Source of the DNA: Flavobacterium sp. SUN052
Lineage (GTDB): Bacteria > Bacteroidota > Bacteroidia > Flavobacteriales > Flavobacteriaceae
Assembly: GCF_028867935.1 (NCBI RefSeq)
Contig: NZ_JAPQNS010000001.1
Coordinates: forward strand, 992,001 to 1,056,000
Direction of reading: 5' to 3'
DNA length: 64,000 bases
Part shown: piece after piece, positions 1-64,000 of the stretch
Layout: each line of letters begins with the position of its first letter
How positions within the stretch are numbered: position 1 is the first letter of the stretch
Translations under genes and position numbers: made by a program
The notes under the pieces: model-generated
Databases searched by the model: none
What the model was told of the DNA's origin: nothing
The model's input: only the letters and a program-made list of their open reading frames with translations

Positions 1-1
1 C

Positions 2-2338
2 GGATTGGCGCTTGGTATGGCATGCTGCCTGCTAATCGCACTGTATGTATATGATGAATTGAGCTACGACCGGTTCAACGCCAACTACAACCATATTTAT
101 AGAATAACCGAGCGGCAGAAACAGCCAGAGGGGATTTTTGATGTGGCCGCCACACCAGGTCCACTGGCGGCAGCGCTCCTGAAAGATTACCCGGATATTC
201 AACGGGCTACCCGGGTTGGGCGGTGGAATGGTCTGCTGAGTCTGGGCAGCCATTCTGTGGAACCGAACATGTTGCTGGTAGTTGATCCCAGTTTCTTTAC
301 CCTATTCAGTTTCCCGCTCCTGCGGGGCGATACTAACACCATTTTTCGCGCTCCCAACGAGGTGATCTTTAGCGAAGCTATGGCAGAACGGTTTTTCGGT
401 GCCAACTGGCGACGCCAGCCCATTCTGGGTAAATCGGTCAAGCTCAACGATCAAACGCTTATGCTGGTGGGGGTAGTCAAAAACCCACCTATCCAGTCGC
501 AGATTCAGTTTGACGTGCTGATGCCGTTCAAATGGCTCGAACGCAACGACGAATGGAGCAACAAATGGAACAGTAACAGCTACCATACCTACATCCAGTT
601 GAAACCAGACCCATCGGGGGCACCGGCTAACGCCGTGGCGTTTGAAGGTAAGATTCGGGACCAACTCAAACGGTATGATTCGGGGAATGAAACCCCACTG
701 CTGCTGCAACCACTGTCGAAGATTTACCTGTATTCAAAATTTGCGTTTGAGACCGATTATGGCAAACGGAGCGACATTGCCTACATCCGTATTTTCGTTT
801 CGGTTGGGCTTATTGTCCTGCTGATTGCGGTGGTCAACTTCATCAATTTAGCTACCGCACGAGCATCACAACGGGCTAAAGAAGTAGGTGTTCGGAAGAG
901 CGTTGGTGCTCAGCGCTCCAGTCTGGTTGCGCAGTTTCTGGGTGAAGCATTGTTGATGACTAGTCTGGCAATGGTGCTGGCTCTGGTGCTCGCCGAAGTG
1001 TTTCTGCCCCTCTTCAACGATCTGGCGGATAAAAGCCTGCTGATTCCGTATCAGCAACCTGTTTTCTGGTTGGTGATGGTTGGCTTAACGGCCGTGGTCA
1101 GCTTATTGACGGGGTTATATCCGGCCTTTTTCCTTTCGTCTTTCCGTCCGGTTGTCGTATTGAAGTCCAATGTCGCGAGCTATTTTGCCACGGTGCGAAC
1201 CGGCCGTAGCTTTCGGCAATCGCTGGTGGTGGGTCAATTTGTGCTGTCTATTGTACTGGCGATTAGCACCGTAGTAATCTACCGGCAGTTGATCTATATG
1301 CAGACCTCTAAGCTGGGATTCGATAAATCGCAGTTGCTTTACGTACGACTCAAAGGCGATTTGAAAGGGAATGCGTTGAGGTTCAAAAACGAAGTGGCGC
1401 AACTGCCGGGGGTAGCGCAGACCTCAGTGGCCACGAGCAATCTGGTCAACATGGTCAACGGCTCTACCATTGAATGGGAGGGGCAGGTGCCCAAAGATGA
1501 GTTTCTGATCACGCAAATGAATATTGACGCCGATTTCGTGAAAACGCTGGGGATATCGATGGCTTCGGGACGGAATTTTTCAGATAAAATCACGTCCGAC
1601 ACCCTCTCGAAAATCGGGGCTTACCTCATCAACGAAACGGCGGCCAAACGCATGGGCTGGACACCCGCCACGGCCCTGGGTAAGCGGGTCAAGTTCTGGG
1701 GGACAGACGGCAACGTGATTGGTGTGGTGAAAGACTTCAATTTTAGATCTCTGCACGTGGCCATCGAACCATTCATTCTTCGGTTCCGACCTAAAGAATT
1801 TTACTTTAACCTGCTGATAAAAACCAAACCCGGTATGGTGGCGCGTGCGATCACCGATATATCGAGCGTTTACAAAAAACTGGAGCCTGGCAGCCCCATT
1901 AGTTACGGGTTTGTAGACCAGGATCTGGACGCGCAATACAAGTCCGAACAACGCATTGGGCGTATCATTCTTTGTTTTGCCATCCTGACCATCCTGGTGT
2001 CGTGCCTTGGCTTGTTTGGCTTAACGGCGTACACGGCCGAACAGCGCACCAAAGAAATTGGGATTCGTAAAGTGTTGGGGGCCAGCGTGGCCAGCATAGT
2101 ATCGCTGCTGTCGAAAGACTTTTTAAAGCTGGTGTTTTTTGCCATTCTGATTGCGTCGCCCCTTGCCTGGTTTGCAATGAGTCGCTGGTTGCAGGACTTT
2201 GCCTATAAGATTGACATCGAATGGTGGATGTTCGCGCTTGCCGGTGCATTTGCCGTGGGAATTGCCTTGCTGACCGTCAGTTTTCAGAGCATCAAAGCCG
2301 CCCTGATGAACCCGGTAAAATCATTACGTTCAGAGTAG
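2..2338 (+). CDS. Duplicated FtsX/MacB-type ABC transporter permease, 5' end outside window
   Basis: Inner-membrane permease of the large double-FtsX type. The reading frame is open to the left edge (the codon before the TTG at 5 reads Gly), and the first visible residues are the middle of transmembrane helix 1, so the start codon and any prefix domain lie outside. Roughly 778 residues are visible: the rest of TM1, a periplasmic MacB-like domain to about residue 255, three helices with the cytoplasmic motif KEVGVRKSVGAQ near 291, then a second set of periplasmic domain and helices with KEIGIRKVLGAS near 684, ending NPVKSLRSE. It probably shares a transcript with the permease 52 bp downstream. 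Family members normally use a separate ATPase to drive lipoprotein or substrate movement across the periplasm, but none is encoded nearby. The substrate is unknown. Confidence 0.9.
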   Translation, partial: GLALGMACCLLIALYVYDELSYDRFNANYNHIYRITERQKQPEGIFDVAATPGPLAAALLKDYPDIQRATRVGRWNGLLSLGSHSVEPNMLLVVDPSFFTLFSFPLLRGDTNTIFRAPNEVIFSEAMAERFFGANWRRQPILGKSVKLNDQTLMLVGVVKNPPIQSQIQFDVLMPFKWLERNDEWSNKWNSNSYHTYIQLKPDPSGAPANAVAFEGKIRDQLKRYDSGNETPLLLQPLSKIYLYSKFAFETDYGKRSDIAYIRIFVSVGLIVLLIAVVNFINLATARASQRAKEVGVRKSVGAQRSSLVAQFLGEALLMTSLAMVLALVLAEVFLPLFNDLADKSLLIPYQQPVFWLVMVGLTAVVSLLTGLYPAFFLSSFRPVVVLKSNVASYFATVRTGRSFRQSLVVGQFVLSIVLAISTVVIYRQLIYMQTSKLGFDKSQLLYVRLKGDLKGNALRFKNEVAQLPGVAQTSVATSNLVNMVNGSTIEWEGQVPKDEFLITQMNIDADFVKTLGISMASGRNFSDKITSDTLSKIGAYLINETAAKRMGWTPATALGKRVKFWGTDGNVIGVVKDFNFRSLHVAIEPFILRFRPKEFYFNLLIKTKPGMVARAITDISSVYKKLEPGSPISYGFVDQDLDAQYKSEQRIGRIILCFAILTILVSCLGLFGLTAYTAEQRTKEIGIRKVLGASVASIVSLLSKDFLKLVFFAILIASPLAWFAMSRWLQDFAYKIDIEWWMFALAGAFAVGIALLTVSFQSIKAALMNPVKSLRSE

Positions 2339-2390
2339 AGACCGGTCCGTTGGTGCGACAAAGAATTGCGTCTACCTGCAAACACAAACC

Positions 2391-4994
2391 ATGAAACCAC
2401 CCCGTTTAGCAGACCGCCTGCTTAGTTGGTTCTGCGCTCCTCACTTGCGCGAGGAAGTGCTGGGCGACCTCCACGAACGCTTCAACCTACGTGTGGTGCG
2501 GGTAGGGGAGGCTCAGGCACGACGACGCTATTGGCGGGAAGTGCTGGCCTACGTGCGCCCCCGATTTATCAAACGACAACCCCAGGAATACCCCCAACCA
2601 ACACATACAGACATGATACGCAACTACGTTAAAATCGCCTGGCGGAATCTGGCAAGAGCAAAAGGGTACGCCTTTATCAACATCTCGGGGCTTGCGGTTG
2701 GTATGGCGGCTTCGGCTCTCATTTTTCTGTGGATACAAAATGAATTGCAGTACGATCGCTTTTATCCGAAAACAGAGCGCCTGTTTCAGGTTTATAATCA
2801 GGATGTTTTTAGTGGCGTTGCGCAGGTTTGGGGCTCCACACCCAGACCGCTGGCCCCTGAGCTAAAACAGAAATATCCCGAAATTGAGGACGCTGCCCGT
2901 TACCATCCCGTCAGCTACCTGCTGACTGCCAATGACAAAAAGATAAACGTCGATGGTGCTTTCGCGGACCCTGCCTTTCTGCACTTATTTGATTTTGCAT
3001 TCATAGCGGGGAACCAGAAAGCGGCCCTCTCCGAAAATAATGGGATCGTGCTTACAAAATCTCTGGCAGAGAAACTGTTTGGTACGACCGATGCCCTGGG
3101 CAAAACCGTTCAGCTCGACAATAAAGACAGTTTTCTGGTGACGGGCATTATGGCCGATATGCCTACTAACACGCAGTTCAATCAGGTGGCTTATCTTTTA
3201 CCCTGGACCTATTTTGGCAAAGCTGGTGGGAACACTGACGACTGGAGTTCGAATAATCAGTACACCTTTGTGTTGTTGAAAGACAAGACCAATCCGCTGG
3301 CTGTCAACGAAAAAATAAAGCTCGTTACGGCCGAACACCTCAAAGGAGTACTTGATAACGTAACGCACCGGCAGATTTTCCTACATCCGGCCAGCAAATG
3401 GCATTTATATTCGAAAGCGGAGAATGGGCAGTTGGTTGGTGGGCAAATCGTTACCGTTCAATTGTTCGGTGTTGTTGCAGCCCTCATTCTGCTGATTGCG
3501 GCTGTCAATTTTGTGAATCTAAGCACCGCCCGAAGCGAAAAACGAGCCAAAGAGGTTGGCATCAGAAAGGTAGCGGGCGCCCAAAAATCATCGTTGGTGT
3601 TCCAGTTTATCAGCGAGTCGGTGATGCTTGCCCTTTTGTCGGGCGGTCTCGCGCTGCTGATCGTTGTTGTTTGTATTCCCCTGTTCAATGATCTAACGGG
3701 TAAGCAGTTGACGTTGGATTTTGGAGCCATTCAGTTTTGGGCGGTTGTTATTGGTTTTGTGCTGTTTACAGGTTTACTGGCAGGCACCTACCCCGCTTTC
3801 TTCCTCGCAAATTTCCAGCCTGCCACCGTTGTGAAAGGCCATTCCAGACCCGTACATGCTGTGTTTTCGTTACGGAAAGGGTTGGTGGTCGCCCAGTTTA
3901 CGGTTGCTATCGTACTGATTATTGCCACCCTGGTGATCAGGCAACAATTAAACTATGCACAAAGCCGGGAGAGCGGTTACAACCAGAATAACCTGTTGTT
4001 TAGCTACCTGTCGGGCGATCTGGATAAGCGGTTTGATGCCGTGCAACAGGAATTACTACACAGCGGTGTGTCAATATCCGTTAGCAAATCACTCGGCCCA
4101 ATCACCACGCTTAATTCCCGGCAGTGGGGGTTGTCGTGGCCGGGCAGTACCAAAGCGGATAAAGATATTGAATTCGACCGGTTTGGTGCCGATGCGAACT
4201 TTACGAAAACAACGGGCACCAAACTGCTCACCGGAAGAGAGATCGACATCCGAACGTACCCGACCGATTCAGCGGCCGTTATGCTCAATGAAACAGCGGT
4301 CAAGACTATGCAGTTGACGAACCCAGTAGGTACAATTATTCGCTTCGACAGCCGTGACTGGCATGTGGTGGGTGTCGTGAAAGATTTCCTGTTTGCCTCG
4401 CCCTACGACCCCATCAATCCGGTGGTTATTGGCGGTCCGGGCGGCTCCATTCCGTTCTCGTGGATGAGTATTCGGTTGAACCCGAATAACCCAATGGCGC
4501 AAAATCTAGCCACTATAGAAAAGATTGTCAAGACTTACAATCCCGCCTATCCGTTTGATTACCAATTTGCCGATGACCTGTATAAAGCCAAGTTTGCCGA
4601 AGAACAGCGTACGGGTGCTTTAACGGGTTTGTTTAGTGCGTTGACCATATTTATTTCCTGCCTGGGCGTATTCGGGCTGGCTGCCTACACCGCTCAGCAA
4701 CGAACCAAAGAAATTGGCGTCCGGAAAGTGTTGGGTGCGTCGATTACCAGCATTGTGCAGCTTCTGACCAAAGATTTTATACAGCTATTGCTTGTTGCAT
4801 TCGTCGTTGGAGCACCCATCGGCTGGTTCGCCATGGAAAAATGGTTGCAGAATTACAATTACCGCATTGCCATTGGGGTTGGAGTCTTTGCGCTGACGTT
4901 GTTTTCAGCGGTGTTGATCATACTGGCGACGGTTAGTTTTCAGGCCATCAAAGCGGCCCTGATGAATCCGGTCAAGAGTTTACGGAGCGAATAG
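2391..4994 (+). CDS. Duplicated FtsX/MacB-type permease with N-terminal prefix domain
   Basis: 867 residues. Residues 1-62 form a soluble helical prefix beginning MKPPRLADRLLSWFCAPHL and containing EEVLGDLHERF; this matches the prefix found on permeases that NCBI names permease prefix domain 2-containing transporters. The permease proper starts at Met75 (MIRNYVKIAWRN, a Met that opens prefix-less paralogues). TM1 is near 93-115, the first FtsX core with EVGIRKVAGAQ near 387, and the second with EIGVRKVLGAS near 773; the C-terminus is NPVKSLRSE. The ATG at 2391 is chosen because the prefix aligns with those of the permeases starting at 17872, 20577 and 31409. Unlike two of those three loci, no padR is visible here, but the operon's 5' end is outside the window. 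Confidence 0.92.
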   Translation: MKPPRLADRLLSWFCAPHLREEVLGDLHERFNLRVVRVGEAQARRRYWREVLAYVRPRFIKRQPQEYPQPTHTDMIRNYVKIAWRNLARAKGYAFINISGLAVGMAASALIFLWIQNELQYDRFYPKTERLFQVYNQDVFSGVAQVWGSTPRPLAPELKQKYPEIEDAARYHPVSYLLTANDKKINVDGAFADPAFLHLFDFAFIAGNQKAALSENNGIVLTKSLAEKLFGTTDALGKTVQLDNKDSFLVTGIMADMPTNTQFNQVAYLLPWTYFGKAGGNTDDWSSNNQYTFVLLKDKTNPLAVNEKIKLVTAEHLKGVLDNVTHRQIFLHPASKWHLYSKAENGQLVGGQIVTVQLFGVVAALILLIAAVNFVNLSTARSEKRAKEVGIRKVAGAQKSSLVFQFISESVMLALLSGGLALLIVVVCIPLFNDLTGKQLTLDFGAIQFWAVVIGFVLFTGLLAGTYPAFFLANFQPATVVKGHSRPVHAVFSLRKGLVVAQFTVAIVLIIATLVIRQQLNYAQSRESGYNQNNLLFSYLSGDLDKRFDAVQQELLHSGVSISVSKSLGPITTLNSRQWGLSWPGSTKADKDIEFDRFGADANFTKTTGTKLLTGREIDIRTYPTDSAAVMLNETAVKTMQLTNPVGTIIRFDSRDWHVVGVVKDFLFASPYDPINPVVIGGPGGSIPFSWMSIRLNPNNPMAQNLATIEKIVKTYNPAYPFDYQFADDLYKAKFAEEQRTGALTGLFSALTIFISCLGVFGLAAYTAQQRTKEIGVRKVLGASITSIVQLLTKDFIQLLLVAFVVGAPIGWFAMEKWLQNYNYRIAIGVGVFALTLFSAVLIILATVSFQAIKAALMNPVKSLRSE

Positions 4995-5022
4995 TAACCA
5001 GCTGGCCGACCCAAAGGCTGAC

Positions 5023-6615
5023 CTACCGGACGGGTAAGTACACTCGAAATGTGCTTCCCTGCCCGGGTTGGCTGCTAGCTGTAATGGCGCCACCGTGCCG
5101 TTCGGTAATCTTATGGCAAATGGCTAAGCCAATACCAAACCCATCGTATTGGTTGCGCCCATTCAGGCGTTGGAAGACTTGGAAAATGCGATTCAGATTC
5201 TTCTCATCGAAGCCAATACCATTGTCGGCCACCGCAATTTCGTAGAAATTATCGTTGACGACTTTTGCTTTCCCTGCGGGAGAAGCCGGAATCAAACCTG
5301 TTGGAATCTCGGCTCTGGTCAGTAACCGGCTACTCACGGTAATGATTGGATGAGTTTCTTTTAAGCTGAATTTGATGGCATTAGAAAGCAGATTCTGAAA
5401 CAGTTGACGAATCTGTAATGGATTGGCCCGTAGGGTGGGTAAGTCGCTGCTGGTAAGTTTCGCTTTGCTCTGATGAATGGCTGTCCAGAGTTCATGTTCC
5501 TGTAGCTCACCAATCAGTTGGGCCAGATTGACCACAACCATAGATTCTTGCCGCGTTTCGATTTGTGAGTAAGCCAGAATGTCCTTAATAAGCAGGCTCA
5601 TACGTTCGGCTGCCGTATTGATTCGCTTGACAATATCATTGACTGATGAGTCGAGTTGGGGGGCGTATTGGGTGGTCAGAATGCTGGAAAAAGTGGCTAT
5701 TTTCCGAAGTGGCTCCTGCAAATCATGCGAGGCAACGAAGGCAAACGAACGCAGGTTTTCGTTGGAATGCTTGAGTTCGAGGTTGGTCAACTCAAGCTCC
5801 TGCCTGTATTTGTGCATCTGGGTAATGTCCTGAACCGCCACAACCATGCCATCACCAAAGCGGACAATCGCGAAATCGTACCAACAACCGGCCCACGGAA
5901 CCTCCAGCCGTACTGCCTTACCCGTTTGCACAACCTCAATACACTGAGCAAACAGGAAGGTATCCCGCGACCCTGGAATAAACTTTGAGATACGTCGGTG
6001 CTGAATTTTTTCGATGGGATTTTGAAGAACGTCGGCAGCCATCTGATTGAGCTTGGTCATGCGGAAGTCCACAATCTCTCCGGTTTCGTTCCGAATACTT
6101 TTACTCAAGACAATCGCCGTAGGGGTTATGTTCATGATCTGTTCAAGCAGATCATTTTGTTGTTGCAGCGCCAGTTCAGCTTCCTTGAGAGCTCCTCCCT
6201 TTTCCCGCTCTGGCGAGCTTGAATCATTGGTAGCGAGCGTATTGTTGGATGCATCATAGTTGACCAATACGCCATCGTGGAGCTTTATTACCAGCAACTC
6301 GTAATCACGCAGTACGCCATCACGCTGATCCGTAAAACCCATTTTAAACTGAACGGCCTGTCCACTCGAAACCACAAGGTCGAATAGACTGATGAGGTAG
6401 GTTGCATCGGTGTCAGAAACCAACTGGCTGATAGATTTACCAACCAGTTCAGGCTGAGAAAGCCCCCAAACCTCCAGAGCGGGCGCATTGAGCATGACCA
6501 GCCAAAAGTCGGTTATTTGCCCATCTGAGTTCCGCTTGGCTTGAAAGTTCACTACGCCATTGAGGGAAGAGTTGAAGTCTAAATCCTGAAAGGTGTTTAC
6601 TTGTAGTGGTAGCAT
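5023..6615 (-). CDS. Soluble PAS-domain sensor histidine kinase
   Basis: About 530 residues with no membrane segment or signal peptide, so a cytoplasmic kinase. Two PAS-like modules (about 5-120 and 155-275) precede a coiled-coil linker, then a HisKA domain with the phospho-acceptor His297 in ASHDLQEPLRK. The ATPase domain shows the N box (NLLSNAIKF, 408-416), the G1 box (VADNGIGF, about 462) and the G2 box (GFGIGLAI, about 492). The ATG at 6615 is preferred over an in-frame TTG at 6642 that adds nine residues. It converges on the permease ending at 4994 and diverges from the one starting at 6804. No response regulator lies in the window, so its partner and signal are unknown. The DLQEPLRK variant is common in light- or redox-sensing multi-PAS kinases, but no cofactor site is obvious. 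Confidence 0.93.
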   Translation of the reverse strand: MLPLQVNTFQDLDFNSSLNGVVNFQAKRNSDGQITDFWLVMLNAPALEVWGLSQPELVGKSISQLVSDTDATYLISLFDLVVSSGQAVQFKMGFTDQRDGVLRDYELLVIKLHDGVLVNYDASNNTLATNDSSSPEREKGGALKEAELALQQQNDLLEQIMNITPTAIVLSKSIRNETGEIVDFRMTKLNQMAADVLQNPIEKIQHRRISKFIPGSRDTFLFAQCIEVVQTGKAVRLEVPWAGCWYDFAIVRFGDGMVVAVQDITQMHKYRQELELTNLELKHSNENLRSFAFVASHDLQEPLRKIATFSSILTTQYAPQLDSSVNDIVKRINTAAERMSLLIKDILAYSQIETRQESMVVVNLAQLIGELQEHELWTAIHQSKAKLTSSDLPTLRANPLQIRQLFQNLLSNAIKFSLKETHPIITVSSRLLTRAEIPTGLIPASPAGKAKVVNDNFYEIAVADNGIGFDEKNLNRIFQVFQRLNGRNQYDGFGIGLAICHKITERHGGAITASSQPGQGSTFRVYLPVR

Positions 6616-6803
6616 TATATACAATGAAACCTTTGCGCCCAATAAAAGCTACTAAGATAGAATAATTCCAGTCGAGTTGTTCTGATTACGTAAAGTTGTT
6701 TACTGAAAAGAAAAGTGATGATACCCGTATGGAATGCACCCTACGATTGCATCATAGCCATATCGACAGGAATCGGTAACGATTCGTCTTCCTTCTCCCT
6801 GAT

Positions 6804-9218
6804 ATGGTTCGTAATTTTATCAACATCTCCCTGCGCAACCTCTGGCGCAATCGAAAAGTCACCGCTATCAGCACCCTGGGTTTGTCCATTGGGCTTGCCT
6901 GCGGCATCATCATTTTTCTGCTGGTCAGCTATATGTTTAGCTTCGACCGCTACCATACCAAGGCCGATCGAACATACTGGATCGTGACTGACATCAAGCA
7001 GGAGCAGTTTATTCCTACCGATGCTACGCCCCGCCCGTTGGGCGAAGTGCTGCGCCGGGATGTGCCATTTGTTGAAAATGCGGTGCGACTCGAAAACATG
7101 TTCAAGCGCATTGTCAGCGTACCCGACGGCAAAGGCGGCTATGCCAAAAAGTTTGAGGAATCACGCAATCTGTGCTTTACGGAACCGCAATTCTTTGACA
7201 TTTTCGATACCGAATGGATCAGTGGCAATGCTAAAACCGCGCTGGTTGCGCCGAATACCGTTGTGTTATCGGAGCGGTATGCCCAGAAATACTTCGGATC
7301 GGCTGATCCCATTGGTCGAACGCTTCGCTTTGATAATCAGGTCGATTTAACAGTTACCGGACTGGTCAAAAATCTGCCATCGAACACCAAACTGCGGTAC
7401 GATGTATTTGTCTCGTATGCTACCGTTCCGGGCCTGCTCGGCGAACGAGGAAAGCAGGAAATGCAGAATTGGGAGGGTATTTCCACGCTGTGTTTTGTGA
7501 CGCTCCGAAACGGAACACCCGTTGAGCAACTGGCCCGTGTGTTTCCCGGTATTCGCCAAAAATACCTGAAAACAGAAGAAGCCCGCAAACTCGACTTCCA
7601 CGCTTTATCCCTTGATAATCTGAATCATAATCCGCAATACGGCGGTCAGGCGCCCCGCCCAATTTTATACGCGCTGATTGTTGTGGGCCTGTTTCTGGTG
7701 TTGGCGGCCTGCATCAACTTTATTAATATCGCTACGGCGCATGCTTTGAAGCGCTCCAAAGAGGTTGGGGTTCGCAAAGTTATGGGCAGCACCCGGTGGC
7801 AACTAATTGGGCAGTTCATGACAGAAACGGCACTGATGACGATGGGAGCGGTGTTGCTGGCCCTGCTTCTGGCCGCGGCCTGCCTGCCCCTGCTGAACAA
7901 TGCGCTGGCCATGCTGAAAGCCGATATTTCGATTCTCGACGTGTTTGAGCCAAATTCACTGCGCTGGTTTGTGAGTTTGATTGTTGGCGTGATTTTCCTG
8001 GCTGGCTTTTATCCCGCCCTGGTTATGGCGCGTTTCAACTCCGTGGCAGCGCTTCGTACGGGGTATGGCCAGCTAACAACCAGGCAGGTGGGCAGTGTGT
8101 CGGTTCGGCGGGGACTGGTTGTCATGCAGTTTTTTATTACGCAGTTATTCCTGATTGGGGTTATTGTAATGATGGCGCAGGTGCGGCACATGCAGCAAAC
8201 CGACCTGGGTTTCCGCAAAGAAGCCATCCTGACCATTCCCGTTCCCACCAACAACCCCTTGAAACAGGAAGTAGTCCGCAGTAAAATGCGACAAGTGCCG
8301 GGTGTAGAGCTGGTGGCTTTGGGGGCAGAACCTCCCGCTTCGTACCGGCGAATCCCCGTACCATTCACCTACGACACGCACCCCGAGCCCGAGAAATTCC
8401 AGACGACGGTTAAGGTAGGCGATACCGGTTTTGTGCCGTTGTTCGGCATCAAACTGGTTGCTGGCCGGAACTTCCAGACGAATGACACTACCACCAACGA
8501 AGCGATCCTTAACGAGACGATGGTCAGGCAGTTGGATGTAAAGTCGCCTGCTGACGTGCTCGGTAAGAGCCTGCGGGTTTGGGGTACTACCAAAACAATT
8601 GTTGGTGTAGTGGCCGATTTCCACGTTAGCATCCTGAAAGAGCCAATTCCCGCTACAACCATTCTGAATCATTATCCCGAAAACCACATTGCGGCCTTGA
8701 AACTTGATCCGGCAAACCTCACCGCCACGGTAAAAGCCGTTGAAGCGAGTTGGAACGAGCTGTTTCCTGAACACGTGTTCACCGCCAATTTTGTGGATGA
8801 ATTGCTAAACCAGTTTTACCTCACCGAGCGGATTTTGCTGGGACTGGCGCAGGTGTTTTCGCTCATTGCCATTCTCATTGGTTGCCTGGGGTTGTATGGA
8901 CTGGTGGCGTTCATGGCCGAAGCCAAAACCAAAGAGATCGGTATCCGCAAAGTACTCGGTGCCAAAGTGAAAGAACTGCTCTGGTTGTTTGGTCGCGAAT
9001 TCAGCAAACTGCTGGGGATTGGTTTTGTACTAGCCGTGCCCATCGGCTGGTTTTTGATGAACGGGTGGTTGCGGGGCTATGTGTATCGCATTCAGCTCAG
9101 CTGGTGGGTGTTTGCCTTAACCCTGGGTGTCGCTGGGCTAATTACGGTGCTGACCGTTGGCTACGAGTCCCTCAAAGCGGCCCTGATGAACCCCGCAAAA
9201 TCGTTGCGGTCGGAGTGA
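6804..9218 (+). CDS. Duplicated FtsX/MacB-type permease, no prefix domain
   Basis: 804 residues starting directly at the membrane region (MVRNFINISLRNLWRNRK), so this is the short form without prefix. TM1 lies near 21-43; the first FtsX core has EVGVRKVMGSTR near 319 and the second has EIGIRKVLGAK near 710; it ends NPAKSLRSE, where most paralogues have NPVKSLRSE. It appears monocistronic: a divergent kinase lies upstream and an opposing gene begins its 3' end 11 bp downstream. The 188 bp upstream carry no copy of the (T/C)GTCC-N6-GGACA element seen at the padR loci, so it is probably controlled differently. Substrate unknown; no ATPase partner nearby. Confidence 0.92.
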   Translation: MVRNFINISLRNLWRNRKVTAISTLGLSIGLACGIIIFLLVSYMFSFDRYHTKADRTYWIVTDIKQEQFIPTDATPRPLGEVLRRDVPFVENAVRLENMFKRIVSVPDGKGGYAKKFEESRNLCFTEPQFFDIFDTEWISGNAKTALVAPNTVVLSERYAQKYFGSADPIGRTLRFDNQVDLTVTGLVKNLPSNTKLRYDVFVSYATVPGLLGERGKQEMQNWEGISTLCFVTLRNGTPVEQLARVFPGIRQKYLKTEEARKLDFHALSLDNLNHNPQYGGQAPRPILYALIVVGLFLVLAACINFINIATAHALKRSKEVGVRKVMGSTRWQLIGQFMTETALMTMGAVLLALLLAAACLPLLNNALAMLKADISILDVFEPNSLRWFVSLIVGVIFLAGFYPALVMARFNSVAALRTGYGQLTTRQVGSVSVRRGLVVMQFFITQLFLIGVIVMMAQVRHMQQTDLGFRKEAILTIPVPTNNPLKQEVVRSKMRQVPGVELVALGAEPPASYRRIPVPFTYDTHPEPEKFQTTVKVGDTGFVPLFGIKLVAGRNFQTNDTTTNEAILNETMVRQLDVKSPADVLGKSLRVWGTTKTIVGVVADFHVSILKEPIPATTILNHYPENHIAALKLDPANLTATVKAVEASWNELFPEHVFTANFVDELLNQFYLTERILLGLAQVFSLIAILIGCLGLYGLVAFMAEAKTKEIGIRKVLGAKVKELLWLFGREFSKLLGIGFVLAVPIGWFLMNGWLRGYVYRIQLSWWVFALTLGVAGLITVLTVGYESLKAALMNPAKSLRSE

Positions 9219-9229
9219 GATCAGGTTGC

Positions 9230-10330
9230 TCAGGGTTTGACTGTTAACCCAGTTTGATCTGCAATCATGGCCTTGATTCCCCAGCCGCCGAAGTTTTCCG
9301 AAACCGCAAACCAGAGCTCGTTCTGTCCTTTTTTTAGATTTAGATACAGCGAATCGTAATAGCCTACGGTGCCCAGAAATCGGTAATCGCGAGACAAAAA
9401 TTCGTCAGCGCCCGAATACGTCAGTTGGCCATTGACATATACCCGCACCCGGTCGCTAAAGCCCAGATCCAGTTTTTTGATCTGGGCTTTGTCTGAAAAG
9501 AGGGTCAGCTTTACAAATACCGTGTTGTTGCCTTCCTGAAGTTTTCGAATGCGTGCTACGTTAAGGATTCCCGAGTTTTCAGCCGCTAGTGGGCTCCAGG
9601 TCAGCGAATTTGCAAGCGCTTTTGGGAGCGTATAATCGGTTTGTACGAGCTTTTCATCGAAGGTGTTCGATACCTGCCAATTCAGCAGCGTGCCGGGCTT
9701 GGCAGGTGCTTCCGGTTCGAAAGACCCTACCATCGGCGGATTATCAGTTTTAGTATACCTGAAATTGGCAAAGCGGGTTAGAACCGGGCTACCGTTAATC
9801 AGGCATATGGGACCGGCCTGGGGAGTCCGTTTTAGTTGATGAATCAACAGCGCGGGTTTGGTCAGATCGCCCACGTACACTTCGGCCTGGGTATCTCGAA
9901 CGATCAATTTGATGGGTACCCATTCGTTTAGCGGGTACGTTACCGTCGTTGAATACCCATCTCCATAGTAGAATTGCCAGGAATCCAGGTTATTGTAAAT
10001 GGGAATGTATTGGATGGCATCGGGATTCCCGACCCGGTGGGGGCGTAGGTACACATACTCAAAATTGGCTTTATCCTGCGTGCGGAAGCTAAATCCGATG
10101 AAGTTACGCTCCGGCGACAGCGTCATGTCAAATTCGATGATCCCATTTTTAAACGACGAGTCTTTCAGAACGATTTGTCCACCGCTTAGTTGAATGCCAG
10201 CCTTGCCCTGAAATGTTACGGGGGTGACTTCACCCGCAAACGTCCATTTTGTTGAATCGAACGGGACACTGGTTTGCGCAATGGAAAAGTGACTAACGAA
10301 GAGGGAAAGAATAAGAAGGAAGGGTTTCAT
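9230..10330 (-). CDS. Secreted two-domain jelly-roll protein (LamG-like plus CBM-like)
   Basis: 366 residues with a clear signal peptide (about 1-18, ending SIAQ). Residues 20-200 resemble the concanavalin/LamG-like sandwich found in 3-keto-disaccharide hydrolase (DUF1080) and laminin-G folds: alternating beta strands with FIGFSFRTQD, YVYLRPHR and VKLIV-like strands. Residues 215-366 look like a jelly-roll carbohydrate-binding module ending with KKGQNELWFAVSENFGGWG, a pattern seen in accessory domains of glycosidases. I see no catalytic signature, so a glycan-binding role is an inference. It lies 48 bp downstream of a paralogue of the same architecture and may be co-transcribed with it. Upstream of both is a divergent membrane-tethered HTH protein whose outer domain has a related fold. 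Confidence 0.75.
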   Translation of the reverse strand: MKPFLLILSLFVSHFSIAQTSVPFDSTKWTFAGEVTPVTFQGKAGIQLSGGQIVLKDSSFKNGIIEFDMTLSPERNFIGFSFRTQDKANFEYVYLRPHRVGNPDAIQYIPIYNNLDSWQFYYGDGYSTTVTYPLNEWVPIKLIVRDTQAEVYVGDLTKPALLIHQLKRTPQAGPICLINGSPVLTRFANFRYTKTDNPPMVGSFEPEAPAKPGTLLNWQVSNTFDEKLVQTDYTLPKALANSLTWSPLAAENSGILNVARIRKLQEGNNTVFVKLTLFSDKAQIKKLDLGFSDRVRVYVNGQLTYSGADEFLSRDYRFLGTVGYYDSLYLNLKKGQNELWFAVSENFGGWGIKAMIADQTGLTVKP

Positions 10331-10378
10331 ACAGGTGATCCGATTGGTAAAAGTTGGAATAACACAGCAAAGACTTTT

Positions 10379-11446
10379 TTAGCGGTTGCCTAGTTCGGCG
10401 ATGAACCCCCAGTTCTGATGCTGAAGTCGGCCCATCGCATCGAAGCCTTTACCAAAAATTGACGCGTCGCCCTCCGTAATAAACAGCAGCTCGTTTTGCC
10501 CTTTTTTCAGCGGTAACAGAATTTTGTGCGTGCCGCTGAATATCCGGTCCAGCTTCATCTTGTCGTAGCGAAATAGCTCCTGGCCGTTCAGCACAATTTT
10601 TAGTTTACCAATAAAATCGACGTACAAAAACTTGTCATTTTCGGCTGCCGACTGAACTTTGTGTCGGGCAATAGCTACTCCATTCGGGTTCGAAAAATAC
10701 CGGCAGAGGTTAACAACATCGGCTTCGTCGGGGTGAACGACGGTCCAGGTTTTACTGGTTGTTTTGTGATCCATGTCCAGCATTTTGCTTCTGGGGAACT
10801 GTTCGGAAATTTCCCAGTCGGCCAGAACTTCAGGTAGCTCCCACACATTGATGTTAGCGAAGTAGGATGAGCCAAACATCGACCTGAGTAAGATTGGACC
10901 CTCCCGAAACGAGCTGCTGATCAGGTAGATGTCCATTTGTGCCGTGGGGCTGTTGTTTACATAAACCTTAAGGTTATTGTTCTTCACCTCCATAGCCACA
11001 TGAAACCACTCTAGGCGTTTAATGTCAGCGGTTGTTTCGTAGTTGGGATAGTTATAGAGTACCCAACTCAGAGCTCCGTTGTAAATTGGTACATACTGAA
11101 TGGCTTCGCGCGTGCCGCCGTAGCCCAGCCTGAAGTACAGGAACTGGTAATTTTGCGCGTCGGTGGCCCGGAAACCAATTCCCGACATGACCTCACCAGC
11201 GATGTCGAGTTCAATTCGAAAGTTTTTTACCGGAGCCCCCTTTTTCAGGGCAATTGCCTGACCCTGGCTCGTTAGCACCATACAGGGTTTGTTCTGAAAT
11301 ACGGTATCTATTAAGACGGCTGGTTCGTTGGAAGCGGAGAAAACATCCCAATCCGTTTTAACGATCTGGCCAAAGCAATCTGCTCCGATAAACAGCAATG
11401 CCAGAATCGTGTAAAGGGTGAACCGGGGCATATTTTGGTTTTTCAT
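10379..11446 (-). CDS. Secreted two-domain jelly-roll protein, paralogue of the next gene
   Basis: 355 residues from the ATG at 11446 (MKNQNMPRFTLY); a second ATG at 11431 gives a shorter signal peptide and is also possible. The frame stays open to 11590, but that extension has no signal-peptide character and is rejected. The signal peptide ends near CFGQ. The LamG-like half (SGIGFRATDAQNYQFLYFRL, YNGALSWVLYNYPN) and the CBM-like half (LPLKKGQNELLFITEGDASI) align domain by domain with the protein encoded at 9230-10330, so the pair arose by tandem duplication. No catalytic motif is recognised. It is divergent from the membrane-tethered HTH gene at 11650, about 200 bp away, which suggests shared control. 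Confidence 0.75.
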   Translation of the reverse strand: MKNQNMPRFTLYTILALLFIGADCFGQIVKTDWDVFSASNEPAVLIDTVFQNKPCMVLTSQGQAIALKKGAPVKNFRIELDIAGEVMSGIGFRATDAQNYQFLYFRLGYGGTREAIQYVPIYNGALSWVLYNYPNYETTADIKRLEWFHVAMEVKNNNLKVYVNNSPTAQMDIYLISSSFREGPILLRSMFGSSYFANINVWELPEVLADWEISEQFPRSKMLDMDHKTTSKTWTVVHPDEADVVNLCRYFSNPNGVAIARHKVQSAAENDKFLYVDFIGKLKIVLNGQELFRYDKMKLDRIFSGTHKILLPLKKGQNELLFITEGDASIFGKGFDAMGRLQHQNWGFIAELGNR

Positions 11447-11649
11447 TTTTTGGTTTGTCAGGTTGTTCTTTATGTAATTTGTTAGTGACCAGTCGTTACG
11501 GAAATAAGCAGCGGTCAACCCTCTTTGCTGCGTATCTCCAGAAGGCGACGGCCCGGCACAAACGTCTGAAAATAGCCTTATAATGCCCATTCAAGCGTGT
11601 TCAAGTTTGGATCAAGCTTGTGCAAAAGCGCCCCGTTCTAACAACTGAT

Positions 11650-12963
11650 ATGATTTCGCAACAGGAAGACCTTGTACTGGCTGAGTGCCGCCAACTCATT
11701 GAAAAGAAAGTGGGATGGGGGAGAAGCGATGGCTGGTCGACCCATGATTTTGAGCGGTTGAGCGAGCAGATTGCCAACCAGACGGGTGTTACGTTGAGCG
11801 TGACAACGCTTAAACGCGTCTGGGGGCGGGTCCGATACGACTCCGCACCTACACCCACGACACTTAATACGCTGGTTCAGTTTATTGGTTATTCAACCTG
11901 GAGTCAGTTTCGGGAAATGAGGCCCACTCCCGATTTGCCTGACCAGCCAGCCCCGCCCGTTTTTGGTCAAGAGGCCGATCCAAAACCTTCACAAGCCCTA
12001 CAACCAAGCCGTTCATCGCCCTTGATTCGATGGGGATTGGGGGCTATGTTGCTGGCTGGAATAGGGATAGTACTGACCATACTGTTTACCCGGCAAACGC
12101 CACCGGTACTGTCCCCAGCCGACTTTTCGTTCAGCAGCCAGCCCGTCACTAAAGGCATTCCGAACTCGGTAATTTTCCATTACGATGCAACAGCCGCTCC
12201 CACCGATTCGGTCTATATTCAGCAGTCCTGGGACCCTCGCCGACGTGAGTTAGTGCCTCGAAACGGGCATGAATACAGCTCGATTTATTACTATCCTGGC
12301 TTTTTTCGGGCCAAGCTGGTGGTGGGAAAACAAATTATGCAGGAACACAATGTGTTGATTGCGTCGGAAGGCTGGAATGTAGCCGTTATGCAGGAGCCCG
12401 TGCCCGTTTATTTCAAGCCAAACGAGGTGATTAAGAATGGCGAACTGAATCTGTCCGTTGCCGCGATTAAGCAGCGCAATATTCAGATGCAGCCAAAGCC
12501 TCCTACGGTTCAGTACCGTTATGTGAAAGAGTTTGACAACCTGCGGGCGGATAATTTTGTGCTGGAAACACGCATCAAAAATACCTTTCAGCAGGGAGCC
12601 TCGGTCTGTCAGCGTTCGAGCATTATGCTCCTGTGCAAAAACAACGTATTCAACATTCCCTTGTCGGTCAAAGGGTGCGTGGGCGACATGAATCTGTATC
12701 TGGCAGGTCATCATGTCAATTCGAAAAACACGGATTTATCCGCTTTCGGCGTCGACCTTTCAGAGTGGGTGACGCTGCGTTGCGAGGTCCGAAACAAACA
12801 CGTGCGGTTGTTTATTGATGGTCGCCAGGTGTACGAAGCCACTGCCCCCCACGCCAGCGTATCCATTGTTGGAATCAGTTATGCGTTTGAAGGCAGTGGT
12901 GCTGTTGATTTTGTCCGCTTCCGTCGGCAGGATGGAACAACGGTTTTCGAAGATAATTTCTAG
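11650..12963 (+). CDS. Membrane-tethered HTH-like protein with outer PKD-like and LamG-like domains
   Basis: 437 residues from the ATG at 11650; a GTG at 11620 is less likely. Residues 1-90 are a cytoplasmic helical domain with LSVTTLKRVWGR and TPTTLNTLVQFIGYSTW, resembling a lambda-repressor-like HTH found in several Bacteroidota proteins (family recognition from memory). A Pro-rich linker follows, then one helix (about 126-147, LGAMLLAGIGIVLTILF). Outside lie a PKD/Ig-like domain (about 155-245) and a LamG-like sandwich (about 265-437) with WVTLRCEVRNKHVRLFIDG. The layout suggests a one-component regulator sensing a periplasmic or glycan ligand, by analogy with ToxR/CadC-type proteins; DNA binding is not proven. 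The gene diverges from the secreted jelly-roll pair. A second protein of the same plan is encoded at 43046-44221. Confidence 0.75.
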   Translation: MISQQEDLVLAECRQLIEKKVGWGRSDGWSTHDFERLSEQIANQTGVTLSVTTLKRVWGRVRYDSAPTPTTLNTLVQFIGYSTWSQFREMRPTPDLPDQPAPPVFGQEADPKPSQALQPSRSSPLIRWGLGAMLLAGIGIVLTILFTRQTPPVLSPADFSFSSQPVTKGIPNSVIFHYDATAAPTDSVYIQQSWDPRRRELVPRNGHEYSSIYYYPGFFRAKLVVGKQIMQEHNVLIASEGWNVAVMQEPVPVYFKPNEVIKNGELNLSVAAIKQRNIQMQPKPPTVQYRYVKEFDNLRADNFVLETRIKNTFQQGASVCQRSSIMLLCKNNVFNIPLSVKGCVGDMNLYLAGHHVNSKNTDLSAFGVDLSEWVTLRCEVRNKHVRLFIDGRQVYEATAPHASVSIVGISYAFEGSGAVDFVRFRRQDGTTVFEDNF

Positions 12964-13010
12964 ATAATAGACTTAGTTTAATTGCATCTCTATCGGAGTT
13001 TTTGCTGCTG

Positions 13011-13041
13011 TTTGCATATATAAGAAAATTATATATTTTTG
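13011..13041 (+). promoter_or_regulatory. Bacteroidetes-type promoter of the acylase gene
   Basis: TTTG at 13011-13014 and TATTTTTG at 13034-13041 match the Bacteroidetes -33 (TTTG) and -7 (TAnnTTTG) elements with 19 bp between them. The ATG follows 20 bp after the -7 element, so the leader would be short. The stretch is AT-rich compared with its surroundings. Confidence 0.5.
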
Positions 13042-13061
13042 TTTTAAACCTTCTTCTTTCT

Positions 13062-15164
13062 ATGAAATTTCTAACCACTACCCTTTTATTACTGACTCTA
13101 ACGGCCACTGCCCAACCCACTACCCGTGAGCGGTTACCAATAGGTAAATCAGCTAATTCTACCGTTGAGATTCTATGGGATACGGCTGGGGTGCCCCACA
13201 TTTACGGTCAAACTCTGGAATCGATGTATTATGGCTTTGGCTATGCCCAGATGCAGAATCACGCCAACCTGCTACTGCGGCTTTACGGTCAGGCAAGGGG
13301 CCGGGCGGCTGAGTACTGGGGACCCGAGTATCTGGATTCCGACAAGATTGTAACCCTGTTTGGGGTGCCGCAACAGGCGCAGCAACAGTACACCCAGCAG
13401 GACCAGGAGTATCGACCGTATCTGGATGGGTTCGTCAGCGGTCTGAACGCCTACGCCAAAGCGCACCCGGAGGCCATTGGGGCTGAATTCAAACAAGTGC
13501 TGCCCATTACACCCCAGGATGTGCTTGCCCATATCAGCCGCGTGATTTGCCTGGAATTTACGGGCGGAGCAGAAGCCGGAGCAGCCCGGGTGATGCCGCC
13601 CGGCTCGAATGCCTACGCGATCGCACCAGCTAAATCGGCCTCACGAAACGCCATGCTGATGGCGAATCCGCACCTGCCCTGGGAAGGGTTCTTTTTGTTT
13701 TTTGAAGCCCACCTGAACGGGCCGGGACTTGTGGCTTACGGTGCTTCGTTGGTTGGTCAGCCGGTGCTCAATATTGCCTTCAACCAAAATCTGGGCTGGA
13801 CGCATACAGTGAATACGATTGACGCGGCTGACCGGTATGCTCTCACGTTGCAGGACGATGGCTATGTGCTGGATGGAGTCAAACAGGCGTTCGAAAAGAA
13901 AAACGTAACCCTTCAGGTTCGGCAGTCGGATGGACAGCTTAAACCGCAGCAACTTACCTACCAATATAGCCAACATGGGCCAGTGATGGAAAGCAAAGAC
14001 GGGAAAGCCTATGCCTTCCGGTTTGCGGGCTTAACCAATCCTGCAATGGCGGCTCAGCATCATTCCATGGCCAAAGCCAAAAATCTGGCAGAGTTCGAAG
14101 CGGCACTTCAACGGCTGCAACTGCCTATGTTCAACGTCATTTATGCCGATGGAGCAGGCAATGTTTTGTATGTGTTTAACGGCAATGTACCTGTGCGCAG
14201 CGAGGGAGACTGGCGATACTGGCAAGGAGCTATTGACGGTTCGTTGGCAAAACACATCTGGACCCAAACACACCCCTATAAAGACCTTCCACGTGTGCTT
14301 AACCCACCCTCGGGGTTTGTGCAGAACGCTAATGATGCGCCCTGGAGCTGTACCTATCCGGCGGTGCTGGACCCCAACGCCTTTCCAAAGTATATGTCGC
14401 CCGTTGGTATGCCGCTCCGGTTACGTCCTCAACGGTCGATCAATCTGATCAAAGATGATGCGTCGATTAGTTTTGAGGAGTTGATGGACTACAAACTCAA
14501 TACGGGTCTGGAAGCTGCCGATCGATTTCTGGATGACCTGCTGGCCGCCGTTGAGCAATATCCTGACTCCTTAACCAGGCAGGCCGCTTCGGTGCTTAGA
14601 ACATGGGACAAAACGACCAACCGCGATAGTAAAGGGGCGGTTTTGTTTACGGCCTGGTTCGATCGGTTTAATCCCGGAATGGCAGCCGTTGGCTGGGATG
14701 CCACCCGCTCCGTTAGCACGCCCGATGGGTTGAAAGACCCCAAAAAAGCCGTTGAGCTCCTGGGTGCCGTGGCCGCGCAGGTACGTCAACGATACGGTCG
14801 ACTAGATATCGCCTGGGGAGAAGTGAACCGATTTGGTCCAGCCGGAAACGACTACCCGGCAAATGGCGGTTCGGAGCATTACGGCATCTACCGGACTATC
14901 CAGTTCGTGCCGGACCCCAAACAACCCCAACTGAACCGGGCAGTTGCTGGCGACACCTACGTTGCCATTACCGAGTTTGGCAAGAAACTGCGGGCGCAGG
15001 TATCCCTTAGCTACGGCAACGCAAGCCAACCGGGTCACAAGCATAACGGGGATGGCTGGAAGCTGATGTCCGAAAAAAAACTCCGCGAAGCTTTACTCGA
15101 TAAGTCGACGATTCTGCAACAATTGGAGAAAAAGGAAACGTTACGGTACAGCACTAATCCGTAA
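13062..15164 (+). CDS. Penicillin acylase family Ntn-hydrolase, secreted
   Basis: 700 residues from the ATG at 13062; an upstream in-frame start at 13002 would place the promoter inside the gene. Signal peptide 1-18 (ends TATAQ). It belongs to the penicillin amidase / acyl-homoserine-lactone acylase superfamily: EILWDTAGVPHIYGQ near the start, the alpha-chain motif GFGYAQMQ, and the autocatalytic junction PPGSNAYAIAP, where Ser182 would become the N-terminal nucleophile after removal of the spacer. Further family signs are LMANPHLPWEG, NLGWTHTVNT and the late HYGIYRTIQFV. It would hydrolyse an amide (beta-lactam side chain, N-acyl-homoserine lactone or N-acyl amino acid) in the periplasm; the substrate cannot be told from sequence. 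The gene stands alone with its own promoter and terminator. Confidence 0.92.
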   Translation: MKFLTTTLLLLTLTATAQPTTRERLPIGKSANSTVEILWDTAGVPHIYGQTLESMYYGFGYAQMQNHANLLLRLYGQARGRAAEYWGPEYLDSDKIVTLFGVPQQAQQQYTQQDQEYRPYLDGFVSGLNAYAKAHPEAIGAEFKQVLPITPQDVLAHISRVICLEFTGGAEAGAARVMPPGSNAYAIAPAKSASRNAMLMANPHLPWEGFFLFFEAHLNGPGLVAYGASLVGQPVLNIAFNQNLGWTHTVNTIDAADRYALTLQDDGYVLDGVKQAFEKKNVTLQVRQSDGQLKPQQLTYQYSQHGPVMESKDGKAYAFRFAGLTNPAMAAQHHSMAKAKNLAEFEAALQRLQLPMFNVIYADGAGNVLYVFNGNVPVRSEGDWRYWQGAIDGSLAKHIWTQTHPYKDLPRVLNPPSGFVQNANDAPWSCTYPAVLDPNAFPKYMSPVGMPLRLRPQRSINLIKDDASISFEELMDYKLNTGLEAADRFLDDLLAAVEQYPDSLTRQAASVLRTWDKTTNRDSKGAVLFTAWFDRFNPGMAAVGWDATRSVSTPDGLKDPKKAVELLGAVAAQVRQRYGRLDIAWGEVNRFGPAGNDYPANGGSEHYGIYRTIQFVPDPKQPQLNRAVAGDTYVAITEFGKKLRAQVSLSYGNASQPGHKHNGDGWKLMSEKKLREALLDKSTILQQLEKKETLRYSTNP

Positions 15165-15171
15165 AACAAAT

Positions 15172-15198
15172 AGAACCCCGCCTGACGAGCGGGGTTCT
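15172..15198. terminator. Bidirectional intrinsic terminator
   Basis: A perfect 10-bp stem (AGAACCCCGC / GCGGGGTTCT) with a 7-nt loop lies between the convergent acylase gene and permease gene. The plus strand continues GTTTGC and the minus strand continues with the T-rich ATTTGTTTTAC, so it can stop transcription both ways, better on the minus strand. Confidence 0.8.
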
Positions 15199-15217
15199 GT
15201 TTGCTGGCTTTCGTGAT

Positions 15218-17872
15218 TTACTCGCTTCGCAAACTCTTCACAGGGTTCATCAAAGCGGCCTTTATGGAGCGGTAACCAACGGTCAGGATGGCGACGACGA
15301 ACGTGCCGGCGATAGCCAAAACAAACACCTCGGGGCCAATGCTGATCTGGTCTTTGAACGTTTGTAGCCATCGACTCATGGCAAACCAGGCAACCGGAAC
15401 AGCCAGCACAAACGCGATCACAATAAGCCGGGTAAACTCTCCGGCGAAAATCCAGACAATTTGCCCGGTGCTACTGCCCAACACTTTGCGGATACCAATT
15501 TCTTTGCGTTTCTGAGCCGCCATAAACGACACCAGCCCGTACAGACCCAGACACCCAATAAAAATGGCAATGCCCGCGAATACTTGAATCAGTTTCAATA
15601 TCAGCGACTCGGTTTCATAAAATTCAGCAATCTGATCGTCAAGAAATTGGTAGGAAAATACCTGATCGGGGTGAGTCTGACTCCAGATCTTATCCAGAGC
15701 AGAAAGGGTAGTCTGAGCCTTGGACAGGTCAATCTTCACAGCGTAGTAATCATAATTCTCGGCGACTGTACTGATGCACATTGGCTCGATGTCGGCATGA
15801 AATGACTTATCGTGAAAATTCCGGATTACGCCCACAATTTGCCCTTTGAATCGATCGCCATTCAGGCTCAGCATTTTGCCCAATACGGCATCCGGCGAGG
15901 AGAGGTTGAGCTTACGAACAAAGGCTTCGTTGACCACAAACTCCCGAACAGAATCGGCGGGATACACGTTTCGGCCGGTTACCAGTTGCAGATCGAACAA
16001 CGGGATGAACTGATCGTCTCCGCCCCGTACATTGATAGCGAACTGTTCATCTTCGGGCCGGTTGTCATACCGGGGCGACGTGGTCCAGTTGCTGCTGGAA
16101 GCAGGAGCAGCCTGGCAGAGCGACACTTTTTTTACACCCGCCAGCGACGAGAATTTATTGGCGACCGTATGCCGCGTCTCCGGTTTTGAATCGGTCGCCA
16201 GTGATACCATCACAACGGCTTCTTTATCGAACCCTAATTCAGCCTGCTGGGCATAACGCATCTGGTTGGCAATCACAATAACCCCGATGATCAGAATCTG
16301 CGAAATAGCAAACTGCGTTATGATCAGTGCCCGGCGGGTGTTGAAACCGCCAATCGCCTGCTGTGATAGCCGACCTTTCAGGGCCAGAATCGGTTGAAAA
16401 CCGGCCAGAATTAGTCCTGGATAAGCGCCTGACAAGATCGTGACGACCAGTGTAAGGCCAAGCAGGAAGGCCGGCAACTGCCAGCTCGTCAGTAGGCTAA
16501 GGTTTAGGCGGGACTGAAACCAATCGTTTACAAACGGTAGAAGGGCCAGCGAACACAGCAATGCCAGTAGTAAAGCGGTTACTGTAATTAGCCCCGTTTC
16601 GGTAATGAATTGCCAGAACAACTGTCCCCGAACACTACCGAGCACTTTCCGAACACCCACCTCTTTCGACCGATTCAGAGCCTGGGCGGTGGCGAGGTTG
16701 ACAAAATTGACACAGGCGGTAATGATCAGAAAGAGCCCGATGCAGGCCAGTACCCACAGGTTACTTTTGGTCATGGTACCTCCATACCGGGCATCGAAAT
16801 GCAACTCGGCCAGCGGTTGCAACTTATAATGATGCACGTTCTTGCTGGTTGGCCGGTATTTCTTGACGTAGGCGGGCAGCACGCTTTCCACCTGAGCGGG
16901 TGTAATGCCGGGGCGTAGTTGCAAAAAGCATTGCATCGAGCTGACAATGCCTCCCCACGAATCGTCGCTGGCAAGCCAATCATCGTATTGCTTCAGGGTG
17001 GTATAGGAGGCAAAAATTTCGGCCCGCAGGTCAGTATTATCTGGTAAATCGGCCATTACGCCAATGATGCGGAGGTCGATCTTGCTATTCATCCGAATCA
17101 TCTGGTTGATCGGGTTGGCATTGCCAAAAAACTTCCTGGCCAGGCGTTCGGTCAGAATGGCCGTGTTTGGTTCGGTCAGGTTGGTTGCTTTGTTGCCGTT
17201 GATCAATGGAAAATTGAACAGATTGAAGAAATCCGTTTCGGCAAACGCGACACCTTCTGGCTCTATATACTTGGTAACTTCCTGCCCCTTCTTCACCGTG
17301 ATCAGCATGTCGTCGAATGTAGCAACGCGGGCAACTTTTTCGGCAAACGTGTAGTCGTTACGAAAAGCTTTGCCCAGCGGTGCCGGCACACCTCGTGAGT
17401 AGCTGATTGTTTCGCGGTGCTGTTCCGTGACGAAGCGATACGTCCGGTCAGACTGGGAGTGGAAATTGTCGAAACTCAGGTGATAGGTGATAAGCGTGAA
17501 CAACAAAATGCCGCAGGTTAGGCCAAGGGCCAGTCCAGAAACATTAAGCAGCGCGTAGGACCGGTTACGCGTCAGATTTCGGATTGCGATTTTTAAATAA
17601 TTTCGGATCATAGCCGGATGCAGAGGAGAATAGTGTTCGTATGGTTGTTTAACTTGTTTTCGACGGCGTACAAAGGGCGGCAACACCGAGATCACGTTGA
17701 GCAGGTAGCGGAGTGTAGCCTGCGTTCGGCCCGCCCGATGGTGCCAGTAAGCGTAGAGTTCATCCAGATCACCCTCAACTTCTTCGAGGGTGTTTTCAGG
17801 ATGGAGCTTGGTCAGTAGCCAGTACGCCCAGCGGGGCGGTCCGACGGGTCGGGGTGAACCAGGGGTGCTCAT
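15218..17872 (-). CDS. Duplicated FtsX/MacB-type permease with prefix domain (third gene of padR operon)
   Basis: 884 residues. The prefix (about 1-75) shows PPRWAYWLLTKLHPENTLEE and VEGDLDELYAYW, followed by a basic stretch FVRRRKQ; the permease core starts at Met88 (MIRNYLKIAIRN). The first FtsX core has EVGVRKVLGS near 404 and the second EIGIRKVLGSS near 794; the C-terminus is NPVKSLRSE. Its ATG overlaps the stop of the upstream permease by four bases (ATGA, 17869-17872), which indicates translational coupling. The prefix is very close to that of the upstream gene, and both cores are of the same subtype (GLFLIITACVNFVNLATAQ here), so the two are recent duplicates. Transcription ends at the bidirectional terminator 15172-15198. 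Confidence 0.93.
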   Translation of the reverse strand: MSTPGSPRPVGPPRWAYWLLTKLHPENTLEEVEGDLDELYAYWHHRAGRTQATLRYLLNVISVLPPFVRRRKQVKQPYEHYSPLHPAMIRNYLKIAIRNLTRNRSYALLNVSGLALGLTCGILLFTLITYHLSFDNFHSQSDRTYRFVTEQHRETISYSRGVPAPLGKAFRNDYTFAEKVARVATFDDMLITVKKGQEVTKYIEPEGVAFAETDFFNLFNFPLINGNKATNLTEPNTAILTERLARKFFGNANPINQMIRMNSKIDLRIIGVMADLPDNTDLRAEIFASYTTLKQYDDWLASDDSWGGIVSSMQCFLQLRPGITPAQVESVLPAYVKKYRPTSKNVHHYKLQPLAELHFDARYGGTMTKSNLWVLACIGLFLIITACVNFVNLATAQALNRSKEVGVRKVLGSVRGQLFWQFITETGLITVTALLLALLCSLALLPFVNDWFQSRLNLSLLTSWQLPAFLLGLTLVVTILSGAYPGLILAGFQPILALKGRLSQQAIGGFNTRRALIITQFAISQILIIGVIVIANQMRYAQQAELGFDKEAVVMVSLATDSKPETRHTVANKFSSLAGVKKVSLCQAAPASSSNWTTSPRYDNRPEDEQFAINVRGGDDQFIPLFDLQLVTGRNVYPADSVREFVVNEAFVRKLNLSSPDAVLGKMLSLNGDRFKGQIVGVIRNFHDKSFHADIEPMCISTVAENYDYYAVKIDLSKAQTTLSALDKIWSQTHPDQVFSYQFLDDQIAEFYETESLILKLIQVFAGIAIFIGCLGLYGLVSFMAAQKRKEIGIRKVLGSSTGQIVWIFAGEFTRLIVIAFVLAVPVAWFAMSRWLQTFKDQISIGPEVFVLAIAGTFVVAILTVGYRSIKAALMNPVKSLRSE

Positions 17873-20577
17873 TCGCTGCGTAAGCTTTTCACGGGATTGA
17901 CTAATGCGGCCCTGATGCTTTGGAAACCGACCGTTATCATAGCTACGAACACGGTGACCAGCAGGGCTATCAGAAAGATGCTGGGACTAAGGGGTATCCG
18001 GTACTTAAAATCCTGTAACCAGGCGTCCATCACCCACCACGCTACCGGTACCGCAACAACAAAGGCGAGTGCAATAAGCTGGATAAACTCCCTGCTGAAC
18101 AGCCACAAAATACTGTTTACGCTGGCCCCCAACACTTTCCGAATACCGACTTCTTTTGTTTTCTGTACCACCATAAACAGCACCAGACCATACAAACCCA
18201 TGCAGCCGATGAATAAAGCAACCCCAGCAAAGAAGTTGATGAGTTTGCCCATTGTCTGCTCACGCTGATAGGCCGACTGTATCTGCTGATCGACGAAGGA
18301 CGGCTCGAAAAAACTGTCAGTGTACACCTGATTATACACTCTCTCCAATTGCTTTAACGTCTGGCTGTAATTGGTTGAGTTGAGTTGGATGTTCGCTGCG
18401 AAATAGCCATCGGCAAACGTTGTCAAAAAGATAGGATTGATGCTTTCCTTCAGGTCCGACTGGTTGTAATCTTTCAACACACCAACGATCTCCAGTGGTG
18501 CAAAACCACCTTTATGAATAGTCTTGCCCAGAATCTTCACCGGTTGGCTGAAACCCAGACGGTGCATAAACGTTTCGTTAATGAGCGTTTCACGGGCTGT
18601 GTCGGATGGCTGTACGTTGCGCCCGGCGACTAGTTTTAGATCGTACAGGTTGATATAGTCTGCGTCGACCCAAACCTGTTGCGGTGTGTATGGCTCTTTT
18701 TCTGGACGCTTCTCAAAACTAACCACCGTTTGGCTGACCCAACCCGACTGCGGGGCACCACCCATCGAGTAGCTAAGTCCAGCAACGTTGGGTAGAGCCG
18801 TAGCGAGGTTACGAAAGGTGCGCATTTTGCTCCTGTCCTGAGCGGGCAAATCAGGTAGACTAACCGTCAGGATGGCATCTTTGCGAAAACCTAACTCTTT
18901 CTCCTGAACATAATTTAACTGGTGGGTGATAACAACAAGACCGATGATAAGCAACTGGGCAATGGTAAACTGCGCAACCACCAGCCCTCGCCGGACAGAG
19001 AATCCACCAGCTTGCCTGGTCATTAGTCGACCAGCCAGCGCTACCACTGGCCGGAACCCTGCCAATACCATTGCTGGGTACAGACCGGACAGCCCAATGA
19101 CACTACTCGCCAGCAGCGCAAGTCCTACTAACACCGATGGCGAGTAGTAAAAGGTGAACCGGAACGGGCCGTGCATGTATTGATGGACCATTGTCTGCCC
19201 ATACTGAAACAGGATGACAGCCAGCGCCGTTGCGACCACAACAATGAGTGTCGTTTCGCCCATGAACTGCCAGAAAAGCTGGGTCCGTGTACTACCCAGT
19301 ACCTTCCGAACACCCACCTCCCGCGCCCGGTTAAGGGCCTGTGCCGTGGCGAGGTTAACAAAATTGATGCTCGCCGTTCCGATCAGAAGCAGTCCGATAG
19401 CCAGCAGCGACAGGAGCAGGCTCCGACTCACCCCGCCAAATTCGGGCGAAAGGTGCATTGTACTAAAAGGAACAACTGGATAGGAGGTTTCCTTTATTTT
19501 TTCTGGATTGTATTTTTTTACGAATGAGGGCAATTGCCGATTCCAGTCGGTAGGGGTAAAGCGGTTGTCGAATAGCGCGAAGCAGTGGGTACTGCCGTTG
19601 GTGTTATCGAATCGCTCATCTTCGGGGCGCGCCCCCCGCTGCTCGGTTAGCGATGCCCACGAACCAATGATGGAGTAAGCCAGATCGGTGTTGTCCTGAT
19701 AATTGGCGAAAACGCCCACTACGCGAGCGGGGGTACGAGCATTGATCCGAACCGTTCTTCCTACTACGCCCGTTGTGGTGCCGAAGCATTTGTTGGCCAT
19801 CTCAGCGCTCAACACAACCGTGCCAGGCTGTCCCAGGGCATCGGGACTACCAGATAGCCACGTATAATCAAAGATGCGAAAGAAGGCAGGTTCTACAAAC
19901 GCGCCGATATGCTCTTTATCCTTGATCTTCTTATCTGCACCGTTGGCAACGGGAACAGAAAGTAAGGGAGAGTACCACTCATCGACCATTGCCACCTGCT
20001 CTACGGTAGGGTGATTGGTGCGTACGGCCTGCCCAAATGCGTAGGGAACTCCTCGGATGTTGAAATTACCCTCAGAGGACATAAAGCGGGACGTAAACTG
20101 ATAAATACGGTCGTAGTTGCGGTGATGCCTGTCGATCTGGAAGTGGTAGCGGATCAGGGCAAAGATCAGGAGCGCGCAACCAATACCAATAGACAGTCCT
20201 GTGATATTGATGAACGTGTACGTCTGGTTCTTGCGCAGATTCCGCCAGGCGATTTTTAAATAGTTGCGAATCATGTCGGGATGGAAAAGAGAACGTTGTT
20301 CGTAAGGTTGTTTAGCTTGTTTTCGTCGTCGCACAAAGGGGGGCAGCACCGACACCACGTTGATTACGTAGCGGAGTGTGGCTTGTGCTTTACCTGCCCG
20401 GCCCGCCGGACCTCGCTCATACCAGTAGGCATATAGTCCGTCCAGATCACCTTCGACTTCTTCGAGGGTGTTTTCAGGGTGGAGCTTGGTCAGCAGCCAG
20501 TGTGCCCAGCGGGGCGGTCGGGATCGCTCCGGCGAACCGGCCGCATCACCGACATTTCGGGGTTTATTCGAATTCAT
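17869..20577 (-). CDS. Duplicated FtsX/MacB-type permease with prefix domain (second gene of padR operon)
   Basis: 902 residues, the longest permease in the window. The prefix (PPRWAHWLLTKLHPENTLEE, VEGDLDGLYAYWYERG) carries a small Gly/Ala/Arg insertion (about 55-64) absent from the downstream paralogue. The core begins at Met102 (MIRNYLKIAWRN), with TM1 near 119-141, EVGVRKVLGSTR in the first FtsX core and EVGIRKVLGAS in the second. The ATG at 20577 overlaps the padR stop by four bases and the stop overlaps the next permease's start by four bases, so padR, this gene and the next form a tightly coupled three-gene operon. Its likely regulator is the PadR protein made from the same transcript. 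No ATPase gene belongs to the operon. Confidence 0.93.
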   Translation of the reverse strand: MNSNKPRNVGDAAGSPERSRPPRWAHWLLTKLHPENTLEEVEGDLDGLYAYWYERGPAGRAGKAQATLRYVINVVSVLPPFVRRRKQAKQPYEQRSLFHPDMIRNYLKIAWRNLRKNQTYTFINITGLSIGIGCALLIFALIRYHFQIDRHHRNYDRIYQFTSRFMSSEGNFNIRGVPYAFGQAVRTNHPTVEQVAMVDEWYSPLLSVPVANGADKKIKDKEHIGAFVEPAFFRIFDYTWLSGSPDALGQPGTVVLSAEMANKCFGTTTGVVGRTVRINARTPARVVGVFANYQDNTDLAYSIIGSWASLTEQRGARPEDERFDNTNGSTHCFALFDNRFTPTDWNRQLPSFVKKYNPEKIKETSYPVVPFSTMHLSPEFGGVSRSLLLSLLAIGLLLIGTASINFVNLATAQALNRAREVGVRKVLGSTRTQLFWQFMGETTLIVVVATALAVILFQYGQTMVHQYMHGPFRFTFYYSPSVLVGLALLASSVIGLSGLYPAMVLAGFRPVVALAGRLMTRQAGGFSVRRGLVVAQFTIAQLLIIGLVVITHQLNYVQEKELGFRKDAILTVSLPDLPAQDRSKMRTFRNLATALPNVAGLSYSMGGAPQSGWVSQTVVSFEKRPEKEPYTPQQVWVDADYINLYDLKLVAGRNVQPSDTARETLINETFMHRLGFSQPVKILGKTIHKGGFAPLEIVGVLKDYNQSDLKESINPIFLTTFADGYFAANIQLNSTNYSQTLKQLERVYNQVYTDSFFEPSFVDQQIQSAYQREQTMGKLINFFAGVALFIGCMGLYGLVLFMVVQKTKEVGIRKVLGASVNSILWLFSREFIQLIALAFVVAVPVAWWVMDAWLQDFKYRIPLSPSIFLIALLVTVFVAMITVGFQSIRAALVNPVKSLRSE

Positions 20578-20912
20578 ACGCCACCGAGTTGAAGGGTATT
20601 GGGCGGAAGCAGTTGCCAGAGTTCCTGACGTAGTTGCTGAATTTCCTGAAGAGCGCGATTGCCCAGCGCCGTTACCCGAAACAGCCGCTTGCGACGACCG
20701 CCCCGTTCAGTAGTGGCTCCGCCTAGTTCGGATTTCACAAAACCCTTTTCTTCGAGCCGGATCAGTGTGTTGTGAACGGTGCCAAACGTGACCACCCGGC
20801 CGGTATGATCTTCCAGCGCCTGGCTGACCGTAACACCGTAGCCTTCTCCGTCGAGGATGGCCACCATCAGCAGTACCACTTCTTCAAATTCCCCCAAATA
20901 CGTCCGGCGCAT
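20574..20912 (-). CDS. PadR family transcriptional regulator (permease operon 1)
   Basis: 112 residues. The winged-helix fold is recognisable from LGEFEEVVLLMVAILDGEGYGVTV-like start, the recognition region GTVHNTLIRLEEKGFVKSE and the wing GGRRKRLFRVTALG, ending with the short dimerisation helix LQEIQQLRQELWQLL. This is the PadR plan: a small dimeric repressor that often binds hydrophobic molecules. It is the first gene of the operon and its stop overlaps the following permease start (ATGA). Closely similar to the PadR at 31426-31764, with the same length. Two inverted repeats at 21023-21059, 111 bp upstream of the start, are candidate binding sites. Acidobacterial duplicated orphan permeases are likewise linked to PadR genes, which supports a functional tie. 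Confidence 0.93.
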   Translation of the reverse strand: MRRTYLGEFEEVVLLMVAILDGEGYGVTVSQALEDHTGRVVTFGTVHNTLIRLEEKGFVKSELGGATTERGGRRKRLFRVTALGNRALQEIQQLRQELWQLLPPNTLQLGGV

Positions 20913-21022
20913 TCGCTTATTCTGATTAGTTTACATTTTATCGTACAAATCAGCGGCCAAACCCTCCAAAGTGCCATCACGGCTTTAAAAGAGGAAAATT
21001 GCCACCGATTCGATCATTGATT

Positions 21023-21059
21023 TGTCCGAAACTGGACAACAATCGTCCCACAACGGACA
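21023..21059. promoter_or_regulatory. Paired inverted repeats, candidate PadR operator 1
   Basis: TGTCC-N6-GGACA at 21023-21038 and CGTCC-N6-GGACA at 21044-21059, with centres 21 bp (two helical turns) apart. They lie in the 248-bp region between padR (start 20912) and the divergent dioxygenase-like gene (start 21161). Similar paired elements occur in front of the second padR at 31872-31957. Known PadR boxes are TGT/ACA inverted repeats too, but with a shorter spacer. Confidence 0.55.
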
Positions 21060-21160
21060 GGGGCTTGTGACATTCTTGTCGTGAAGCTGATGTTCTTTGG
21101 CCTACTACTTTTAGATGAGATAGCCAGAAATCATTGCTTTATTTAGAAAGCAACACGATC

Positions 21161-21793
21161 ATGAACAAGCAGATATGGATAGGGCTGGCAATTGCACTGG
21201 GCCTTTCAGTAAATGGGTATAGTCAGCCTAAACAGGTAGGTGGTCCCTGCGAAGGCTGCGAAGCCATTCATGAGAGCCCCGTACCGCTCGACAAGCTGGA
21301 TAGTTTCCTGAAAATGCCCGACGCAACCTGGACTGGTAAAAAACCGTTGGGTATCAATGGTATCGTGTACAAAGCCGACGGCAGAACTCCTGCGCCGAAC
21401 GTTGTGCTGTACATTTATCACACGGACGAAAGGGGGCATTACGTAGCCAAAGAGGCAACCGGCTGGGGCAAACGTCATGGCTCCATTCGAGGGTGGATGC
21501 GTACGAACGAAAAAGGTGAATACAAATTTGTCACGCTACGTCCCGCGCCCTATCCTGGCCGCACCGATCCGGCGCATATTCACATCACCGTGAAAGAACC
21601 GGGCCTGCCAGAATATTACATCGACGAATTCGTGTTTGCCGACGATCCGCTGCTTACCGCCGAGCAGCGGCAAAAGTTGGAGAACCGGGGCGGAAGTGGC
21701 ATCCTAACCCTCAAAGACGTGGGTAACATGTACAAAGCCAGCCGGACAATTATCCTCGGTCGGAACATTCCGAACTACCCTACGAACCAGTAA
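21161..21793 (+). CDS. Secreted intradiol ring-cleavage dioxygenase-like protein
   Basis: 210 residues from the ATG at 21161; an in-frame start at 21134 adds nine residues before a good signal peptide (1-22, ends NGYSQ). The body is the beta-sandwich of protocatechuate 3,4-dioxygenase beta-like proteins: GIVYKADGRTPAPNVVLYIY with the first iron-ligand Tyr, then GWMRTNEKGEYKFVTLRPAP, and PYPGRTDPAHIHITV, which supplies the second Tyr and the two His ligands. All four Fe(III) ligands expected of active intradiol enzymes seem present. A secreted form of unknown substrate is common in Bacteroidota; ring cleavage of catecholic compounds is the family reaction but is not established for this branch. 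A Cys-rich stretch (GGPCEGCEAIHE) follows the signal peptide. It diverges from padR operon 1. Confidence 0.85.
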   Translation: MNKQIWIGLAIALGLSVNGYSQPKQVGGPCEGCEAIHESPVPLDKLDSFLKMPDATWTGKKPLGINGIVYKADGRTPAPNVVLYIYHTDERGHYVAKEATGWGKRHGSIRGWMRTNEKGEYKFVTLRPAPYPGRTDPAHIHITVKEPGLPEYYIDEFVFADDPLLTAEQRQKLENRGGSGILTLKDVGNMYKASRTIILGRNIPNYPTNQ

Positions 21794-21810
21794 AACGGGA
21801 CTATCAATTG

Positions 21811-22206
21811 TTATGGTTGCTTCTCCCCGTAGCAATAGCAGAGTCCGTCGGGAGCCACCACGAAAAAGACTTTCCAGTTGGTCTCGCCGTGCTTCTGGAA
21901 TGAGAAGTTCGAGAGTTCTTTTGTCAGGCCATTGGCTGTCAATTCGGCGTGGGCATTGTCAACATTATCAACCGCGAAAAAACACCCATCCTGCGTGGGA
22001 TCACCCCCGTTTTCGGCCAGCCCAAGCTGAATACCGTCGCGGGCGATCGTCGCCGATTTGTGCGGGCTATCAGTTCGCGATAAAAGCTCAAAGCCCAATA
22101 TTGTTTCGTAAAAAGGCAGGGCTGTGTCAAGGTTATTGACGGGTAAATTCATCTTGTCCTGCTGGTAGGGCCAGGCTTGGGTGATGGTTGCTTTGGGCTG
22201 GTTCAT
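21811..22206 (-). CDS. VOC superfamily (glyoxalase/bleomycin-resistance-like) protein
   Basis: 131 residues with the paired beta-alpha-beta-beta-beta modules of the vicinal oxygen chelate fold: MNLPVNNLDTALPFYETILGF opens module one, and FFAVDNVDNAHAELTANG opens module two, closing with VFFVVAPDGLCYCYGEK. Typical length for a single-chain VOC protein. Metal ligands are not clear: a His at the first strand is replaced by Asn (NLPVNNL), so catalysis is uncertain. It is cytoplasmic, and ends 17 bp from the convergent dioxygenase-like gene. Confidence 0.85.
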   Translation of the reverse strand: MNQPKATITQAWPYQQDKMNLPVNNLDTALPFYETILGFELLSRTDSPHKSATIARDGIQLGLAENGGDPTQDGCFFAVDNVDNAHAELTANGLTKELSNFSFQKHGETNWKVFFVVAPDGLCYCYGEKQP

Positions 22207-22259
22207 GTGTCTATGCTAATTGGACAAATAGGTATTGCCCGCTATTCCTGAGCAATGAT

Positions 22260-22300
22260 AAACCCCGCACAACGTAGCCTTTTTACGTTATACGGGGTTT
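22260..22300. terminator. Hairpin, possible terminator
   Basis: AAACCCCG at 22260-22267 pairs with CGGGGTTT at 22293-22300, with an inner ACGTA/TACGT stem, so a long interrupted hairpin forms. It lies between two minus-strand genes (stop of the one at 22358, start of the VOC gene at 22206). There is no T-run after it on the minus strand, so termination efficiency is uncertain. Confidence 0.4.
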
Positions 22301-22357
22301 GGTAGAAAAAAATGGGGGTATAAACAGAGTGCTGTTAATTGCTGACCAAAGTATCCA

Positions 22358-22951
22358 TTATGGGTGGCAAGGATGTCCGTTATGAATTGCCGCATAGGCA
22401 TTTGGGAAGGCGTAAATTTCCTTTTTACACCTCGGATTGTTTGCCCTCGGAATATGTACAGTCTCCTTTTTGATGAGCTGCCTAAGTCGTTTCCAATATA
22501 CTACAGTGGCTGGATGAGCTGGGTAGCCTATTTCTCGGTAATGATTACCTAACCATCCAAAGCTAGAAATAGGTATAGAGTCAGAATGTAGTAAACGGAT
22601 TTCTAAGCTGAACACACCCGTAGAAGTAGCATTACCAAAATAGGGTGTAACGGTCCTAATCTGAGTCCAACCTTTCCAGGGATCTGGAATGGATGGTGGC
22701 ACCTCAATCTCACCAAACGCTGGCGTGTTTCCTGTCGGCTCAATAAATGGTAAAGGACCGGAGGGCACATGCCACAGGCTAAAAAGGCAGGAGTTACGAT
22801 TTTTCAAATCTTGACTGATATCGTGAGTTGTCGATGCTATCCATTTGCTAAAGCCATTTCCGACGAGGAAAGCTAGATCGGTTTGCTGGTTTAGGAGTTG
22901 GTTTAGTATGGCGACGTCTTCTTTAATCAGATACATTGGTAGCCAGGCCAT
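22358..22951 (-). CDS. Hypothetical protein
   Basis: 197 residues, no signal peptide or membrane helix. The start MAWLPMYLIKEDVAILNQLL and the phrase DLAFLVGNGFSKWIA recall a family of uncharacterised bacterial proteins with a similar N-terminus (from memory, not verified). The middle has GEIEVPPSIPDPWKGW and FGNATSTGVFSLEIRLL, typical of a mixed beta protein, and the C-terminal third contains RLRQLIKKETVHIPR, compatible with a nucleic-acid- or metal-binding tail (Cys and His residues near the end). Function unknown. It sits in an AT-richer patch with other small genes; possibly acquired. Confidence 0.6.
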   Translation of the reverse strand: MAWLPMYLIKEDVAILNQLLNQQTDLAFLVGNGFSKWIASTTHDISQDLKNRNSCLFSLWHVPSGPLPFIEPTGNTPAFGEIEVPPSIPDPWKGWTQIRTVTPYFGNATSTGVFSLEIRLLHSDSIPISSFGWLGNHYREIGYPAHPATVVYWKRLRQLIKKETVHIPRANNPRCKKEIYAFPNAYAAIHNGHPCHP

Positions 22952-23110
22952 ATGTCATCGTTTAGAAACGCAGCGGCAGGCCATTCTGATTAAACAAATG
23001 CTTCACAGCGTAGATTCGATTTGCTTTAACTAATTTAAGATGAATTAGTTAAGGTAGATGAAATATTTGCTTTATTCTGTACTGATAATTAATCTAAAAC
23101 AACAAGTTCA

Positions 23111-23260
23111 ATGGCAACTGCATGGCTTATATCAGGTATCGTGTTACTAGCGTATTGTGTAAGAGCGCTTAGAGCCAATCCGAACAAACCAAATTGGAAC
23201 AAAGCTATTGCGGCTTCCCTTTTGTGGCCATTTTCGATGTTCATGAACCGGTATAAGTAA
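23111..23260 (+). CDS. Small single-helix membrane protein
   Basis: A 49-residue frame not overlapped by any larger gene. It reads MATAWLISGIVLLAYCVRA at the start, a hydrophobic helix (about 4-20), then a polar NPNKPNW segment and a second amphipathic stretch AIAASLLWPFSMF before MNRYK and the stop. The composition (helix, positive inside, Trp/Tyr at interfaces) is that of a genuine small membrane protein, not a random frame. No homologue is recognised. The neighbours are the unrelated genes at 22358-22951 and 23326-23733. Confidence 0.5.
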   Translation: MATAWLISGIVLLAYCVRALRANPNKPNWNKAIAASLLWPFSMFMNRYK

Positions 23261-23325
23261 GGCCGTGTAATTCGTAAGCATCAGCTATTTGAAAAGTACT
23301 GTTAATGGGTGTCTGAGTTACTCGG

Positions 23326-23733
23326 TCACCAGTTGTCCAGGCGGATAATGTTCTTCAACTCCCCGCTGAACAGGCTCAGGTGTCCTTTTGAATGCATATC
23401 GAAAGTGCCGATGATAATTACATATCTCTTGCTGAAGTCATCTAATTTCTTCTCTTTCTTTATCCGCTCAGAGAACCCTACCCAGAATGCATTTTGCATT
23501 AAACGATGATCGAAATCCTCCTTGTGTAAGTAAATAGCGTCTCCTTCAAATTCAAGATTCAAATAACCAATTACTTGTACCAGTTTTCCGTGGTATTTCT
23601 CCGGTGTTGCAATTAGTTGGATCAACGATGGAGTGTACACTCTTTGATCTGCGTTTTTATTTGGTCGGACTTGCGCAAATAGAGTATTATACGAAGCGAC
23701 TGAAAGAAATAAAATTAGAGCAATTCTTTTCAT
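23326..23733 (-). CDS. Small secreted protein with an OB-like core
   Basis: 135 residues with a signal peptide (MKRIALILFLSVASY to FAQ at about 21). After it, IQLIATPEKYHGKLVQVIGYL and the closing YVIIIGTFDMHSKGHLSLFSG form the strand pattern of a small OB-like barrel, as in other Bacteroidota secreted proteins that begin with a 'pay attention to ligand X of size Y' type of NXXX-KLVQVIGYL element; the fold is an inference from strand spacing. No catalytic residues. Function unknown. It is divergent from the membrane protein at 23800, with 66 bp between the starts. Confidence 0.6.
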   Translation of the reverse strand: MKRIALILFLSVASYNTLFAQVRPNKNADQRVYTPSLIQLIATPEKYHGKLVQVIGYLNLEFEGDAIYLHKEDFDHRLMQNAFWVGFSERIKKEKKLDDFSKRYVIIIGTFDMHSKGHLSLFSGELKNIIRLDNW

Positions 23734-23799
23734 TTAGACCTTTTAAATGAGAGCTGATTACTTTAGTAGGTTAGCTTCATAACTATTTTAAAGCAAGTT

Positions 23800-24252
23800 A
23801 TGGGCTACTACAGTCCAATATCCAAACCTATGGCTACTCGACAATTGGTTAGCAAAATTGCCGAAGTTATCCGGCGCTCAATCATGATTTTTATTGTTTT
23901 ATCCATATGTGCCTTCTTCTTATTTCTCTTTTGGCCAATACCAACGCAAAAAGTGATTGGTCCCTACCAAGATTACATTGTCGAAGATGTATCCAAATCT
24001 CAGCAGTTCGTTATACCGGGTAGGTTTATTAGTCCTGTTGTAGTAAGATACCGAATAGAGGGGGCAATCAACGGCAGTGCCTTGGTAACCTTTCGGACGA
24101 AAACGGCTGTCTATGATTCTATTCCCCTACAAGGCGTTGTCGCCGATAGTATGGTACATGACTTTTATGAAACCAACGATATGATAATCACCTATAAATC
24201 CAAAGGGGCAAAAAAAGGACATTTAGTGATCAAGGCAGCCCTCAATTGGTAA
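23800..24252 (+). CDS. Small membrane-anchored hypothetical protein
   Basis: 150 residues from the ATG at 23800; a second ATG at 23830 removes ten residues. One hydrophobic helix (about 29-46, IMIFIVLSICAFFLFLFWP) is preceded by a basic segment (KIAEVIRR), so the N-terminus is cytoplasmic and the about 100-residue remainder is periplasmic. That part is beta-rich (VRYRIEGAINGSALVTFRT, GHLVIKAALNW) and resembles small lipid-anchored or assembly-type domains, but I recognise no family. The gene lies in the AT-rich patch. Confidence 0.55.
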   Translation: MGYYSPISKPMATRQLVSKIAEVIRRSIMIFIVLSICAFFLFLFWPIPTQKVIGPYQDYIVEDVSKSQQFVIPGRFISPVVVRYRIEGAINGSALVTFRTKTAVYDSIPLQGVVADSMVHDFYETNDMIITYKSKGAKKGHLVIKAALNW

Positions 24253-24595
24253 ATAAACAGATGCGATTACTGTGTCGCTCCTTGTTTTTGCCAAGCCAGT
24301 TATTGAGGGCATGGCATGAGCTAAGAGAATAATCAAATAGCCTTTTGATCTGTAATTTTATCAAAGCAAGGAGCTATTTCACAGAAGCCGAAAAGATATA
24401 ATGAAGAATAGAGAACCAGGAACACTTATCGAGCAAATCAGCGTAATTGCCCGCTTACGTTTATCAGACCATTCAGACCAAATATAAGTGGTCAATCCAG
24501 TAAGTATCAAATGCATTGGAGTAATCAGTAGTATCGCTAGTCGCCAGGAGGATGCTGCACCAAGTTATGACCCGTTTCATACCGGCAAAGATGTA
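24253..24595. other. Intergenic stretch with no convincing gene
   Basis: About 340 bp without a supported gene. On the minus strand, two overlapping frames between roughly 24380 and 24560 would, if joined across a TTTT run, encode two hydrophobic segments separated by SEWSDKRKR. This might be a decayed small membrane protein, but there is no intact frame and no good start. The plus strand shows nothing. Confidence 0.4.
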
Positions 24596-24630
24596 AAAAT
24601 CCCCGGAGAAGCGATTCGTCCGGGGATTTT
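24596..24630. terminator. Intrinsic terminator
   Basis: A 12-bp perfect stem (24596-24607 with 24619-24630; core TCCCCGGA / TCCGGGGA) and an 11-nt loop, flanked by A and T runs so that both strands end in a T-tract. It lies 14 bp beyond the stop of the Lys-rich gene on the minus strand and serves it. Confidence 0.8.
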
Positions 24631-24643
24631 TTGTAGTCGTAAC

Positions 24644-24874
24644 CTATGTATTCTTCTTGGCTTCTTTTTTGGCTCGTTTGGCTGCGTCTAACGTCTGATC
24701 GGCTTCTGCCTTCTTCGACTTATCGCCCATTTCTTTGGCGTCTTTCTTCATATCCTTAGCCTTGTCTTTAGCCACTTTTGTGGTTTTGACGGCTTCTTTC
24801 TTTGTTACATCTTGCGCTGGCGCTGCCCCCAAGGTAAGCAGCACGAAACCAGCTCCGAACAGCAAGGTTTTCAT
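24644..24874 (-). CDS. Small secreted Lys/Ala-rich low-complexity protein
   Basis: 76 residues. Residues 1-21 are a signal peptide (LLFGAGFVLLTLGAAPAQ). The mature 55 residues are nearly all Lys, Ala, Asp, Glu, Thr, Met (KDKAKDMKKDAKEMGDKSKK), with no Cys, Trp, Tyr or Phe: a strongly charged, probably disordered or helical polypeptide like LEA or histone-H1-like tails. Similar short Lys/Ala proteins are seen in Bacteroidota, without a known role. It has its own terminator. A chaperone-like or polyanion-binding role would be speculation. Confidence 0.7.
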   Translation of the reverse strand: MKTLLFGAGFVLLTLGAAPAQDVTKKEAVKTTKVAKDKAKDMKKDAKEMGDKSKKAEADQTLDAAKRAKKEAKKNT

Positions 24875-24950
24875 AACGTCTTTTTGGTTGATTTATAAGT
24901 CAAACTCTCCAGACGCAGAAAAGTTATCGCACCCCCCCTGACAACAAGTC

Positions 24951-25562
24951 TTATTGATGGATCTCCTCTAAAATGGCATTGAGATTCTGGAGTGGCTGCT
25001 CAAAATGCTTCCGGTTTTCCTGGCGAATAGCCCACCAGCAGGCCAGCAACGCGAATAGGTAGATGGTGGCGGCACCGGTCAGATGGTGGGCCAGGCCACC
25101 CGGCACATAGACCCGGAAGATCAGCCATACCCCCAAAGCGGTACTAAGCGGAACAAGGCCGTACTCGTAGGCCCGTTTGAACTGGTAGAACGACCGCAGG
25201 CTGTTGTATTGCTGTTGAACAGACGCCTGAAGAGAAAAGCCTAGGTCGGTCTGGCTTGGACTAGCCAGAGCAATCCGTCTGAATTGCCGCATCAGTACGA
25301 AGGTGAAGGGGAGGTAGAGCAATAACCCTAGTAGGCAGGCCCACTTCACCTCCGAGATACTCCAGTATCTAATAAGCAGGTGGCTGAGTAAACCATAAAT
25401 AATAAGTTGATAGGTAAAAAAAGCCCAGAAGTATTGAATGGTCCGGTTTACCTGCCGAACAGTTCTTCCTTTGGTGATAGCCAGCAGACTTGCCTGGTCA
25501 TAACGAATGGATTCCGACTCGGTCGCTTTCCATTCGTTCTTGAATTCATCTAGTGTTGACAT
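24951..25562 (-). CDS. Membrane protein paired with an ECF sigma factor, possible anti-sigma partner
   Basis: 203 residues with a polar N-terminus (MSTLDEFKNEWKATESESI), then hydrophobic helices near 45-66, 74-93, 135-155 and 165-180, a short loop with Arg/Gln after helix two. The gene starts three bases after the sigma factor stop, so the two are translated together. N-terminal cytoplasmic segment plus membrane helices next to a sigma-70 gene is the layout of anti-sigma factors, but no zinc-finger or known anti-sigma domain is seen, so the assignment rests on position. Ends with an LQNLNAILEEIHQ tail. Confidence 0.7.
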   Translation of the reverse strand: MSTLDEFKNEWKATESESIRYDQASLLAITKGRTVRQVNRTIQYFWAFFTYQLIIYGLLSHLLIRYWSISEVKWACLLGLLLYLPFTFVLMRQFRRIALASPSQTDLGFSLQASVQQQYNSLRSFYQFKRAYEYGLVPLSTALGVWLIFRVYVPGGLAHHLTGAATIYLFALLACWWAIRQENRKHFEQPLQNLNAILEEIHQ

Positions 25563-25565
25563 AGG

Positions 25566-26069
25566 TTAGTTTTCTTTACAATTTTTAGCCAGAAGCGACT
25601 CTAATTCTTTTTTTATGCGGACCAGTCGTACGCTCACATTGGTTTTTGACAGACCGGTGATACTGGCAATCTCCTCGTAGCTTAGTTCATCCAGGTAGAG
25701 AAGCACAATCGCTTTATTGAGGGGTGAAAGCGTAGCAATCGCGTCAAAAAGCGTTTTGATACTTTCCTGAAGCCCATCGGGTGGCGGTTCGGGTACCTGC
25801 TCATGGCGAGCCAACAGGGGCTCGACTTTCCTTTTTTGAGCCGTTCGTTGGTGTGCCAGGGCTGTGTTCAGGCAAACGCGGTACATCCAGGTTGAAAACG
25901 TGGACTGCCCCGTGAACGACGGATAGGATCGCCACAACTGGTAGATCATCTCCTGAAGTAGGTCGGCCCGCTCGTCAGCATCAGGCTGATAGGCCCGACT
26001 GATTCGGTGGGCGATGCCCATGTGCTGATTGAGCTGGTCGAGAAACGTTTTCTGGGTGGCCGTATTCAT
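25566..26069 (-). CDS. ECF-type RNA polymerase sigma-70 factor
   Basis: 167 residues, the normal size of an ECF sigma factor. Region 2 reads DERADLLQEMIYQLWRSYPSF and STFSTWMYRVCLNTALAHQR; region 4 reads LSPLNKAIVLLYLDELSYEE then IASITGLSKTNVSVRLVRIK, the helix-turn-helix contacting the -35 element. The linker (about 82-102) is Pro-rich. The adjacent gene at 24951 encodes a membrane protein likely to hold it inactive. The divergent gene at 26315 is a secreted beta-helix protein 245 bp away; I found no obvious shared promoter. Confidence 0.93.
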   Translation of the reverse strand: MNTATQKTFLDQLNQHMGIAHRISRAYQPDADERADLLQEMIYQLWRSYPSFTGQSTFSTWMYRVCLNTALAHQRTAQKRKVEPLLARHEQVPEPPPDGLQESIKTLFDAIATLSPLNKAIVLLYLDELSYEEIASITGLSKTNVSVRLVRIKKELESLLAKNCKEN

Positions 26070-26314
26070 AAGACTGGTTTCCGTTTGCCGTTGCTTAGTT
26101 AGTAGCCAGGACGCTCAAAAAACTACACGAAAACAAACAGGTTTGCCAAAAAACTGTCGCTAAACCGATCCGATCAGCGAAGGAGAAGTATATAAGTCAA
26201 TTCTGACCACTGGCAAGCAGTCATTTATCGATTTGGAAATTCAGGATAACAACAGTTCATAAAATCTTAATTGTCAGTAATTTTCCGGAGCGGCATCCTT
26301 AGTAACACAGGTTC

Positions 26315-28693
26315 ATGGGGATGCTCCCAACTATTTTCTCTATGCTGAGTCTGAAACGTTTAGTTGTCCTGTTCTTTGGGGTCGTTTGTTCTCCCAGTTA
26401 CGCACAGGACGTTTTTTACGTGGCCGTCAATGGCAACGATACCAATCCCGGAACGGCAAACCGACCGTTGAAAACAGTGGAATCGGCTTTGAAAAAGGTG
26501 ACCAGTGCCCGCAACAAAACCGTAACCATTTACCTGCGATCAGGCCGGTACAATCTGACTAAACCCATTGAGATTACACCGACATTACTGAACGGGCATA
26601 CGCTCGCTATTGCGGCTTATCAGTCGGAGACCGTGGTGCTGAGCGGAGCCGTAGCGGTAGTGCCGCAGTGGCAACCCTACCGGAATAACCTGGTACAGGC
26701 TTCCATTGGCAAGGGGCTCGTTATTGACCAGTTGTATGCAAATGGAAAGCCCCTTACGCTGGCCCGCTATCCTAACGTCGACAGCACCGCCCGGGTGTTC
26801 AACGGCACCTCTGCTGATGCAATTAGCCGAGAACGGGTAAAAAACTGGGCCGATCCGGCGGGTGGCTACGTACATGCTTTACACCAGGCGGAATGGGGTG
26901 ATTTTCATTACCGTATTCTGGGGAAAATGGGCGATAGTCTGCAACTGGAAGGAGGCTGGCAGAATAATCGGCCAGCGCCAATGCACAAAGAATACCGCTT
27001 TGTCGAAAACATTTTTGAAGAGCTCGATGCGCCCGGCGAATGGTTCTACAACGCTCGTACGGGCACGTTGTACCTGTATCCACCCACTGGGCTGGACCCC
27101 AAAACGATAACGGTTGAACGATCGGTGCTGGACGACATGATCCGGGTGAAGGGCACGCAGCAAAAGCCGGTTGAAAACGTCACCCTGTCCGGCTTAACGT
27201 TTACCGGAACCAACCGCACATTTATGCTTACGCGGGAGCCCCTGCTCCGCAGCGACTGGCGAATCTATAGGGGCGGAGCCATACTCACCGAGGGTAGCCG
27301 TAACATTACAATTCGCAACTGTACGTTCCAAAACCTGGGCGGTAATGCTGTATTTATCAGTAAGTTCAACCGGAACGTAGTCATTGAGCATAATTACATC
27401 CACCACATCGGTGGTAACGCCATTTCATTCGTTGGTGATACGGCAGCCGTACGTTCTCCGGTTTTTCGGTATGGCGATTCGGTGCCAGTCGAAAAAATGG
27501 ACAGGACTCCCGGCCCCAAAACGGACAACTACCCGGCCCAGTGCCGTGCTCATGATAACCTGATCCATGCTATCGGAACCATCGAAAAACAGGTGGCTGG
27601 GTTTGAAATCAGCATGGCGATGGATATTACCCTGAGCCATAATACCATTTACCACGTGCCTCGTTCGGGTATCAACGTAGGCGATGGCTGCTGGGGTGGC
27701 CACATAATCGAATTCAACGACGTATTCGACACCGTGCTGGAGACCGGTGACCACGGCGCGTTTAACTCCTGGGGGCGTGATCGGTTCTGGTTGCCGGGCA
27801 TTAACGATGTGAATGCGTTGGTTGAGAAATACCCTGACCTCCCACTGCTGGACGTTATCAAACCCATCACCCTACGGAACAACCGATTCCATTGTGAACA
27901 CGGCTGGGACATTGACCTGGACGATGGGAGCAGCAACTACTATATCTACAACAACCTATGCCTGAACGGTGGCCTGAAGCTCCGGGAAGGATTCAACAGG
28001 GTGGTCGAGAATAACATTCTGGTCAATAACACCTTCCATCCGCACGTATGGTACGCCAAAAGCATGGATGTATTCAGGCACAACATCGTCACGGCGGAGT
28101 ACGCCCCCATCCGAGTTCCAATCTGGGGCAAAGAAGTAGACTATAATTTCTTCATCCAGCAGGCGGCTTTACGGGCGGCTCAGGTTAACAAAACTGACCT
28201 CCATAGTCAGCAGGGCAACCCATTGTTTGTGAATGATGCCGCTGGTGATTTTTCTGTTAAACCCGGCTCACCAGCGCTGGCCGTTGGTTTTAAGAACGTT
28301 CTGATGAACGAGTTTGGCGTGGTGAGCCCTACCCTAAAACAAAAGGCCCCTAAACCGCCGATCACTGTTGTTCGAACACTCGAAGACGGTAACGCAGGCA
28401 TGACAACCGAATGGCTGGGGGCTACGCTCAAAAACATTGAAACCTTGGGCGAGCAATCAGCCTCCGGTTTACCCGACAAGCAGGGCGTACTCGTTGTGAA
28501 GGTTTCCCCCAACAGCCTGGCCGAGCGAAATGGCCTGGAGGGCGGGGATGCGATCCGGCAGATCAACGGCAAGCCCGTTGCCAACGTAGCCGAAATGCTG
28601 AACGCCCTTCAGGTCATTATGTGGCAAGGCAACGCTCAGGCTACCGTTTGGCACAACCAACAGTCGAAAGAGGTACGATTACGGCTGAAATAG
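26315..28693 (+). CDS. Secreted right-handed beta-helix protein with C-terminal PDZ domain
   Basis: 792 residues. ATGs at 26315, 26321 and 26342 are all in frame; the last begins a compact signal peptide MLSLKRLVVLFFGVVC ending SYAQ. FYVAVNGNDTNPGTANRPLK is the usual opening of DUF1565/pectate-lyase-like beta-helix proteins, and repeats such as NITIRNCTFQNLGGNAVFIS, NVVIEHNYIHHIGGNAISF and DITLSHNTIYHVPRSGINVG (about 325-460) form the solenoid rungs. Between 530 and 600 come further N-rich rungs. Residues 715-792 are a PDZ domain (GVLVVKVSPNSLAERNGLEG, AIRQINGKPV). The N-terminal layout recalls GH141-like glycoside hydrolases, but catalytic residues cannot be assigned. Periplasmic or surface carbohydrate handling is the likely role. 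Confidence 0.85.
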   Translation: MGMLPTIFSMLSLKRLVVLFFGVVCSPSYAQDVFYVAVNGNDTNPGTANRPLKTVESALKKVTSARNKTVTIYLRSGRYNLTKPIEITPTLLNGHTLAIAAYQSETVVLSGAVAVVPQWQPYRNNLVQASIGKGLVIDQLYANGKPLTLARYPNVDSTARVFNGTSADAISRERVKNWADPAGGYVHALHQAEWGDFHYRILGKMGDSLQLEGGWQNNRPAPMHKEYRFVENIFEELDAPGEWFYNARTGTLYLYPPTGLDPKTITVERSVLDDMIRVKGTQQKPVENVTLSGLTFTGTNRTFMLTREPLLRSDWRIYRGGAILTEGSRNITIRNCTFQNLGGNAVFISKFNRNVVIEHNYIHHIGGNAISFVGDTAAVRSPVFRYGDSVPVEKMDRTPGPKTDNYPAQCRAHDNLIHAIGTIEKQVAGFEISMAMDITLSHNTIYHVPRSGINVGDGCWGGHIIEFNDVFDTVLETGDHGAFNSWGRDRFWLPGINDVNALVEKYPDLPLLDVIKPITLRNNRFHCEHGWDIDLDDGSSNYYIYNNLCLNGGLKLREGFNRVVENNILVNNTFHPHVWYAKSMDVFRHNIVTAEYAPIRVPIWGKEVDYNFFIQQAALRAAQVNKTDLHSQQGNPLFVNDAAGDFSVKPGSPALAVGFKNVLMNEFGVVSPTLKQKAPKPPITVVRTLEDGNAGMTTEWLGATLKNIETLGEQSASGLPDKQGVLVVKVSPNSLAERNGLEGGDAIRQINGKPVANVAEMLNALQVIMWQGNAQATVWHNQQSKEVRLRLK

Positions 28694-28721
28694 GCGATCG
28701 TGCCTTCTGCTTAAAAGAATC

Positions 28722-31409
28722 CTACTCCGTCCGCAAGCTCTTTATCGGATTCATTAGAGCTGTGCGGACTGCCTGAAAGCTGACGGTGACAAAGGCAATC
28801 AGAATGGCGGCAACGGCTGCGATACCAAACGTCCAGATACTAATGTCGATGCGATAGGTATAGTTTTCGAGCCATTGCTGCATGGCGTACCAGGCTGCTG
28901 GAAAGGCGAAAATAAACGACAGGGCAACCAGTTTCAGAAAATCGGAGGATAGGAGCTGAATGATGCTCGACGTGGAGGCACCCAGCACTTTTCGGATACC
29001 AATTTCTTTGGTGCGCCGTTCGGCCGAGAGGGTTGCCAGACCAAACAGGCCAATGCAGGAAATGAAAATGGTCAGAATGGCGCCAAATAGCATAATCTGT
29101 TTCCATTTGGCTTCCGATTCATAGCGTTTCAGGTTTTCATCGTCCATAAACGTGTATGCGTACGGGTTGAGCGGAAACAGTTTTCGGAAGGTTCGTTCAA
29201 TGTGTTTGAGGCTGGCAGTGACGTTGGCAGGCTTAATTTTTATGAAGGCCTTCCCATACGAATTACCCGGTTTCATGGTGAACAGCTGCGGAGGGATTTT
29301 CTGGTTCAGTGCATTGACATGATGATCCCTTACGACCCCCACAACCTGGTATTTTTCGCCTTTGTTGTACCAGAAATCAACAACCTGACCAATGGGGTTT
29401 TTCCAGCCCGCTTTTTTCACAAACGTTTCGTTTACCAATACCGATCGCGTGGAATCAGAGGGAAAATCAGCCGAGAAATTCCGGCCTTTCACAATCGGGA
29501 TTTTAAAGAGTGGCAAGAACGTGGGGTTAATGGTTTCATAAACGAAATTGATCTCGGTTCCGCCAGTTGCTTTTGCCACGGTCATCCACATGCCCCCGTT
29601 TTTGGGTGCCATGTCAATAATATTAGGGTTTTTCAGCAGTTCATCTTTCCACAGCGTTACTTCCTGGCGCGTCAGGCCCGACTTTCCCACGCTGACTACG
29701 CCTTTGTCGTCGTAGCCTAAATCTTTGGTAGTGATGTAATTGAACTGGTACTGGATCGTGAGGGTGGCAATAATCAGGAAAGAAGCCAGCGAAAACTGGA
29801 ACACAACCAGCGACTTCTGGAGGTAGTTTTTGCCGGAAAGGTTAAACCGGTTATACAAAGTCTGAACGGGACTATAGTTCGATAGAACCAGCGCGGGGTA
29901 GAAGCCTGCCAGAAAACCCGTAGTCAGAAAAAGGCCGAGATAACCCAACACCAGCCAAACATCAAACAGATACGAGAGGGCGAGTGATTTGTTCGCGAGT
30001 TGGTTAAACGTGGGTAGAACCAGCAGCACCAACCCCAGCGCCAGTAAAAACGCGCAAAAACAAAGTAGAAAGGACTCGCCCAAAAACTGGATCGTCAGTT
30101 GCAAACGGCCACTACCCACCACTTTTCGGACGCCAATTTCTTTGGCCCGTTTCAGGGACCGGGCAATAGTCAGATTGACAAAGTTGATACAGGCAATTAA
30201 CAAAATAAACAGCGCAATACCCGTCAGAATATATGAGTAAGTAGGGTTGCTTTGATCCGCCAGCCCGTTGGTGGCGGGTAGGTCGGTGCTCAGGTGCATG
30301 TCGGTAAACGGCTGTAATTGATACGACACCTTGTTTTTGAACCCGAATTTTTCGGATTGCATTTTGATGGCTTCTCTGGCATCGGCCAGATAAATTTGGT
30401 TCATTTTAGCCTCGACAGCCTTGATACGCTCGGGCGTGAGATCTGCCCTTGGGTTCAAGACCACAAACGTATTCTGGAACACATTAAACCAGTTTTCTGG
30501 ATTCGCCAGTTCGTTTGCACTGACAATCATCGGGAGCAGTAAATCGAATTTGACCGACGAATTTTGAGGGCATTTTTTGCTGACACCCGTCACGGTATAC
30601 GGCTCGAAAATCGCATTCTCGCCATACGAACTTTTGAGCGAAAGCGTTTTGCCCAGCGCATCAGTTGTGCCAAACTGTTTTACGGCCAGTTCCTCCGAAA
30701 TCACAGCCGAATGCGGTTCCTTCAGGGCTGTTTTGGGATTGCCGCTAAGCAGGGGGAAAGAAAACACAGAAAAGAAACTGGAATCGGCAGCAAAGGCTTC
30801 CTGACTGATAACCTCATTGCCGCGTTTCATGTCGTGTCGGTCGCCCTGGTACCGCACAAACGACTGAATTTCCGGAATTCCCGCGCTAAATTTTGGCCCC
30901 TGAAAATGGCCGGTATTCGATTGTTTAAACTCCAGCTTTCCAGCGGGCGACACCTCCTGGCTCGTTATCCGGTAGATGTGGGGGTTGTTGGCATGAAACC
31001 GGTCGTAGCTGACTTCATCTTTGGTATACAGCATAATCAGCATGGCAGCTGCCAGACCGATGCTCAGGCCAATGACATTGATAACCGAATACGCCTTGTT
31101 ATGAGCCAGCGTTCTGACAGCGATTTTGAGGTAATTACGGATCATACTGGGAGATAGTAACGCTTGGGTTGAAGCAGATGAGGGATAGGGAGACGGTTTT
31201 CGCTTGAGAAAAAATGGGTTGATGTAATGCACAACGGCCACCGCAAATTCGCGACCGGCACGGGCCTTGCCAACCTGATTTATACGCTTGTAAAACACTT
31301 CGTGCAAATCGCCCTGCACATCTTCTAGCAGGTGAGGAGCACAGCACCATTCGAGCAGCGCGTCGGCCCAACGGGGTGGTCTGGCTGGTTTTTGTGGTTC
31401 GGTTTTCAT
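28722..31409 (-). CDS. Duplicated FtsX/MacB-type permease with prefix domain (padR operon 2)
   Basis: 895 residues. The prefix (1-88) reads PPRWADALLEWCCAPHLLED and VQGDLHEVFYKR, close to the prefix of the permease at 2391 (CAPHL) and more distant from the pair at 15218-20577 (HPENTLEEVEGDLD). The core starts at Met89 (MIRNYLKIAVRT); the first FtsX core has EIGVRKVVGSGR and the second EIGIRKVLGAS; the C-terminus is NPIKSLRTE, the most divergent tail of the ten. It begins 16 bp after the padR stop, so it is probably co-transcribed with padR. It converges on the beta-helix gene with 28 bp between the stops and no clear terminator. Confidence 0.93.
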   Translation of the reverse strand: MKTEPQKPARPPRWADALLEWCCAPHLLEDVQGDLHEVFYKRINQVGKARAGREFAVAVVHYINPFFLKRKPSPYPSSASTQALLSPSMIRNYLKIAVRTLAHNKAYSVINVIGLSIGLAAAMLIMLYTKDEVSYDRFHANNPHIYRITSQEVSPAGKLEFKQSNTGHFQGPKFSAGIPEIQSFVRYQGDRHDMKRGNEVISQEAFAADSSFFSVFSFPLLSGNPKTALKEPHSAVISEELAVKQFGTTDALGKTLSLKSSYGENAIFEPYTVTGVSKKCPQNSSVKFDLLLPMIVSANELANPENWFNVFQNTFVVLNPRADLTPERIKAVEAKMNQIYLADAREAIKMQSEKFGFKNKVSYQLQPFTDMHLSTDLPATNGLADQSNPTYSYILTGIALFILLIACINFVNLTIARSLKRAKEIGVRKVVGSGRLQLTIQFLGESFLLCFCAFLLALGLVLLVLPTFNQLANKSLALSYLFDVWLVLGYLGLFLTTGFLAGFYPALVLSNYSPVQTLYNRFNLSGKNYLQKSLVVFQFSLASFLIIATLTIQYQFNYITTKDLGYDDKGVVSVGKSGLTRQEVTLWKDELLKNPNIIDMAPKNGGMWMTVAKATGGTEINFVYETINPTFLPLFKIPIVKGRNFSADFPSDSTRSVLVNETFVKKAGWKNPIGQVVDFWYNKGEKYQVVGVVRDHHVNALNQKIPPQLFTMKPGNSYGKAFIKIKPANVTASLKHIERTFRKLFPLNPYAYTFMDDENLKRYESEAKWKQIMLFGAILTIFISCIGLFGLATLSAERRTKEIGIRKVLGASTSSIIQLLSSDFLKLVALSFIFAFPAAWYAMQQWLENYTYRIDISIWTFGIAAVAAILIAFVTVSFQAVRTALMNPIKSLRTE

Positions 31410-31425
31410 AAGAAGCCTGGCTGGT

Positions 31426-31764
31426 TCAGCCTGTAATGAGTTGAAATTTGCCCTGTGGAATGGCCTGCCATAGCCGATCCCGAACTTCCTGTATGTCCTG
31501 CAAGGACCGAACGCCCAGCGCCGTTAACGTAAAAAAGCGTTTCCGTCGGCCTCCACGCTCGGCGGTGGCGCCCCCCATTACAGAGGACAAAAACCCTTTT
31601 TCTTCCAATCGATAGAGCGTCGCGTGAACGGCGCTCATGGTAATAGACCGCCCGGTCTGCTGCTGAAGATCTTCCCAGATAACCACGCCATAGGCTTCGG
31701 TAGGACAGGCGGCAACAACCAGCAAAACTATTTCTTCGAACTCACCCAGAAAGGACCTTCGCAT
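31426..31764 (-). CDS. PadR family transcriptional regulator (permease operon 2)
   Basis: 112 residues, the same length as the first PadR (20574-20912) and alignable end to end: MRRSFLGEFEEIVLLVVAA here against MRRTYLGEFEEVVLLMVAI there. It has the winged-helix signature AVHATLYRLEEKGFLSSV and wing GGRRKRFFTLTALG. It leads the transcript that continues into the permease at 28722, with 16 bp between them. The 300-bp region upstream holds two pairs of candidate operators, and the permease operon starting at 32065 diverges from it. The protein would therefore control both its own permease and the four-gene run, an inference from position and repeats. Confidence 0.93.
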   Translation of the reverse strand: MRRSFLGEFEEIVLLVVAACPTEAYGVVIWEDLQQQTGRSITMSAVHATLYRLEEKGFLSSVMGGATAERGGRRKRFFTLTALGVRSLQDIQEVRDRLWQAIPQGKFQLITG

Positions 31765-31871
31765 AGCGCTAGCGGACAGAAATGATTAGTTGTAATTATG
31801 CAAAACAAATCTCCTGCCAAACTGAAAAACACCCTTTTTTATCGGTTTGGAGCTTACTGGCCACATTCGCC

Positions 31872-31957
31872 TGTACGATTTCGGACAGTAAATGTCCAGT
31901 AGTGTACGGCCAGTTTCTGCCTGTCCAGAACCGAACGGCACCGTCCGTTTGCGGACA
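31872..31957. promoter_or_regulatory. Two pairs of inverted repeats, candidate PadR operator 2
   Basis: Four sites of the form (T/C)GTCC-N6-GGACA: TGTAC-N6-GGACA (31872-31887), TGTCC-N6-GTACG (31893-31908), TGTCC-N6-GAACG (31922-31937) and CGTCC-N6-GGACA (31942-31957). Sites one and four are the best matches; two and three have one good half. Centres within a pair are 21 and 20 bp apart. The outer edges lie 108 bp from the padR start (31764) and 108 bp from the permease start (32065). The remainder of the 300-bp intergenic region shows nothing else I can support. Confidence 0.55.
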
Positions 31958-32064
31958 TATTTTCGGTAGAACTAATGTGAAACTAGCTGATTAATAGTAT
32001 ACTATGTTTCTGGTATGGTGTTTGGGCTTGCTTTTAAACAAGCCGTACAAGCCGCTCAACTCCC

Positions 32065-34449
32065 ATGCTCAGCAACTACTTCATAATCGCCTGGCGAAAC
32101 CTGGTTCGCAACAAGGCATACGCATCAATCAATGTGCTGGGGCTGGCCCTGAGCCTGACCTGTGGCATTCTCATTTTTACACTCGTTAATTATCATTATA
32201 GCGTTGACCGGTTCCACACCCATGCCGACCGAATTTATCGGGTGGTGATGGAAACCCACCACGAAGGAGTTGGCTACTCGTCGGGGGTGTATTCGCCACT
32301 GGGCCGGGTGATTCGCGATGAACAAACGTTTGCTGAAAAAACAGCTCGTGTGCTGTCGGTAAACGGGGCGGTACTCAGGGTGCCTAATGCTGGCAAGGTC
32401 GACAAATACCGGTCAGACGTGGTGTTTGCCGAAAGCGACTTCTTCTCCATTCTCGATTTTCCCCTGATTCAGGGCGACGCCCAAACGGCACTCAACGCCC
32501 CCAACACCGCACTATTGACGGAGCGGATGGCGCAGAAGTTTTTCGGGACAGCTAACCCGATGGGCAAAACCTTTCGATTCGATAATCGGATGGATTTCAC
32601 CGTGACGGGCGTGCTTAAAAACCTCCCCGCCAACACCGACCGAAAGGAAGAAATTTACCTTTCATTTGCCAACGCGAAGCAGTATGACGAGTACTTCAAT
32701 GAGCAGAACTGGGGCAACTATTCAGGGGCTATGCAAGTGTTCACCCTGCTGAAACCGGCTACCACCGTGGCAACGGCGGAGAGTGCGCTGACCAGCGTCA
32801 TGAAAAAATACGTGACCGACGACAGTAATAACCACAACGTACTCAAGCTTCAGCCCCTGGCCGATATTCACCTCAACACCGATTACAGCGGTCGTATCGA
32901 CAAAACGAATCTATGGGTGCTGTCGCTGATTGGATTCTTGCTGATTGTTGTAGCCTGCGTCAACTTCATTAACCTGGCAACGGCACAGGCGCTCAAACGG
33001 GCCAAGGAGATTGGCGTTCGGAAAGTGTTGGGAAGCAGACCGGTGCAGCTTTTCTGGCAGTTTATGGCCGAAACAAGCCTGATCAGTGCAGTGGCCACCC
33101 TAATTGCCCTGGGTGCGGCCTGTCTGACGCTGCCTTTACTCAGTCAACTACTGCAAACGGAACTGGCAATCAATCTGTTTGGCGACCTGAAACTTTCGGT
33201 ATTTCTGCTTTTGTCGGCGCTGGTGGTCTCCTTCCTGTCGGGGGCATACCCCGGTCTGGTGCTGGCGGGTTTCAGGCCGGTGCTAGCGCTGAGTGGACGA
33301 CTGGCGCAACGGCACATCGGTGGTTTTCCCTTACGGCGGGTGCTGGTAGTGGGTCAGTTAGCCTTGTCGCAGCTGCTGATTATTGGCACCATTGTCATCA
33401 CCAATCAGATGCGCTATGCCAGAAGCGCAAACCTGGGTTTTGCGAAAGAAGGCATTGTGATGATGCCCTTGCCGGTTCAGGAAACCGCTAAAATGAGTAC
33501 GTTGAAATCGCAGTTTATGCAACTGCCGGGGGTCGAAAACGTGTCATTCTGTTTCCAGGCCCCGGCTGACCAAGACATCAATGCTACAACGGTTCGCTTT
33601 GGGGGACGGGCTCAGGATGAGAACTTCCTGATCATTACAAAAGATGCCGACGAGGAGTATGTGCCTACGTTCAAGCTGACGATGCTGGCGGGCCGGAACA
33701 TCACCCATTCGGATACGACCAACGAGTACGTTTTGAATGAAGCGGCTCTGAAAGCACTAAATGTGAAATCACCCCAGGAAGCCATCGGCCAGATGCTTTA
33801 CACCAGCAAAGGGCGCCGGAAAGGCCCTATTGTGGGTGTGATGAAGGATTTTCATAATGGGTCCTTTCGGCAGTCGATTCCGCCCATCTGCATCCGGGCT
33901 AATGCTGGAGACTACATCTCCTGTGCGGTGCGGATTAACCTAAGCTCTACGCGGACCGCGCTGCCGGCAATGGAAAAAATCTGGACGAAAACCTTCCCGG
34001 AATTCATTTACTCGCATCAGTTTCTGGACGAGCGAATCGCTGATTTCTACGCCCTGGATGAGCTGATGCTGACATTGCTGACCGTTTTTGCACTGATTGC
34101 CATTTTCATTGGCTGTCTGGGTCTGTTCGGTTTGGTATCGTTCATGGCCGCTCAAAAAACTAAGGAGATTGGTGTTCGGAAAGTGTTGGGGGCCAGCGTA
34201 CCCTCTATTCTGTGGCTGTTTGGGCAGGAATTTGTCCGGCTCACGCTGGTGGCCATCGTCATTGCCTCGCCCATAGCGTGGTACGCCATGAATCGCTGGC
34301 TCCAGAACTTTCAATATAAAGTCGACATTGCCTGGTGGGTGTTTGTACTGTCTGGTTTGCTGGCGGTTAGCATCGCCCTGCTCACGGTAAGTTTCCAGAG
34401 TGTAAAAGCCGCCCTGATGAACCCAGTGAAATCATTGAGAAATGAATAA
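32065..34449 (+). CDS. Duplicated FtsX/MacB-type permease, first gene of four-permease operon
   Basis: 794 residues, prefix-less (MLSNYFIIAWRNLVRNKAYA). TM1 near 21-43; first FtsX core EIGVRKVLGSR near 313 and second EIGVRKVLGAS near 703; tail NPVKSLRNE. Its periplasmic domains and the phrase LLIVVACVNFINLATAQ resemble the permease at 15218-17872, so the prefix was gained or lost within one subfamily. It is the nearest gene to the right-hand operator pair and probably carries the promoter of the run. Thirteen bases separate its stop from the next start. Confidence 0.93.
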   Translation: MLSNYFIIAWRNLVRNKAYASINVLGLALSLTCGILIFTLVNYHYSVDRFHTHADRIYRVVMETHHEGVGYSSGVYSPLGRVIRDEQTFAEKTARVLSVNGAVLRVPNAGKVDKYRSDVVFAESDFFSILDFPLIQGDAQTALNAPNTALLTERMAQKFFGTANPMGKTFRFDNRMDFTVTGVLKNLPANTDRKEEIYLSFANAKQYDEYFNEQNWGNYSGAMQVFTLLKPATTVATAESALTSVMKKYVTDDSNNHNVLKLQPLADIHLNTDYSGRIDKTNLWVLSLIGFLLIVVACVNFINLATAQALKRAKEIGVRKVLGSRPVQLFWQFMAETSLISAVATLIALGAACLTLPLLSQLLQTELAINLFGDLKLSVFLLLSALVVSFLSGAYPGLVLAGFRPVLALSGRLAQRHIGGFPLRRVLVVGQLALSQLLIIGTIVITNQMRYARSANLGFAKEGIVMMPLPVQETAKMSTLKSQFMQLPGVENVSFCFQAPADQDINATTVRFGGRAQDENFLIITKDADEEYVPTFKLTMLAGRNITHSDTTNEYVLNEAALKALNVKSPQEAIGQMLYTSKGRRKGPIVGVMKDFHNGSFRQSIPPICIRANAGDYISCAVRINLSSTRTALPAMEKIWTKTFPEFIYSHQFLDERIADFYALDELMLTLLTVFALIAIFIGCLGLFGLVSFMAAQKTKEIGVRKVLGASVPSILWLFGQEFVRLTLVAIVIASPIAWYAMNRWLQNFQYKVDIAWWVFVLSGLLAVSIALLTVSFQSVKAALMNPVKSLRNE

Positions 34450-34462
34450 ATACGAACACTAA

Positions 34463-36889
34463 ATGCTACGAAACTACATAAAAATTGCCCTTCGGACCTT
34501 CAGGAAAGATACCACCTTCACCCTCATCAATGTGGTGGGGCTGGCTACTGGGTTAGCTGTGGCATTGCTCATTATCCAGTATGTACGGTTTGAACTGAGT
34601 TACGAGAACACCAACCCACTGGCTGATCGAATTGTGCGGCTCAGTATGGATTACTTGAACGGTGGTGCCGTGGACGCGCAGGATGCTGAAATGTACCCTC
34701 CGGTTGGGGCCAAAGCGAAACGGGAAATGAATGAGGTTGTCAACTACACCCGCGCTTATCCCGTAAATAACCGCAGTGCGACGATTCAGATTAGCGATAC
34801 CTATTACCTTATCGATAACGTTTATGCCGTCGACTCCTCCTTTTTCTCGATGTTTAATTGCCCCCTACTCCGGGGAAGTCGGAAAGACCTCTTTACCAAA
34901 CCGCATCAGGTTGTTCTGACGGAAACGATGGCATTGACTTACTTCAAGACGCTGGATGTGCTGGGCAAAACCCTGAAAATGTCGAAGCGAAAAGGCAGTG
35001 CGCTGTTGGAAATAGTGGGCGTAGTACCAAACAACCCGGTCAATACGCATCTGAAATTCAATATGCTCATCTCGTACCCAACAATGTTGTCGGACTTCGG
35101 GGAACGGGAAGACAATTGGAACAACAATAATACGTACACGTATGTACAACTAGCCAAGAATGCCACGTATGAAAGGTTTACCAAATCACTGGCGGCCTTT
35201 AGCGATCGATTGGTTAGAGAAAAGAAAATAACCAACGAGCAAGTAATCGGCCAGAAGATCAGTGACATTCACCTGTATTCACACAAGACCTTCGAAACTG
35301 AGCCAAACGGTGAAGCGCGGTCGGTGTATTTTCTGCTGGGCGTCGCGTTTCTAGTACTCCTGAGCGCCTTTGTCAACTACGTGAATCTGACCACGTCTAA
35401 AGCCCTCGACCGGGCTCGGGAAATTGGTATGAGAAAGGTAGTTGGCTCCACCCAGAACCAGATAAGAACCCAGATTTTTACGGAAACTATTCTGATCAAT
35501 ATCGTTGCCGGGGGGCTGGCGGTGGGGTTGGTGGCCGCCCTACGGTCGGTGTTTGTTGAGGTGGCTGGCCTGCCCGATGGCTTTACTGTGTTTCGGGACG
35601 CCTTTTTCTGGGAAAGCCTGGGTGCGTTTTTAGTATTGAGTATTTGCCTGTCAGGGTTTTATCCGGCTTTTATCCTGTCGTCCTTCGATCCGGTTGTGGT
35701 GCTCAAAGGCAACTTTTCACGCTCCGTCAAAGGGACACTGCTGCGCAAGTCGCTGGTGGTTTTGCAGTTTACGATTACTATCATTCTGCTGGTGCAAACG
35801 TTCGCCGTTTACCAGCAGGTCAACTTTTTACGGGACCAAAATTTAGGTCTAGCTATTGATCATACGCTGGTTGTAAAAGCTCCGGTGGGAAGCAACGCCC
35901 AACAGGATTATGGTGCGTTTCGGCAGATGTTGCTCGATCAATCACAAGTAAAATCGGTATCCGTTTCCGGCACCGTACCGGGTCTGGGATCGGTGCAGAT
36001 GGGTACCACAACGGGTATCAATCTGTCGGAGGCCGTCAAGAAAACCTATTACAATTATTACCTGACTGAAATAGACACCTCGTTCTTCGACCTGATGGGC
36101 ATTAAGTTACTGGCGGGGAAAAACTTTGATGCCACCACCCGGCCGGGCTTTCAGGATACAACAAATCGGCAACTTATTGTCAATGAGGAGACCATTCGGC
36201 TTTGGGAAATACCCACGCCCGCAGCGGCTATTGGCAAGCGGGTTGACCTCTGGGGACATAAGGCGACAATTCGGGGCGTTGTGAAAAATTACCATTACGA
36301 ATCGCCGAAGGCAGCTCATATTCCGATCGTACACGTGTACTCGCCCAATTTCGATTCGTTTGCCAGCGTGAAGTTTGCGGGCGGAAACACGGGTGAGCAA
36401 CTGGCAACGCTGAAGAAGGTATACGAAGCCAATTTCCCCCATTCGCCGTTTAGCTATTTCTTCATGGACAGTGAGTACGACAAGCAATACAAAGCTGACG
36501 ACCGCTTTCAGCAGGTGTTTGGTGCCCTGACGGGCTTTGCCATTCTGATCTCCTGTCTAGGGCTTTTTGGCCTGGCTACGTTTACCGTTTCCAAACGCAC
36601 GAAGGAAATTGGCATTCGTAAAGTTATTGGGGCCAGCACCACCAACCTGATGCTTTTACTCTCCAAAGATTTCATCAGAACGGTTCTGCTATCTATCCTG
36701 ATTGGCCTGCCCATTACCTACTTCATTGTCAAAAACTGGCTGGCTAATTATGCCGCCCGAATCGAGCTAAGCTGGTGGCTTTTTGCCCTACCTGCCCTGG
36801 TGGTGATGGTATTGGTACTAGTGTCCATTGGCAGTAAAACGGTGGCTACCGCCCTCATGAATCCCGTTAAATCTTTACGTTCCGAGTAG
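34463..36889 (+). CDS. Duplicated FtsX/MacB-type permease, second gene of four-permease operon
   Basis: 808 residues, prefix-less (MLRNYIKIALRTFRKDTTF). The membrane segment LVLLSAFVNYVNLTTSKALD and EIGMRKVVGSTQ mark the first FtsX core, and EIGIRKVIGAS the second; the tail is NPVKSLRSE. This copy is the most diverged of the four in the run: it uses VNYVNLTTSKA where the others have FINLATAQA, and the last helices read LPALVVMVLVLVSIGSKTV rather than the usual ALLTVSFQS. Gaps on either side are 13 bp, so it is surely co-transcribed. Its periplasmic loops may bind a different partner from its neighbours. Confidence 0.92.
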   Translation: MLRNYIKIALRTFRKDTTFTLINVVGLATGLAVALLIIQYVRFELSYENTNPLADRIVRLSMDYLNGGAVDAQDAEMYPPVGAKAKREMNEVVNYTRAYPVNNRSATIQISDTYYLIDNVYAVDSSFFSMFNCPLLRGSRKDLFTKPHQVVLTETMALTYFKTLDVLGKTLKMSKRKGSALLEIVGVVPNNPVNTHLKFNMLISYPTMLSDFGEREDNWNNNNTYTYVQLAKNATYERFTKSLAAFSDRLVREKKITNEQVIGQKISDIHLYSHKTFETEPNGEARSVYFLLGVAFLVLLSAFVNYVNLTTSKALDRAREIGMRKVVGSTQNQIRTQIFTETILINIVAGGLAVGLVAALRSVFVEVAGLPDGFTVFRDAFFWESLGAFLVLSICLSGFYPAFILSSFDPVVVLKGNFSRSVKGTLLRKSLVVLQFTITIILLVQTFAVYQQVNFLRDQNLGLAIDHTLVVKAPVGSNAQQDYGAFRQMLLDQSQVKSVSVSGTVPGLGSVQMGTTTGINLSEAVKKTYYNYYLTEIDTSFFDLMGIKLLAGKNFDATTRPGFQDTTNRQLIVNEETIRLWEIPTPAAAIGKRVDLWGHKATIRGVVKNYHYESPKAAHIPIVHVYSPNFDSFASVKFAGGNTGEQLATLKKVYEANFPHSPFSYFFMDSEYDKQYKADDRFQQVFGALTGFAILISCLGLFGLATFTVSKRTKEIGIRKVIGASTTNLMLLLSKDFIRTVLLSILIGLPITYFIVKNWLANYAARIELSWWLFALPALVVMVLVLVSIGSKTVATALMNPVKSLRSE

Positions 36890-36902
36890 ATACCAACAAT
36901 AA

Positions 36903-39353
36903 ATGCTACGAAACTATTTCACCACCGCCTTCCGCGCTCTGAAGCGCAACTGGAACTACTCGACCATCAATGTATTGGGATTGACCCTGGGTCTGGCGAG
37001 CTGTTTGCTCTTGTTCGTAGCCGTCCGCTACGAACTGAGCTTCGACAAGCACAACAAAAACGCCGACCGCATTTACCGGATGCTGGGTAGCGACAAAACC
37101 GCGACGGAAGATAAACCCGGTGTGGGAATCACATTTCCGGCCCTGGCTGCGCTCCGTACTGAATTTCCGGAGCTGAAACACCAGCTCACTATGGTTAGTC
37201 AGGTTCGGTCGGCAGTGGTATCGGTAGGTGGCCCGACTGGTACCGACAAGAAGCGATTTCAAGAAACGAACAATGTAATTGCGTTTGCCGAGCCGGAGTA
37301 TTTTAATCTATTCGATTACACATGGGAAAAAGGCAGTCCGCAAACGGCACTTGCGAACCCCAACACGGTGGTGCTTACTGATCGAATTGCCCACAAATAT
37401 TTTGGCGATACCAACCTGATGGGTAAAACCATTCGGCTTGACAACAAGATGGATTTTGTGGTAACGGGCATTGTGCAGGCTCCACTGGCTACCACCAGCA
37501 TGCCCTTTGATGTGTTTCTGGCGCATGCTTCTATTCTGGCTTATGGCAATACATCGCCCCCAGACGATTGGAAATCAACCTATAGCGGGGCTCAAATTTA
37601 CATGATGCTGCCTCCAACTACGGCAAATGCGGAGTCTCAAGTCGCCAGGATCGAGCGTCAGCTGGTTGGCTTTGTCAAAAAATACCACGACCCGGAGGAT
37701 GCCCAGAAGCTGAAATACGTTTTACAGCCCCTGACCGATATACACTTCGCCACCAACACCTCAAATTTTGCCCAGCGCAGTATCAGTATCGAAATGATTT
37801 GGGCGATGGTGCTGATCGGGCTGTTTATTCTGGTAACGGCCTGTATTAACTTTATCAATCTGGCAACGGCTCAGGCTATTCGCCGGTCAAGGGAAGTGGG
37901 CGTTCGGAAAGTGTTGGGAAGTACCCGGGGGCAACTGGTGCGGCAGTTTCTGGGCGAAACCGGCGTGTTGACGGGCATAGCGGTGGTAATGGCGTTGGTG
38001 GTAGCTCAAGCGTCGCTCCCTTATGTAGGTGACTTGCTGAATATTACGCCAGGTGCAGTGACCTTGTTGAGCCCCCTGGTACTTGGCTTTTTGGTAAGCT
38101 TAGGCGTGCTGACAACGGTGCTGGCGGGTTTTTATCCTGCCCTGGTGTTGTCGGGTTATCAGCCGATTTTAGCCCTTAAAGGCCGGGTTCAGGCAACGGC
38201 AGCGGGTAACTATTTCACCCTCCGCCGGGGGTTGATTGTTGGGCAGTTTGCCATTTCTCAGATCCTGATCATCGGGACTATTATCGCTTATAGTCAGATG
38301 GAGTTTTTCCGCTCTGTCGATTTGGGCTACAACCGGGATGCCGTCTTGACCGTTTCGTTACCTCAAAATGAGCCGGGTCAGCTGGAGAATTTACGGGCTA
38401 AGCTCACCAGTGAGCCGGGCGTAAAGTCGCTCAGTTTCGGCATGAGCAGCCCCTCCGCTAAAAATAACTGGACCACGAGTTTTCGATTTGAAAATGACGA
38501 CAAAGATCCCGGTTATGGTGTTGTGATGCGCCCCGCCGACACGGCCTATGTTCGTACGTATGGCCTGAAACTGCTGGCCGGACGAATGTATCAACCTGCC
38601 GATTCCATCCGGGAGCTAGTGATCAACGAGACGTTTATGAAACGGCTGGGATTTCAAAAGCCCGAACAGGTGATTGGAAAGCAGATGGCGGTGGCTGGCG
38701 GGACCGTAAAAAAACCAATTGTGGGCGTGGTGAAAGATTTTAATATGTTTTCATTGCGGGATAAAGTCGAGCCAAGCGTGTTGACTACCCAGCGGGGAAA
38801 CTACGTTTCAATGGCCATCAAACTATCGACCGCAGAGGGTAGGACCAAGACCATCAGTCAACTCTTGAATCGAGTCGAAACGGCCTGGACAGCAACCTAT
38901 CCTGAGTTTGTTTTCTCCTACGAATTTCTGGACGAAACACTCGCCAACTTCTACAAGAGCGAAGAAAAACTGTATTCATTACTTCAGTTACTGGCGGTCA
39001 TTGCCATTTTCATTGGTTGCCTGGGGCTTTACGGGGTAGTTGCGTTTATGGCTGAAACCCGCACCAAAGAAGTGGGTATTCGCAAAGTGCTGGGTGCGTC
39101 CACGGCCCACATCTTCAGCCTGTTTTCGGTCGATTTTGTCCGGCTCGTGCTGGTTGCCCTGGTGTTGAGTTCACCCGTTGCCTGGTATGTGATGAATAGC
39201 TGGCTGAAGGACTTTGCCTACAAAATTGACATCGAGTGGTGGGTGTTTGCGCTGGCGGGATTGGTGGCCGTGGGTATTGCCTTGTTGACGGTCAGTTTTC
39301 AGAGTATAAAAGCGGCTTTGACTAACCCGGTGACGAGTTTGCGAAGTGAGTAA
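36903..39353 (+). CDS. Duplicated FtsX/MacB-type permease, third gene of four-permease operon
   Basis: 816 residues, prefix-less (MLRNYFTTAFRALKRNWNY). First FtsX core with REVGVRKVLGSTRG, second with KEVGIRKVLGAST, tail NPVTSLRSE (Thr instead of Lys, shared with the next gene). The first half includes FILVTACINFINLATAQAIR, like the members at 6804 and 32065. It starts 13 bp after the previous stop. Its final stretch FAYKIDIEWWVFALAG is almost identical to that of the first permease in the window (ending 2338), while the periplasmic regions differ widely, so the membrane ends are under shared constraint or exchange by gene conversion. Confidence 0.93.
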   Translation: MLRNYFTTAFRALKRNWNYSTINVLGLTLGLASCLLLFVAVRYELSFDKHNKNADRIYRMLGSDKTATEDKPGVGITFPALAALRTEFPELKHQLTMVSQVRSAVVSVGGPTGTDKKRFQETNNVIAFAEPEYFNLFDYTWEKGSPQTALANPNTVVLTDRIAHKYFGDTNLMGKTIRLDNKMDFVVTGIVQAPLATTSMPFDVFLAHASILAYGNTSPPDDWKSTYSGAQIYMMLPPTTANAESQVARIERQLVGFVKKYHDPEDAQKLKYVLQPLTDIHFATNTSNFAQRSISIEMIWAMVLIGLFILVTACINFINLATAQAIRRSREVGVRKVLGSTRGQLVRQFLGETGVLTGIAVVMALVVAQASLPYVGDLLNITPGAVTLLSPLVLGFLVSLGVLTTVLAGFYPALVLSGYQPILALKGRVQATAAGNYFTLRRGLIVGQFAISQILIIGTIIAYSQMEFFRSVDLGYNRDAVLTVSLPQNEPGQLENLRAKLTSEPGVKSLSFGMSSPSAKNNWTTSFRFENDDKDPGYGVVMRPADTAYVRTYGLKLLAGRMYQPADSIRELVINETFMKRLGFQKPEQVIGKQMAVAGGTVKKPIVGVVKDFNMFSLRDKVEPSVLTTQRGNYVSMAIKLSTAEGRTKTISQLLNRVETAWTATYPEFVFSYEFLDETLANFYKSEEKLYSLLQLLAVIAIFIGCLGLYGVVAFMAETRTKEVGIRKVLGASTAHIFSLFSVDFVRLVLVALVLSSPVAWYVMNSWLKDFAYKIDIEWWVFALAGLVAVGIALLTVSFQSIKAALTNPVTSLRSE

Positions 39354-39388
39354 TTTACTATATTGCTTTCTCCCTTCGCTCGTCTCCT

Positions 39389-41818
39389 ATGCTGACCAAT
39401 TACGTAAAGATTGCCTGGCGTTCCCTCGTTCATCAACGGTTATACAGTTTGCTCAACATTACCGGTTTGGCACTGGGGCTGGCAACCTGTGGTTTGCTGG
39501 TTCAATACGTCCGGTTCGAAAAGAGCTATGATCGGGTAGCGCTCGACCAGGTAGAGGAGAAACCCGTTTATCGGGTTGAAAGTCTGTTTTACGGGGCTGG
39601 TCATAAATCGGATCACTGGGCGACGAGTACCAACGGATGCGCCCCGGCAATGAAAGCCAGCTTCCCCGAAGTGGAAAACTTCACCCGCATTGCCTGGCGC
39701 AACGCTGAGCGGGTTGTCCGATATACTAATCTGAAGTACCGCGAAAAGCACGTTTGCCTGGCCGATTCCAACTTCTTTACCTTTTTCGATTACCCCGTGC
39801 TGCTGGGTGACCGTCGGACGTTTCTGAACGAACCGAACACCGTTGTCCTGTCTGCATCAACGAGCAAGAAGTATTTCGGTGGCCAAAATCCACTTGGTAA
39901 AACACTGAAAATAAGTACCCTTTCGCAGGAACTTACGTGCCAGGTTACAGGTGTTTTCGCGGATATTCCTGTCAACTCAACTATGCAGTTCGACATGCTG
40001 ATTTCGGGACGAACAGCATCATCCCGGTACTGGCACTACTGGTATCAGCACTCCAGCTATACGTTTGTTCAACTCAAACCGAACACCGATCCCGGTCGCC
40101 TTGAAGCCAAGTTTCCAGCCCTGGCCGAGAAATACAAAACGGAGGCCAGTATGCGGGATGTTACGTGGGGGATCAAACTGGTTCCGATACAGGACCTGCA
40201 CCTTAACCCCGCTACGCCAAACGAGGTTGAAGTGAAAGGCAACCGGACCGTGGTCCAGTTCCTGTTCATTATTGCACTGGTTATTCTGCTGATCAGCTGG
40301 GTAAACTATAGCAACTTGACCACGGCGCGGGTAATGCACCGGGCCAAAGAAGCAGGTATCCGACGCATGATTGGCTCCACCCGCCGGATGCTGCTGGCGC
40401 AGTTTGTGGTCGAGTCGATGTTGGTTCATACCATTGCGCTGATCGTTGCTATTCCGGTTGTGCTCCTGGCTACGCAATGGCTTCCTGACTCGCTGCATCT
40501 CCAGGCTGCCCAAAGCGTATGGACCGAGCCCCTGGTTGTGATTGGGTTTCTGGCTCTGTGGCTGGTTGGTATGCTGGTCACGGGTGTGTACCCGGCTTTT
40601 GTGCTGTTACGAACTTCGCCTTCTGCGGTACTCAAAGGCAATGCGAAAGTGTTGGGAACTGGACAGCCGTTGCGGCAAGGGCTGGTGGTGGTGCAGTTTA
40701 TGATTTCGGTGATACTGATAGTGAGTACGCTGGTCGTGTATCGGCAAACGGCGTACATGATGGGGCAGCGGCCGGGGGTGTTAACGGATCAGGTTGTGGT
40801 ACTCAAATCACCCGTAACCACGCCTGATTATGCCAGTAAAGTTGAGCTATTGAAAAAGCGCATTGGTGCGCTGGCGGGCGTATCGGCCGTTACGGGGTCG
40901 GGCTCCGTGCCGGGTAAAGAGGTGGGGCAATTTCTGGCCAATCGCCGGTTCGAAGCGCAGACTGCCAACAACCGGCTTTTCGAAATGCTGAAAGTCGACT
41001 TCGAATTCATGCCTACCTATGGATTACGTATTGTGGCCGGTCGCGGGTTCGACAAAACACGGCCAGCTGATTCTACGGCACTGGTGCTCAACGAATCGGC
41101 GGTGAAGCAGTTTGGCTTTACGTCCATCCAACAGGCCATTGGTCAGAAAATAGCGCTGGAAACAACGCCTAACCAGGCCAGCGAGATTATTGGTGTCGTG
41201 CAGGACTACCACCAACAGTCGCTGCACCAGCTGTTTACGCCCCTCGTATTGTTTATGGACCCGGCTTTCCCCTGGATTCCGACCAGTTTCTATTCCATTA
41301 AGTTCCGCGCCAATAAGCCTCAGCAGTTACTCGCCCAAGTCGAAACCATCTGGAGTGAACTCTTCCCCGAATCGTCGCTGGACTATTTCTTTCTGGATGA
41401 TTTCTACGCCCGGCAGTACGAGTCCGACAGGCAGTACAGCTTTCTGTTCACGCTGTTTGCGGGCATTGCCATCTTTATTGCCTGTCTGGGTTTATTTGGT
41501 CTGGCTACGTTCAGCGCTCAGCAACGCACCAAAGAAATTGGGGTTCGGAAAGTGTTAGGGGCCAGCGTAGCCAGTCTCGTTACGCTACTCTCCAAAGATG
41601 TGGTCAAGCTGGTACTGATTGCCATTGTTATTGCTACCCCGCTGGCCTGGTGGGCCATGAGCAAATGGCTGGCCGATTTCGCCTACAAGATTGATATGGC
41701 CTGGTGGATGTTCGCCCTGGCGGGTTTACTAGCCGTTGCCATCGCCCTACTCACCGTTAGTTTCCAGAGTATCAAAGCAGCCCTGGCCAACCCGGTGACC
41801 AGTTTGCGGAGTGAGTGA
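39389..41818 (+). CDS. Duplicated FtsX/MacB-type permease, last gene of four-permease operon
   Basis: 809 residues, prefix-less (MLTNYVKIAWRSLVHQRLY). The first FtsX core is atypical: VILLISWVNYSNLTTARVMH and EAGIRRMIGSTRR, where other copies have E[IV]G[IV]RK; the second core is standard (EIGVRKVLGAS). Tail NPVTSLRSE. Loss of the canonical Lys/Val pattern in the first coupling motif may mean that half no longer contacts an ATPase in the usual way. The 35-bp gap before it is larger than the other two in the run but contains no terminator. No terminator is seen between its stop and the PA14-OmpA gene, 84 bp away. Confidence 0.92.
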   Translation: MLTNYVKIAWRSLVHQRLYSLLNITGLALGLATCGLLVQYVRFEKSYDRVALDQVEEKPVYRVESLFYGAGHKSDHWATSTNGCAPAMKASFPEVENFTRIAWRNAERVVRYTNLKYREKHVCLADSNFFTFFDYPVLLGDRRTFLNEPNTVVLSASTSKKYFGGQNPLGKTLKISTLSQELTCQVTGVFADIPVNSTMQFDMLISGRTASSRYWHYWYQHSSYTFVQLKPNTDPGRLEAKFPALAEKYKTEASMRDVTWGIKLVPIQDLHLNPATPNEVEVKGNRTVVQFLFIIALVILLISWVNYSNLTTARVMHRAKEAGIRRMIGSTRRMLLAQFVVESMLVHTIALIVAIPVVLLATQWLPDSLHLQAAQSVWTEPLVVIGFLALWLVGMLVTGVYPAFVLLRTSPSAVLKGNAKVLGTGQPLRQGLVVVQFMISVILIVSTLVVYRQTAYMMGQRPGVLTDQVVVLKSPVTTPDYASKVELLKKRIGALAGVSAVTGSGSVPGKEVGQFLANRRFEAQTANNRLFEMLKVDFEFMPTYGLRIVAGRGFDKTRPADSTALVLNESAVKQFGFTSIQQAIGQKIALETTPNQASEIIGVVQDYHQQSLHQLFTPLVLFMDPAFPWIPTSFYSIKFRANKPQQLLAQVETIWSELFPESSLDYFFLDDFYARQYESDRQYSFLFTLFAGIAIFIACLGLFGLATFSAQQRTKEIGVRKVLGASVASLVTLLSKDVVKLVLIAIVIATPLAWWAMSKWLADFAYKIDMAWWMFALAGLLAVAIALLTVSFQSIKAALANPVTSLRSE

Positions 41819-41902
41819 GCGTATGATAGAGAAGCGGGTCAAGACGTACAGAATGGCTGATTTTGCCGTATCTTTTCTGATGATACTATACTCCGCTAGG
41901 TT

Positions 41903-43036
41903 ATGAATACGTCACGTCTGCTCCAACTGGCTATTGTCCTGCTCTTGACTAGCAGCAATGTGGTGGCGCAGTCCAACGTGGCCCAAGGGCTTAAAGGCGA
42001 GTACTACGCCGGTACAAACTTCGAGAAGAAGGTGTTCACGCGTATCGATCCTAACCTGAACTTCAACTGGCGCGGCAGACCTCCGGGGCCTGGGCTTGAT
42101 GATCAATATTACTCCGTGCGCTGGACGGGTAAGCTTTTGGCTCCCGTTTCGGGTCAGTATCGTTTCGCCGTTGATGTAGACGACGGTGTGCGGGTGTGGG
42201 TGGGTGGCAAAAAAATTATTGATGCCTGGGATTTACACGATAAGACAACTTTTGTCGGCACTGTAACACTACAATCAGGTCAATCGTATGACCTTCGGGT
42301 TGATTTCTTTAATGCTATTCTGGAAGGCGAAATCAAGCTTTACTGGACAAAGCCCGATGAAGTCAACCGGCTACTTAGTAGCCTGATCAACTCGAAAGGG
42401 TCTATTTTGTCTCAGCAATACCTAACCCTTCCAACGGCCCGCCCAGTTGCCAAACCTGTTACCCCTAAACCCGTTGCACCGGTTGTTGCCAAGCCAGCGT
42501 CGCCAACGGTTGCCGCTCGGAAACAACCCACGCCCGTTACGAAACGCCCTGTTGTAAAACCTGCGGTATCGCCTGCCAGATCAACTTCTCCAGTGGTCGT
42601 AGCGTCCCGTCCAGTAGCTTCGCCCGCAAAGCCCGTGACCGAAACAGTTAGTGCTGCATCGACCGTAAAACCTCCAGTTTTAGAAAATCTGAAGTCGGGC
42701 GAAACCGTGGTCCTTACGCAGGTCTGGTTCAACCAAAGCGAATATACCCTGCTCCCAGCTTCGTATGCCGAACTCGACAGACTGGTGCAAACCCTGAAAA
42801 AACAACCTGCTCTCCGCGTTGAGATTAGCGGCCATACCGACAATCTAGGCGATAAAAAGTTGAATCAGCAGTTGTCAGCGTATCGGGCCAAGGTGGTCGC
42901 TAATTACCTGATTCAACATGGCATTGCCGATGGTCGCGTCAGTGATAAGGGCTATGGCGACGCGCGGCCAATCAACGACAATACAACAGAAACAGGCCGG
43001 ATAGCCAATCGTCGGGTTGAGGTGAAAGTCTGGTAA
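41903..43036 (+). CDS. PA14 domain - Pro/Ala/Val linker - OmpA C-terminal domain protein
   Basis: 377 residues with a signal peptide (ends NVVAQ, about 23). Residues 27-165 form a PA14 beta-barrel (GLKGEYYAGTNFEKKVFTRI, YYSVRWTGKLLAPVSGQYRF, VWVGGKKIIDAW), a carbohydrate- or protein-binding fold. Residues 170-265 are a low-complexity linker of Pro, Val, Ala, Lys, Thr repeats. Residues 270-377 are an OmpA peptidoglycan-binding domain: VWFNQSEYTLLPASYAELDR, VEISGHTDN, NQQLSAYRAKVV and RIANRRVEV, with the expected Asp and Arg contacts. It probably ties a surface binding domain to peptidoglycan, spanning periplasm and outer membrane. It converges on the next gene with 9 bp between stops. Confidence 0.88.
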   Translation: MNTSRLLQLAIVLLLTSSNVVAQSNVAQGLKGEYYAGTNFEKKVFTRIDPNLNFNWRGRPPGPGLDDQYYSVRWTGKLLAPVSGQYRFAVDVDDGVRVWVGGKKIIDAWDLHDKTTFVGTVTLQSGQSYDLRVDFFNAILEGEIKLYWTKPDEVNRLLSSLINSKGSILSQQYLTLPTARPVAKPVTPKPVAPVVAKPASPTVAARKQPTPVTKRPVVKPAVSPARSTSPVVVASRPVASPAKPVTETVSAASTVKPPVLENLKSGETVVLTQVWFNQSEYTLLPASYAELDRLVQTLKKQPALRVEISGHTDNLGDKKLNQQLSAYRAKVVANYLIQHGIADGRVSDKGYGDARPINDNTTETGRIANRRVEVKVW

Positions 43037-43045
43037 TGCTGGTGC

Positions 43046-44221
43046 TTAGTCGCAGCGCTGGCCATCTAAGCGGAAATACCGGATAGGGACCGGTTTTACA
43101 GCGGTTGTGTCGACAAAGCCTTTGAGCGCGAACAAGCCGATGAATTTAGGCTCCATGCCGAATGAATACGTGGTAAGCTCTTTAAACGAGAAATTGTCGA
43201 CCGGACTGGCCGAGTATAAGAAACGAAATTTCTGTCCCTGTTTCTCCAACCGGAAGGCCACGTTTTTTAGGTTGGTAGTAGCAATACGCTGCACATCGGC
43301 ACTGCCCAACTGAAACAGAGGCTGGTGGATAAACTCTTCCAGGTTCGCGTACTCGCTGCCGTACGAGGCTACGGCCTGAATCAAAATTTCGCCGGGCTTT
43401 GTGTAGCCTCCAAAAAAGTTGTTGTAGGACAGTGATAGGCGGATGCTTTTTCCCCTGAACAGCGTGTCTTCCAGTAGTAATAATCCCGCCTGTTGCCAGT
43501 TTCCGCTGGGTACAAAATCCGTAAAGTGGACTTCGGTGGTAAAGCAATCATCCTGAATTCGTTGCAACAGGAGGTTTTGCACCCGTGGTTTTTCGCCGGT
43601 TTTGGGCCAGTTATCACCTTTGAGCGTAAACAGCGTCAGTCGGCCCGGTTTTTCATTTCGGCGCTTCCAGAACGTATCGTTTTTATCCTGCACAAACCAA
43701 CCATTTTGCGATAGGGTGAGGTCATCAGTCGCCTGGAAATTATCTCGTAGATGCTCAAAATCGGGGGGTAATATGAAGATAAGGAAGCCAGCCAGCAACA
43801 GGACTATTCCCGCAACGACCCAAACCAGTCGGCTCCTTTGGGGGCTTTTCGGGATGGTGACAGTATCAGACTTTAGCGGCACCTTGACCTGTTCGCGATA
43901 CCGAAACCAATACGTAAAGTGTTCTCCCGCTTTTTTGCGCTCTACTTCGGAGGTGACGGGTGCTTCGAAAACGTACCGGGCCAGCGTATCCAGCGTGGCT
44001 ATCGATGGGTTTTCCTGCTTACCGGGCGTGGGCGTAAGCACAAAAGCCGCGTAGTTTTTCAGGCTTTTCCAGCCAACAATCAGTCCGGTGTGCTCTTCGA
44101 TCTCATTACTTAAGTGCCTGCTCTCGGGTTCAGAAAGCGGTTCACTCAGCGGATGACCGAAACATGTTGTGATTACCGCATTGAAAAGATGGGCAAACGC
44201 CCGCCGGTCAAACTCATCCAT
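43046..44221 (-). CDS. Membrane-tethered HTH-like protein with outer jelly-roll domain (second copy)
   Basis: 391 residues from the ATG at 44221; a GTG at 44320 adds 33 residues of poor character. The cytoplasmic part (about 1-120) contains LSNEIEEHTGLIVGWKSLKN and PSIATLDTLARYVFEAPVT, the same kind of helical HTH-like domain as in the protein at 11650-12963, with an added helix FTYWFRYREQ. One membrane helix is at about 132-152 (LVWVVAGIVLLLAGFLIFIL). The periplasmic part (about 160-391) is a beta sandwich of the DUF1349/LamG type: GWFVQDKNDTFWKRRN, NWQQAGLLLLEDTLF and FRLEKQGQKFRFLYSAS. It could be a one-component sensor; neither ligand nor DNA target is known. It diverges from a DUF5020-type gene. 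Confidence 0.72.
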   Translation of the reverse strand: MDEFDRRAFAHLFNAVITTCFGHPLSEPLSEPESRHLSNEIEEHTGLIVGWKSLKNYAAFVLTPTPGKQENPSIATLDTLARYVFEAPVTSEVERKKAGEHFTYWFRYREQVKVPLKSDTVTIPKSPQRSRLVWVVAGIVLLLAGFLIFILPPDFEHLRDNFQATDDLTLSQNGWFVQDKNDTFWKRRNEKPGRLTLFTLKGDNWPKTGEKPRVQNLLLQRIQDDCFTTEVHFTDFVPSGNWQQAGLLLLEDTLFRGKSIRLSLSYNNFFGGYTKPGEILIQAVASYGSEYANLEEFIHQPLFQLGSADVQRIATTNLKNVAFRLEKQGQKFRFLYSASPVDNFSFKELTTYSFGMEPKFIGLFALKGFVDTTAVKPVPIRYFRLDGQRCD

Positions 44222-44396
44222 CAGATAAAGGTAGTTGTCTGGTCGCCAGGCCGCAATTCTGTAGCAGGCCTGGGTCGGTAAATAACGACTCCTGTAGGCA
44301 TTTAAACGCCCGAAATTCACAATTCCGTGACGTTTCCGCCTGAATTCCGTTCGCTTTTACCCAGGAGACGAAGCTTTGCCCAAAACTTGTCTCCCC

Positions 44397-45113
44397 ATGA
44401 AAAACGCACTGATTATTGGTTTATGGATGGTTGCTCTGACTGGTCAGGCGCAACAGCTTCAGCTTCATTATGATTTCAGACACTCGATCAACCCCGATCT
44501 GAATCGCCGAAATTTCACGTCGATGACATTTGAATATTTCAAAGGCAACGACTCTACGGGCTCATTTTTATTGAAAACACAAGCTGACTTTACGGGCGAA
44601 AATAATAACATCGGGCAGATTTTTGTCCAGGTTTCCAAGAATCTGCGCTACTGGAAACCCCACGTTTATCTGGCTCTGACGTACAGCGGTGGACTGGGTG
44701 TGGCACCTCCCACCTATGGCTACTACCTCACCAACACGTTTGGGGTGGGCGTGGCTTATCCGTTTCAATGGCGTGGTGCCTGGTTCAGCACGAGCCTGGT
44801 GTATCGATTTAGCACGTTTGCCAGACCAAGTCATGATCCGCAGCTTATATTTTACTTCGGAAAAGGATTCTTTAACTACAAGTTCATGATTGCCGGGAGT
44901 TTAGTGGCCTGGAGCGAAAACCGAGATCAGGGTACTGACTTCACCCAACACCAACAGGGTAAGAAAATCGCGTTTTTTGGTGACCCGCAATGCTGGGTCA
45001 AGGTTGCCCGAACCGTGTCTATCGGTTCTCGAATTAACCTGTTTTATCACGTACTAATCAATGGAAACCAACTTCAGGTGTATCCGACTCTTGCCCTGAA
45101 AAACCAGTTTTGA
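44397..45113 (+). CDS. DUF5020-like outer-membrane beta-barrel protein
   Basis: 238 residues from the ATG at 44397 (MKNALIIG); a TTG at 44376 is the alternative. Signal peptide ends GQAQ. The mature chain opens QLQLHYDFRHSINPDLNRR, the usual start of DUF5020 proteins, and is made of alternating amphipathic strands (FEYFKGNDSTGSFLLKTQAD, WFSTSLVYRFSTF, YKFMIAGSLVAWS), a barrel of about ten to twelve strands related to Tsx nucleoside channels. Role: probably a small-molecule channel in the outer membrane. Its stop abuts the stop of the convergent MacB-type permease with no intervening base. Confidence 0.8.
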   Translation: MKNALIIGLWMVALTGQAQQLQLHYDFRHSINPDLNRRNFTSMTFEYFKGNDSTGSFLLKTQADFTGENNNIGQIFVQVSKNLRYWKPHVYLALTYSGGLGVAPPTYGYYLTNTFGVGVAYPFQWRGAWFSTSLVYRFSTFARPSHDPQLIFYFGKGFFNYKFMIAGSLVAWSENRDQGTDFTQHQQGKKIAFFGDPQCWVKVARTVSIGSRINLFYHVLINGNQLQVYPTLALKNQF

Positions 45114-46337
45114 CTATTCGCGACGAATGGCCTCGACCGGATCGAGCCGGGCGGCCCGCATGGCCGGGTAAGTGCCGAAGATGACACCGATTAACATGGC
45201 GATGACCATAATCAGGATAAATGTATTCCAGGTATAAGCCGCCTGAAAGGGTACCTCGGTGAGGGCTTTTACGATGGGAATAAATGCCATAGTGCTCAGC
45301 AGACCCAGCACCAATCCCAGCAAACTTCCGAACGTCGAAATGGTGATGGACTCAGACAGAAACTGCCACAAAATATCCCGTTTTTTGGCCCCGAGCGCTT
45401 TCCGAACACCAATCTCTACCGTTCGCTCGTTCACCGAAATCAGGAGTACGTTCATCACGCCAATGCCACCGACCAATACAGAAATGCCCACGATTAGACC
45501 CATAATAATGCGGAAGAGCAGAAAACCTTTGGCTGCCTGGTCGACCCGCTGTTCGTTGGTAATGATGGAGAAATCGGCCAGCTGGTTTTTCATGTTGCCT
45601 TTCAGCCAGGTTTCAAGTTCGGTTTTCAAGGCAGGGACATCTTCTACATTGCCAGCCTCAATCACGGCCATAGGCGGAGTTGCTTTCAGCGCACTGTCCG
45701 ACAGGAGGGTAAAAGGCATGAGCAGTTGACCCGCTTTGGCATCTTTATCGGCCGAAATTCCGATTACAGTGAGTGCCTTGCCGTTGTATATTACCTGTTT
45801 GCCAAGGGCGGCTTTTTCAGGTTGCTTACCTACCAGTTGCCGGGCCAGTTTCTGGTTGACAAATGCCACCGGTTGTCCATTCTTTAGTTCCGTTTCGCTG
45901 AAGGCCCGGCCATGAATCAGGCTTAGATCGGGGTGGAGGGGGAGTCCGAGAGCGGTGATTATGGACCCCGTTTTACCGGTAGCCGTCTGCGTACTTATTT
46001 CCCCGTTTTGGCGTGAGTAGAGGTATGCCTTAGCCGGTAAGGTCAGCGACGACCGCATTTTGGTGAAGCTGTTGTAATTAAAATACGCGTAGTCAGCTTT
46101 TCGTACCTGCACCTCATTGACTGATTTGTAGGGACTCGGCTGAACCAGAATCGCCTTTAAGGAGGTGGTTTTGGTAATCTGCTCCTGCGCGTACTGTTCC
46201 ATCCCGTCGATCAGCGACAGAATCGCCACCAGTGCTGCCACACCAATGACAATCCCCAGAATGGACAGAACAGTATGGAAAAAACGGGAACGGATATTTT
46301 GGAATGCAGTCGCGAACGATACCAGGATCTTTTTCAT
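45114..46337 (-). CDS. Classic single-FtsX MacB-type ABC transporter permease
   Basis: 407 residues from the ATG at 46337 (MKKILVSFATAFQNIRSRF); the frame extends upstream to 46409 but begins with unlikely residues. TM1 is near 20-42, the MacB periplasmic core domain spans 50-270, and three helices follow near 285-310, 335-360 and 370-395 with the cytoplasmic motif ERTVEIGVRKALGAKKRDIL; it ends with LDPVEAIRRE. Unlike the ten large permeases it is not duplicated, and its family normally acts as a dimer with a LolD/MacB-type ATPase and a membrane-fusion protein. Neither is encoded nearby. It ends a run of minus-strand genes that includes the PUL but is separated from it by a GC-rich hairpin (46395-46426). 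Confidence 0.9.
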   Translation of the reverse strand: MKKILVSFATAFQNIRSRFFHTVLSILGIVIGVAALVAILSLIDGMEQYAQEQITKTTSLKAILVQPSPYKSVNEVQVRKADYAYFNYNSFTKMRSSLTLPAKAYLYSRQNGEISTQTATGKTGSIITALGLPLHPDLSLIHGRAFSETELKNGQPVAFVNQKLARQLVGKQPEKAALGKQVIYNGKALTVIGISADKDAKAGQLLMPFTLLSDSALKATPPMAVIEAGNVEDVPALKTELETWLKGNMKNQLADFSIITNEQRVDQAAKGFLLFRIIMGLIVGISVLVGGIGVMNVLLISVNERTVEIGVRKALGAKKRDILWQFLSESITISTFGSLLGLVLGLLSTMAFIPIVKALTEVPFQAAYTWNTFILIMVIAMLIGVIFGTYPAMRAARLDPVEAIRRE

Positions 46338-46394
46338 CGGGAGAAGGGAGTCCTTATCTGTGGACTGTTCGACAAGATAAGCCAACCCTTCTCC

Positions 46395-46426
46395 ACCCGC
46401 CAACGCCATTGTGACAAACGGCGGGT
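46395..46426. terminator. Hairpin with plus-strand T-tail, weak candidate terminator
   Basis: ACCCGCC (46395-46401) pairs with GGCGGGT (46420-46426), followed by TTTTAATC on the plus strand only. It lies between the rhamnosidase and the MacB-type permease. On the minus strand, where both genes lie, there is no T-run after it, so it may be a weak stop or only a pause. Confidence 0.3.
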
Positions 46427-46431
46427 TTTAA

Positions 46432-49296
46432 TCAATTAACAGCGTTTGGCACGGAAAACTGATACACGCCAGAACCTACTTCGAGCTGTACGTAGCCATC
46501 CTTTACCGATTTTACGTTAACGAATGGGTTCGCTTTTAGCCCTTTACTGCCTTCCCTTATCTTGTCAGGGTTGGTAGTCGGGATAAACACATCGGCAACG
46601 GTGTTCACCGGAACCGTAACCGATAGCGTCAGTTGCTTGCCATTTTTGCGCCACGACGATTCAATCTTGCCGTTAATCGACTGGTAGCGGGCTTTTACAA
46701 ATTGGAGACCTTCATTGGCAATGTCGGGCTTCACAGTGAACGTTCGGTACCCGGCTTGTCCCACTTTCAGGCCAGCGGCATGCTCAAACAGCCACTCATT
46801 TACGGAGCCAAACGCATAGTGGTTGAAGGAGTTCATGCCCGCGTTATTCTCAAATCCTTTGCCTTTGATATAGCTGTTCCAGCGCTCCCAAACCGTATTG
46901 GCCCCGTTAATGACCTCGAACCCCCACGACGGATAATCGGTGTTCAGCAGGAGTCGATAAGCCTCGTCGCTATGCCCGGTAACTGACAGCGCCGGTAACA
47001 GGGGCTTTACGCCCAAAAAGCCCGTTGAAAGTTTGTTGTTATTGGCTCTGATCAGGTCAACCAGCCAGTTGCCCGCTTGTTGCGTCTGGTCGGGTTTGAG
47101 CATCTGCATATAAATGGCATTGGCATAGGCCGTCTGGGTATGGCCATCAAACCCCATTTCGCCATCTACGTAGCCGTTCCCGTTGCCATAGGCGGCACTA
47201 TTGGCTTTGAATTTGCCCGTGGCATCGGCGTAGTGGTTCAGAAAGGCTTGCTTTATCTTCTCAAAAACCGCTTTGTAATGCGCCGACTCGTCGGGTTTGC
47301 CAATGGCGCTTGCCATTTCGGCCATCATCGAAGCTACGTAGCCATAGTACATGGTAGCCAGCATATCGGGCGGTGTTTTCTTGCCAACCGATAACCAGTC
47401 GCCAAACCCGCCTTTCGGAGAAATTTCCTCAAAACTGGCTTCTTTATACACATAGGTGTTCTTGCTTTTCTGTTCCAGAAAATCGAGGTACGCAACCATG
47501 TTTGGCCAGAAATTTCGGATCACCCGCGTGTCGCCGTAGGTTTTGTAAATCGTGTAGGGGCAAATAATGCCGGCCTCCGACCAGCCGGGCGAATACGTAT
47601 CGGTTTTGCGGACGTTCGGCGCGGGGGCATATATCGGGTAGGCGTGGTCGGGCCGTTGGGCATCGTTCAGGTCCACCAGCCATTTGGTGAAAAAGGCCGC
47701 TATGTCGTTGTTGAACGTGGCCGATTCGACGTAAGCCTGGGCATCGCCCGTCCAGCCGAGTCGTTCGTCGCGCTGGGGACAGTCGGTGGGCACTTCGAAA
47801 TAGTTGGAGCGCTGCGTCCAGACAATGTTCTGGTACAGCTTGTTAACCATTTTATTGTCGGTCTCAAATGATCCTGTTTCGGGCGTAGCCGAGGTCAAAA
47901 CAATGCCCGTAATAGCATCCAGACTTGGGGCGGTTCGGAACCCGGCAACTTCCAAGTACTGAAACCCGTGGTAAGTAAATCGGGGTGTCCAGGTTTCACC
48001 TTCTTTGGCCCCTTTCAGAATATAGGTATCGATGGCTCTGGCTTTTCGCAGGTTTTCCGTCATGATCTCGCCATTCGGAAACAAGACCTCGCCAAACCGC
48101 AGCCGGATGGTGTCACCCTTGTTGCCTTTTACCCTGAGCCGGACGACGCCCGCAAAATTCTGACCCAAATCAAACAGGTATTTGCCTCCGGATTTGGGCG
48201 TAACTGATTTTGCTTTCAATTCCCCAAAAACCTGCACCGGATTGCCGGGATACGCCTGTAGTTTTCGCTCTGCTTTATCGGGATATACGCGGCTGCTTTT
48301 CCAGACCGAATCGTCGAAGCCGGGCTGGTTCCAGTTCTTAAATTCGCGCCGGGCATCGTAGGTCTCGCCGTTCAGGATGTCGGCTTCAACAATGGGGCCA
48401 TGATTTGTTTTCCAGGTCTGGTCGGTAACCACCGTTTCTTTGGTGCCATTAGCGTACTCGATTTCCAGCTGGGCTTTCAGCAGCGGAACATCACCGTAGA
48501 AGTTTTTCACGACGGGGTTGCCCACCAGCAGGGCATAGCCAAGGTACCCCGCATACCAGCCGTCGGCGACGATAGCCCCGAGGGCATTGTTGCCCGCTTT
48601 CATGTTGGCCGTAACGTCATAGGTCTGGTAATAAACCCGTTTGTTGTAGTCTGTCCAGCCCGGCGTAAAATAGTCGTTTCCAACGCGTTTGCCGTTGATG
48701 TGAAATTCGTACAAGCCCAGCGAGCTTACGAACAAGCGAGCCCGCTTAATGGGGGCTTTGAGTTGTACGTCTTTTCTGAAAAAGGGGGCGGGTGGCAGGT
48801 GGTATGTTTTGCCCTTACCTAGGGCCGTCAGGTCGTTGCCAATCCAGTCGCCTTTCCAGTCTGACTTGTTCACCAAGCCCATTTCCCAGCGAGCAACTGC
48901 ACTCCAAGCACTAGCCTGCCCATTTTTGTCCCAGCTACGCACTTTCCAGTAACAGACCGCCCTTGAAGTCAGATTTTTACCCGCATATTCGATCTGGTTG
49001 GTGGCATTGCCCGGCTGTTTGTTCGAATCCCACAAATCAGCCTTGCCGGGGGCCAGTAAAGCCGCCGATGATGCTACTAGGATCTGATAAGCGGTCTGTT
49101 TTTGACCCCGGACAGCCGAGGTCAATTCCCAGCTTAAGCGGGGTATTTCGGTGTCGATAACTGGGTTTGTCTTGTATTCCGTGCGCAGATTAACGGGCTT
49201 CAGGTCGATTGTAGCCGCGAGAGCATCGCTACATACAGAAATCAAGAGAAACCCAACAAAAGATGTGATTAGGGCGGGCAGGTAGTTGACGTTCAT
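46432..49296 (-). CDS. Alpha-L-rhamnosidase, glycoside hydrolase family 78
   Basis: 954 residues from the ATG at 49296; the open frame continues to 49383 but would overlap the sulfatase gene. Signal peptide 1-28 (ends DALAA). The order is an Ig-like N-terminal domain (about 30-140: NPRLSWELTSAVRGQKQTAY-like), a rhamnosidase N domain with DWKGDWIGND and WTDYNKRVYYQTYD, the concanavalin-like domain, and the alpha/alpha six-barrel. The catalytic region VPTDCPQRDERLGWTGDAQ (acid Glu about 511) and NTVWERWNSY (base Glu about 804) match GH78. It releases terminal L-rhamnose. As the last enzyme gene of the PUL, it follows two sulfatases. The short gap to the sulfatase suggests one transcript. Confidence 0.95.
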   Translation of the reverse strand: MNVNYLPALITSFVGFLLISVCSDALAATIDLKPVNLRTEYKTNPVIDTEIPRLSWELTSAVRGQKQTAYQILVASSAALLAPGKADLWDSNKQPGNATNQIEYAGKNLTSRAVCYWKVRSWDKNGQASAWSAVARWEMGLVNKSDWKGDWIGNDLTALGKGKTYHLPPAPFFRKDVQLKAPIKRARLFVSSLGLYEFHINGKRVGNDYFTPGWTDYNKRVYYQTYDVTANMKAGNNALGAIVADGWYAGYLGYALLVGNPVVKNFYGDVPLLKAQLEIEYANGTKETVVTDQTWKTNHGPIVEADILNGETYDARREFKNWNQPGFDDSVWKSSRVYPDKAERKLQAYPGNPVQVFGELKAKSVTPKSGGKYLFDLGQNFAGVVRLRVKGNKGDTIRLRFGEVLFPNGEIMTENLRKARAIDTYILKGAKEGETWTPRFTYHGFQYLEVAGFRTAPSLDAITGIVLTSATPETGSFETDNKMVNKLYQNIVWTQRSNYFEVPTDCPQRDERLGWTGDAQAYVESATFNNDIAAFFTKWLVDLNDAQRPDHAYPIYAPAPNVRKTDTYSPGWSEAGIICPYTIYKTYGDTRVIRNFWPNMVAYLDFLEQKSKNTYVYKEASFEEISPKGGFGDWLSVGKKTPPDMLATMYYGYVASMMAEMASAIGKPDESAHYKAVFEKIKQAFLNHYADATGKFKANSAAYGNGNGYVDGEMGFDGHTQTAYANAIYMQMLKPDQTQQAGNWLVDLIRANNNKLSTGFLGVKPLLPALSVTGHSDEAYRLLLNTDYPSWGFEVINGANTVWERWNSYIKGKGFENNAGMNSFNHYAFGSVNEWLFEHAAGLKVGQAGYRTFTVKPDIANEGLQFVKARYQSINGKIESSWRKNGKQLTLSVTVPVNTVADVFIPTTNPDKIREGSKGLKANPFVNVKSVKDGYVQLEVGSGVYQFSVPNAVN

Positions 49297-49351
49297 ATAG
49301 CAATCCGGGACTGTAGGTGGTTTGTTTCTATAATCCCGGTTTTGGTGCGAA

Positions 49352-50809
49352 CTACTTGTAATAGGGGTTGCCCAGCGAATCAATGGCCGCCCAGGGGTAG
49401 TGCCACTTATCCATGTACACGTTGCCGGGGGAGAAGCTGTCGTTGGCTTTCTGGAGTTTTTGAGCGAGCATCCGTTCCAGTTGCTGCTGGGTCTGGGCCA
49501 TTGTCGCGTCGTTGACCCGGTTCTTAAGCTGGTACGGGTCCTGCTGATTATCGTATAGAAGCCAGGGTCCTTTCAAATCGCGCACGTAGGTGTACCGGGC
49601 GGTGCGGATGCCCCGGTACTCGCGCCCACCCCGACCATAGTTCCACTGGTGGAACGGGACAATACAGGCAATCATGGCAGCCTCATCGGGCCGGGGTGCG
49701 CGGGGGCTACGGAACAGGGCGGCAAAATCCTGCCCTTCTACACTTTTTGGAATCGACAGCCCCGTCATCGACAGAAGCGTAGGCATCACGTCCGTGAGCG
49801 ATATGGGTACGTCCATCGTGCGACCCTTGCGGCCAAATTCGGCGGGGTATTTGAGCAGAAACGGAATCCGAATCGACTCGTCCCAAGGCTTTTGCTTGTT
49901 GATCTGATCGTGCGAATACAGCATATCGCCATGATCGGAAGTGAAAATGAAAATGGTGCTTTCATCAAGCTTAGCGGCCTTCATAGCTGCCTGTAACCGG
50001 CCAATACAATCGTCGAGGGCGTTGATGTGCGCATAATAACCCCGTAGCGCCCGGGTTGCCTCCGTGGTATCCTTGGTGGGAACATTGGCCCGTAAGTTGA
50101 TGGGCGTATTGGCGTATTTCTGGCGATATTCTTTCGGGGCTGTCTGGTACGGATCGTGCGGTGGCCCCCAGGCCAGTACCAATAAAAACGGAGCATCGCG
50201 TTTCTGGGTCATGAAGCCAATGGCCGAATCAGTCTGGCTGATGGCGTCGTACTGTTGCCAGACAAACCGCTTGTTCACCTCATTGTAATACGGCGAATTG
50301 TTGTAGTCGTGGGTGCATTCCAAGGCTCGCCAATACTCGAAGCCCTGCCGCCGATCGGCCGGAATTGGAGCTAGACGGCCGGGGGCAAAGTCTTTGGCCA
50401 AACCGCCATTGATGTGCCACTTGCCGATGAAACCCGTTTGATACCCGTTTTGCTGGCAGACTTCGGCTAGTGTAACGGCTTCATTCCGTAGTGGGCGGTC
50501 GTTGTAGAATACCCCGTGTGTATGGGCGTGCTGGCCCGTCAGCATACTCGCCCGGCTGGGCGCGCATACCGGCACTTCCGCTACGCACATACGCGCATTG
50601 ACTGATTCGGCCGCCAGTTTGTCCAGATTTGGGGTAATAACCTGCCGATTTCCGGCATAACCCAAATCCTGGGCGCGCCACTGGTCGGCCATCACAATAA
50701 CAATGTTAGGCTTGCGGGCTGGAGCCGACTGCTTGGACTGCGAGACAGGCTTCCAGGCGATTAGTCCCAGAATCAGGGCACCTCCTATGCACACATTGAC
50801 TGAATTCAT
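49352..50809 (-). CDS. Secreted sulfatase (Cys-type formylglycine), canonical motif
   Basis: 485 residues with a short N-terminal hydrophobic stretch (about 5-20). The arylsulfatase fold is clear: IVIVMADQWRAQDLGYAG with metal ligands, the formylglycine motif VCAPSRASMLTGQ (Cys at about 81, modified by an FGE-type enzyme or anSME), YQTGFIGKWH and FTSDHGDML for calcium and sulfate binding. The first Asp of the usual DD pair is Ala here (ADQWR), a known variant. The role is removal of sulfate from the sugar that the neighbouring rhamnosidase attacks, an inference from the locus. It starts 23 bp after the stop of the other sulfatase gene. No maturase gene is in the window. Confidence 0.93.
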   Translation of the reverse strand: MNSVNVCIGGALILGLIAWKPVSQSKQSAPARKPNIVIVMADQWRAQDLGYAGNRQVITPNLDKLAAESVNARMCVAEVPVCAPSRASMLTGQHAHTHGVFYNDRPLRNEAVTLAEVCQQNGYQTGFIGKWHINGGLAKDFAPGRLAPIPADRRQGFEYWRALECTHDYNNSPYYNEVNKRFVWQQYDAISQTDSAIGFMTQKRDAPFLLVLAWGPPHDPYQTAPKEYRQKYANTPINLRANVPTKDTTEATRALRGYYAHINALDDCIGRLQAAMKAAKLDESTIFIFTSDHGDMLYSHDQINKQKPWDESIRIPFLLKYPAEFGRKGRTMDVPISLTDVMPTLLSMTGLSIPKSVEGQDFAALFRSPRAPRPDEAAMIACIVPFHQWNYGRGGREYRGIRTARYTYVRDLKGPWLLYDNQQDPYQLKNRVNDATMAQTQQQLERMLAQKLQKANDSFSPGNVYMDKWHYPWAAIDSLGNPYYK

Positions 50810-50832
50810 AGCTGAGTATTGGTTGATCCGGT

Positions 50833-52236
50833 TTACCGGGCAGCTTGCTTAAGCCGCTCGAAGGTGGGGAGTAACGATTTCTTTAACGCTTGCCCTTTTG
50901 GCTGCGTAGCCAGATTGGCGAGCTCCTGCGGGTCGGCTTTCAGGTCGTACACTTCCTCGTAGGAATCGGCAGATTGCCGGACGTTAAAGTAATGGACGTA
51001 CTTTTTGTCGGCGCTCAATACGCCTTCCGATTGGGGAATAAACACCGTGGGTATGTTGATCAGGTGTTCAAAAAAGAACTCGGTGCGCCAGGGTGTTTTG
51101 AGGGCATTGTTCATCAACTGGGTAAGAGGGCGTCCCTGCATTTGGCTCGGAACGGGCACTCCCGCCAGAGTCAGCAAGGTGGGTGCAAGGTCAATGTTTA
51201 GTGTATACTGGTCGGTGGTGCGGCCGTGCCAGGCGGGTTGCCGTGGATCATACACAATGAGCGGTACCCGGATTGAGAGTTCGTGGCCATACCATTTGTC
51301 GGCAAACCCGTATTCGCCTTCGTAAAACCCATTATCGCTGGTGTAAACGATCACGGTGTTTTTGTCCAGACCGCGCTCTTTCAGGGCTTTGCGCAGGTTA
51401 CCAACCACCTCGTCAATCCCTGTTATCAGGCGGAAATACGATTTGGTTGTCTGCTGAAACATCGAGTCGGTAGCGAACCGGCGCGCCCAGCGAATGCGGG
51501 ATTCGTTCTGGTCATTGTTTCTGAACCAGTCGGGAAACTGTCTGTAGTATTTATCCTGAGCCGCCGTTGGCCGTTTCAGGGTCTTGTCGCTATAGACGCT
51601 GGCGAAGCGTTCGGCGTAAGGGAACTCGGGCTTGGCGGCATCCTGCGCGTGGGGAGCTTTGAAACTCACCGACAAACAGAACGGCTTTCCGCTGGGGTTG
51701 CCTTGCAGAAACTCATCCATTTGCTGACCCATCAGATCGGTCAGGTGGATGGGCTTACCCTGTGAATCGCGAGCCGCGTAGTTCCCCTGCCCATCAAAGC
51801 CCCGCCAATAGTCGTAGGCACTAACGGGCATCTTGTTGCCAACCCCATATTTGCCAATGAAGCCTGTTCGGTAACCGGCTTTCTGGAGAAGTAGCGGATA
51901 CGTCTGCGCCAGGGCTGCTTCGGTAAAGGGCGTTCCAAAATCGTTGATCCCGTGCCGACGGGCATATTGTCCGCTCAAAATACTGGCCCGACTGATGGCA
52001 CAAATAGGCGTGGTCACGTACGAGCGTCGGAAGTAAAATCCATCCCGGGCAAGCTGGTCAATGTTTGGGGTTTTAATCACCGGATTGCCCGCTACGCCCA
52101 GCGCATCCCACCGCTGATCGTCGGCCAGAAGAAAGATGATGTTGGGCGCAGCTGCCTGTTGGGACTCCTGAACCGACACCGGGCGAAGTGCCAGGGCCGC
52201 TGCTACAACTGGAAGGAAAAAGACGAAGCGTTTCAA
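50833..52236 (-). CDS. Secreted sulfatase with unusual active-site motif CAISR
   Basis: 467 residues if the TTG at 52236 is the start, giving a signal peptide KRFVFFLPVVAAALA; the frame is open to 52284 (another TTG), and no ATG is available near the N-terminus. The fold is that of sulfatases: NIIFLLADDQRWDALGVAG, YRTGFIGKYGVGNKM, and VYTSDNGFYEGEYGFADKW. The formylglycine region reads TPICAISRASILSGQ, so Pro of the CxPxR motif is replaced by Ile; the Cys and Arg are intact. The distinct LADDQRWDALGV and the FADKWY motif suggest a different sulfatase subfamily from its neighbour, so the pair probably cleave different sulfate positions. Confidence 0.92.
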   Translation of the reverse strand: MKRFVFFLPVVAAALALRPVSVQESQQAAAPNIIFLLADDQRWDALGVAGNPVIKTPNIDQLARDGFYFRRSYVTTPICAISRASILSGQYARRHGINDFGTPFTEAALAQTYPLLLQKAGYRTGFIGKYGVGNKMPVSAYDYWRGFDGQGNYAARDSQGKPIHLTDLMGQQMDEFLQGNPSGKPFCLSVSFKAPHAQDAAKPEFPYAERFASVYSDKTLKRPTAAQDKYYRQFPDWFRNNDQNESRIRWARRFATDSMFQQTTKSYFRLITGIDEVVGNLRKALKERGLDKNTVIVYTSDNGFYEGEYGFADKWYGHELSIRVPLIVYDPRQPAWHGRTTDQYTLNIDLAPTLLTLAGVPVPSQMQGRPLTQLMNNALKTPWRTEFFFEHLINIPTVFIPQSEGVLSADKKYVHYFNVRQSADSYEEVYDLKADPQELANLATQPKGQALKKSLLPTFERLKQAAR

Positions 52237-52298
52237 AGTCGCTGGGGTTTGGGGTAATGCTACTAGATAAGTTACTGTAAACAATCCGTTGCTATATC

Positions 52299-52385
52299 AC
52301 CCCACCCCAACCCCTCCCCCTTAGGGAGGGGCTTTGGTTGAGCGTTTTTTAGCCCCTCCCTAAGGGGGAGGGGTTGGGGTGGGGT
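52299..52385. repeat. Long perfect inverted repeat with G-quadruplex motif (IR1)
   Basis: Two perfect 35-bp arms (52299-52333 and 52351-52385) with a 17-nt spacer, sitting in the 178-bp gap between the susD stop and the sulfatase start. Each arm is itself partly self-complementary (CCCCTCCC...GGGAGGGG). One strand of the right arm reads G5-A-G4-TT-G4-T-G4 (52364-52384), a textbook quadruplex motif. Arm sequence resembles IR3 at 59336-59416: C-tract, TTAGGG/CTAAAG, G-tract, GCT. Confidence 0.9.
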
Positions 52386-52414
52386 TGACTGCAACGAGAT
52401 ATTTGAACGCCCAA

Positions 52415-53893
52415 TTAATACCCCGGATTTTGCTGTAATTTATTGACTGACAGCTCAACACTCGGGATGGGCGACAGCAATTTAGTGGCTGATATCGTGT
52501 AGGCTTCGGGGTACAGAAACGACTTAGCTGCTTTTTCCCGTTTGCCGTGAGCCGTCATTACTTCCAGCGCTTTTCCGGTTCGTTTGAGATCATACCAGCG
52601 TTGGTTTTCAAAGCAGAACTCCACCTGCCGTTCTTTCGCAATCAGAGTTTGCAGAGCCGTTTTATCCAAGCCGGTTAGCGGGCTCACTAAGCCCGCCCGC
52701 GTACGCACCTGTTGCACAAAAGGAATTGCCTCACTCGATTTACCAAGTTCATTCAGCGTTTCGGCGTACATCAACAGCACATCCGAGTAACGCAGAACCG
52801 GCAGGTTGTCGCCACTACGGTCGTCGGGAGCAGAAATGGGTGCTTTGTACTTGGCGCAGTAGGGGATAGCCCGGACCTGCGAATCCCAGTCAACACCCGT
52901 CCAGAACCCGATCGACACATCTTTCCGTTTGTCACCCGCTTCGAAAGCGTTGATTAAATCCTGCGTCGGCTGGTTCCAGCCCGCCGAGATAATGTTGATA
53001 TTCGGCCGTTTCGTAATTGCTCCGGCGGAGGTGTGTGGGGCAAACATAAAGATAAACCGATTGGCCAGTTCAGCGCTGTTTTCCGAATATTGAATGGCGA
53101 AAATGGTCTCTTTACTGTCCTTTGCCGCTGGGTTGAAGAGGTCGGCATAGTTGGGTTGCAGACTATATTTTCCGGCAGTAATAACTGATTTCAGAACGGC
53201 CTCCGCTTCGGCGTAGCTGCCTCTGGTGAGATACACTTTGCCAAGCAGAGCCAAGGCGGCTGTTTCGTTGGCTCGGCCTACTTCATTCACATCGTTCGCA
53301 CTGGCAAACCGCGTCGCGGCCTGCTTCAGATCAGCAATGATACTCTCGTATATCTGGACTTCGGTGTTCCGTTTAATGTTTACGGCTTCCTGCGCGGCAA
53401 TGGGTGTCAGTACCAGAGGAACCCCACCAAACTGCCGAACCAGATTGAAATAATACAGAGCCCGCAAAAAGAGAGCTTCGCCTGCGCACCGCTCTTTGTA
53501 CGATTGTTTCGACCAGGTCACGCCCTCCCGATCTAGCTCGCTCAAGAGCTTGTTGCAGCGCGTGACGCCATTGTATGACAGGTTCCAGAAGTTCGAATAC
53601 GCCACATTATCGGAGGTCAGAATAAACTGGTCGATAACTCCGCGCGACGCTTCGCCGATGCGAGTGTTGTTCTGGAAGCTGGCATTGTCAGAAATCAGCT
53701 CCGCCAGCACCCAGTGAAAGTTTTTTTCGTAGTCACGCATGGGTACGTAACAGCCATTGGCCAGTAAGATGTACTCAACTTCGGTCCGGTAAAACGTCCC
53801 TTCGTTCAGCGTGGTTTTGGGATAAAGCTCCAGAAAGCGATCGGAACAGCCCGATAGCAACAGAAGGGTTAGGCCGCAAATGAGGGTTCTCAT
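52415..53893 (-). CDS. susD: SusD/RagB family outer-membrane lipoprotein
   Basis: 492 residues from the ATG at 53893 (MRTLICGLTLLLLSGCSD); the open frame upstream runs through the inverted repeat at 53930-54025 and is not coding. The lipobox LLSGCSDRF places the lipid on Cys16. SusD-family features follow: LELYPKTTLNEGTFYRTEVE, an N-terminal TPR-like helical bundle (YFNLVRQFGGVPLVL, LALLGKVYLTRGSYAEAEAV) and the C-terminal region with PVLRYSDVLLMYAETLNELG and KERQVEFCFENQRWYDLKRT. It caps the SusC barrel and binds the glycan at the cell surface. Paired with the SusC gene but with a gap of 137 bp, unusually long for this pair. Confidence 0.95.
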   Translation of the reverse strand: MRTLICGLTLLLLSGCSDRFLELYPKTTLNEGTFYRTEVEYILLANGCYVPMRDYEKNFHWVLAELISDNASFQNNTRIGEASRGVIDQFILTSDNVAYSNFWNLSYNGVTRCNKLLSELDREGVTWSKQSYKERCAGEALFLRALYYFNLVRQFGGVPLVLTPIAAQEAVNIKRNTEVQIYESIIADLKQAATRFASANDVNEVGRANETAALALLGKVYLTRGSYAEAEAVLKSVITAGKYSLQPNYADLFNPAAKDSKETIFAIQYSENSAELANRFIFMFAPHTSAGAITKRPNINIISAGWNQPTQDLINAFEAGDKRKDVSIGFWTGVDWDSQVRAIPYCAKYKAPISAPDDRSGDNLPVLRYSDVLLMYAETLNELGKSSEAIPFVQQVRTRAGLVSPLTGLDKTALQTLIAKERQVEFCFENQRWYDLKRTGKALEVMTAHGKREKAAKSFLYPEAYTISATKLLSPIPSVELSVNKLQQNPGY

Positions 53894-53929
53894 TTTGTTT
53901 TCGGTTAATGTTGAATGTTGGTTCAAAAG

Positions 53930-54025
53930 TTGCTGTCGCGAGGGCCTTCGACTCCGCTCAGGCTGACAGGAAACGCTCAAGACGGCAGTCAGCCTGAGCG
54001 GAGTCGAAGGCCCTCGCGACAGCAA
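53930..54025. repeat. Long perfect inverted repeat between susC and susD (IR2)
   Basis: Two perfect 38-bp arms (53930-53967 and 53988-54025) with a 20-nt spacer fill most of the gap between the susC stop and the susD start. The core CTTCGACTCCGCTCAGGCTG is a type of palindrome that I have seen repeated across Bacteroidota genomes (from memory). In the PUL transcript this would form a very stable hairpin. Confidence 0.92.
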
Positions 54026-54030
54026 TCAAG

Positions 54031-57000
54031 TTAGAATTGCAGATTGATCCCAATTGAAGTGGTTCGGGCCAGCGGGTACGACGACATATCGAAACCTGGC
54101 GATAGTGTGTTGTTGATGTCTCTCGACTGAGCTTCGGGGTTGGCTCCTTCGTAGCGCGTAAACATGGCCAGGTTCTGAACCGTCATATACAGGCGGCAAC
54201 CATCCACAAACCCGGTCTTTTTAACCAGCTTGTCGGGAAGGGAGTAGCCCAGCGACAGGTTGGCAATGCGCAGAAATGTAGCATCTTCGACCCACATCGA
54301 GTTGACCCGGTGGCCCCAGCTTGGCGTCAGTTTAGGCACACCATACAACATACCTGTTCCCGGATCGGCCGTACTGCGCCAGCGATTCACCCATTCCTGA
54401 CGCACGTTGAAAAAGCCCTGTAGGTTATCTACCGTTTGCCGCAGCCCGTTCATCACCTGCCCGCCGTATTGACCCGTTGCGATGATGCCCAGGTTGAATC
54501 GTTTGTAGGTCAGGTTGTTCGTCAGACCAAACGTGAATTTGGGATACGGGTTGCCAATAATGGCGTAATCCAAAAAATCGGTAATTACGCCGTCGCCGTT
54601 GATGTCCCGGTATTTAGGGTTACCCGCGTAGACCTGGGCAGTTTTTGTGAGGTTGGGATTCGCAATATCCGCATCCGTATACAGGCCGTCGAGAATGAAG
54701 CCGAAAAACTGGCCGATGGGTTGCCCAACCACCGTCACGTGCGTGGGGTTATTGTCGTTGTTTCCCGACAGAATCCGGTCGCCGTTATCGTTCAGCGAAA
54801 GCACCTTGTTGCGGTTGATGGCGATGTTGGCGTTCACGTCCCAGTTGAAACTTCCCGTGAATGGTTTGATGCCAATCCCCAGCTCAATCCCCCGATTCCG
54901 AACATTTCCCTTGTTAACAACCGCCGAGTTGAACCCGCTGATGGCTGGTACCACGTCGTTGAGAAGCATGTTCCGGCTGGTGCGATTGTATACGTCGAGG
55001 GTGACCGCCAGGCGGCTGTTGAACAGTTCGGCGTCGATACCGGCATCGAGCTGTTCAGACTCTTCCCAGGTCAGGAATGGATTGGCTAAACCGACGTAGG
55101 AAGCTGATACCTGGTTGTTGCCGAATACGTACGACCCCGGATTTATGGATGCCAGATGGGAGTAATTACCAATGTTGTTGTTGCCGCTTTTGCCGTAGCT
55201 GACTCGCAGTTTCAGGCTATTCACGAACTGACTGCTCTTCAGAAACTCTTCTTCGGAGATGCGCCACGCCCCCGCCAGTGATGGGAAGAGGGCATATCGA
55301 TTTTCAGCCCCAAACCGTGACGAACCATCCGATCGTACCGTGGCCGTGAGGAGGTATTTGTCCTTAAATCCGTAATTTATCCGGGCCAGATACGATATAA
55401 TGCTCCACTGGTTCACCGATTGCCCCCAGGCGCTGATGGCCGGAGCGGCATTTATCGTTTGCACCAGATCATTGCCATAAGGTCCGGCGTTCACGCTTAA
55501 TCCTTTGCTCGTATTTTTCTGGGTGGTGTAGCCAACCAGGGCGTCAATCCGGTGGTTTTGAAAAGCCCGTTTGTACGTCAATGTGTTTTCGATGAGCCAG
55601 TTAAATGTCTGATCGTTTGAATTGACGGAACTGCCGGTGCCCGCTACCGGGGGGCGGTTAGGGCCACCAACCGTGCTGGGAATGTATTGCGAAAACTGGC
55701 CCGTTGACCAGATCGTATTGATCGATGTTTTGGCTTTCAGGTCTGGCGTAATGGCCCACTCCAGAAACGTGATGCCCAAATTTTGAAACTGCTGCTGCGT
55801 TTGTGCCGTCTCGCGAAGCACAAACAGGGGGTTCGCAAAATTCCAGGCCGAGTGGTATTTGCTCTGCGGAGAGACAAGGTAAGGAACCAGGTTTCCGTTA
55901 GCGTCGTAGGGCGACAAAACCGGATTGGCCCAATTGGCTACCCCTATTACATCTTCCCGATTGGAATTGGTGTTGGTGCGGCTTTGCTGAATATAGGTCG
56001 GCTGAATTGAAACACCCACCCTGATGGCTTTACCGAGGTTCAGATCCATGCCCAGGCGAGCGCTGTACCGCTGCACGCCCGTGTAGCGTAGCACACCCTC
56101 CTGGTTGAAATAGCCCAGACTGGCACTGATGCGAGAATTCTCCGTTCCTTTACTCAGGTTCACCGAGTAGTCCTGTATGGGTGCCGCCTGAAGTAACAGG
56201 TCATACCAGTCGGTACCGTCGCCCGTGAGTTGTTCGGGATTGCGGTACTCCACCGGATAGTCGTTGATGGTTGGTTCCCGGTTTTCGGCCCGGCGAACGG
56301 CAATGTCGATTTTGTTGCGCTGTAAATCAATAAACTCCCGCTGGTTCATCAGGTTGGGGCGTCCTTTCTGAGGCACTGCCTGGACTCCCCGCATCACCGA
56401 GGCCGTAATTTGGGTGCGGTTGAACTGACCTTGTTTGGTGGTGATCATCACTACACCGTTAGCGCCACGAGATCCATAGATAGCCGTGGATGAGGCATCT
56501 TTCAGAATGGTGATCGACTCAATATCGTTAGGGTTGAGCAGCAACAACGGATTCAGGTTCTGGTTTAGCCCCGACGAGTACGGCATTCCATCGACCACGT
56601 ACAGGGGCTCGTTACCCGCACCAAGCGACCCACTTCCCCGAATCCTGACCGACGTACCGGCTCCCGGCGCTCCCGAAACCTGCTGAATCTGTACCCCGGC
56701 TACCTGACCAATCATTTTCTGATCCAGCGTCGACACCGGTAAATCTTTCACCGCTGTCTGGTTGATGGTCGCCACCGATCCGGTCACGTCGCGGGCTCGC
56801 TGAGTACCGTAGCCCACCACCACCACTTCTTTCAGCGCCCGGTTGTCGGCCATCAGTGTAACGTTCAGGCTGGTCTGGTTGCCCAAAACAATTTCCTGAG
56901 GTACATAGCCCACAAAGGAGAAAATCAGCGTGGCATTCTCGTCGGGTACATTGAGGGAATATTTACCGTCTTTATCTGAGGTAGTACCCCGCTGTGTTCC

Positions 57001-57531
57001 CTTGATTACAATGCTCACGCCCGGCAACCCGTCTCCTTTCTCGTCGGTCGTGCGGCCCGCAACGGGGCGGTCGGCTTTCTGGGGTTCGGCAGCTGCCACC
57101 GCTTCGACGGTTTCCAGGGGCGCGGGTGTGTTGACAACATCTTTGACGTTAGTCTGAATAGCCGCCCAATGCTTTGACGCATCCTCCCTGCTGTTCGTGG
57201 ATTTGCGGATGACATACCCGCCTTTCGTCAGTTTTTTGTACTCGAACCCGGCCGGTTCCAGCACCCGGCGCAGGTTTCTCTCCAGCGATGCCGTAAAGTC
57301 AAGCTGGTTCGACTGCACCACAATCTGGCCCATCGCAGCCTCTTCAAACAACAGGTCAACCCGGTACACACGTTGCAATTCCAGCAGTGCATCCTGCAAC
57401 CGCATCGTTTGGGTCGAACCCCGTCGGTTCACCGTCGGCTCCACTTGCCGGGTCGCCAGTAGTTGGGCGGGTGCCGGCCAGAACGACAGGAGCAGTAAGG
57501 CCCAGCCAAAAGAAAGTAGCCACTTTTTCAT
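54031..57531 (-). CDS. susC: SusC/RagA TonB-dependent transporter with STN signalling domain
   Basis: 1166 residues. After the signal peptide (about 1-23), a secretin/TonB short N-terminal domain (STN, about 45-108: LELQRVYRVDLLFEEAAMGQ, SLERNLRRVLEPAGFEYKKL) marks a transducer that also signals, in the manner of FecA. A carboxypeptidase-regulatory-like domain follows (about 153-235, GLPGVSIVIKGTQRGTTSDK), then the TonB box region (KEVVVVGYGTQRARDVTGSV), the plug (VRIRGSGSLGAGNEPLYVVD) and a 22-strand barrel ending SIGINLQF. The barrel imports oligosaccharide using TonB energy. The ATG overlaps the FecR gene stop by four bases, so the receptor is translationally linked to its anti-sigma factor. 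Confidence 0.95.
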   Translation of the reverse strand: MKKWLLSFGWALLLLSFWPAPAQLLATRQVEPTVNRRGSTQTMRLQDALLELQRVYRVDLLFEEAAMGQIVVQSNQLDFTASLERNLRRVLEPAGFEYKKLTKGGYVIRKSTNSREDASKHWAAIQTNVKDVVNTPAPLETVEAVAAAEPQKADRPVAGRTTDEKGDGLPGVSIVIKGTQRGTTSDKDGKYSLNVPDENATLIFSFVGYVPQEIVLGNQTSLNVTLMADNRALKEVVVVGYGTQRARDVTGSVATINQTAVKDLPVSTLDQKMIGQVAGVQIQQVSGAPGAGTSVRIRGSGSLGAGNEPLYVVDGMPYSSGLNQNLNPLLLLNPNDIESITILKDASSTAIYGSRGANGVVMITTKQGQFNRTQITASVMRGVQAVPQKGRPNLMNQREFIDLQRNKIDIAVRRAENREPTINDYPVEYRNPEQLTGDGTDWYDLLLQAAPIQDYSVNLSKGTENSRISASLGYFNQEGVLRYTGVQRYSARLGMDLNLGKAIRVGVSIQPTYIQQSRTNTNSNREDVIGVANWANPVLSPYDANGNLVPYLVSPQSKYHSAWNFANPLFVLRETAQTQQQFQNLGITFLEWAITPDLKAKTSINTIWSTGQFSQYIPSTVGGPNRPPVAGTGSSVNSNDQTFNWLIENTLTYKRAFQNHRIDALVGYTTQKNTSKGLSVNAGPYGNDLVQTINAAPAISAWGQSVNQWSIISYLARINYGFKDKYLLTATVRSDGSSRFGAENRYALFPSLAGAWRISEEEFLKSSQFVNSLKLRVSYGKSGNNNIGNYSHLASINPGSYVFGNNQVSASYVGLANPFLTWEESEQLDAGIDAELFNSRLAVTLDVYNRTSRNMLLNDVVPAISGFNSAVVNKGNVRNRGIELGIGIKPFTGSFNWDVNANIAINRNKVLSLNDNGDRILSGNNDNNPTHVTVVGQPIGQFFGFILDGLYTDADIANPNLTKTAQVYAGNPKYRDINGDGVITDFLDYAIIGNPYPKFTFGLTNNLTYKRFNLGIIATGQYGGQVMNGLRQTVDNLQGFFNVRQEWVNRWRSTADPGTGMLYGVPKLTPSWGHRVNSMWVEDATFLRIANLSLGYSLPDKLVKKTGFVDGCRLYMTVQNLAMFTRYEGANPEAQSRDINNTLSPGFDMSSYPLARTTSIGINLQF

Positions 57532-58550
57532 AGAGAAGAGGGTTTTGTTTGCGTATTGACTGGATTAGATAAAGTGAGTTTGATTGTTTTTCCCTGACGA
57601 ATCACCGTGAAATCGAACAGCTCGACTAGGGCCTGCAACAATTCGTCGGCGCTCTGCGCGTGAAACGTGCCGGTAACGCTCCGCTGGGACAATGCCCCAT
57701 CCAGCTCCACGGTCAGGCCAAAGTTGTCGGAAAGCAGGGTTGCGATCTCGGGCAGGGGCGTTTGCCGAAACGTGTACTGGTAGTTTTTCCAGGCTGTCGC
57801 CGTATTTGGGTTACTAGCCAGACGTTCCCACTGGGGCTGTTTGTTGGTCGCCAGATTCACGCAGTCGCCGGGTTTCATCATCAGGGTGTTTAGCTTGTTT
57901 AATGCCGTGAAGCGCAGCTGAACCTTCCCCCGGTTCAGCACCACCCTCGTATTATTTCGGCGCGTATTGACGACAAATTCGGTGCCCAGCACAACCACCT
58001 CAACCTCGTTGGCCGTGTGCACACTGAAGCGATCATTGGCGACCGTGTGTACAATGACAAACTCAGCTTCGCCCTGTAAAAACACTTCTCTTGCGGTGTA
58101 GCCGAACGTGAACCGGGGAATCTGGATGGAGGAATTGGCATTCAGCGTAACCCGGCTCCCGTCGTCAAGCACGATGGAGCGAACTTCCCCATACTCGGTG
58201 GCAAGGGTACGCCGTCCCCAATACGTGCGGGTCAGATACCCCACGGTGAACAGCAAAAGGGCAACGGAAGCCGCCACGAAATAGCTACGGGACCACCACC
58301 GGCTCCGATCCACTAACCGACGGACGGCGAGGGGTTGAGCGTCGTCTTCCAGTTTCTTTTGAAACAGGGCAAAGGCCACATCGGGGTCGGTTACGATCTG
58401 GGGGTTCTGGCGTTCCCATTCCTGCAACCAGCGATAATATACCTGCTGGCTATCGGGCGTTTGTAGCCAATCGCGCAGAAGTTCTTCCTGTAAAGGGGTT
58501 GTTCGCCCGTCAAAATGACTGAACAACAGCTCTTTGTTAATGAGATGCAT
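57528..58550 (-). CDS. FecR family anti-sigma factor
   Basis: 340 residues: a cytoplasmic N-terminal segment (1-80: LLRDWLQTPDSQQVYYRWLQ, the sigma-binding part), one membrane helix (about 86-106, SYFVAASVALLLFTVGYL), and a periplasmic FecR domain (about 115-235: EVRSIVLDDGSRVTLNANSS, VFLQGEAEFVIVH, VVVLGTEFVVNTRRNNT) followed by DUF4974 (about 260-335: LPEIATLLSDNFGLTVELD). It lies 10 bp after the sigma gene and overlaps susC by four bases. Expected role: hold the ECF sigma until the STN domain of SusC signals that the glycan is bound. Confidence 0.94.
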   Translation of the reverse strand: MHLINKELLFSHFDGRTTPLQEELLRDWLQTPDSQQVYYRWLQEWERQNPQIVTDPDVAFALFQKKLEDDAQPLAVRRLVDRSRWWSRSYFVAASVALLLFTVGYLTRTYWGRRTLATEYGEVRSIVLDDGSRVTLNANSSIQIPRFTFGYTAREVFLQGEAEFVIVHTVANDRFSVHTANEVEVVVLGTEFVVNTRRNNTRVVLNRGKVQLRFTALNKLNTLMMKPGDCVNLATNKQPQWERLASNPNTATAWKNYQYTFRQTPLPEIATLLSDNFGLTVELDGALSQRSVTGTFHAQSADELLQALVELFDFTVIRQGKTIKLTLSNPVNTQTKPSSL

Positions 58551-58560
58551 GGCGTGGGGA

Positions 58561-59229
58561 TCAGCTTCCGATTACGTACGACAGCGCGAAAAACAGTAGG
58601 CACAACTCCTGGTGCAGGAGGTGCCTGAGGCTCGATAAAGCCCTCGTGATGTGACTTTCGACCGTTTTGTGGTTGATCTGCAACTCCTGCGCGATCTCGG
58701 CATGGGACCGGCCATCGAACCGGCTCATGATAAACACGCGCTGGGCTTGCAGCGGCAGGCCGCGCACGATCTCGTTGATCCGCCGGATCAACTGGTCCAT
58801 CTGTAAGATCTGATCGGGTTGCTGCACCGTATCGGGCTGGCCGTCGTCGGTGACCTGATCCAGTGAGGCCGTCCGGTTCAGTTCAAATTTGATGTAGTTG
58901 AGCGCCCGGTTGCGCACCGCCCGGAACAGGTAAGCCCGGTAGGAGGTGGTGATGGTCCGGTAGATCTGATTCGTCCAGAATTGGAGAAAAATCTCGCCCA
59001 CAATGTCTTCGGAGGCCTGGCGCGAGTACACAAACCGGATGGCCGTGCTGCACAGGTCGCGGTAGTAAGCCCGAAACAGCAGTTCGCACCCTCGTTTGGG
59101 GTCGGTTTCAAAAGCCAGCCGGATAAACAATTCGTCGTCTGGCTCCGGTGTAGCATCGGCTGCTACGTGGCCCGTTACTGAGAGCTTCACCGGTTGGGGT
59201 AGGTTATGCCTGAAAGCGACCGTCTGCAT
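58561..59229 (-). CDS. ECF RNA polymerase sigma factor (PUL activator)
   Basis: 222 residues. Region 2 is LLFRAYYRDLCSTAIRFVYS plus DIVGEIFLQFWTNQ and RAYLFRAVRNRALNYIKFEL; region 4 reads LPLQAQRVFIMSRFDGRSHA then EIAQELQINHKTVESHITRA, the HTH. Bacteroidota ECF sigma factors that pair with FecR often have this QRVFxMSRFxG phrase. The upstream open N-terminal segment of about 30 residues is Pro/Ala-rich and variable. It should direct transcription of the susCD and enzyme genes. About 245 bp separate it from the preceding gene (59475 onward), most of it occupied by inverted repeat IR3. Confidence 0.94.
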   Translation of the reverse strand: MQTVAFRHNLPQPVKLSVTGHVAADATPEPDDELFIRLAFETDPKRGCELLFRAYYRDLCSTAIRFVYSRQASEDIVGEIFLQFWTNQIYRTITTSYRAYLFRAVRNRALNYIKFELNRTASLDQVTDDGQPDTVQQPDQILQMDQLIRRINEIVRGLPLQAQRVFIMSRFDGRSHAEIAQELQINHKTVESHITRALSSLRHLLHQELCLLFFALSYVIGS

Positions 59230-59335
59230 GGACTATATCCGTTGAGGTTATAGCCTAAAGACAAAACCGACCCCTATACCCCCGAGTCTAATAGAAACTT
59301 TTTTAGAAATTTATGAATCAGAGCAAGAAAAGCGT

Positions 59336-59416
59336 CTTTTGCCCCCAACCCCCTAAAGGGGGCTCAAGCATGACAATTCTCAACCTTAGCCCCCTTTAGG
59401 GGGTTGGGGGCAAAAG
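59336..59416. repeat. Long perfect inverted repeat (IR3)
   Basis: Two perfect 29-bp arms (59336-59364 and 59388-59416) with a 23-nt spacer, in the 245 bp between the sigma gene and the GNAT-like gene. The arm pattern (C-tract, CTAAAG, G-tract, GCT) resembles IR1 at 52299-52385. It could terminate the gene at 59475-60647 on the minus strand (hairpin then ACGCTTTTCTTGC), though no long T-run follows. Confidence 0.88.
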
Positions 59417-59474
59417 CTAGAATGCAGAATATTTTAGTGTACAGTGTGTTAAGTAGGGAAGCGTACCGTTTCCG

Positions 59475-60647
59475 TTAGTGCAAAATCGGATGGCGATGAA
59501 ACGGGGCACTCCGGTCAAACAGATAACGGTACGTGACGAGTGTCCGGCTGGGTTCGGCCCCCAGGTTGCGGGAAATGTTCAGGATTTTAGGGTTGAAATC
59601 GCCCTGCCACTGCATTTCGAAATCGGTGTATTTGGTTTTGGCTTTGATCACCTTTTCTGCTTCCACAATCATGTAGTAATCGATGCCGGTACCCTGATAG
59701 TCTGGTGTCACCCCAAAGACCAGCCCGACAAAGCGGGTACAGATACCCAGTTGTTTAAGAACAACGAATTTGAGTTTGGCCCACCAGTTGAACTGGCCGT
59801 TCAAATGACGCATAAGCTGATTCAGATCCGGTAAATTGATCCACATCGCCACTGGCTGATCGTTGTGGTAGGCGAACCAGATCAGATTTTCGTCGAGAAT
59901 GGGCCCCATTGATTTCAGCAGTGAATACGCCTGGTCTACGCTCATTTCCTTGTTTCCTTCGTGGGTAGACCAGGCTGCGTTGTACACTGTGCAGAAATCG
60001 GTTGCGTATTTACGCATATCACTTTTCGTCAGGTGTACCGCTTTGTAGGTCGGGTCGTCAATAAATTTCTGGTGGGCGTTGTAGAATTTTGGTTGTAACT
60101 GAGCCGATTCGGTAGCAACGGGCATTCTGAAACAGATCTGGTTATAGAAGTTCTGGAAGCCGTAAGTGTCGAACAGTTTTTGGTAGTAGGGCGGATTGTA
60201 GTTCATGTTGTACAGCGGGGGATCAAATCCTGACACCAGCAGGCCCCACCATTTGTCGCGCTCCCCGAAGTTGATGGGGCCATCCATGGCTTCCATACCG
60301 CGTTCGGCCAGCCATTTTTTGGCCGCATCGAACAGGTAGTTGGCGGCTTCCTGATCGTCAATGCATTCGAAAAAACCGATACCACCCACCTTGATCGTAT
60401 CGCCTTTGCTTTTGTAGCGCTTATTGACAAAAGCCGCCAGGCGGCCAATCAGTTGTCCGGCATCATTGCGCAAAATCCACCGAATTAGTTCGCCCTGCCG
60501 GAAGGCTTTGTTCTGCTTGGGATCAAATACCGCAGCAACGTCTTTGTCCAATGGCCTGATCCAGTTTGGATTATCTTGGTTCATCAGAGTATGAACCGCC
60601 AGGAAATCAACTTCTTTTTGAGAATCATCAACCGTACTTAGAGTCAT
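59475..60647 (-). CDS. GNAT-fold acyltransferase-like protein
   Basis: 390 residues, cytoplasmic. The C-terminal half carries a GNAT-like acyl-CoA binding region: LVFGVTPDYQGTGIDYYMIV (about 325-345), where GTG corresponds to the Q/RxxGxG/A loop. The N-terminal part has RWILRNDAGQLIGRLAAFVN and IGFFECIDDQEAANYLFDAA, like the first GNAT lobe, and GPINFGERDKWWGLLV. Two GNAT-like halves in tandem is the layout of a conserved family in Bacteroidota whose substrate I do not know. The gene is flanked by unrelated genes and seems monocistronic. No acceptor can be inferred. Confidence 0.8.
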   Translation of the reverse strand: MTLSTVDDSQKEVDFLAVHTLMNQDNPNWIRPLDKDVAAVFDPKQNKAFRQGELIRWILRNDAGQLIGRLAAFVNKRYKSKGDTIKVGGIGFFECIDDQEAANYLFDAAKKWLAERGMEAMDGPINFGERDKWWGLLVSGFDPPLYNMNYNPPYYQKLFDTYGFQNFYNQICFRMPVATESAQLQPKFYNAHQKFIDDPTYKAVHLTKSDMRKYATDFCTVYNAAWSTHEGNKEMSVDQAYSLLKSMGPILDENLIWFAYHNDQPVAMWINLPDLNQLMRHLNGQFNWWAKLKFVVLKQLGICTRFVGLVFGVTPDYQGTGIDYYMIVEAEKVIKAKTKYTDFEMQWQGDFNPKILNISRNLGAEPSRTLVTYRYLFDRSAPFHRHPILH

Positions 60648-60728
60648 TGCTATGTATGGGTTTGTCTTACTAACACCTCAAGAGGGGTAAGGGCTGTTAT
60701 TTCTATCAATAGGACTCCTAAACACAAA

Positions 60729-60758
60729 ATAACCTCCATCCATTCGGACAGAGGTTAT
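60729..60758 (-). terminator. Intrinsic terminator of the small gene at 60903
   Basis: ATAACCTC (60729-60736) pairs with GAGGTTAT (60751-60758), 14-nt loop. On the minus strand it is followed by TTTGTGTTTAGG, a T-rich run. It lies about 145 bp beyond the stop of the small minus-strand gene. Confidence 0.5.
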
Positions 60759-60902
60759 CAGAAATCCCAAAACTTTCAATAGTACTAGGGGTGGGTAGCT
60801 TTTTCGTTAACGTTAATGCCCCCACCCCAAAGAAGACAGCCAGGCGTGAATCACACAGGGCTGTACAATAGTGTCTACCAACTATTAGTACTGATTGTAA
60901 CC

Positions 60903-61079
60903 TTAATATGCACTGTCGGAGGAAGGCGATTGGTGGAAACGCAGTCGGCACCAGCGTACTAATTGCAGGCGCTCAACCGGCGTTAGATACAGTAAAAACT
61001 TCCGGAGTTCTTTACGGAACAGGGCCCGGTCGAACCTGACTTTATCCAGTATGAATTGACTATAGGCTAACCACGACAT
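60903..61079 (-). CDS. Small conserved-type hypothetical protein
   Basis: 58 residues from the ATG at 61079; an in-frame upstream start at 61127 is less likely. It reads MSWLAYSQFILDKVRFDRAL then FRKELRKFLLYLTPVERLQL, ending in a basic patch RWCRLRFHQ. Small helical proteins with the pattern FDxxLFxKELxKxxxxL are seen in many Cytophagales (from memory), so this is likely a genuine gene of unknown role. No membrane segment. Its neighbours are the GNAT-like gene and the metal efflux pump. Confidence 0.55.
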   Translation of the reverse strand: MSWLAYSQFILDKVRFDRALFRKELRKFLLYLTPVERLQLVRWCRLRFHQSPSSDSAY

Positions 61080-61163
61080 CGTTCTCCTCGGTTTAGTGTA
61101 TGACAAAGTTGGGAATAAGAGCGCCAACGAGCATTAGAAAAGCGCTTAGAAAAATATTAGAAA

Positions 61164-64000
61164 TCAATGGGTTAAAACGAGTTTATCGGCGGGCTGGTCG
61201 GGCACCGCATGCTGGCGATTGAAACCACGGTAGATAATCGGAAAGACCAGCAGCGTCAAGATCGTAGCCGTTATCAGCCCGCCAATCACCACAATAGCCA
61301 GCGGTTTCTGCGTTTCAGAGCCAATTCCCGTTGATATGGCTGCGGGCAACAGACCAATGGCGGCCATCAGGGCTGTCATTACCACGGGCCGAACCCGCGA
61401 GGCCACCCCCATACGAATAGCCTGGTCGAGCGGCATCCGGTTACGGCGGTTGTTGGTAAACACACTCACGAGAATAACCCCGTTCTGAATACAGATACCA
61501 AACAGGGCAATGAAGCCCACTCCCGCTGAAATCCCGAAGTTCATACCCGTAATGTGCAGAGCCAGAATACCGCCAATGAGCGCGAACGGTACATTGACCA
61601 AAACCAGACCTGCATCTTTGGCGTTGCCAAACAGCACAAACAGAATCACAAAAATGGCGGCCAGACAAATAGGCACAACCTGACCCAGCCGGTCGGTAGC
61701 CCGTACCTGATTTTCGAACTCGCCAACCCATGAAACCGAATATCCTTTCGCTGGACGCAGTTTCTCTTCCACGCGTTTCTGCGCTTCGGCAATGGTACTG
61801 CCCAGGTCACGGCCCCGCACGGAGAATTTCACGCCGATAAACCGTTTGTTCAGGTCGCGGTAAATAAATGCCGGACCGGTTATCTGTTTAATGGTGGCAA
61901 TCTCTTTCAGCGGAATTTTGCCGCCACTCATGGTGGGCACCATCAGCCGCATAATGTCGTCTTCACTTTTTCGGTACTCGGGCTGATAGCGCACCCGTAT
62001 CTCGAATTTGCGCTCACCTTCGTACAACACCGAGGCCGTTTTGCCGCCAATCGCCATCTCGATAACCGCCTGAGCATCGGCCGTGGACACCCCAAAGAGC
62101 GCCATTTTGTGATCGTGAAGCAAGACACTCAGTTCAGGCTGACCCACGTTGCGGATGATTCCCAAATCCTTGATGCCTTCTACATTCTTGACGGCTTCCA
62201 TCGCCTGACTGGCATACTTTTCGAGCTCATACACATCCGGCCCGAAAATCTTGATCCCGTTACTCGCCTTGTACCCCGCCACAGCCTCAGCCACGTTGTC
62301 GATAATGGGCTGCGAGTAATTGTACAGCACACCAGCGTAGTTTTTCAGCCGGGCGTCCATCTCGTCGGTGAGTTGATCGTTGGTGAGTTGGTGGCCGTTA
62401 TGACGCGCTGGCCAATCGGCTTTTTGCTTCAAATCGACCTGAAATTGACAGAAGTAGAAACCGTTGGGGTCGGTGCCATCGTTGGAGCGACCTACCTGCG
62501 ACATCACCTGTTTAACCTCGGGAAAGGTGTTCAACTCCTTGCGAATCGTCTTGGCCATATCGACACTTTCGGGCAGCGACATGCTCATGGGCAGTTCGGC
62601 CGTAACCCAGAGTGCCCCTTCGTTAAGTTGTGGCAGAAACTCAGTGCCCAGAAACGTGGCCGACGTAAACGTTGCTACCATAAAGCAGATGGCTCCAATC
62701 AGGCTGAGCCGTCGACGCCGGTAGCACCAGTTAAAACCAGCCATTACCGTCCGGTCGAAAAAGTTGACCAGCGGGTTGTTCCGTTCGCGCACGTTTTTCT
62801 TCAACAGGATCGAACACAATACCGGCACGAGCGTCAGGGTGAACAGCAGGGCTCCCAGCAGGGCAAAACCAAGAGTCCAGGCCAGGGGCGAGAACATTTT
62901 TCCTTCCACTTTTTCGAACGAAAAAATGGGGAGTAAGGCCGTGATGATAATCAGTTTGGAGAAAAAGACAGCTTTGCCAAGTTCACCACCCGTTTTTCTG
63001 ATTAGGCCCATCTTGGCCATCCGGTTGAATCGAGCCATGCCTACCCGGTGGGCCAGGTGATCGAGCGAGACAAAAATGCCCTCCACCATCACCACCGCCC
63101 CGTCCACAATAATCCCAAAATCGACTGCACCCATAGAAAGCAGGTTGGCTGACATGCCTCTCAGCTTCAGGCACATGAAGGCAAACAGCAGCGCCAGCGG
63201 AATAATGATGGACACGATAACGGTGGTGCGCCAGTCGGCCATGAACAAAAACACAATCACAGTAACCAGCACAATACCTTCGGTCAGGTTGTGCATAACC
63301 GTCTGCGTACAAAACTCGATCAGATTGTCGCGGTCGTAAAACGTAACCAGCTTCACGTCGGAGGGCAACACCTGCGTATTGAGCTCTTCGATCTTGTCTT
63401 TAACCCGTGTCAACACGTCGCTGGGATTCTCGCCTTTGCGCATCACGATGATTCCTTCCACCACGTCGTCGTTGTTGTTCAGGCCGACCTGCCCTACCCT
63501 GGGTAGGTTCGATTCGGCTACTTCGGCCACGTTTTTCACCAGAACGGGATTTCCTCCCACCTCTTCAATGAGAATATTCTCAATGTCCTGAATAGAGGTG
63601 AGCAGGCCAATTCCCCGCACCACGTATGCCTGCCCATTCCGCTCGATGACGTCGCCCCCCACGTTTATATTGCTGCGGGTAACGGCCTGATAAACATCCA
63701 GAGGGGTAATGTCGTACTTGGCCAGTTGGGTTGGGTTAACCCGTAGCTCGTACATTTTATCGCGGCCACCGAACGCCACAATATCCGCAACGCCGGGCAC
63801 GCTGCGCAACTGCCGATCCACAACCCAGTTTTGCAGGGTCAGCAACTCGCGACTGTCCCGGTCTTTACTTTCGAGGGTATACCGGAAAATCTCACCGGTA
63901 GGGCCGTAGGGGGGTTGAATTTCGGGTTCGACACCGTCGGGCAACGAGACATTGCGCAGTAGGTTGTTCACCTGCTGGCGGGCAAAGAAATCATCAACAT
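61164..64000 (-). CDS. CzcA/CusA-type heavy-metal efflux RND transporter, N-terminus outside window
   Basis: About 945 residues are visible; the frame is open to the right edge (upstream codons read VDDFFARQQV), so the first 90 or so residues are missing. It is an inner-membrane proton/metal antiporter of the HME-RND class: TM4 motif VDFGIIVDGAVVMVE carries the Asp and Gly-Ala pattern (DFGxxxDGA) of the CzcA branch (Zn, Co, Cd) rather than the Cu/Ag branch. Periplasmic docking domains, GTEFLPQLNEGALWVTAELP and the C-terminal helices FALIGGILALHITGMNFGIS follow the family order, ending FNRQHAVPDQPADKLVLTH. A membrane-fusion gene and an outer-membrane factor are expected upstream of 64000. The large periplasmic regions are complete in sequence. 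Confidence 0.95.
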   Translation of the reverse strand, partial: VDDFFARQQVNNLLRNVSLPDGVEPEIQPPYGPTGEIFRYTLESKDRDSRELLTLQNWVVDRQLRSVPGVADIVAFGGRDKMYELRVNPTQLAKYDITPLDVYQAVTRSNINVGGDVIERNGQAYVVRGIGLLTSIQDIENILIEEVGGNPVLVKNVAEVAESNLPRVGQVGLNNNDDVVEGIIVMRKGENPSDVLTRVKDKIEELNTQVLPSDVKLVTFYDRDNLIEFCTQTVMHNLTEGIVLVTVIVFLFMADWRTTVIVSIIIPLALLFAFMCLKLRGMSANLLSMGAVDFGIIVDGAVVMVEGIFVSLDHLAHRVGMARFNRMAKMGLIRKTGGELGKAVFFSKLIIITALLPIFSFEKVEGKMFSPLAWTLGFALLGALLFTLTLVPVLCSILLKKNVRERNNPLVNFFDRTVMAGFNWCYRRRRLSLIGAICFMVATFTSATFLGTEFLPQLNEGALWVTAELPMSMSLPESVDMAKTIRKELNTFPEVKQVMSQVGRSNDGTDPNGFYFCQFQVDLKQKADWPARHNGHQLTNDQLTDEMDARLKNYAGVLYNYSQPIIDNVAEAVAGYKASNGIKIFGPDVYELEKYASQAMEAVKNVEGIKDLGIIRNVGQPELSVLLHDHKMALFGVSTADAQAVIEMAIGGKTASVLYEGERKFEIRVRYQPEYRKSEDDIMRLMVPTMSGGKIPLKEIATIKQITGPAFIYRDLNKRFIGVKFSVRGRDLGSTIAEAQKRVEEKLRPAKGYSVSWVGEFENQVRATDRLGQVVPICLAAIFVILFVLFGNAKDAGLVLVNVPFALIGGILALHITGMNFGISAGVGFIALFGICIQNGVILVSVFTNNRRNRMPLDQAIRMGVASRVRPVVMTALMAAIGLLPAAISTGIGSETQKPLAIVVIGGLITATILTLLVFPIIYRGFNRQHAVPDQPADKLVLTH

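Follow-up and report, generated by a model that had tools for sequence, protein, structure and literature searches.

In systems of the NtrC family (AtoC, ZraR and NtrC), paired dyads lie upstream of a -24/-12 promoter, and the regulators combine REC, AAA+ and HTH_8 domains. The same domains occur in a response regulator encoded at C1:865308-866723 (minus strand), where PF00072, PF00158 and PF02954 all score above their cut-offs. This gene is on the same contig as, and outside, the window, by which we mean the whole stretch of 64,000 nucleotides analysed here. The best NCBIfam matches of the regulator are PEP_resp_reg, AtoC and ZraR, yet it misses the cut-offs of all 25 NCBIfam models listed (PEP_resp_reg, 350.8 against 502.6 bits; AtoC, 341.5 against 714 bits). 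It also differs from NtrC, AtoC and ZraR in having GAFTDA where GAFTGA is usual and in its predicted targets, which are families of orphan permeases.

The closest described permeases are the ADOP orphan permeases (TIGR03434, TIGR03433), FtsX/MacB_PCD proteins without an adjoining ATPase gene that occur with a small PadR, as here. Two permeases tested from the window score 284.2 and 335.8 bits against TIGR03434, below its cut-off of 622.3, and the two window PadRs score 30 and 32 bits against the TIGR03433 cut-off of 102. The darobactin exporter DarBC is matched at a level that does not indicate membership, by the adaptor encoded in the operon next to the regulator gene (DarC, 199.6 against 450 bits) and by two window permeases (DarB, 132-134 against 700 bits). 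To our knowledge, the role of FtsX/MacB-type permeases without partners has not been settled. Those without adjoining partners are greatly multiplied in this genome, with permease genes forming 16 groups on contig C1 (phmmer with window proteins, E<=1e-5).

Sigma-54 control of FtsX-like permeases is already predicted, as sigma-54 promoters were reported to be enriched before COG0577 genes in gamma-Proteobacteria, Opitutia and Bacteroidia (PMC12316311, PLoS One 2025). That study presents the result as the first evidence linking the COG0577 family to sigma-54; its main text lacks the terms palindrom, PadR, UAS and Spirosoma, and we found in it no mention of the activator or of a PadR layer. In the main text of an account of sigma-54 as a controller of the bacterial exterior (PMC3162934), no word starts with permease, FtsX or Bacteroid. 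The site predicted for Desulfovibrio DVU2894, yGTCA-N6-TGACr (PMC4641369), has the half-site YGTC and the N6 spacer in common with the window pairs described below. Its inner base is A and that of the window pairs is C, and there the regulator, part of a flagellar cascade, is predicted to act on its own gene. In the open-access literature we found no report of the enhancer, activator or PadR layer considered here.

Paired palindromes and promoters in the padR-permease gap

The intergenic stretch 31765-32064 separates padR (31426-31764, minus strand) from a run of four permease genes (32065-41818, plus strand). The padR gene encodes 112 aa, matches PF03551 at 29.2 bits (cut-off 27) and is the first gene of an operon in which an 895-aa FtsX/MacB_PCD permease follows (28722-31409, minus strand). 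The four FtsX/MacB_PCD permeases opposite have 794, 808, 816 and 809 aa, the Pfam search covering the first two. Start codons were the first in frame or were chosen by reading, and operons were deduced from gene order.

Four 16-mers of the form YGTCCG-N4-CGGACR, with starts at 31872, 31893, 31922 and 31942, form two pairs in this gap. Scored on the 10 specified positions of YGTCC-N6-GGACR, the padR-facing pair consists of TGTACGATTTCGGACA (31872-31887, 9/10) and TGTCCAGTAGTGTACG (31893-31908, 9/10, one weaker half), with starts 21 bp apart. The permease-facing pair consists of TGTCCAGAACCGAACG (31922-31937, 9/10, one weaker half) and CGTCCGTTTGCGGACA (31942-31957, 10/10, a full match), with starts 20 bp apart. 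Our recomputation thus reproduced the four repeats, their pairing and their spacings as given in the first-pass annotation. The annotation had also placed both pairs 108 bp from their genes. The distances are indeed equal, and the figure needs correction, because 107 bases intervene on each side between the outer edge and the start codon (padR at 31764, minus strand; permease at 32065, plus strand) and 108 is the coordinate difference. In 100 first-order Markov sequences of 64 kb each, single sites scoring at least 9 occurred about 6.8 times per sequence, and a cluster of four sites within 90 bp, counted at a laxer threshold (score of at least 8), occurred once in all 100 sequences. The pairs look like genuine regulatory sites, one per divergent unit, through which padR and the permease run would be controlled jointly, and to this extent the original proposal stands.

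A third pair of the window (21023-21059, starts 21023 and 21044) lies upstream of a second padR-permease operon (15218-20912, minus strand), which comprises padR (20574-20912) and two permeases (17869-20577 and 15218-17872). On the other side of this pair is a gene on the plus strand (21134-21793); the closest -24/-12-like match there is poor and lies at a different distance.

Each pair has its own sigma-54-like promoter. Scoring used the consensus YTGGCACGNNNNTTGCW (TGGCAC-N5-TTGC type). The padR element, TTGGCAGGAGATTTGTT (31804-31820, minus strand), stands 51 bp from its pair, and the same element and distance recur in padR relatives. That of the four-permease run, CTGGTATGGTGTTTGGG (32010-32026, plus strand), stands at 52 bp and has a weak -12; its score of 19 is equalled in 12% of random 105-bp stretches. 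The second padR has TTGGCCGCTGATTTGTA (20944-20960, minus strand), 62 bp from its pair. Among 17 promoters listed by hand (12 on C1 and 5 on other contigs), for each of which the best consensus match between pair and gene was taken, the element lies at a fixed distance in all 17, at 51-54 bp in 12 and at 61-62 bp in 5. Eight of these promoters precede padR, six precede permeases without padR, and one each precedes an adaptor, an ABC ATPase and a 132-aa protein. Left out of the list were a strong single site in a hairpin (C1:888519), three other single sites (C1:991134, C12:463004 and C12:467963), two pairs, one weak (C35:347225) and one overlapping (C35:353696), and the opposite directions from C34:49643 and C35:353674, the direction of the latter having been picked after its element was seen. 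The pair C1:1231785 emerged later from the full scan and is outside the 17; both it and another C1 promoter outside the list (1297804) have an element at 52 bp.

For several promoters the single -24/-12 scores are modest, and the strength of the pattern is the fixed distance. The match at 51 bp of promoter 883141 ties with another position, promoter 1070139 scores 17 (equalled in 42% of random 105-bp stretches), and the -12 is degenerate, with the usual GC mostly GA, GT or GG. The two distance classes are one helical turn apart, and the sites within a pair, 20-22 bp apart, lie on the same helix face. The classes were first recognised in these same data. The sets of loci described below test them better, although they include many close kin.

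A sigma-54-like promoter of its own, fixed in distance, gives each pair the geometry of an enhancer, and the idea of one divided operator serving both sides of the gap finds no support. The equal distances to the two genes would follow from each pair being positioned with respect to its own promoter, with two units back to back. The genome encodes one RpoN (PF04552) and nine strong PF00158 proteins. We consider it very probable, from the sequence evidence as a whole, that the pairs are sigma-54 enhancers, one for each divergent promoter, used by the NtrC-type activator of C1:865308-866723 together with RpoN. The padR gene would then probably be a target of its enhancer and itself be switched on, and the repeats would probably not be a binding site for the neighbouring PadR.

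Pairs across contig C1 and the genome

Contig C1 was read whole (1,655,283 bases, 20% of the 8.1-Mb genome). Among the matches listed in a pattern search of the genome, the same pairs occur upstream of other permease operons, both with and without padR. On C1 we detected 13 pairs with a score of at least 29 and a spacing of 19-23, whereas five Markov sequences of equal length gave 1, 1, 2, 1 and 1. When spacings of 12-60 were allowed at a score of at least 32, 13 pairs were obtained, in which spacings of 20, 21 and 22 stood out (11 pairs). The other two, at 49-50, are, judging from their scores and distances, combinations of the two neighbouring pairs of the window. The first palindrome of the pair at C1:904261 has N5 inside; it was missed by the fixed-N4 scan and added by eye to the 17 listed promoters.

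FtsX-type permeases are present in every gene run led by the 13 pairs of the first set, and a padR or permease start lies directly downstream of 11 of these pairs. The pair at 869863 leads an adaptor-ATPase-permease run; the one at 1297804 is of a TGTGCG type and stands before the genes of a second regulator, a run that includes two permeases. Counted from the genes, 11 of the 16 C1 permease groups have a pair within 2.5 kb upstream; no pair was found within that distance upstream of four groups (880357, 889160, 998804 and 1037114), and group 1291602 has a more distant TGTGCG pair only. One of these four is in the window, a lone FtsX-type permease at 6804-9218 (C1:998804-1001218). The first-pass annotation had suggested enrichment near padR and permease genes as a check on its motif. 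Run on C1, this check gave a strong enrichment, which follows permease operons and not padR.

Two sites on C1 have a different appearance. The segment C1:888498-888560 consists of a long inverted repeat with a T run after it and contains an enhancer-like palindrome (888519); it is terminator-like and was not counted. The TGTGCG pair at 1297804 likewise sits inside a long inverted repeat and could also be a terminator.

Pairs were also seen before other kinds of genes. At C34:49643, a pair and a sigma-54-like element precede an ABC ATPase gene and a TolC-like gene (named by eye), which suggests that this control extends to ATPase and outer-membrane partners of the permeases. At C35:353558-353711, the gene behind a pair and a good -24/-12 element (TTGGCACACTGATTGCC, at 54 bp) encodes a 132-aa protein that is not a permease and has a DUF3244 match just below the cut-off; the regulon may therefore reach beyond permeases.

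The NtrC-type regulator and alternative explanations

C1 holds four of the nine strong PF00158 genes, and a TGTCCG-type pair is nearby only at C1:865308-866723, the three others having none beside them. The regulator gene is about 3 kb, with one gene between, from the pair of the adaptor-ATPase-permease run, and a histidine kinase gene (C1:861198-862586), a possible partner, is a few genes away. Among the best 80 of 132 orthologue loci, which range from Spirosomataceae to Bacteroidales and Proteobacteria and include many close kin, 55 have a pair with an element at 49-55 or 60-66 bp, compared with none of 80 reversed loci and one of 80 shuffled ones. Within these 80 loci, 58 of the 65 element matches beside pairs fall inside the two distance ranges and 7 outside. 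In all 55 loci with this layout the chosen promoter points away from the regulator. When genes within 400 bp are considered, 41 loci have an HlyD-like gene as the first labelled one, one has a permease, and 13 have none labelled. Transporter genes lie within 6 kb on the promoter's strand in 52; in the other three (L187, L195 and L198) the pair is near a contig end. In most of the 55, the pair stands before an HlyD-ATPase-permease operon. It is often about 50-400 bp before the regulator gene, and about 2 kb away in many Spirosoma loci. By these criteria 25 of the 80 loci, including loci of Cyclobacteriaceae and Bernardetiaceae and several of Spirosoma, lack the layout; some of the 25 are on short contigs.

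A match to the regulator at E<=1e-120 was detected in 6 of 60 genomes listed as related, this genome included, and the relatives, genomes of 0.3-5.7 Mb, carry regulators 47-50% identical to it. Identity is higher in Rudanella (81%), Larkinella (68-69%) and Spirosoma (65-68%), and the orthologue comparison drew on named loci such as these (best 80 of 132) in place of the listed relatives. In this respect the placement of this 8.1-Mb genome looks odd: the genomes listed in the same genus measure 1.8-5.7 Mb, and the three of these in which the regulator is matched reach 47-48% identity, versus 68-82% in Rudanella and Larkinella.

Base 4 of the half-site tends to vary with the residue in the recognition helix. 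Helices with SRQ, TRA or TRT occur mostly with TGTCCG half-sites, and those with TRF or TRY (Bacteroidales) or TRK (Rhodothermales) with TGTGCG. This genome has an example of the latter, a second NtrC-type regulator (TRF) encoded with a kinase beside ABC transporter genes (C1:1290123-1298000); its own gene run is preceded by a TGTGCG pair and, 52 bp from the pair, a good -24/-12 element. There are exceptions, with one TGTGCG site beside a TRA regulator (L191) and TGTACG beside a TRT regulator (L175), and several half-sites labelled C carry A or T at base 4. The association amounts to two changes on the tree, in which some branches are long and the labels were given by hand. Given the two changes, the exceptions and the mixed sites, we take it as support and not as proof.

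In the GAFTGA loop of the best 80 of 132 orthologues, GAFTDA is found in 68 and GAFTGA in 5, and 7 do not match the pattern. GAFTDA is listed among the GAFTGA variants thought to be functional (PMC4641369). VfmH also has GAFTDA, and no RpoN was detected in a pull-down with VfmH (PMC10714721).

A padR relative is present in 23 of 30 genomes searched (E<=1e-10), often with about 10 per genome and up to 18. A pair occurs upstream in 27 of 30 padR-relative loci (score 29-34), and all 27 have a sigma-54-like element at 51-53 or 61-64 bp. Two of the 30 loci (L241 and L243) have no pair by score and still have a -24/-12-like element, and at one (L236) the start was not located; some of the genomes are close kin, and two loci (L231 and L232) differ little. 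Of the seven among the 30 genomes without a PadR match (E<=1e-10), a pair adjoins the regulator in five: Rudanella paleaurantiibacter, Ferruginibacter paludis, Pontibacter sp. BT731, Bacteroides mediterraneensis and Phocaeicola plebeius, the last two with the TGTGCG form. In these five the pairs lead a transporter operon adjoining the NtrC-type regulator. No pair was found at the regulator locus of the other two, both Cytophagales MAGs (L160 and L165). The pairs in genomes without a PadR match indicate that PadR is not a necessary partner and point to the NtrC-type regulator.

Repressors of the PadR family are dimers and bind to inverted repeats, and the first-pass annotation had assigned the pairs to the adjacent PadR, as operators divided between its own permease and the divergent run. 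The assignment was a natural one, with padR adjoining 8 of the 17 listed promoters. It is nevertheless very unlikely: in this genome pairs also precede permease operons that have no padR, and they stand at the transporter operon beside the regulator in the five genomes where no PadR relative was found at E<=1e-10, and on these two observations we rejected PadR as the binder. In addition, the kind of pair is the same among PadR paralogues whose recognition helices differ, but their blocks after the -12 are different, and a repressor site needs no fixed distance to a sigma-54 element. An operator-like site beside a repressor gene thus need not belong to that repressor. Least credible of all is that the repeats are structural (a terminator, a cruciform or a mobile repeat) and only look like operators. 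The palindrome at C1:888519 does lie in a terminator-like hairpin, a long inverted repeat with a T run, and the TGTGCG pair at 1297804 is part of another long inverted repeat, but such an origin would not account for the spacing, the promoter distance or the conservation from Bacteroidota to Proteobacteria.

An enhancer used by another, or by several, of the nine enhancer-binding proteins is a somewhat less remote alternative, though still improbable. The eight other strong PF00158 proteins could in principle bind, and Fis-type HTH sites of like form are not unique, as the DVU2894 prediction illustrates (PMC4641369). Against this, the pair adjoins orthologues of this very regulator in 55 of the best 80 of 132 loci, with 0 and 1 in the controls. 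An HlyD-like gene follows in 41 of those 55, the motif changes with the regulator's recognition helix, and the other three PF00158 genes of C1 have no TGTCCG-type pair beside them.

We therefore return to the pairs as enhancers of the regulator at C1:865308-866723. Each pair would offer two sites, two helical turns apart, to dimers of this protein, which joins REC, a sigma-54 AAA+ domain and a Fis-type HTH. A signal would act through a histidine kinase, possibly that of C1:861198-862586, and lead to phosphorylation of the regulator. Once phosphorylated, the protein would form oligomers on the pair and from there make contact with the RpoN-RNA polymerase at a -24/-12 element lying 51-54 or 61-62 bp, or five to six turns, from the pair, and in some promoters a bend at an IHF-like site in between would perhaps help. 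Many permease operons would rise together. The gap studied here would hold two such units back to back, padR-permease and the four-permease run, with the third pair of the window at 21023. With such a scheme, orphan permeases would be joined by a common regulator and signalling route, further members could be recognised by an exact DNA code, and a candidate specificity residue would be at hand.

A candidate PadR operator and the spacer before the promoter

If the pairs do not serve PadR, its likeliest operator is a block just downstream of the -12, of the TTTGCAAAATTACAACTAAT type (31785-31805, minus strand), which overlaps the start region and is nearly invariant in relatives of the window padR. 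More generally, the roughly 20 bp after the -12 are nearly invariant within PadR groups and different between groups, while the -24/-12 element and the enhancer are unchanged. No clear symmetry was found in the PadR blocks by dyad score. With this block as its operator, PadR would be a feedback repressor of its own operon, and probably acts back on its own promoter in this way. The next best C1 matches to the block have 5 mismatches in 24; the divergent permease promoter is not among the C1 matches listed. One of them is at the padR promoter of 935682, so that some cross-talk is possible.

These blocks allow a tentative reading in two layers, which we regard as a real possibility short of a favoured one: one two-component activator with RpoN would use the shared paired enhancer to open most permease operons of the cell together, and each private PadR would close only its own promoter through a private operator. 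If true, a common signal would arm all paralogues and private repressors would choose which are made. The candidate PadR operators would then form a compact model for how paralogous operons under one activator are told apart.

The spacer between pair and promoter also differs among operons. In the permease promoter of the gap, an IHF-like sequence, AAACTAGCTGATT (31980-31992, plus strand), lies between enhancer and promoter; it matches 7 of 9 positions of the IHF consensus and is ordinary when taken alone. Matches of 7-9 of 9 at an offset of 21-23 after the pair occur in 6 of 9 non-padR promoters, this one included, the five others matching at 8-9 of 9. None of the 8 padR promoters has an IHF-like site at this offset. 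In shuffled spacers, a score of at least 7 was reached in about half and of at least 8 in 8%; as such scores are often reached, only the fixed place speaks for the IHF-like site. Several padR promoters have an inverted repeat where the IHF-like site stands in others. Examples of inverted repeats between the enhancer and the -24, terminator-like in some cases, are those of the padR promoters C1:935538-935690 and C1:904261-904406 and of the ABC promoter at C34:49643; they possibly insulate the promoter from upstream transcription.
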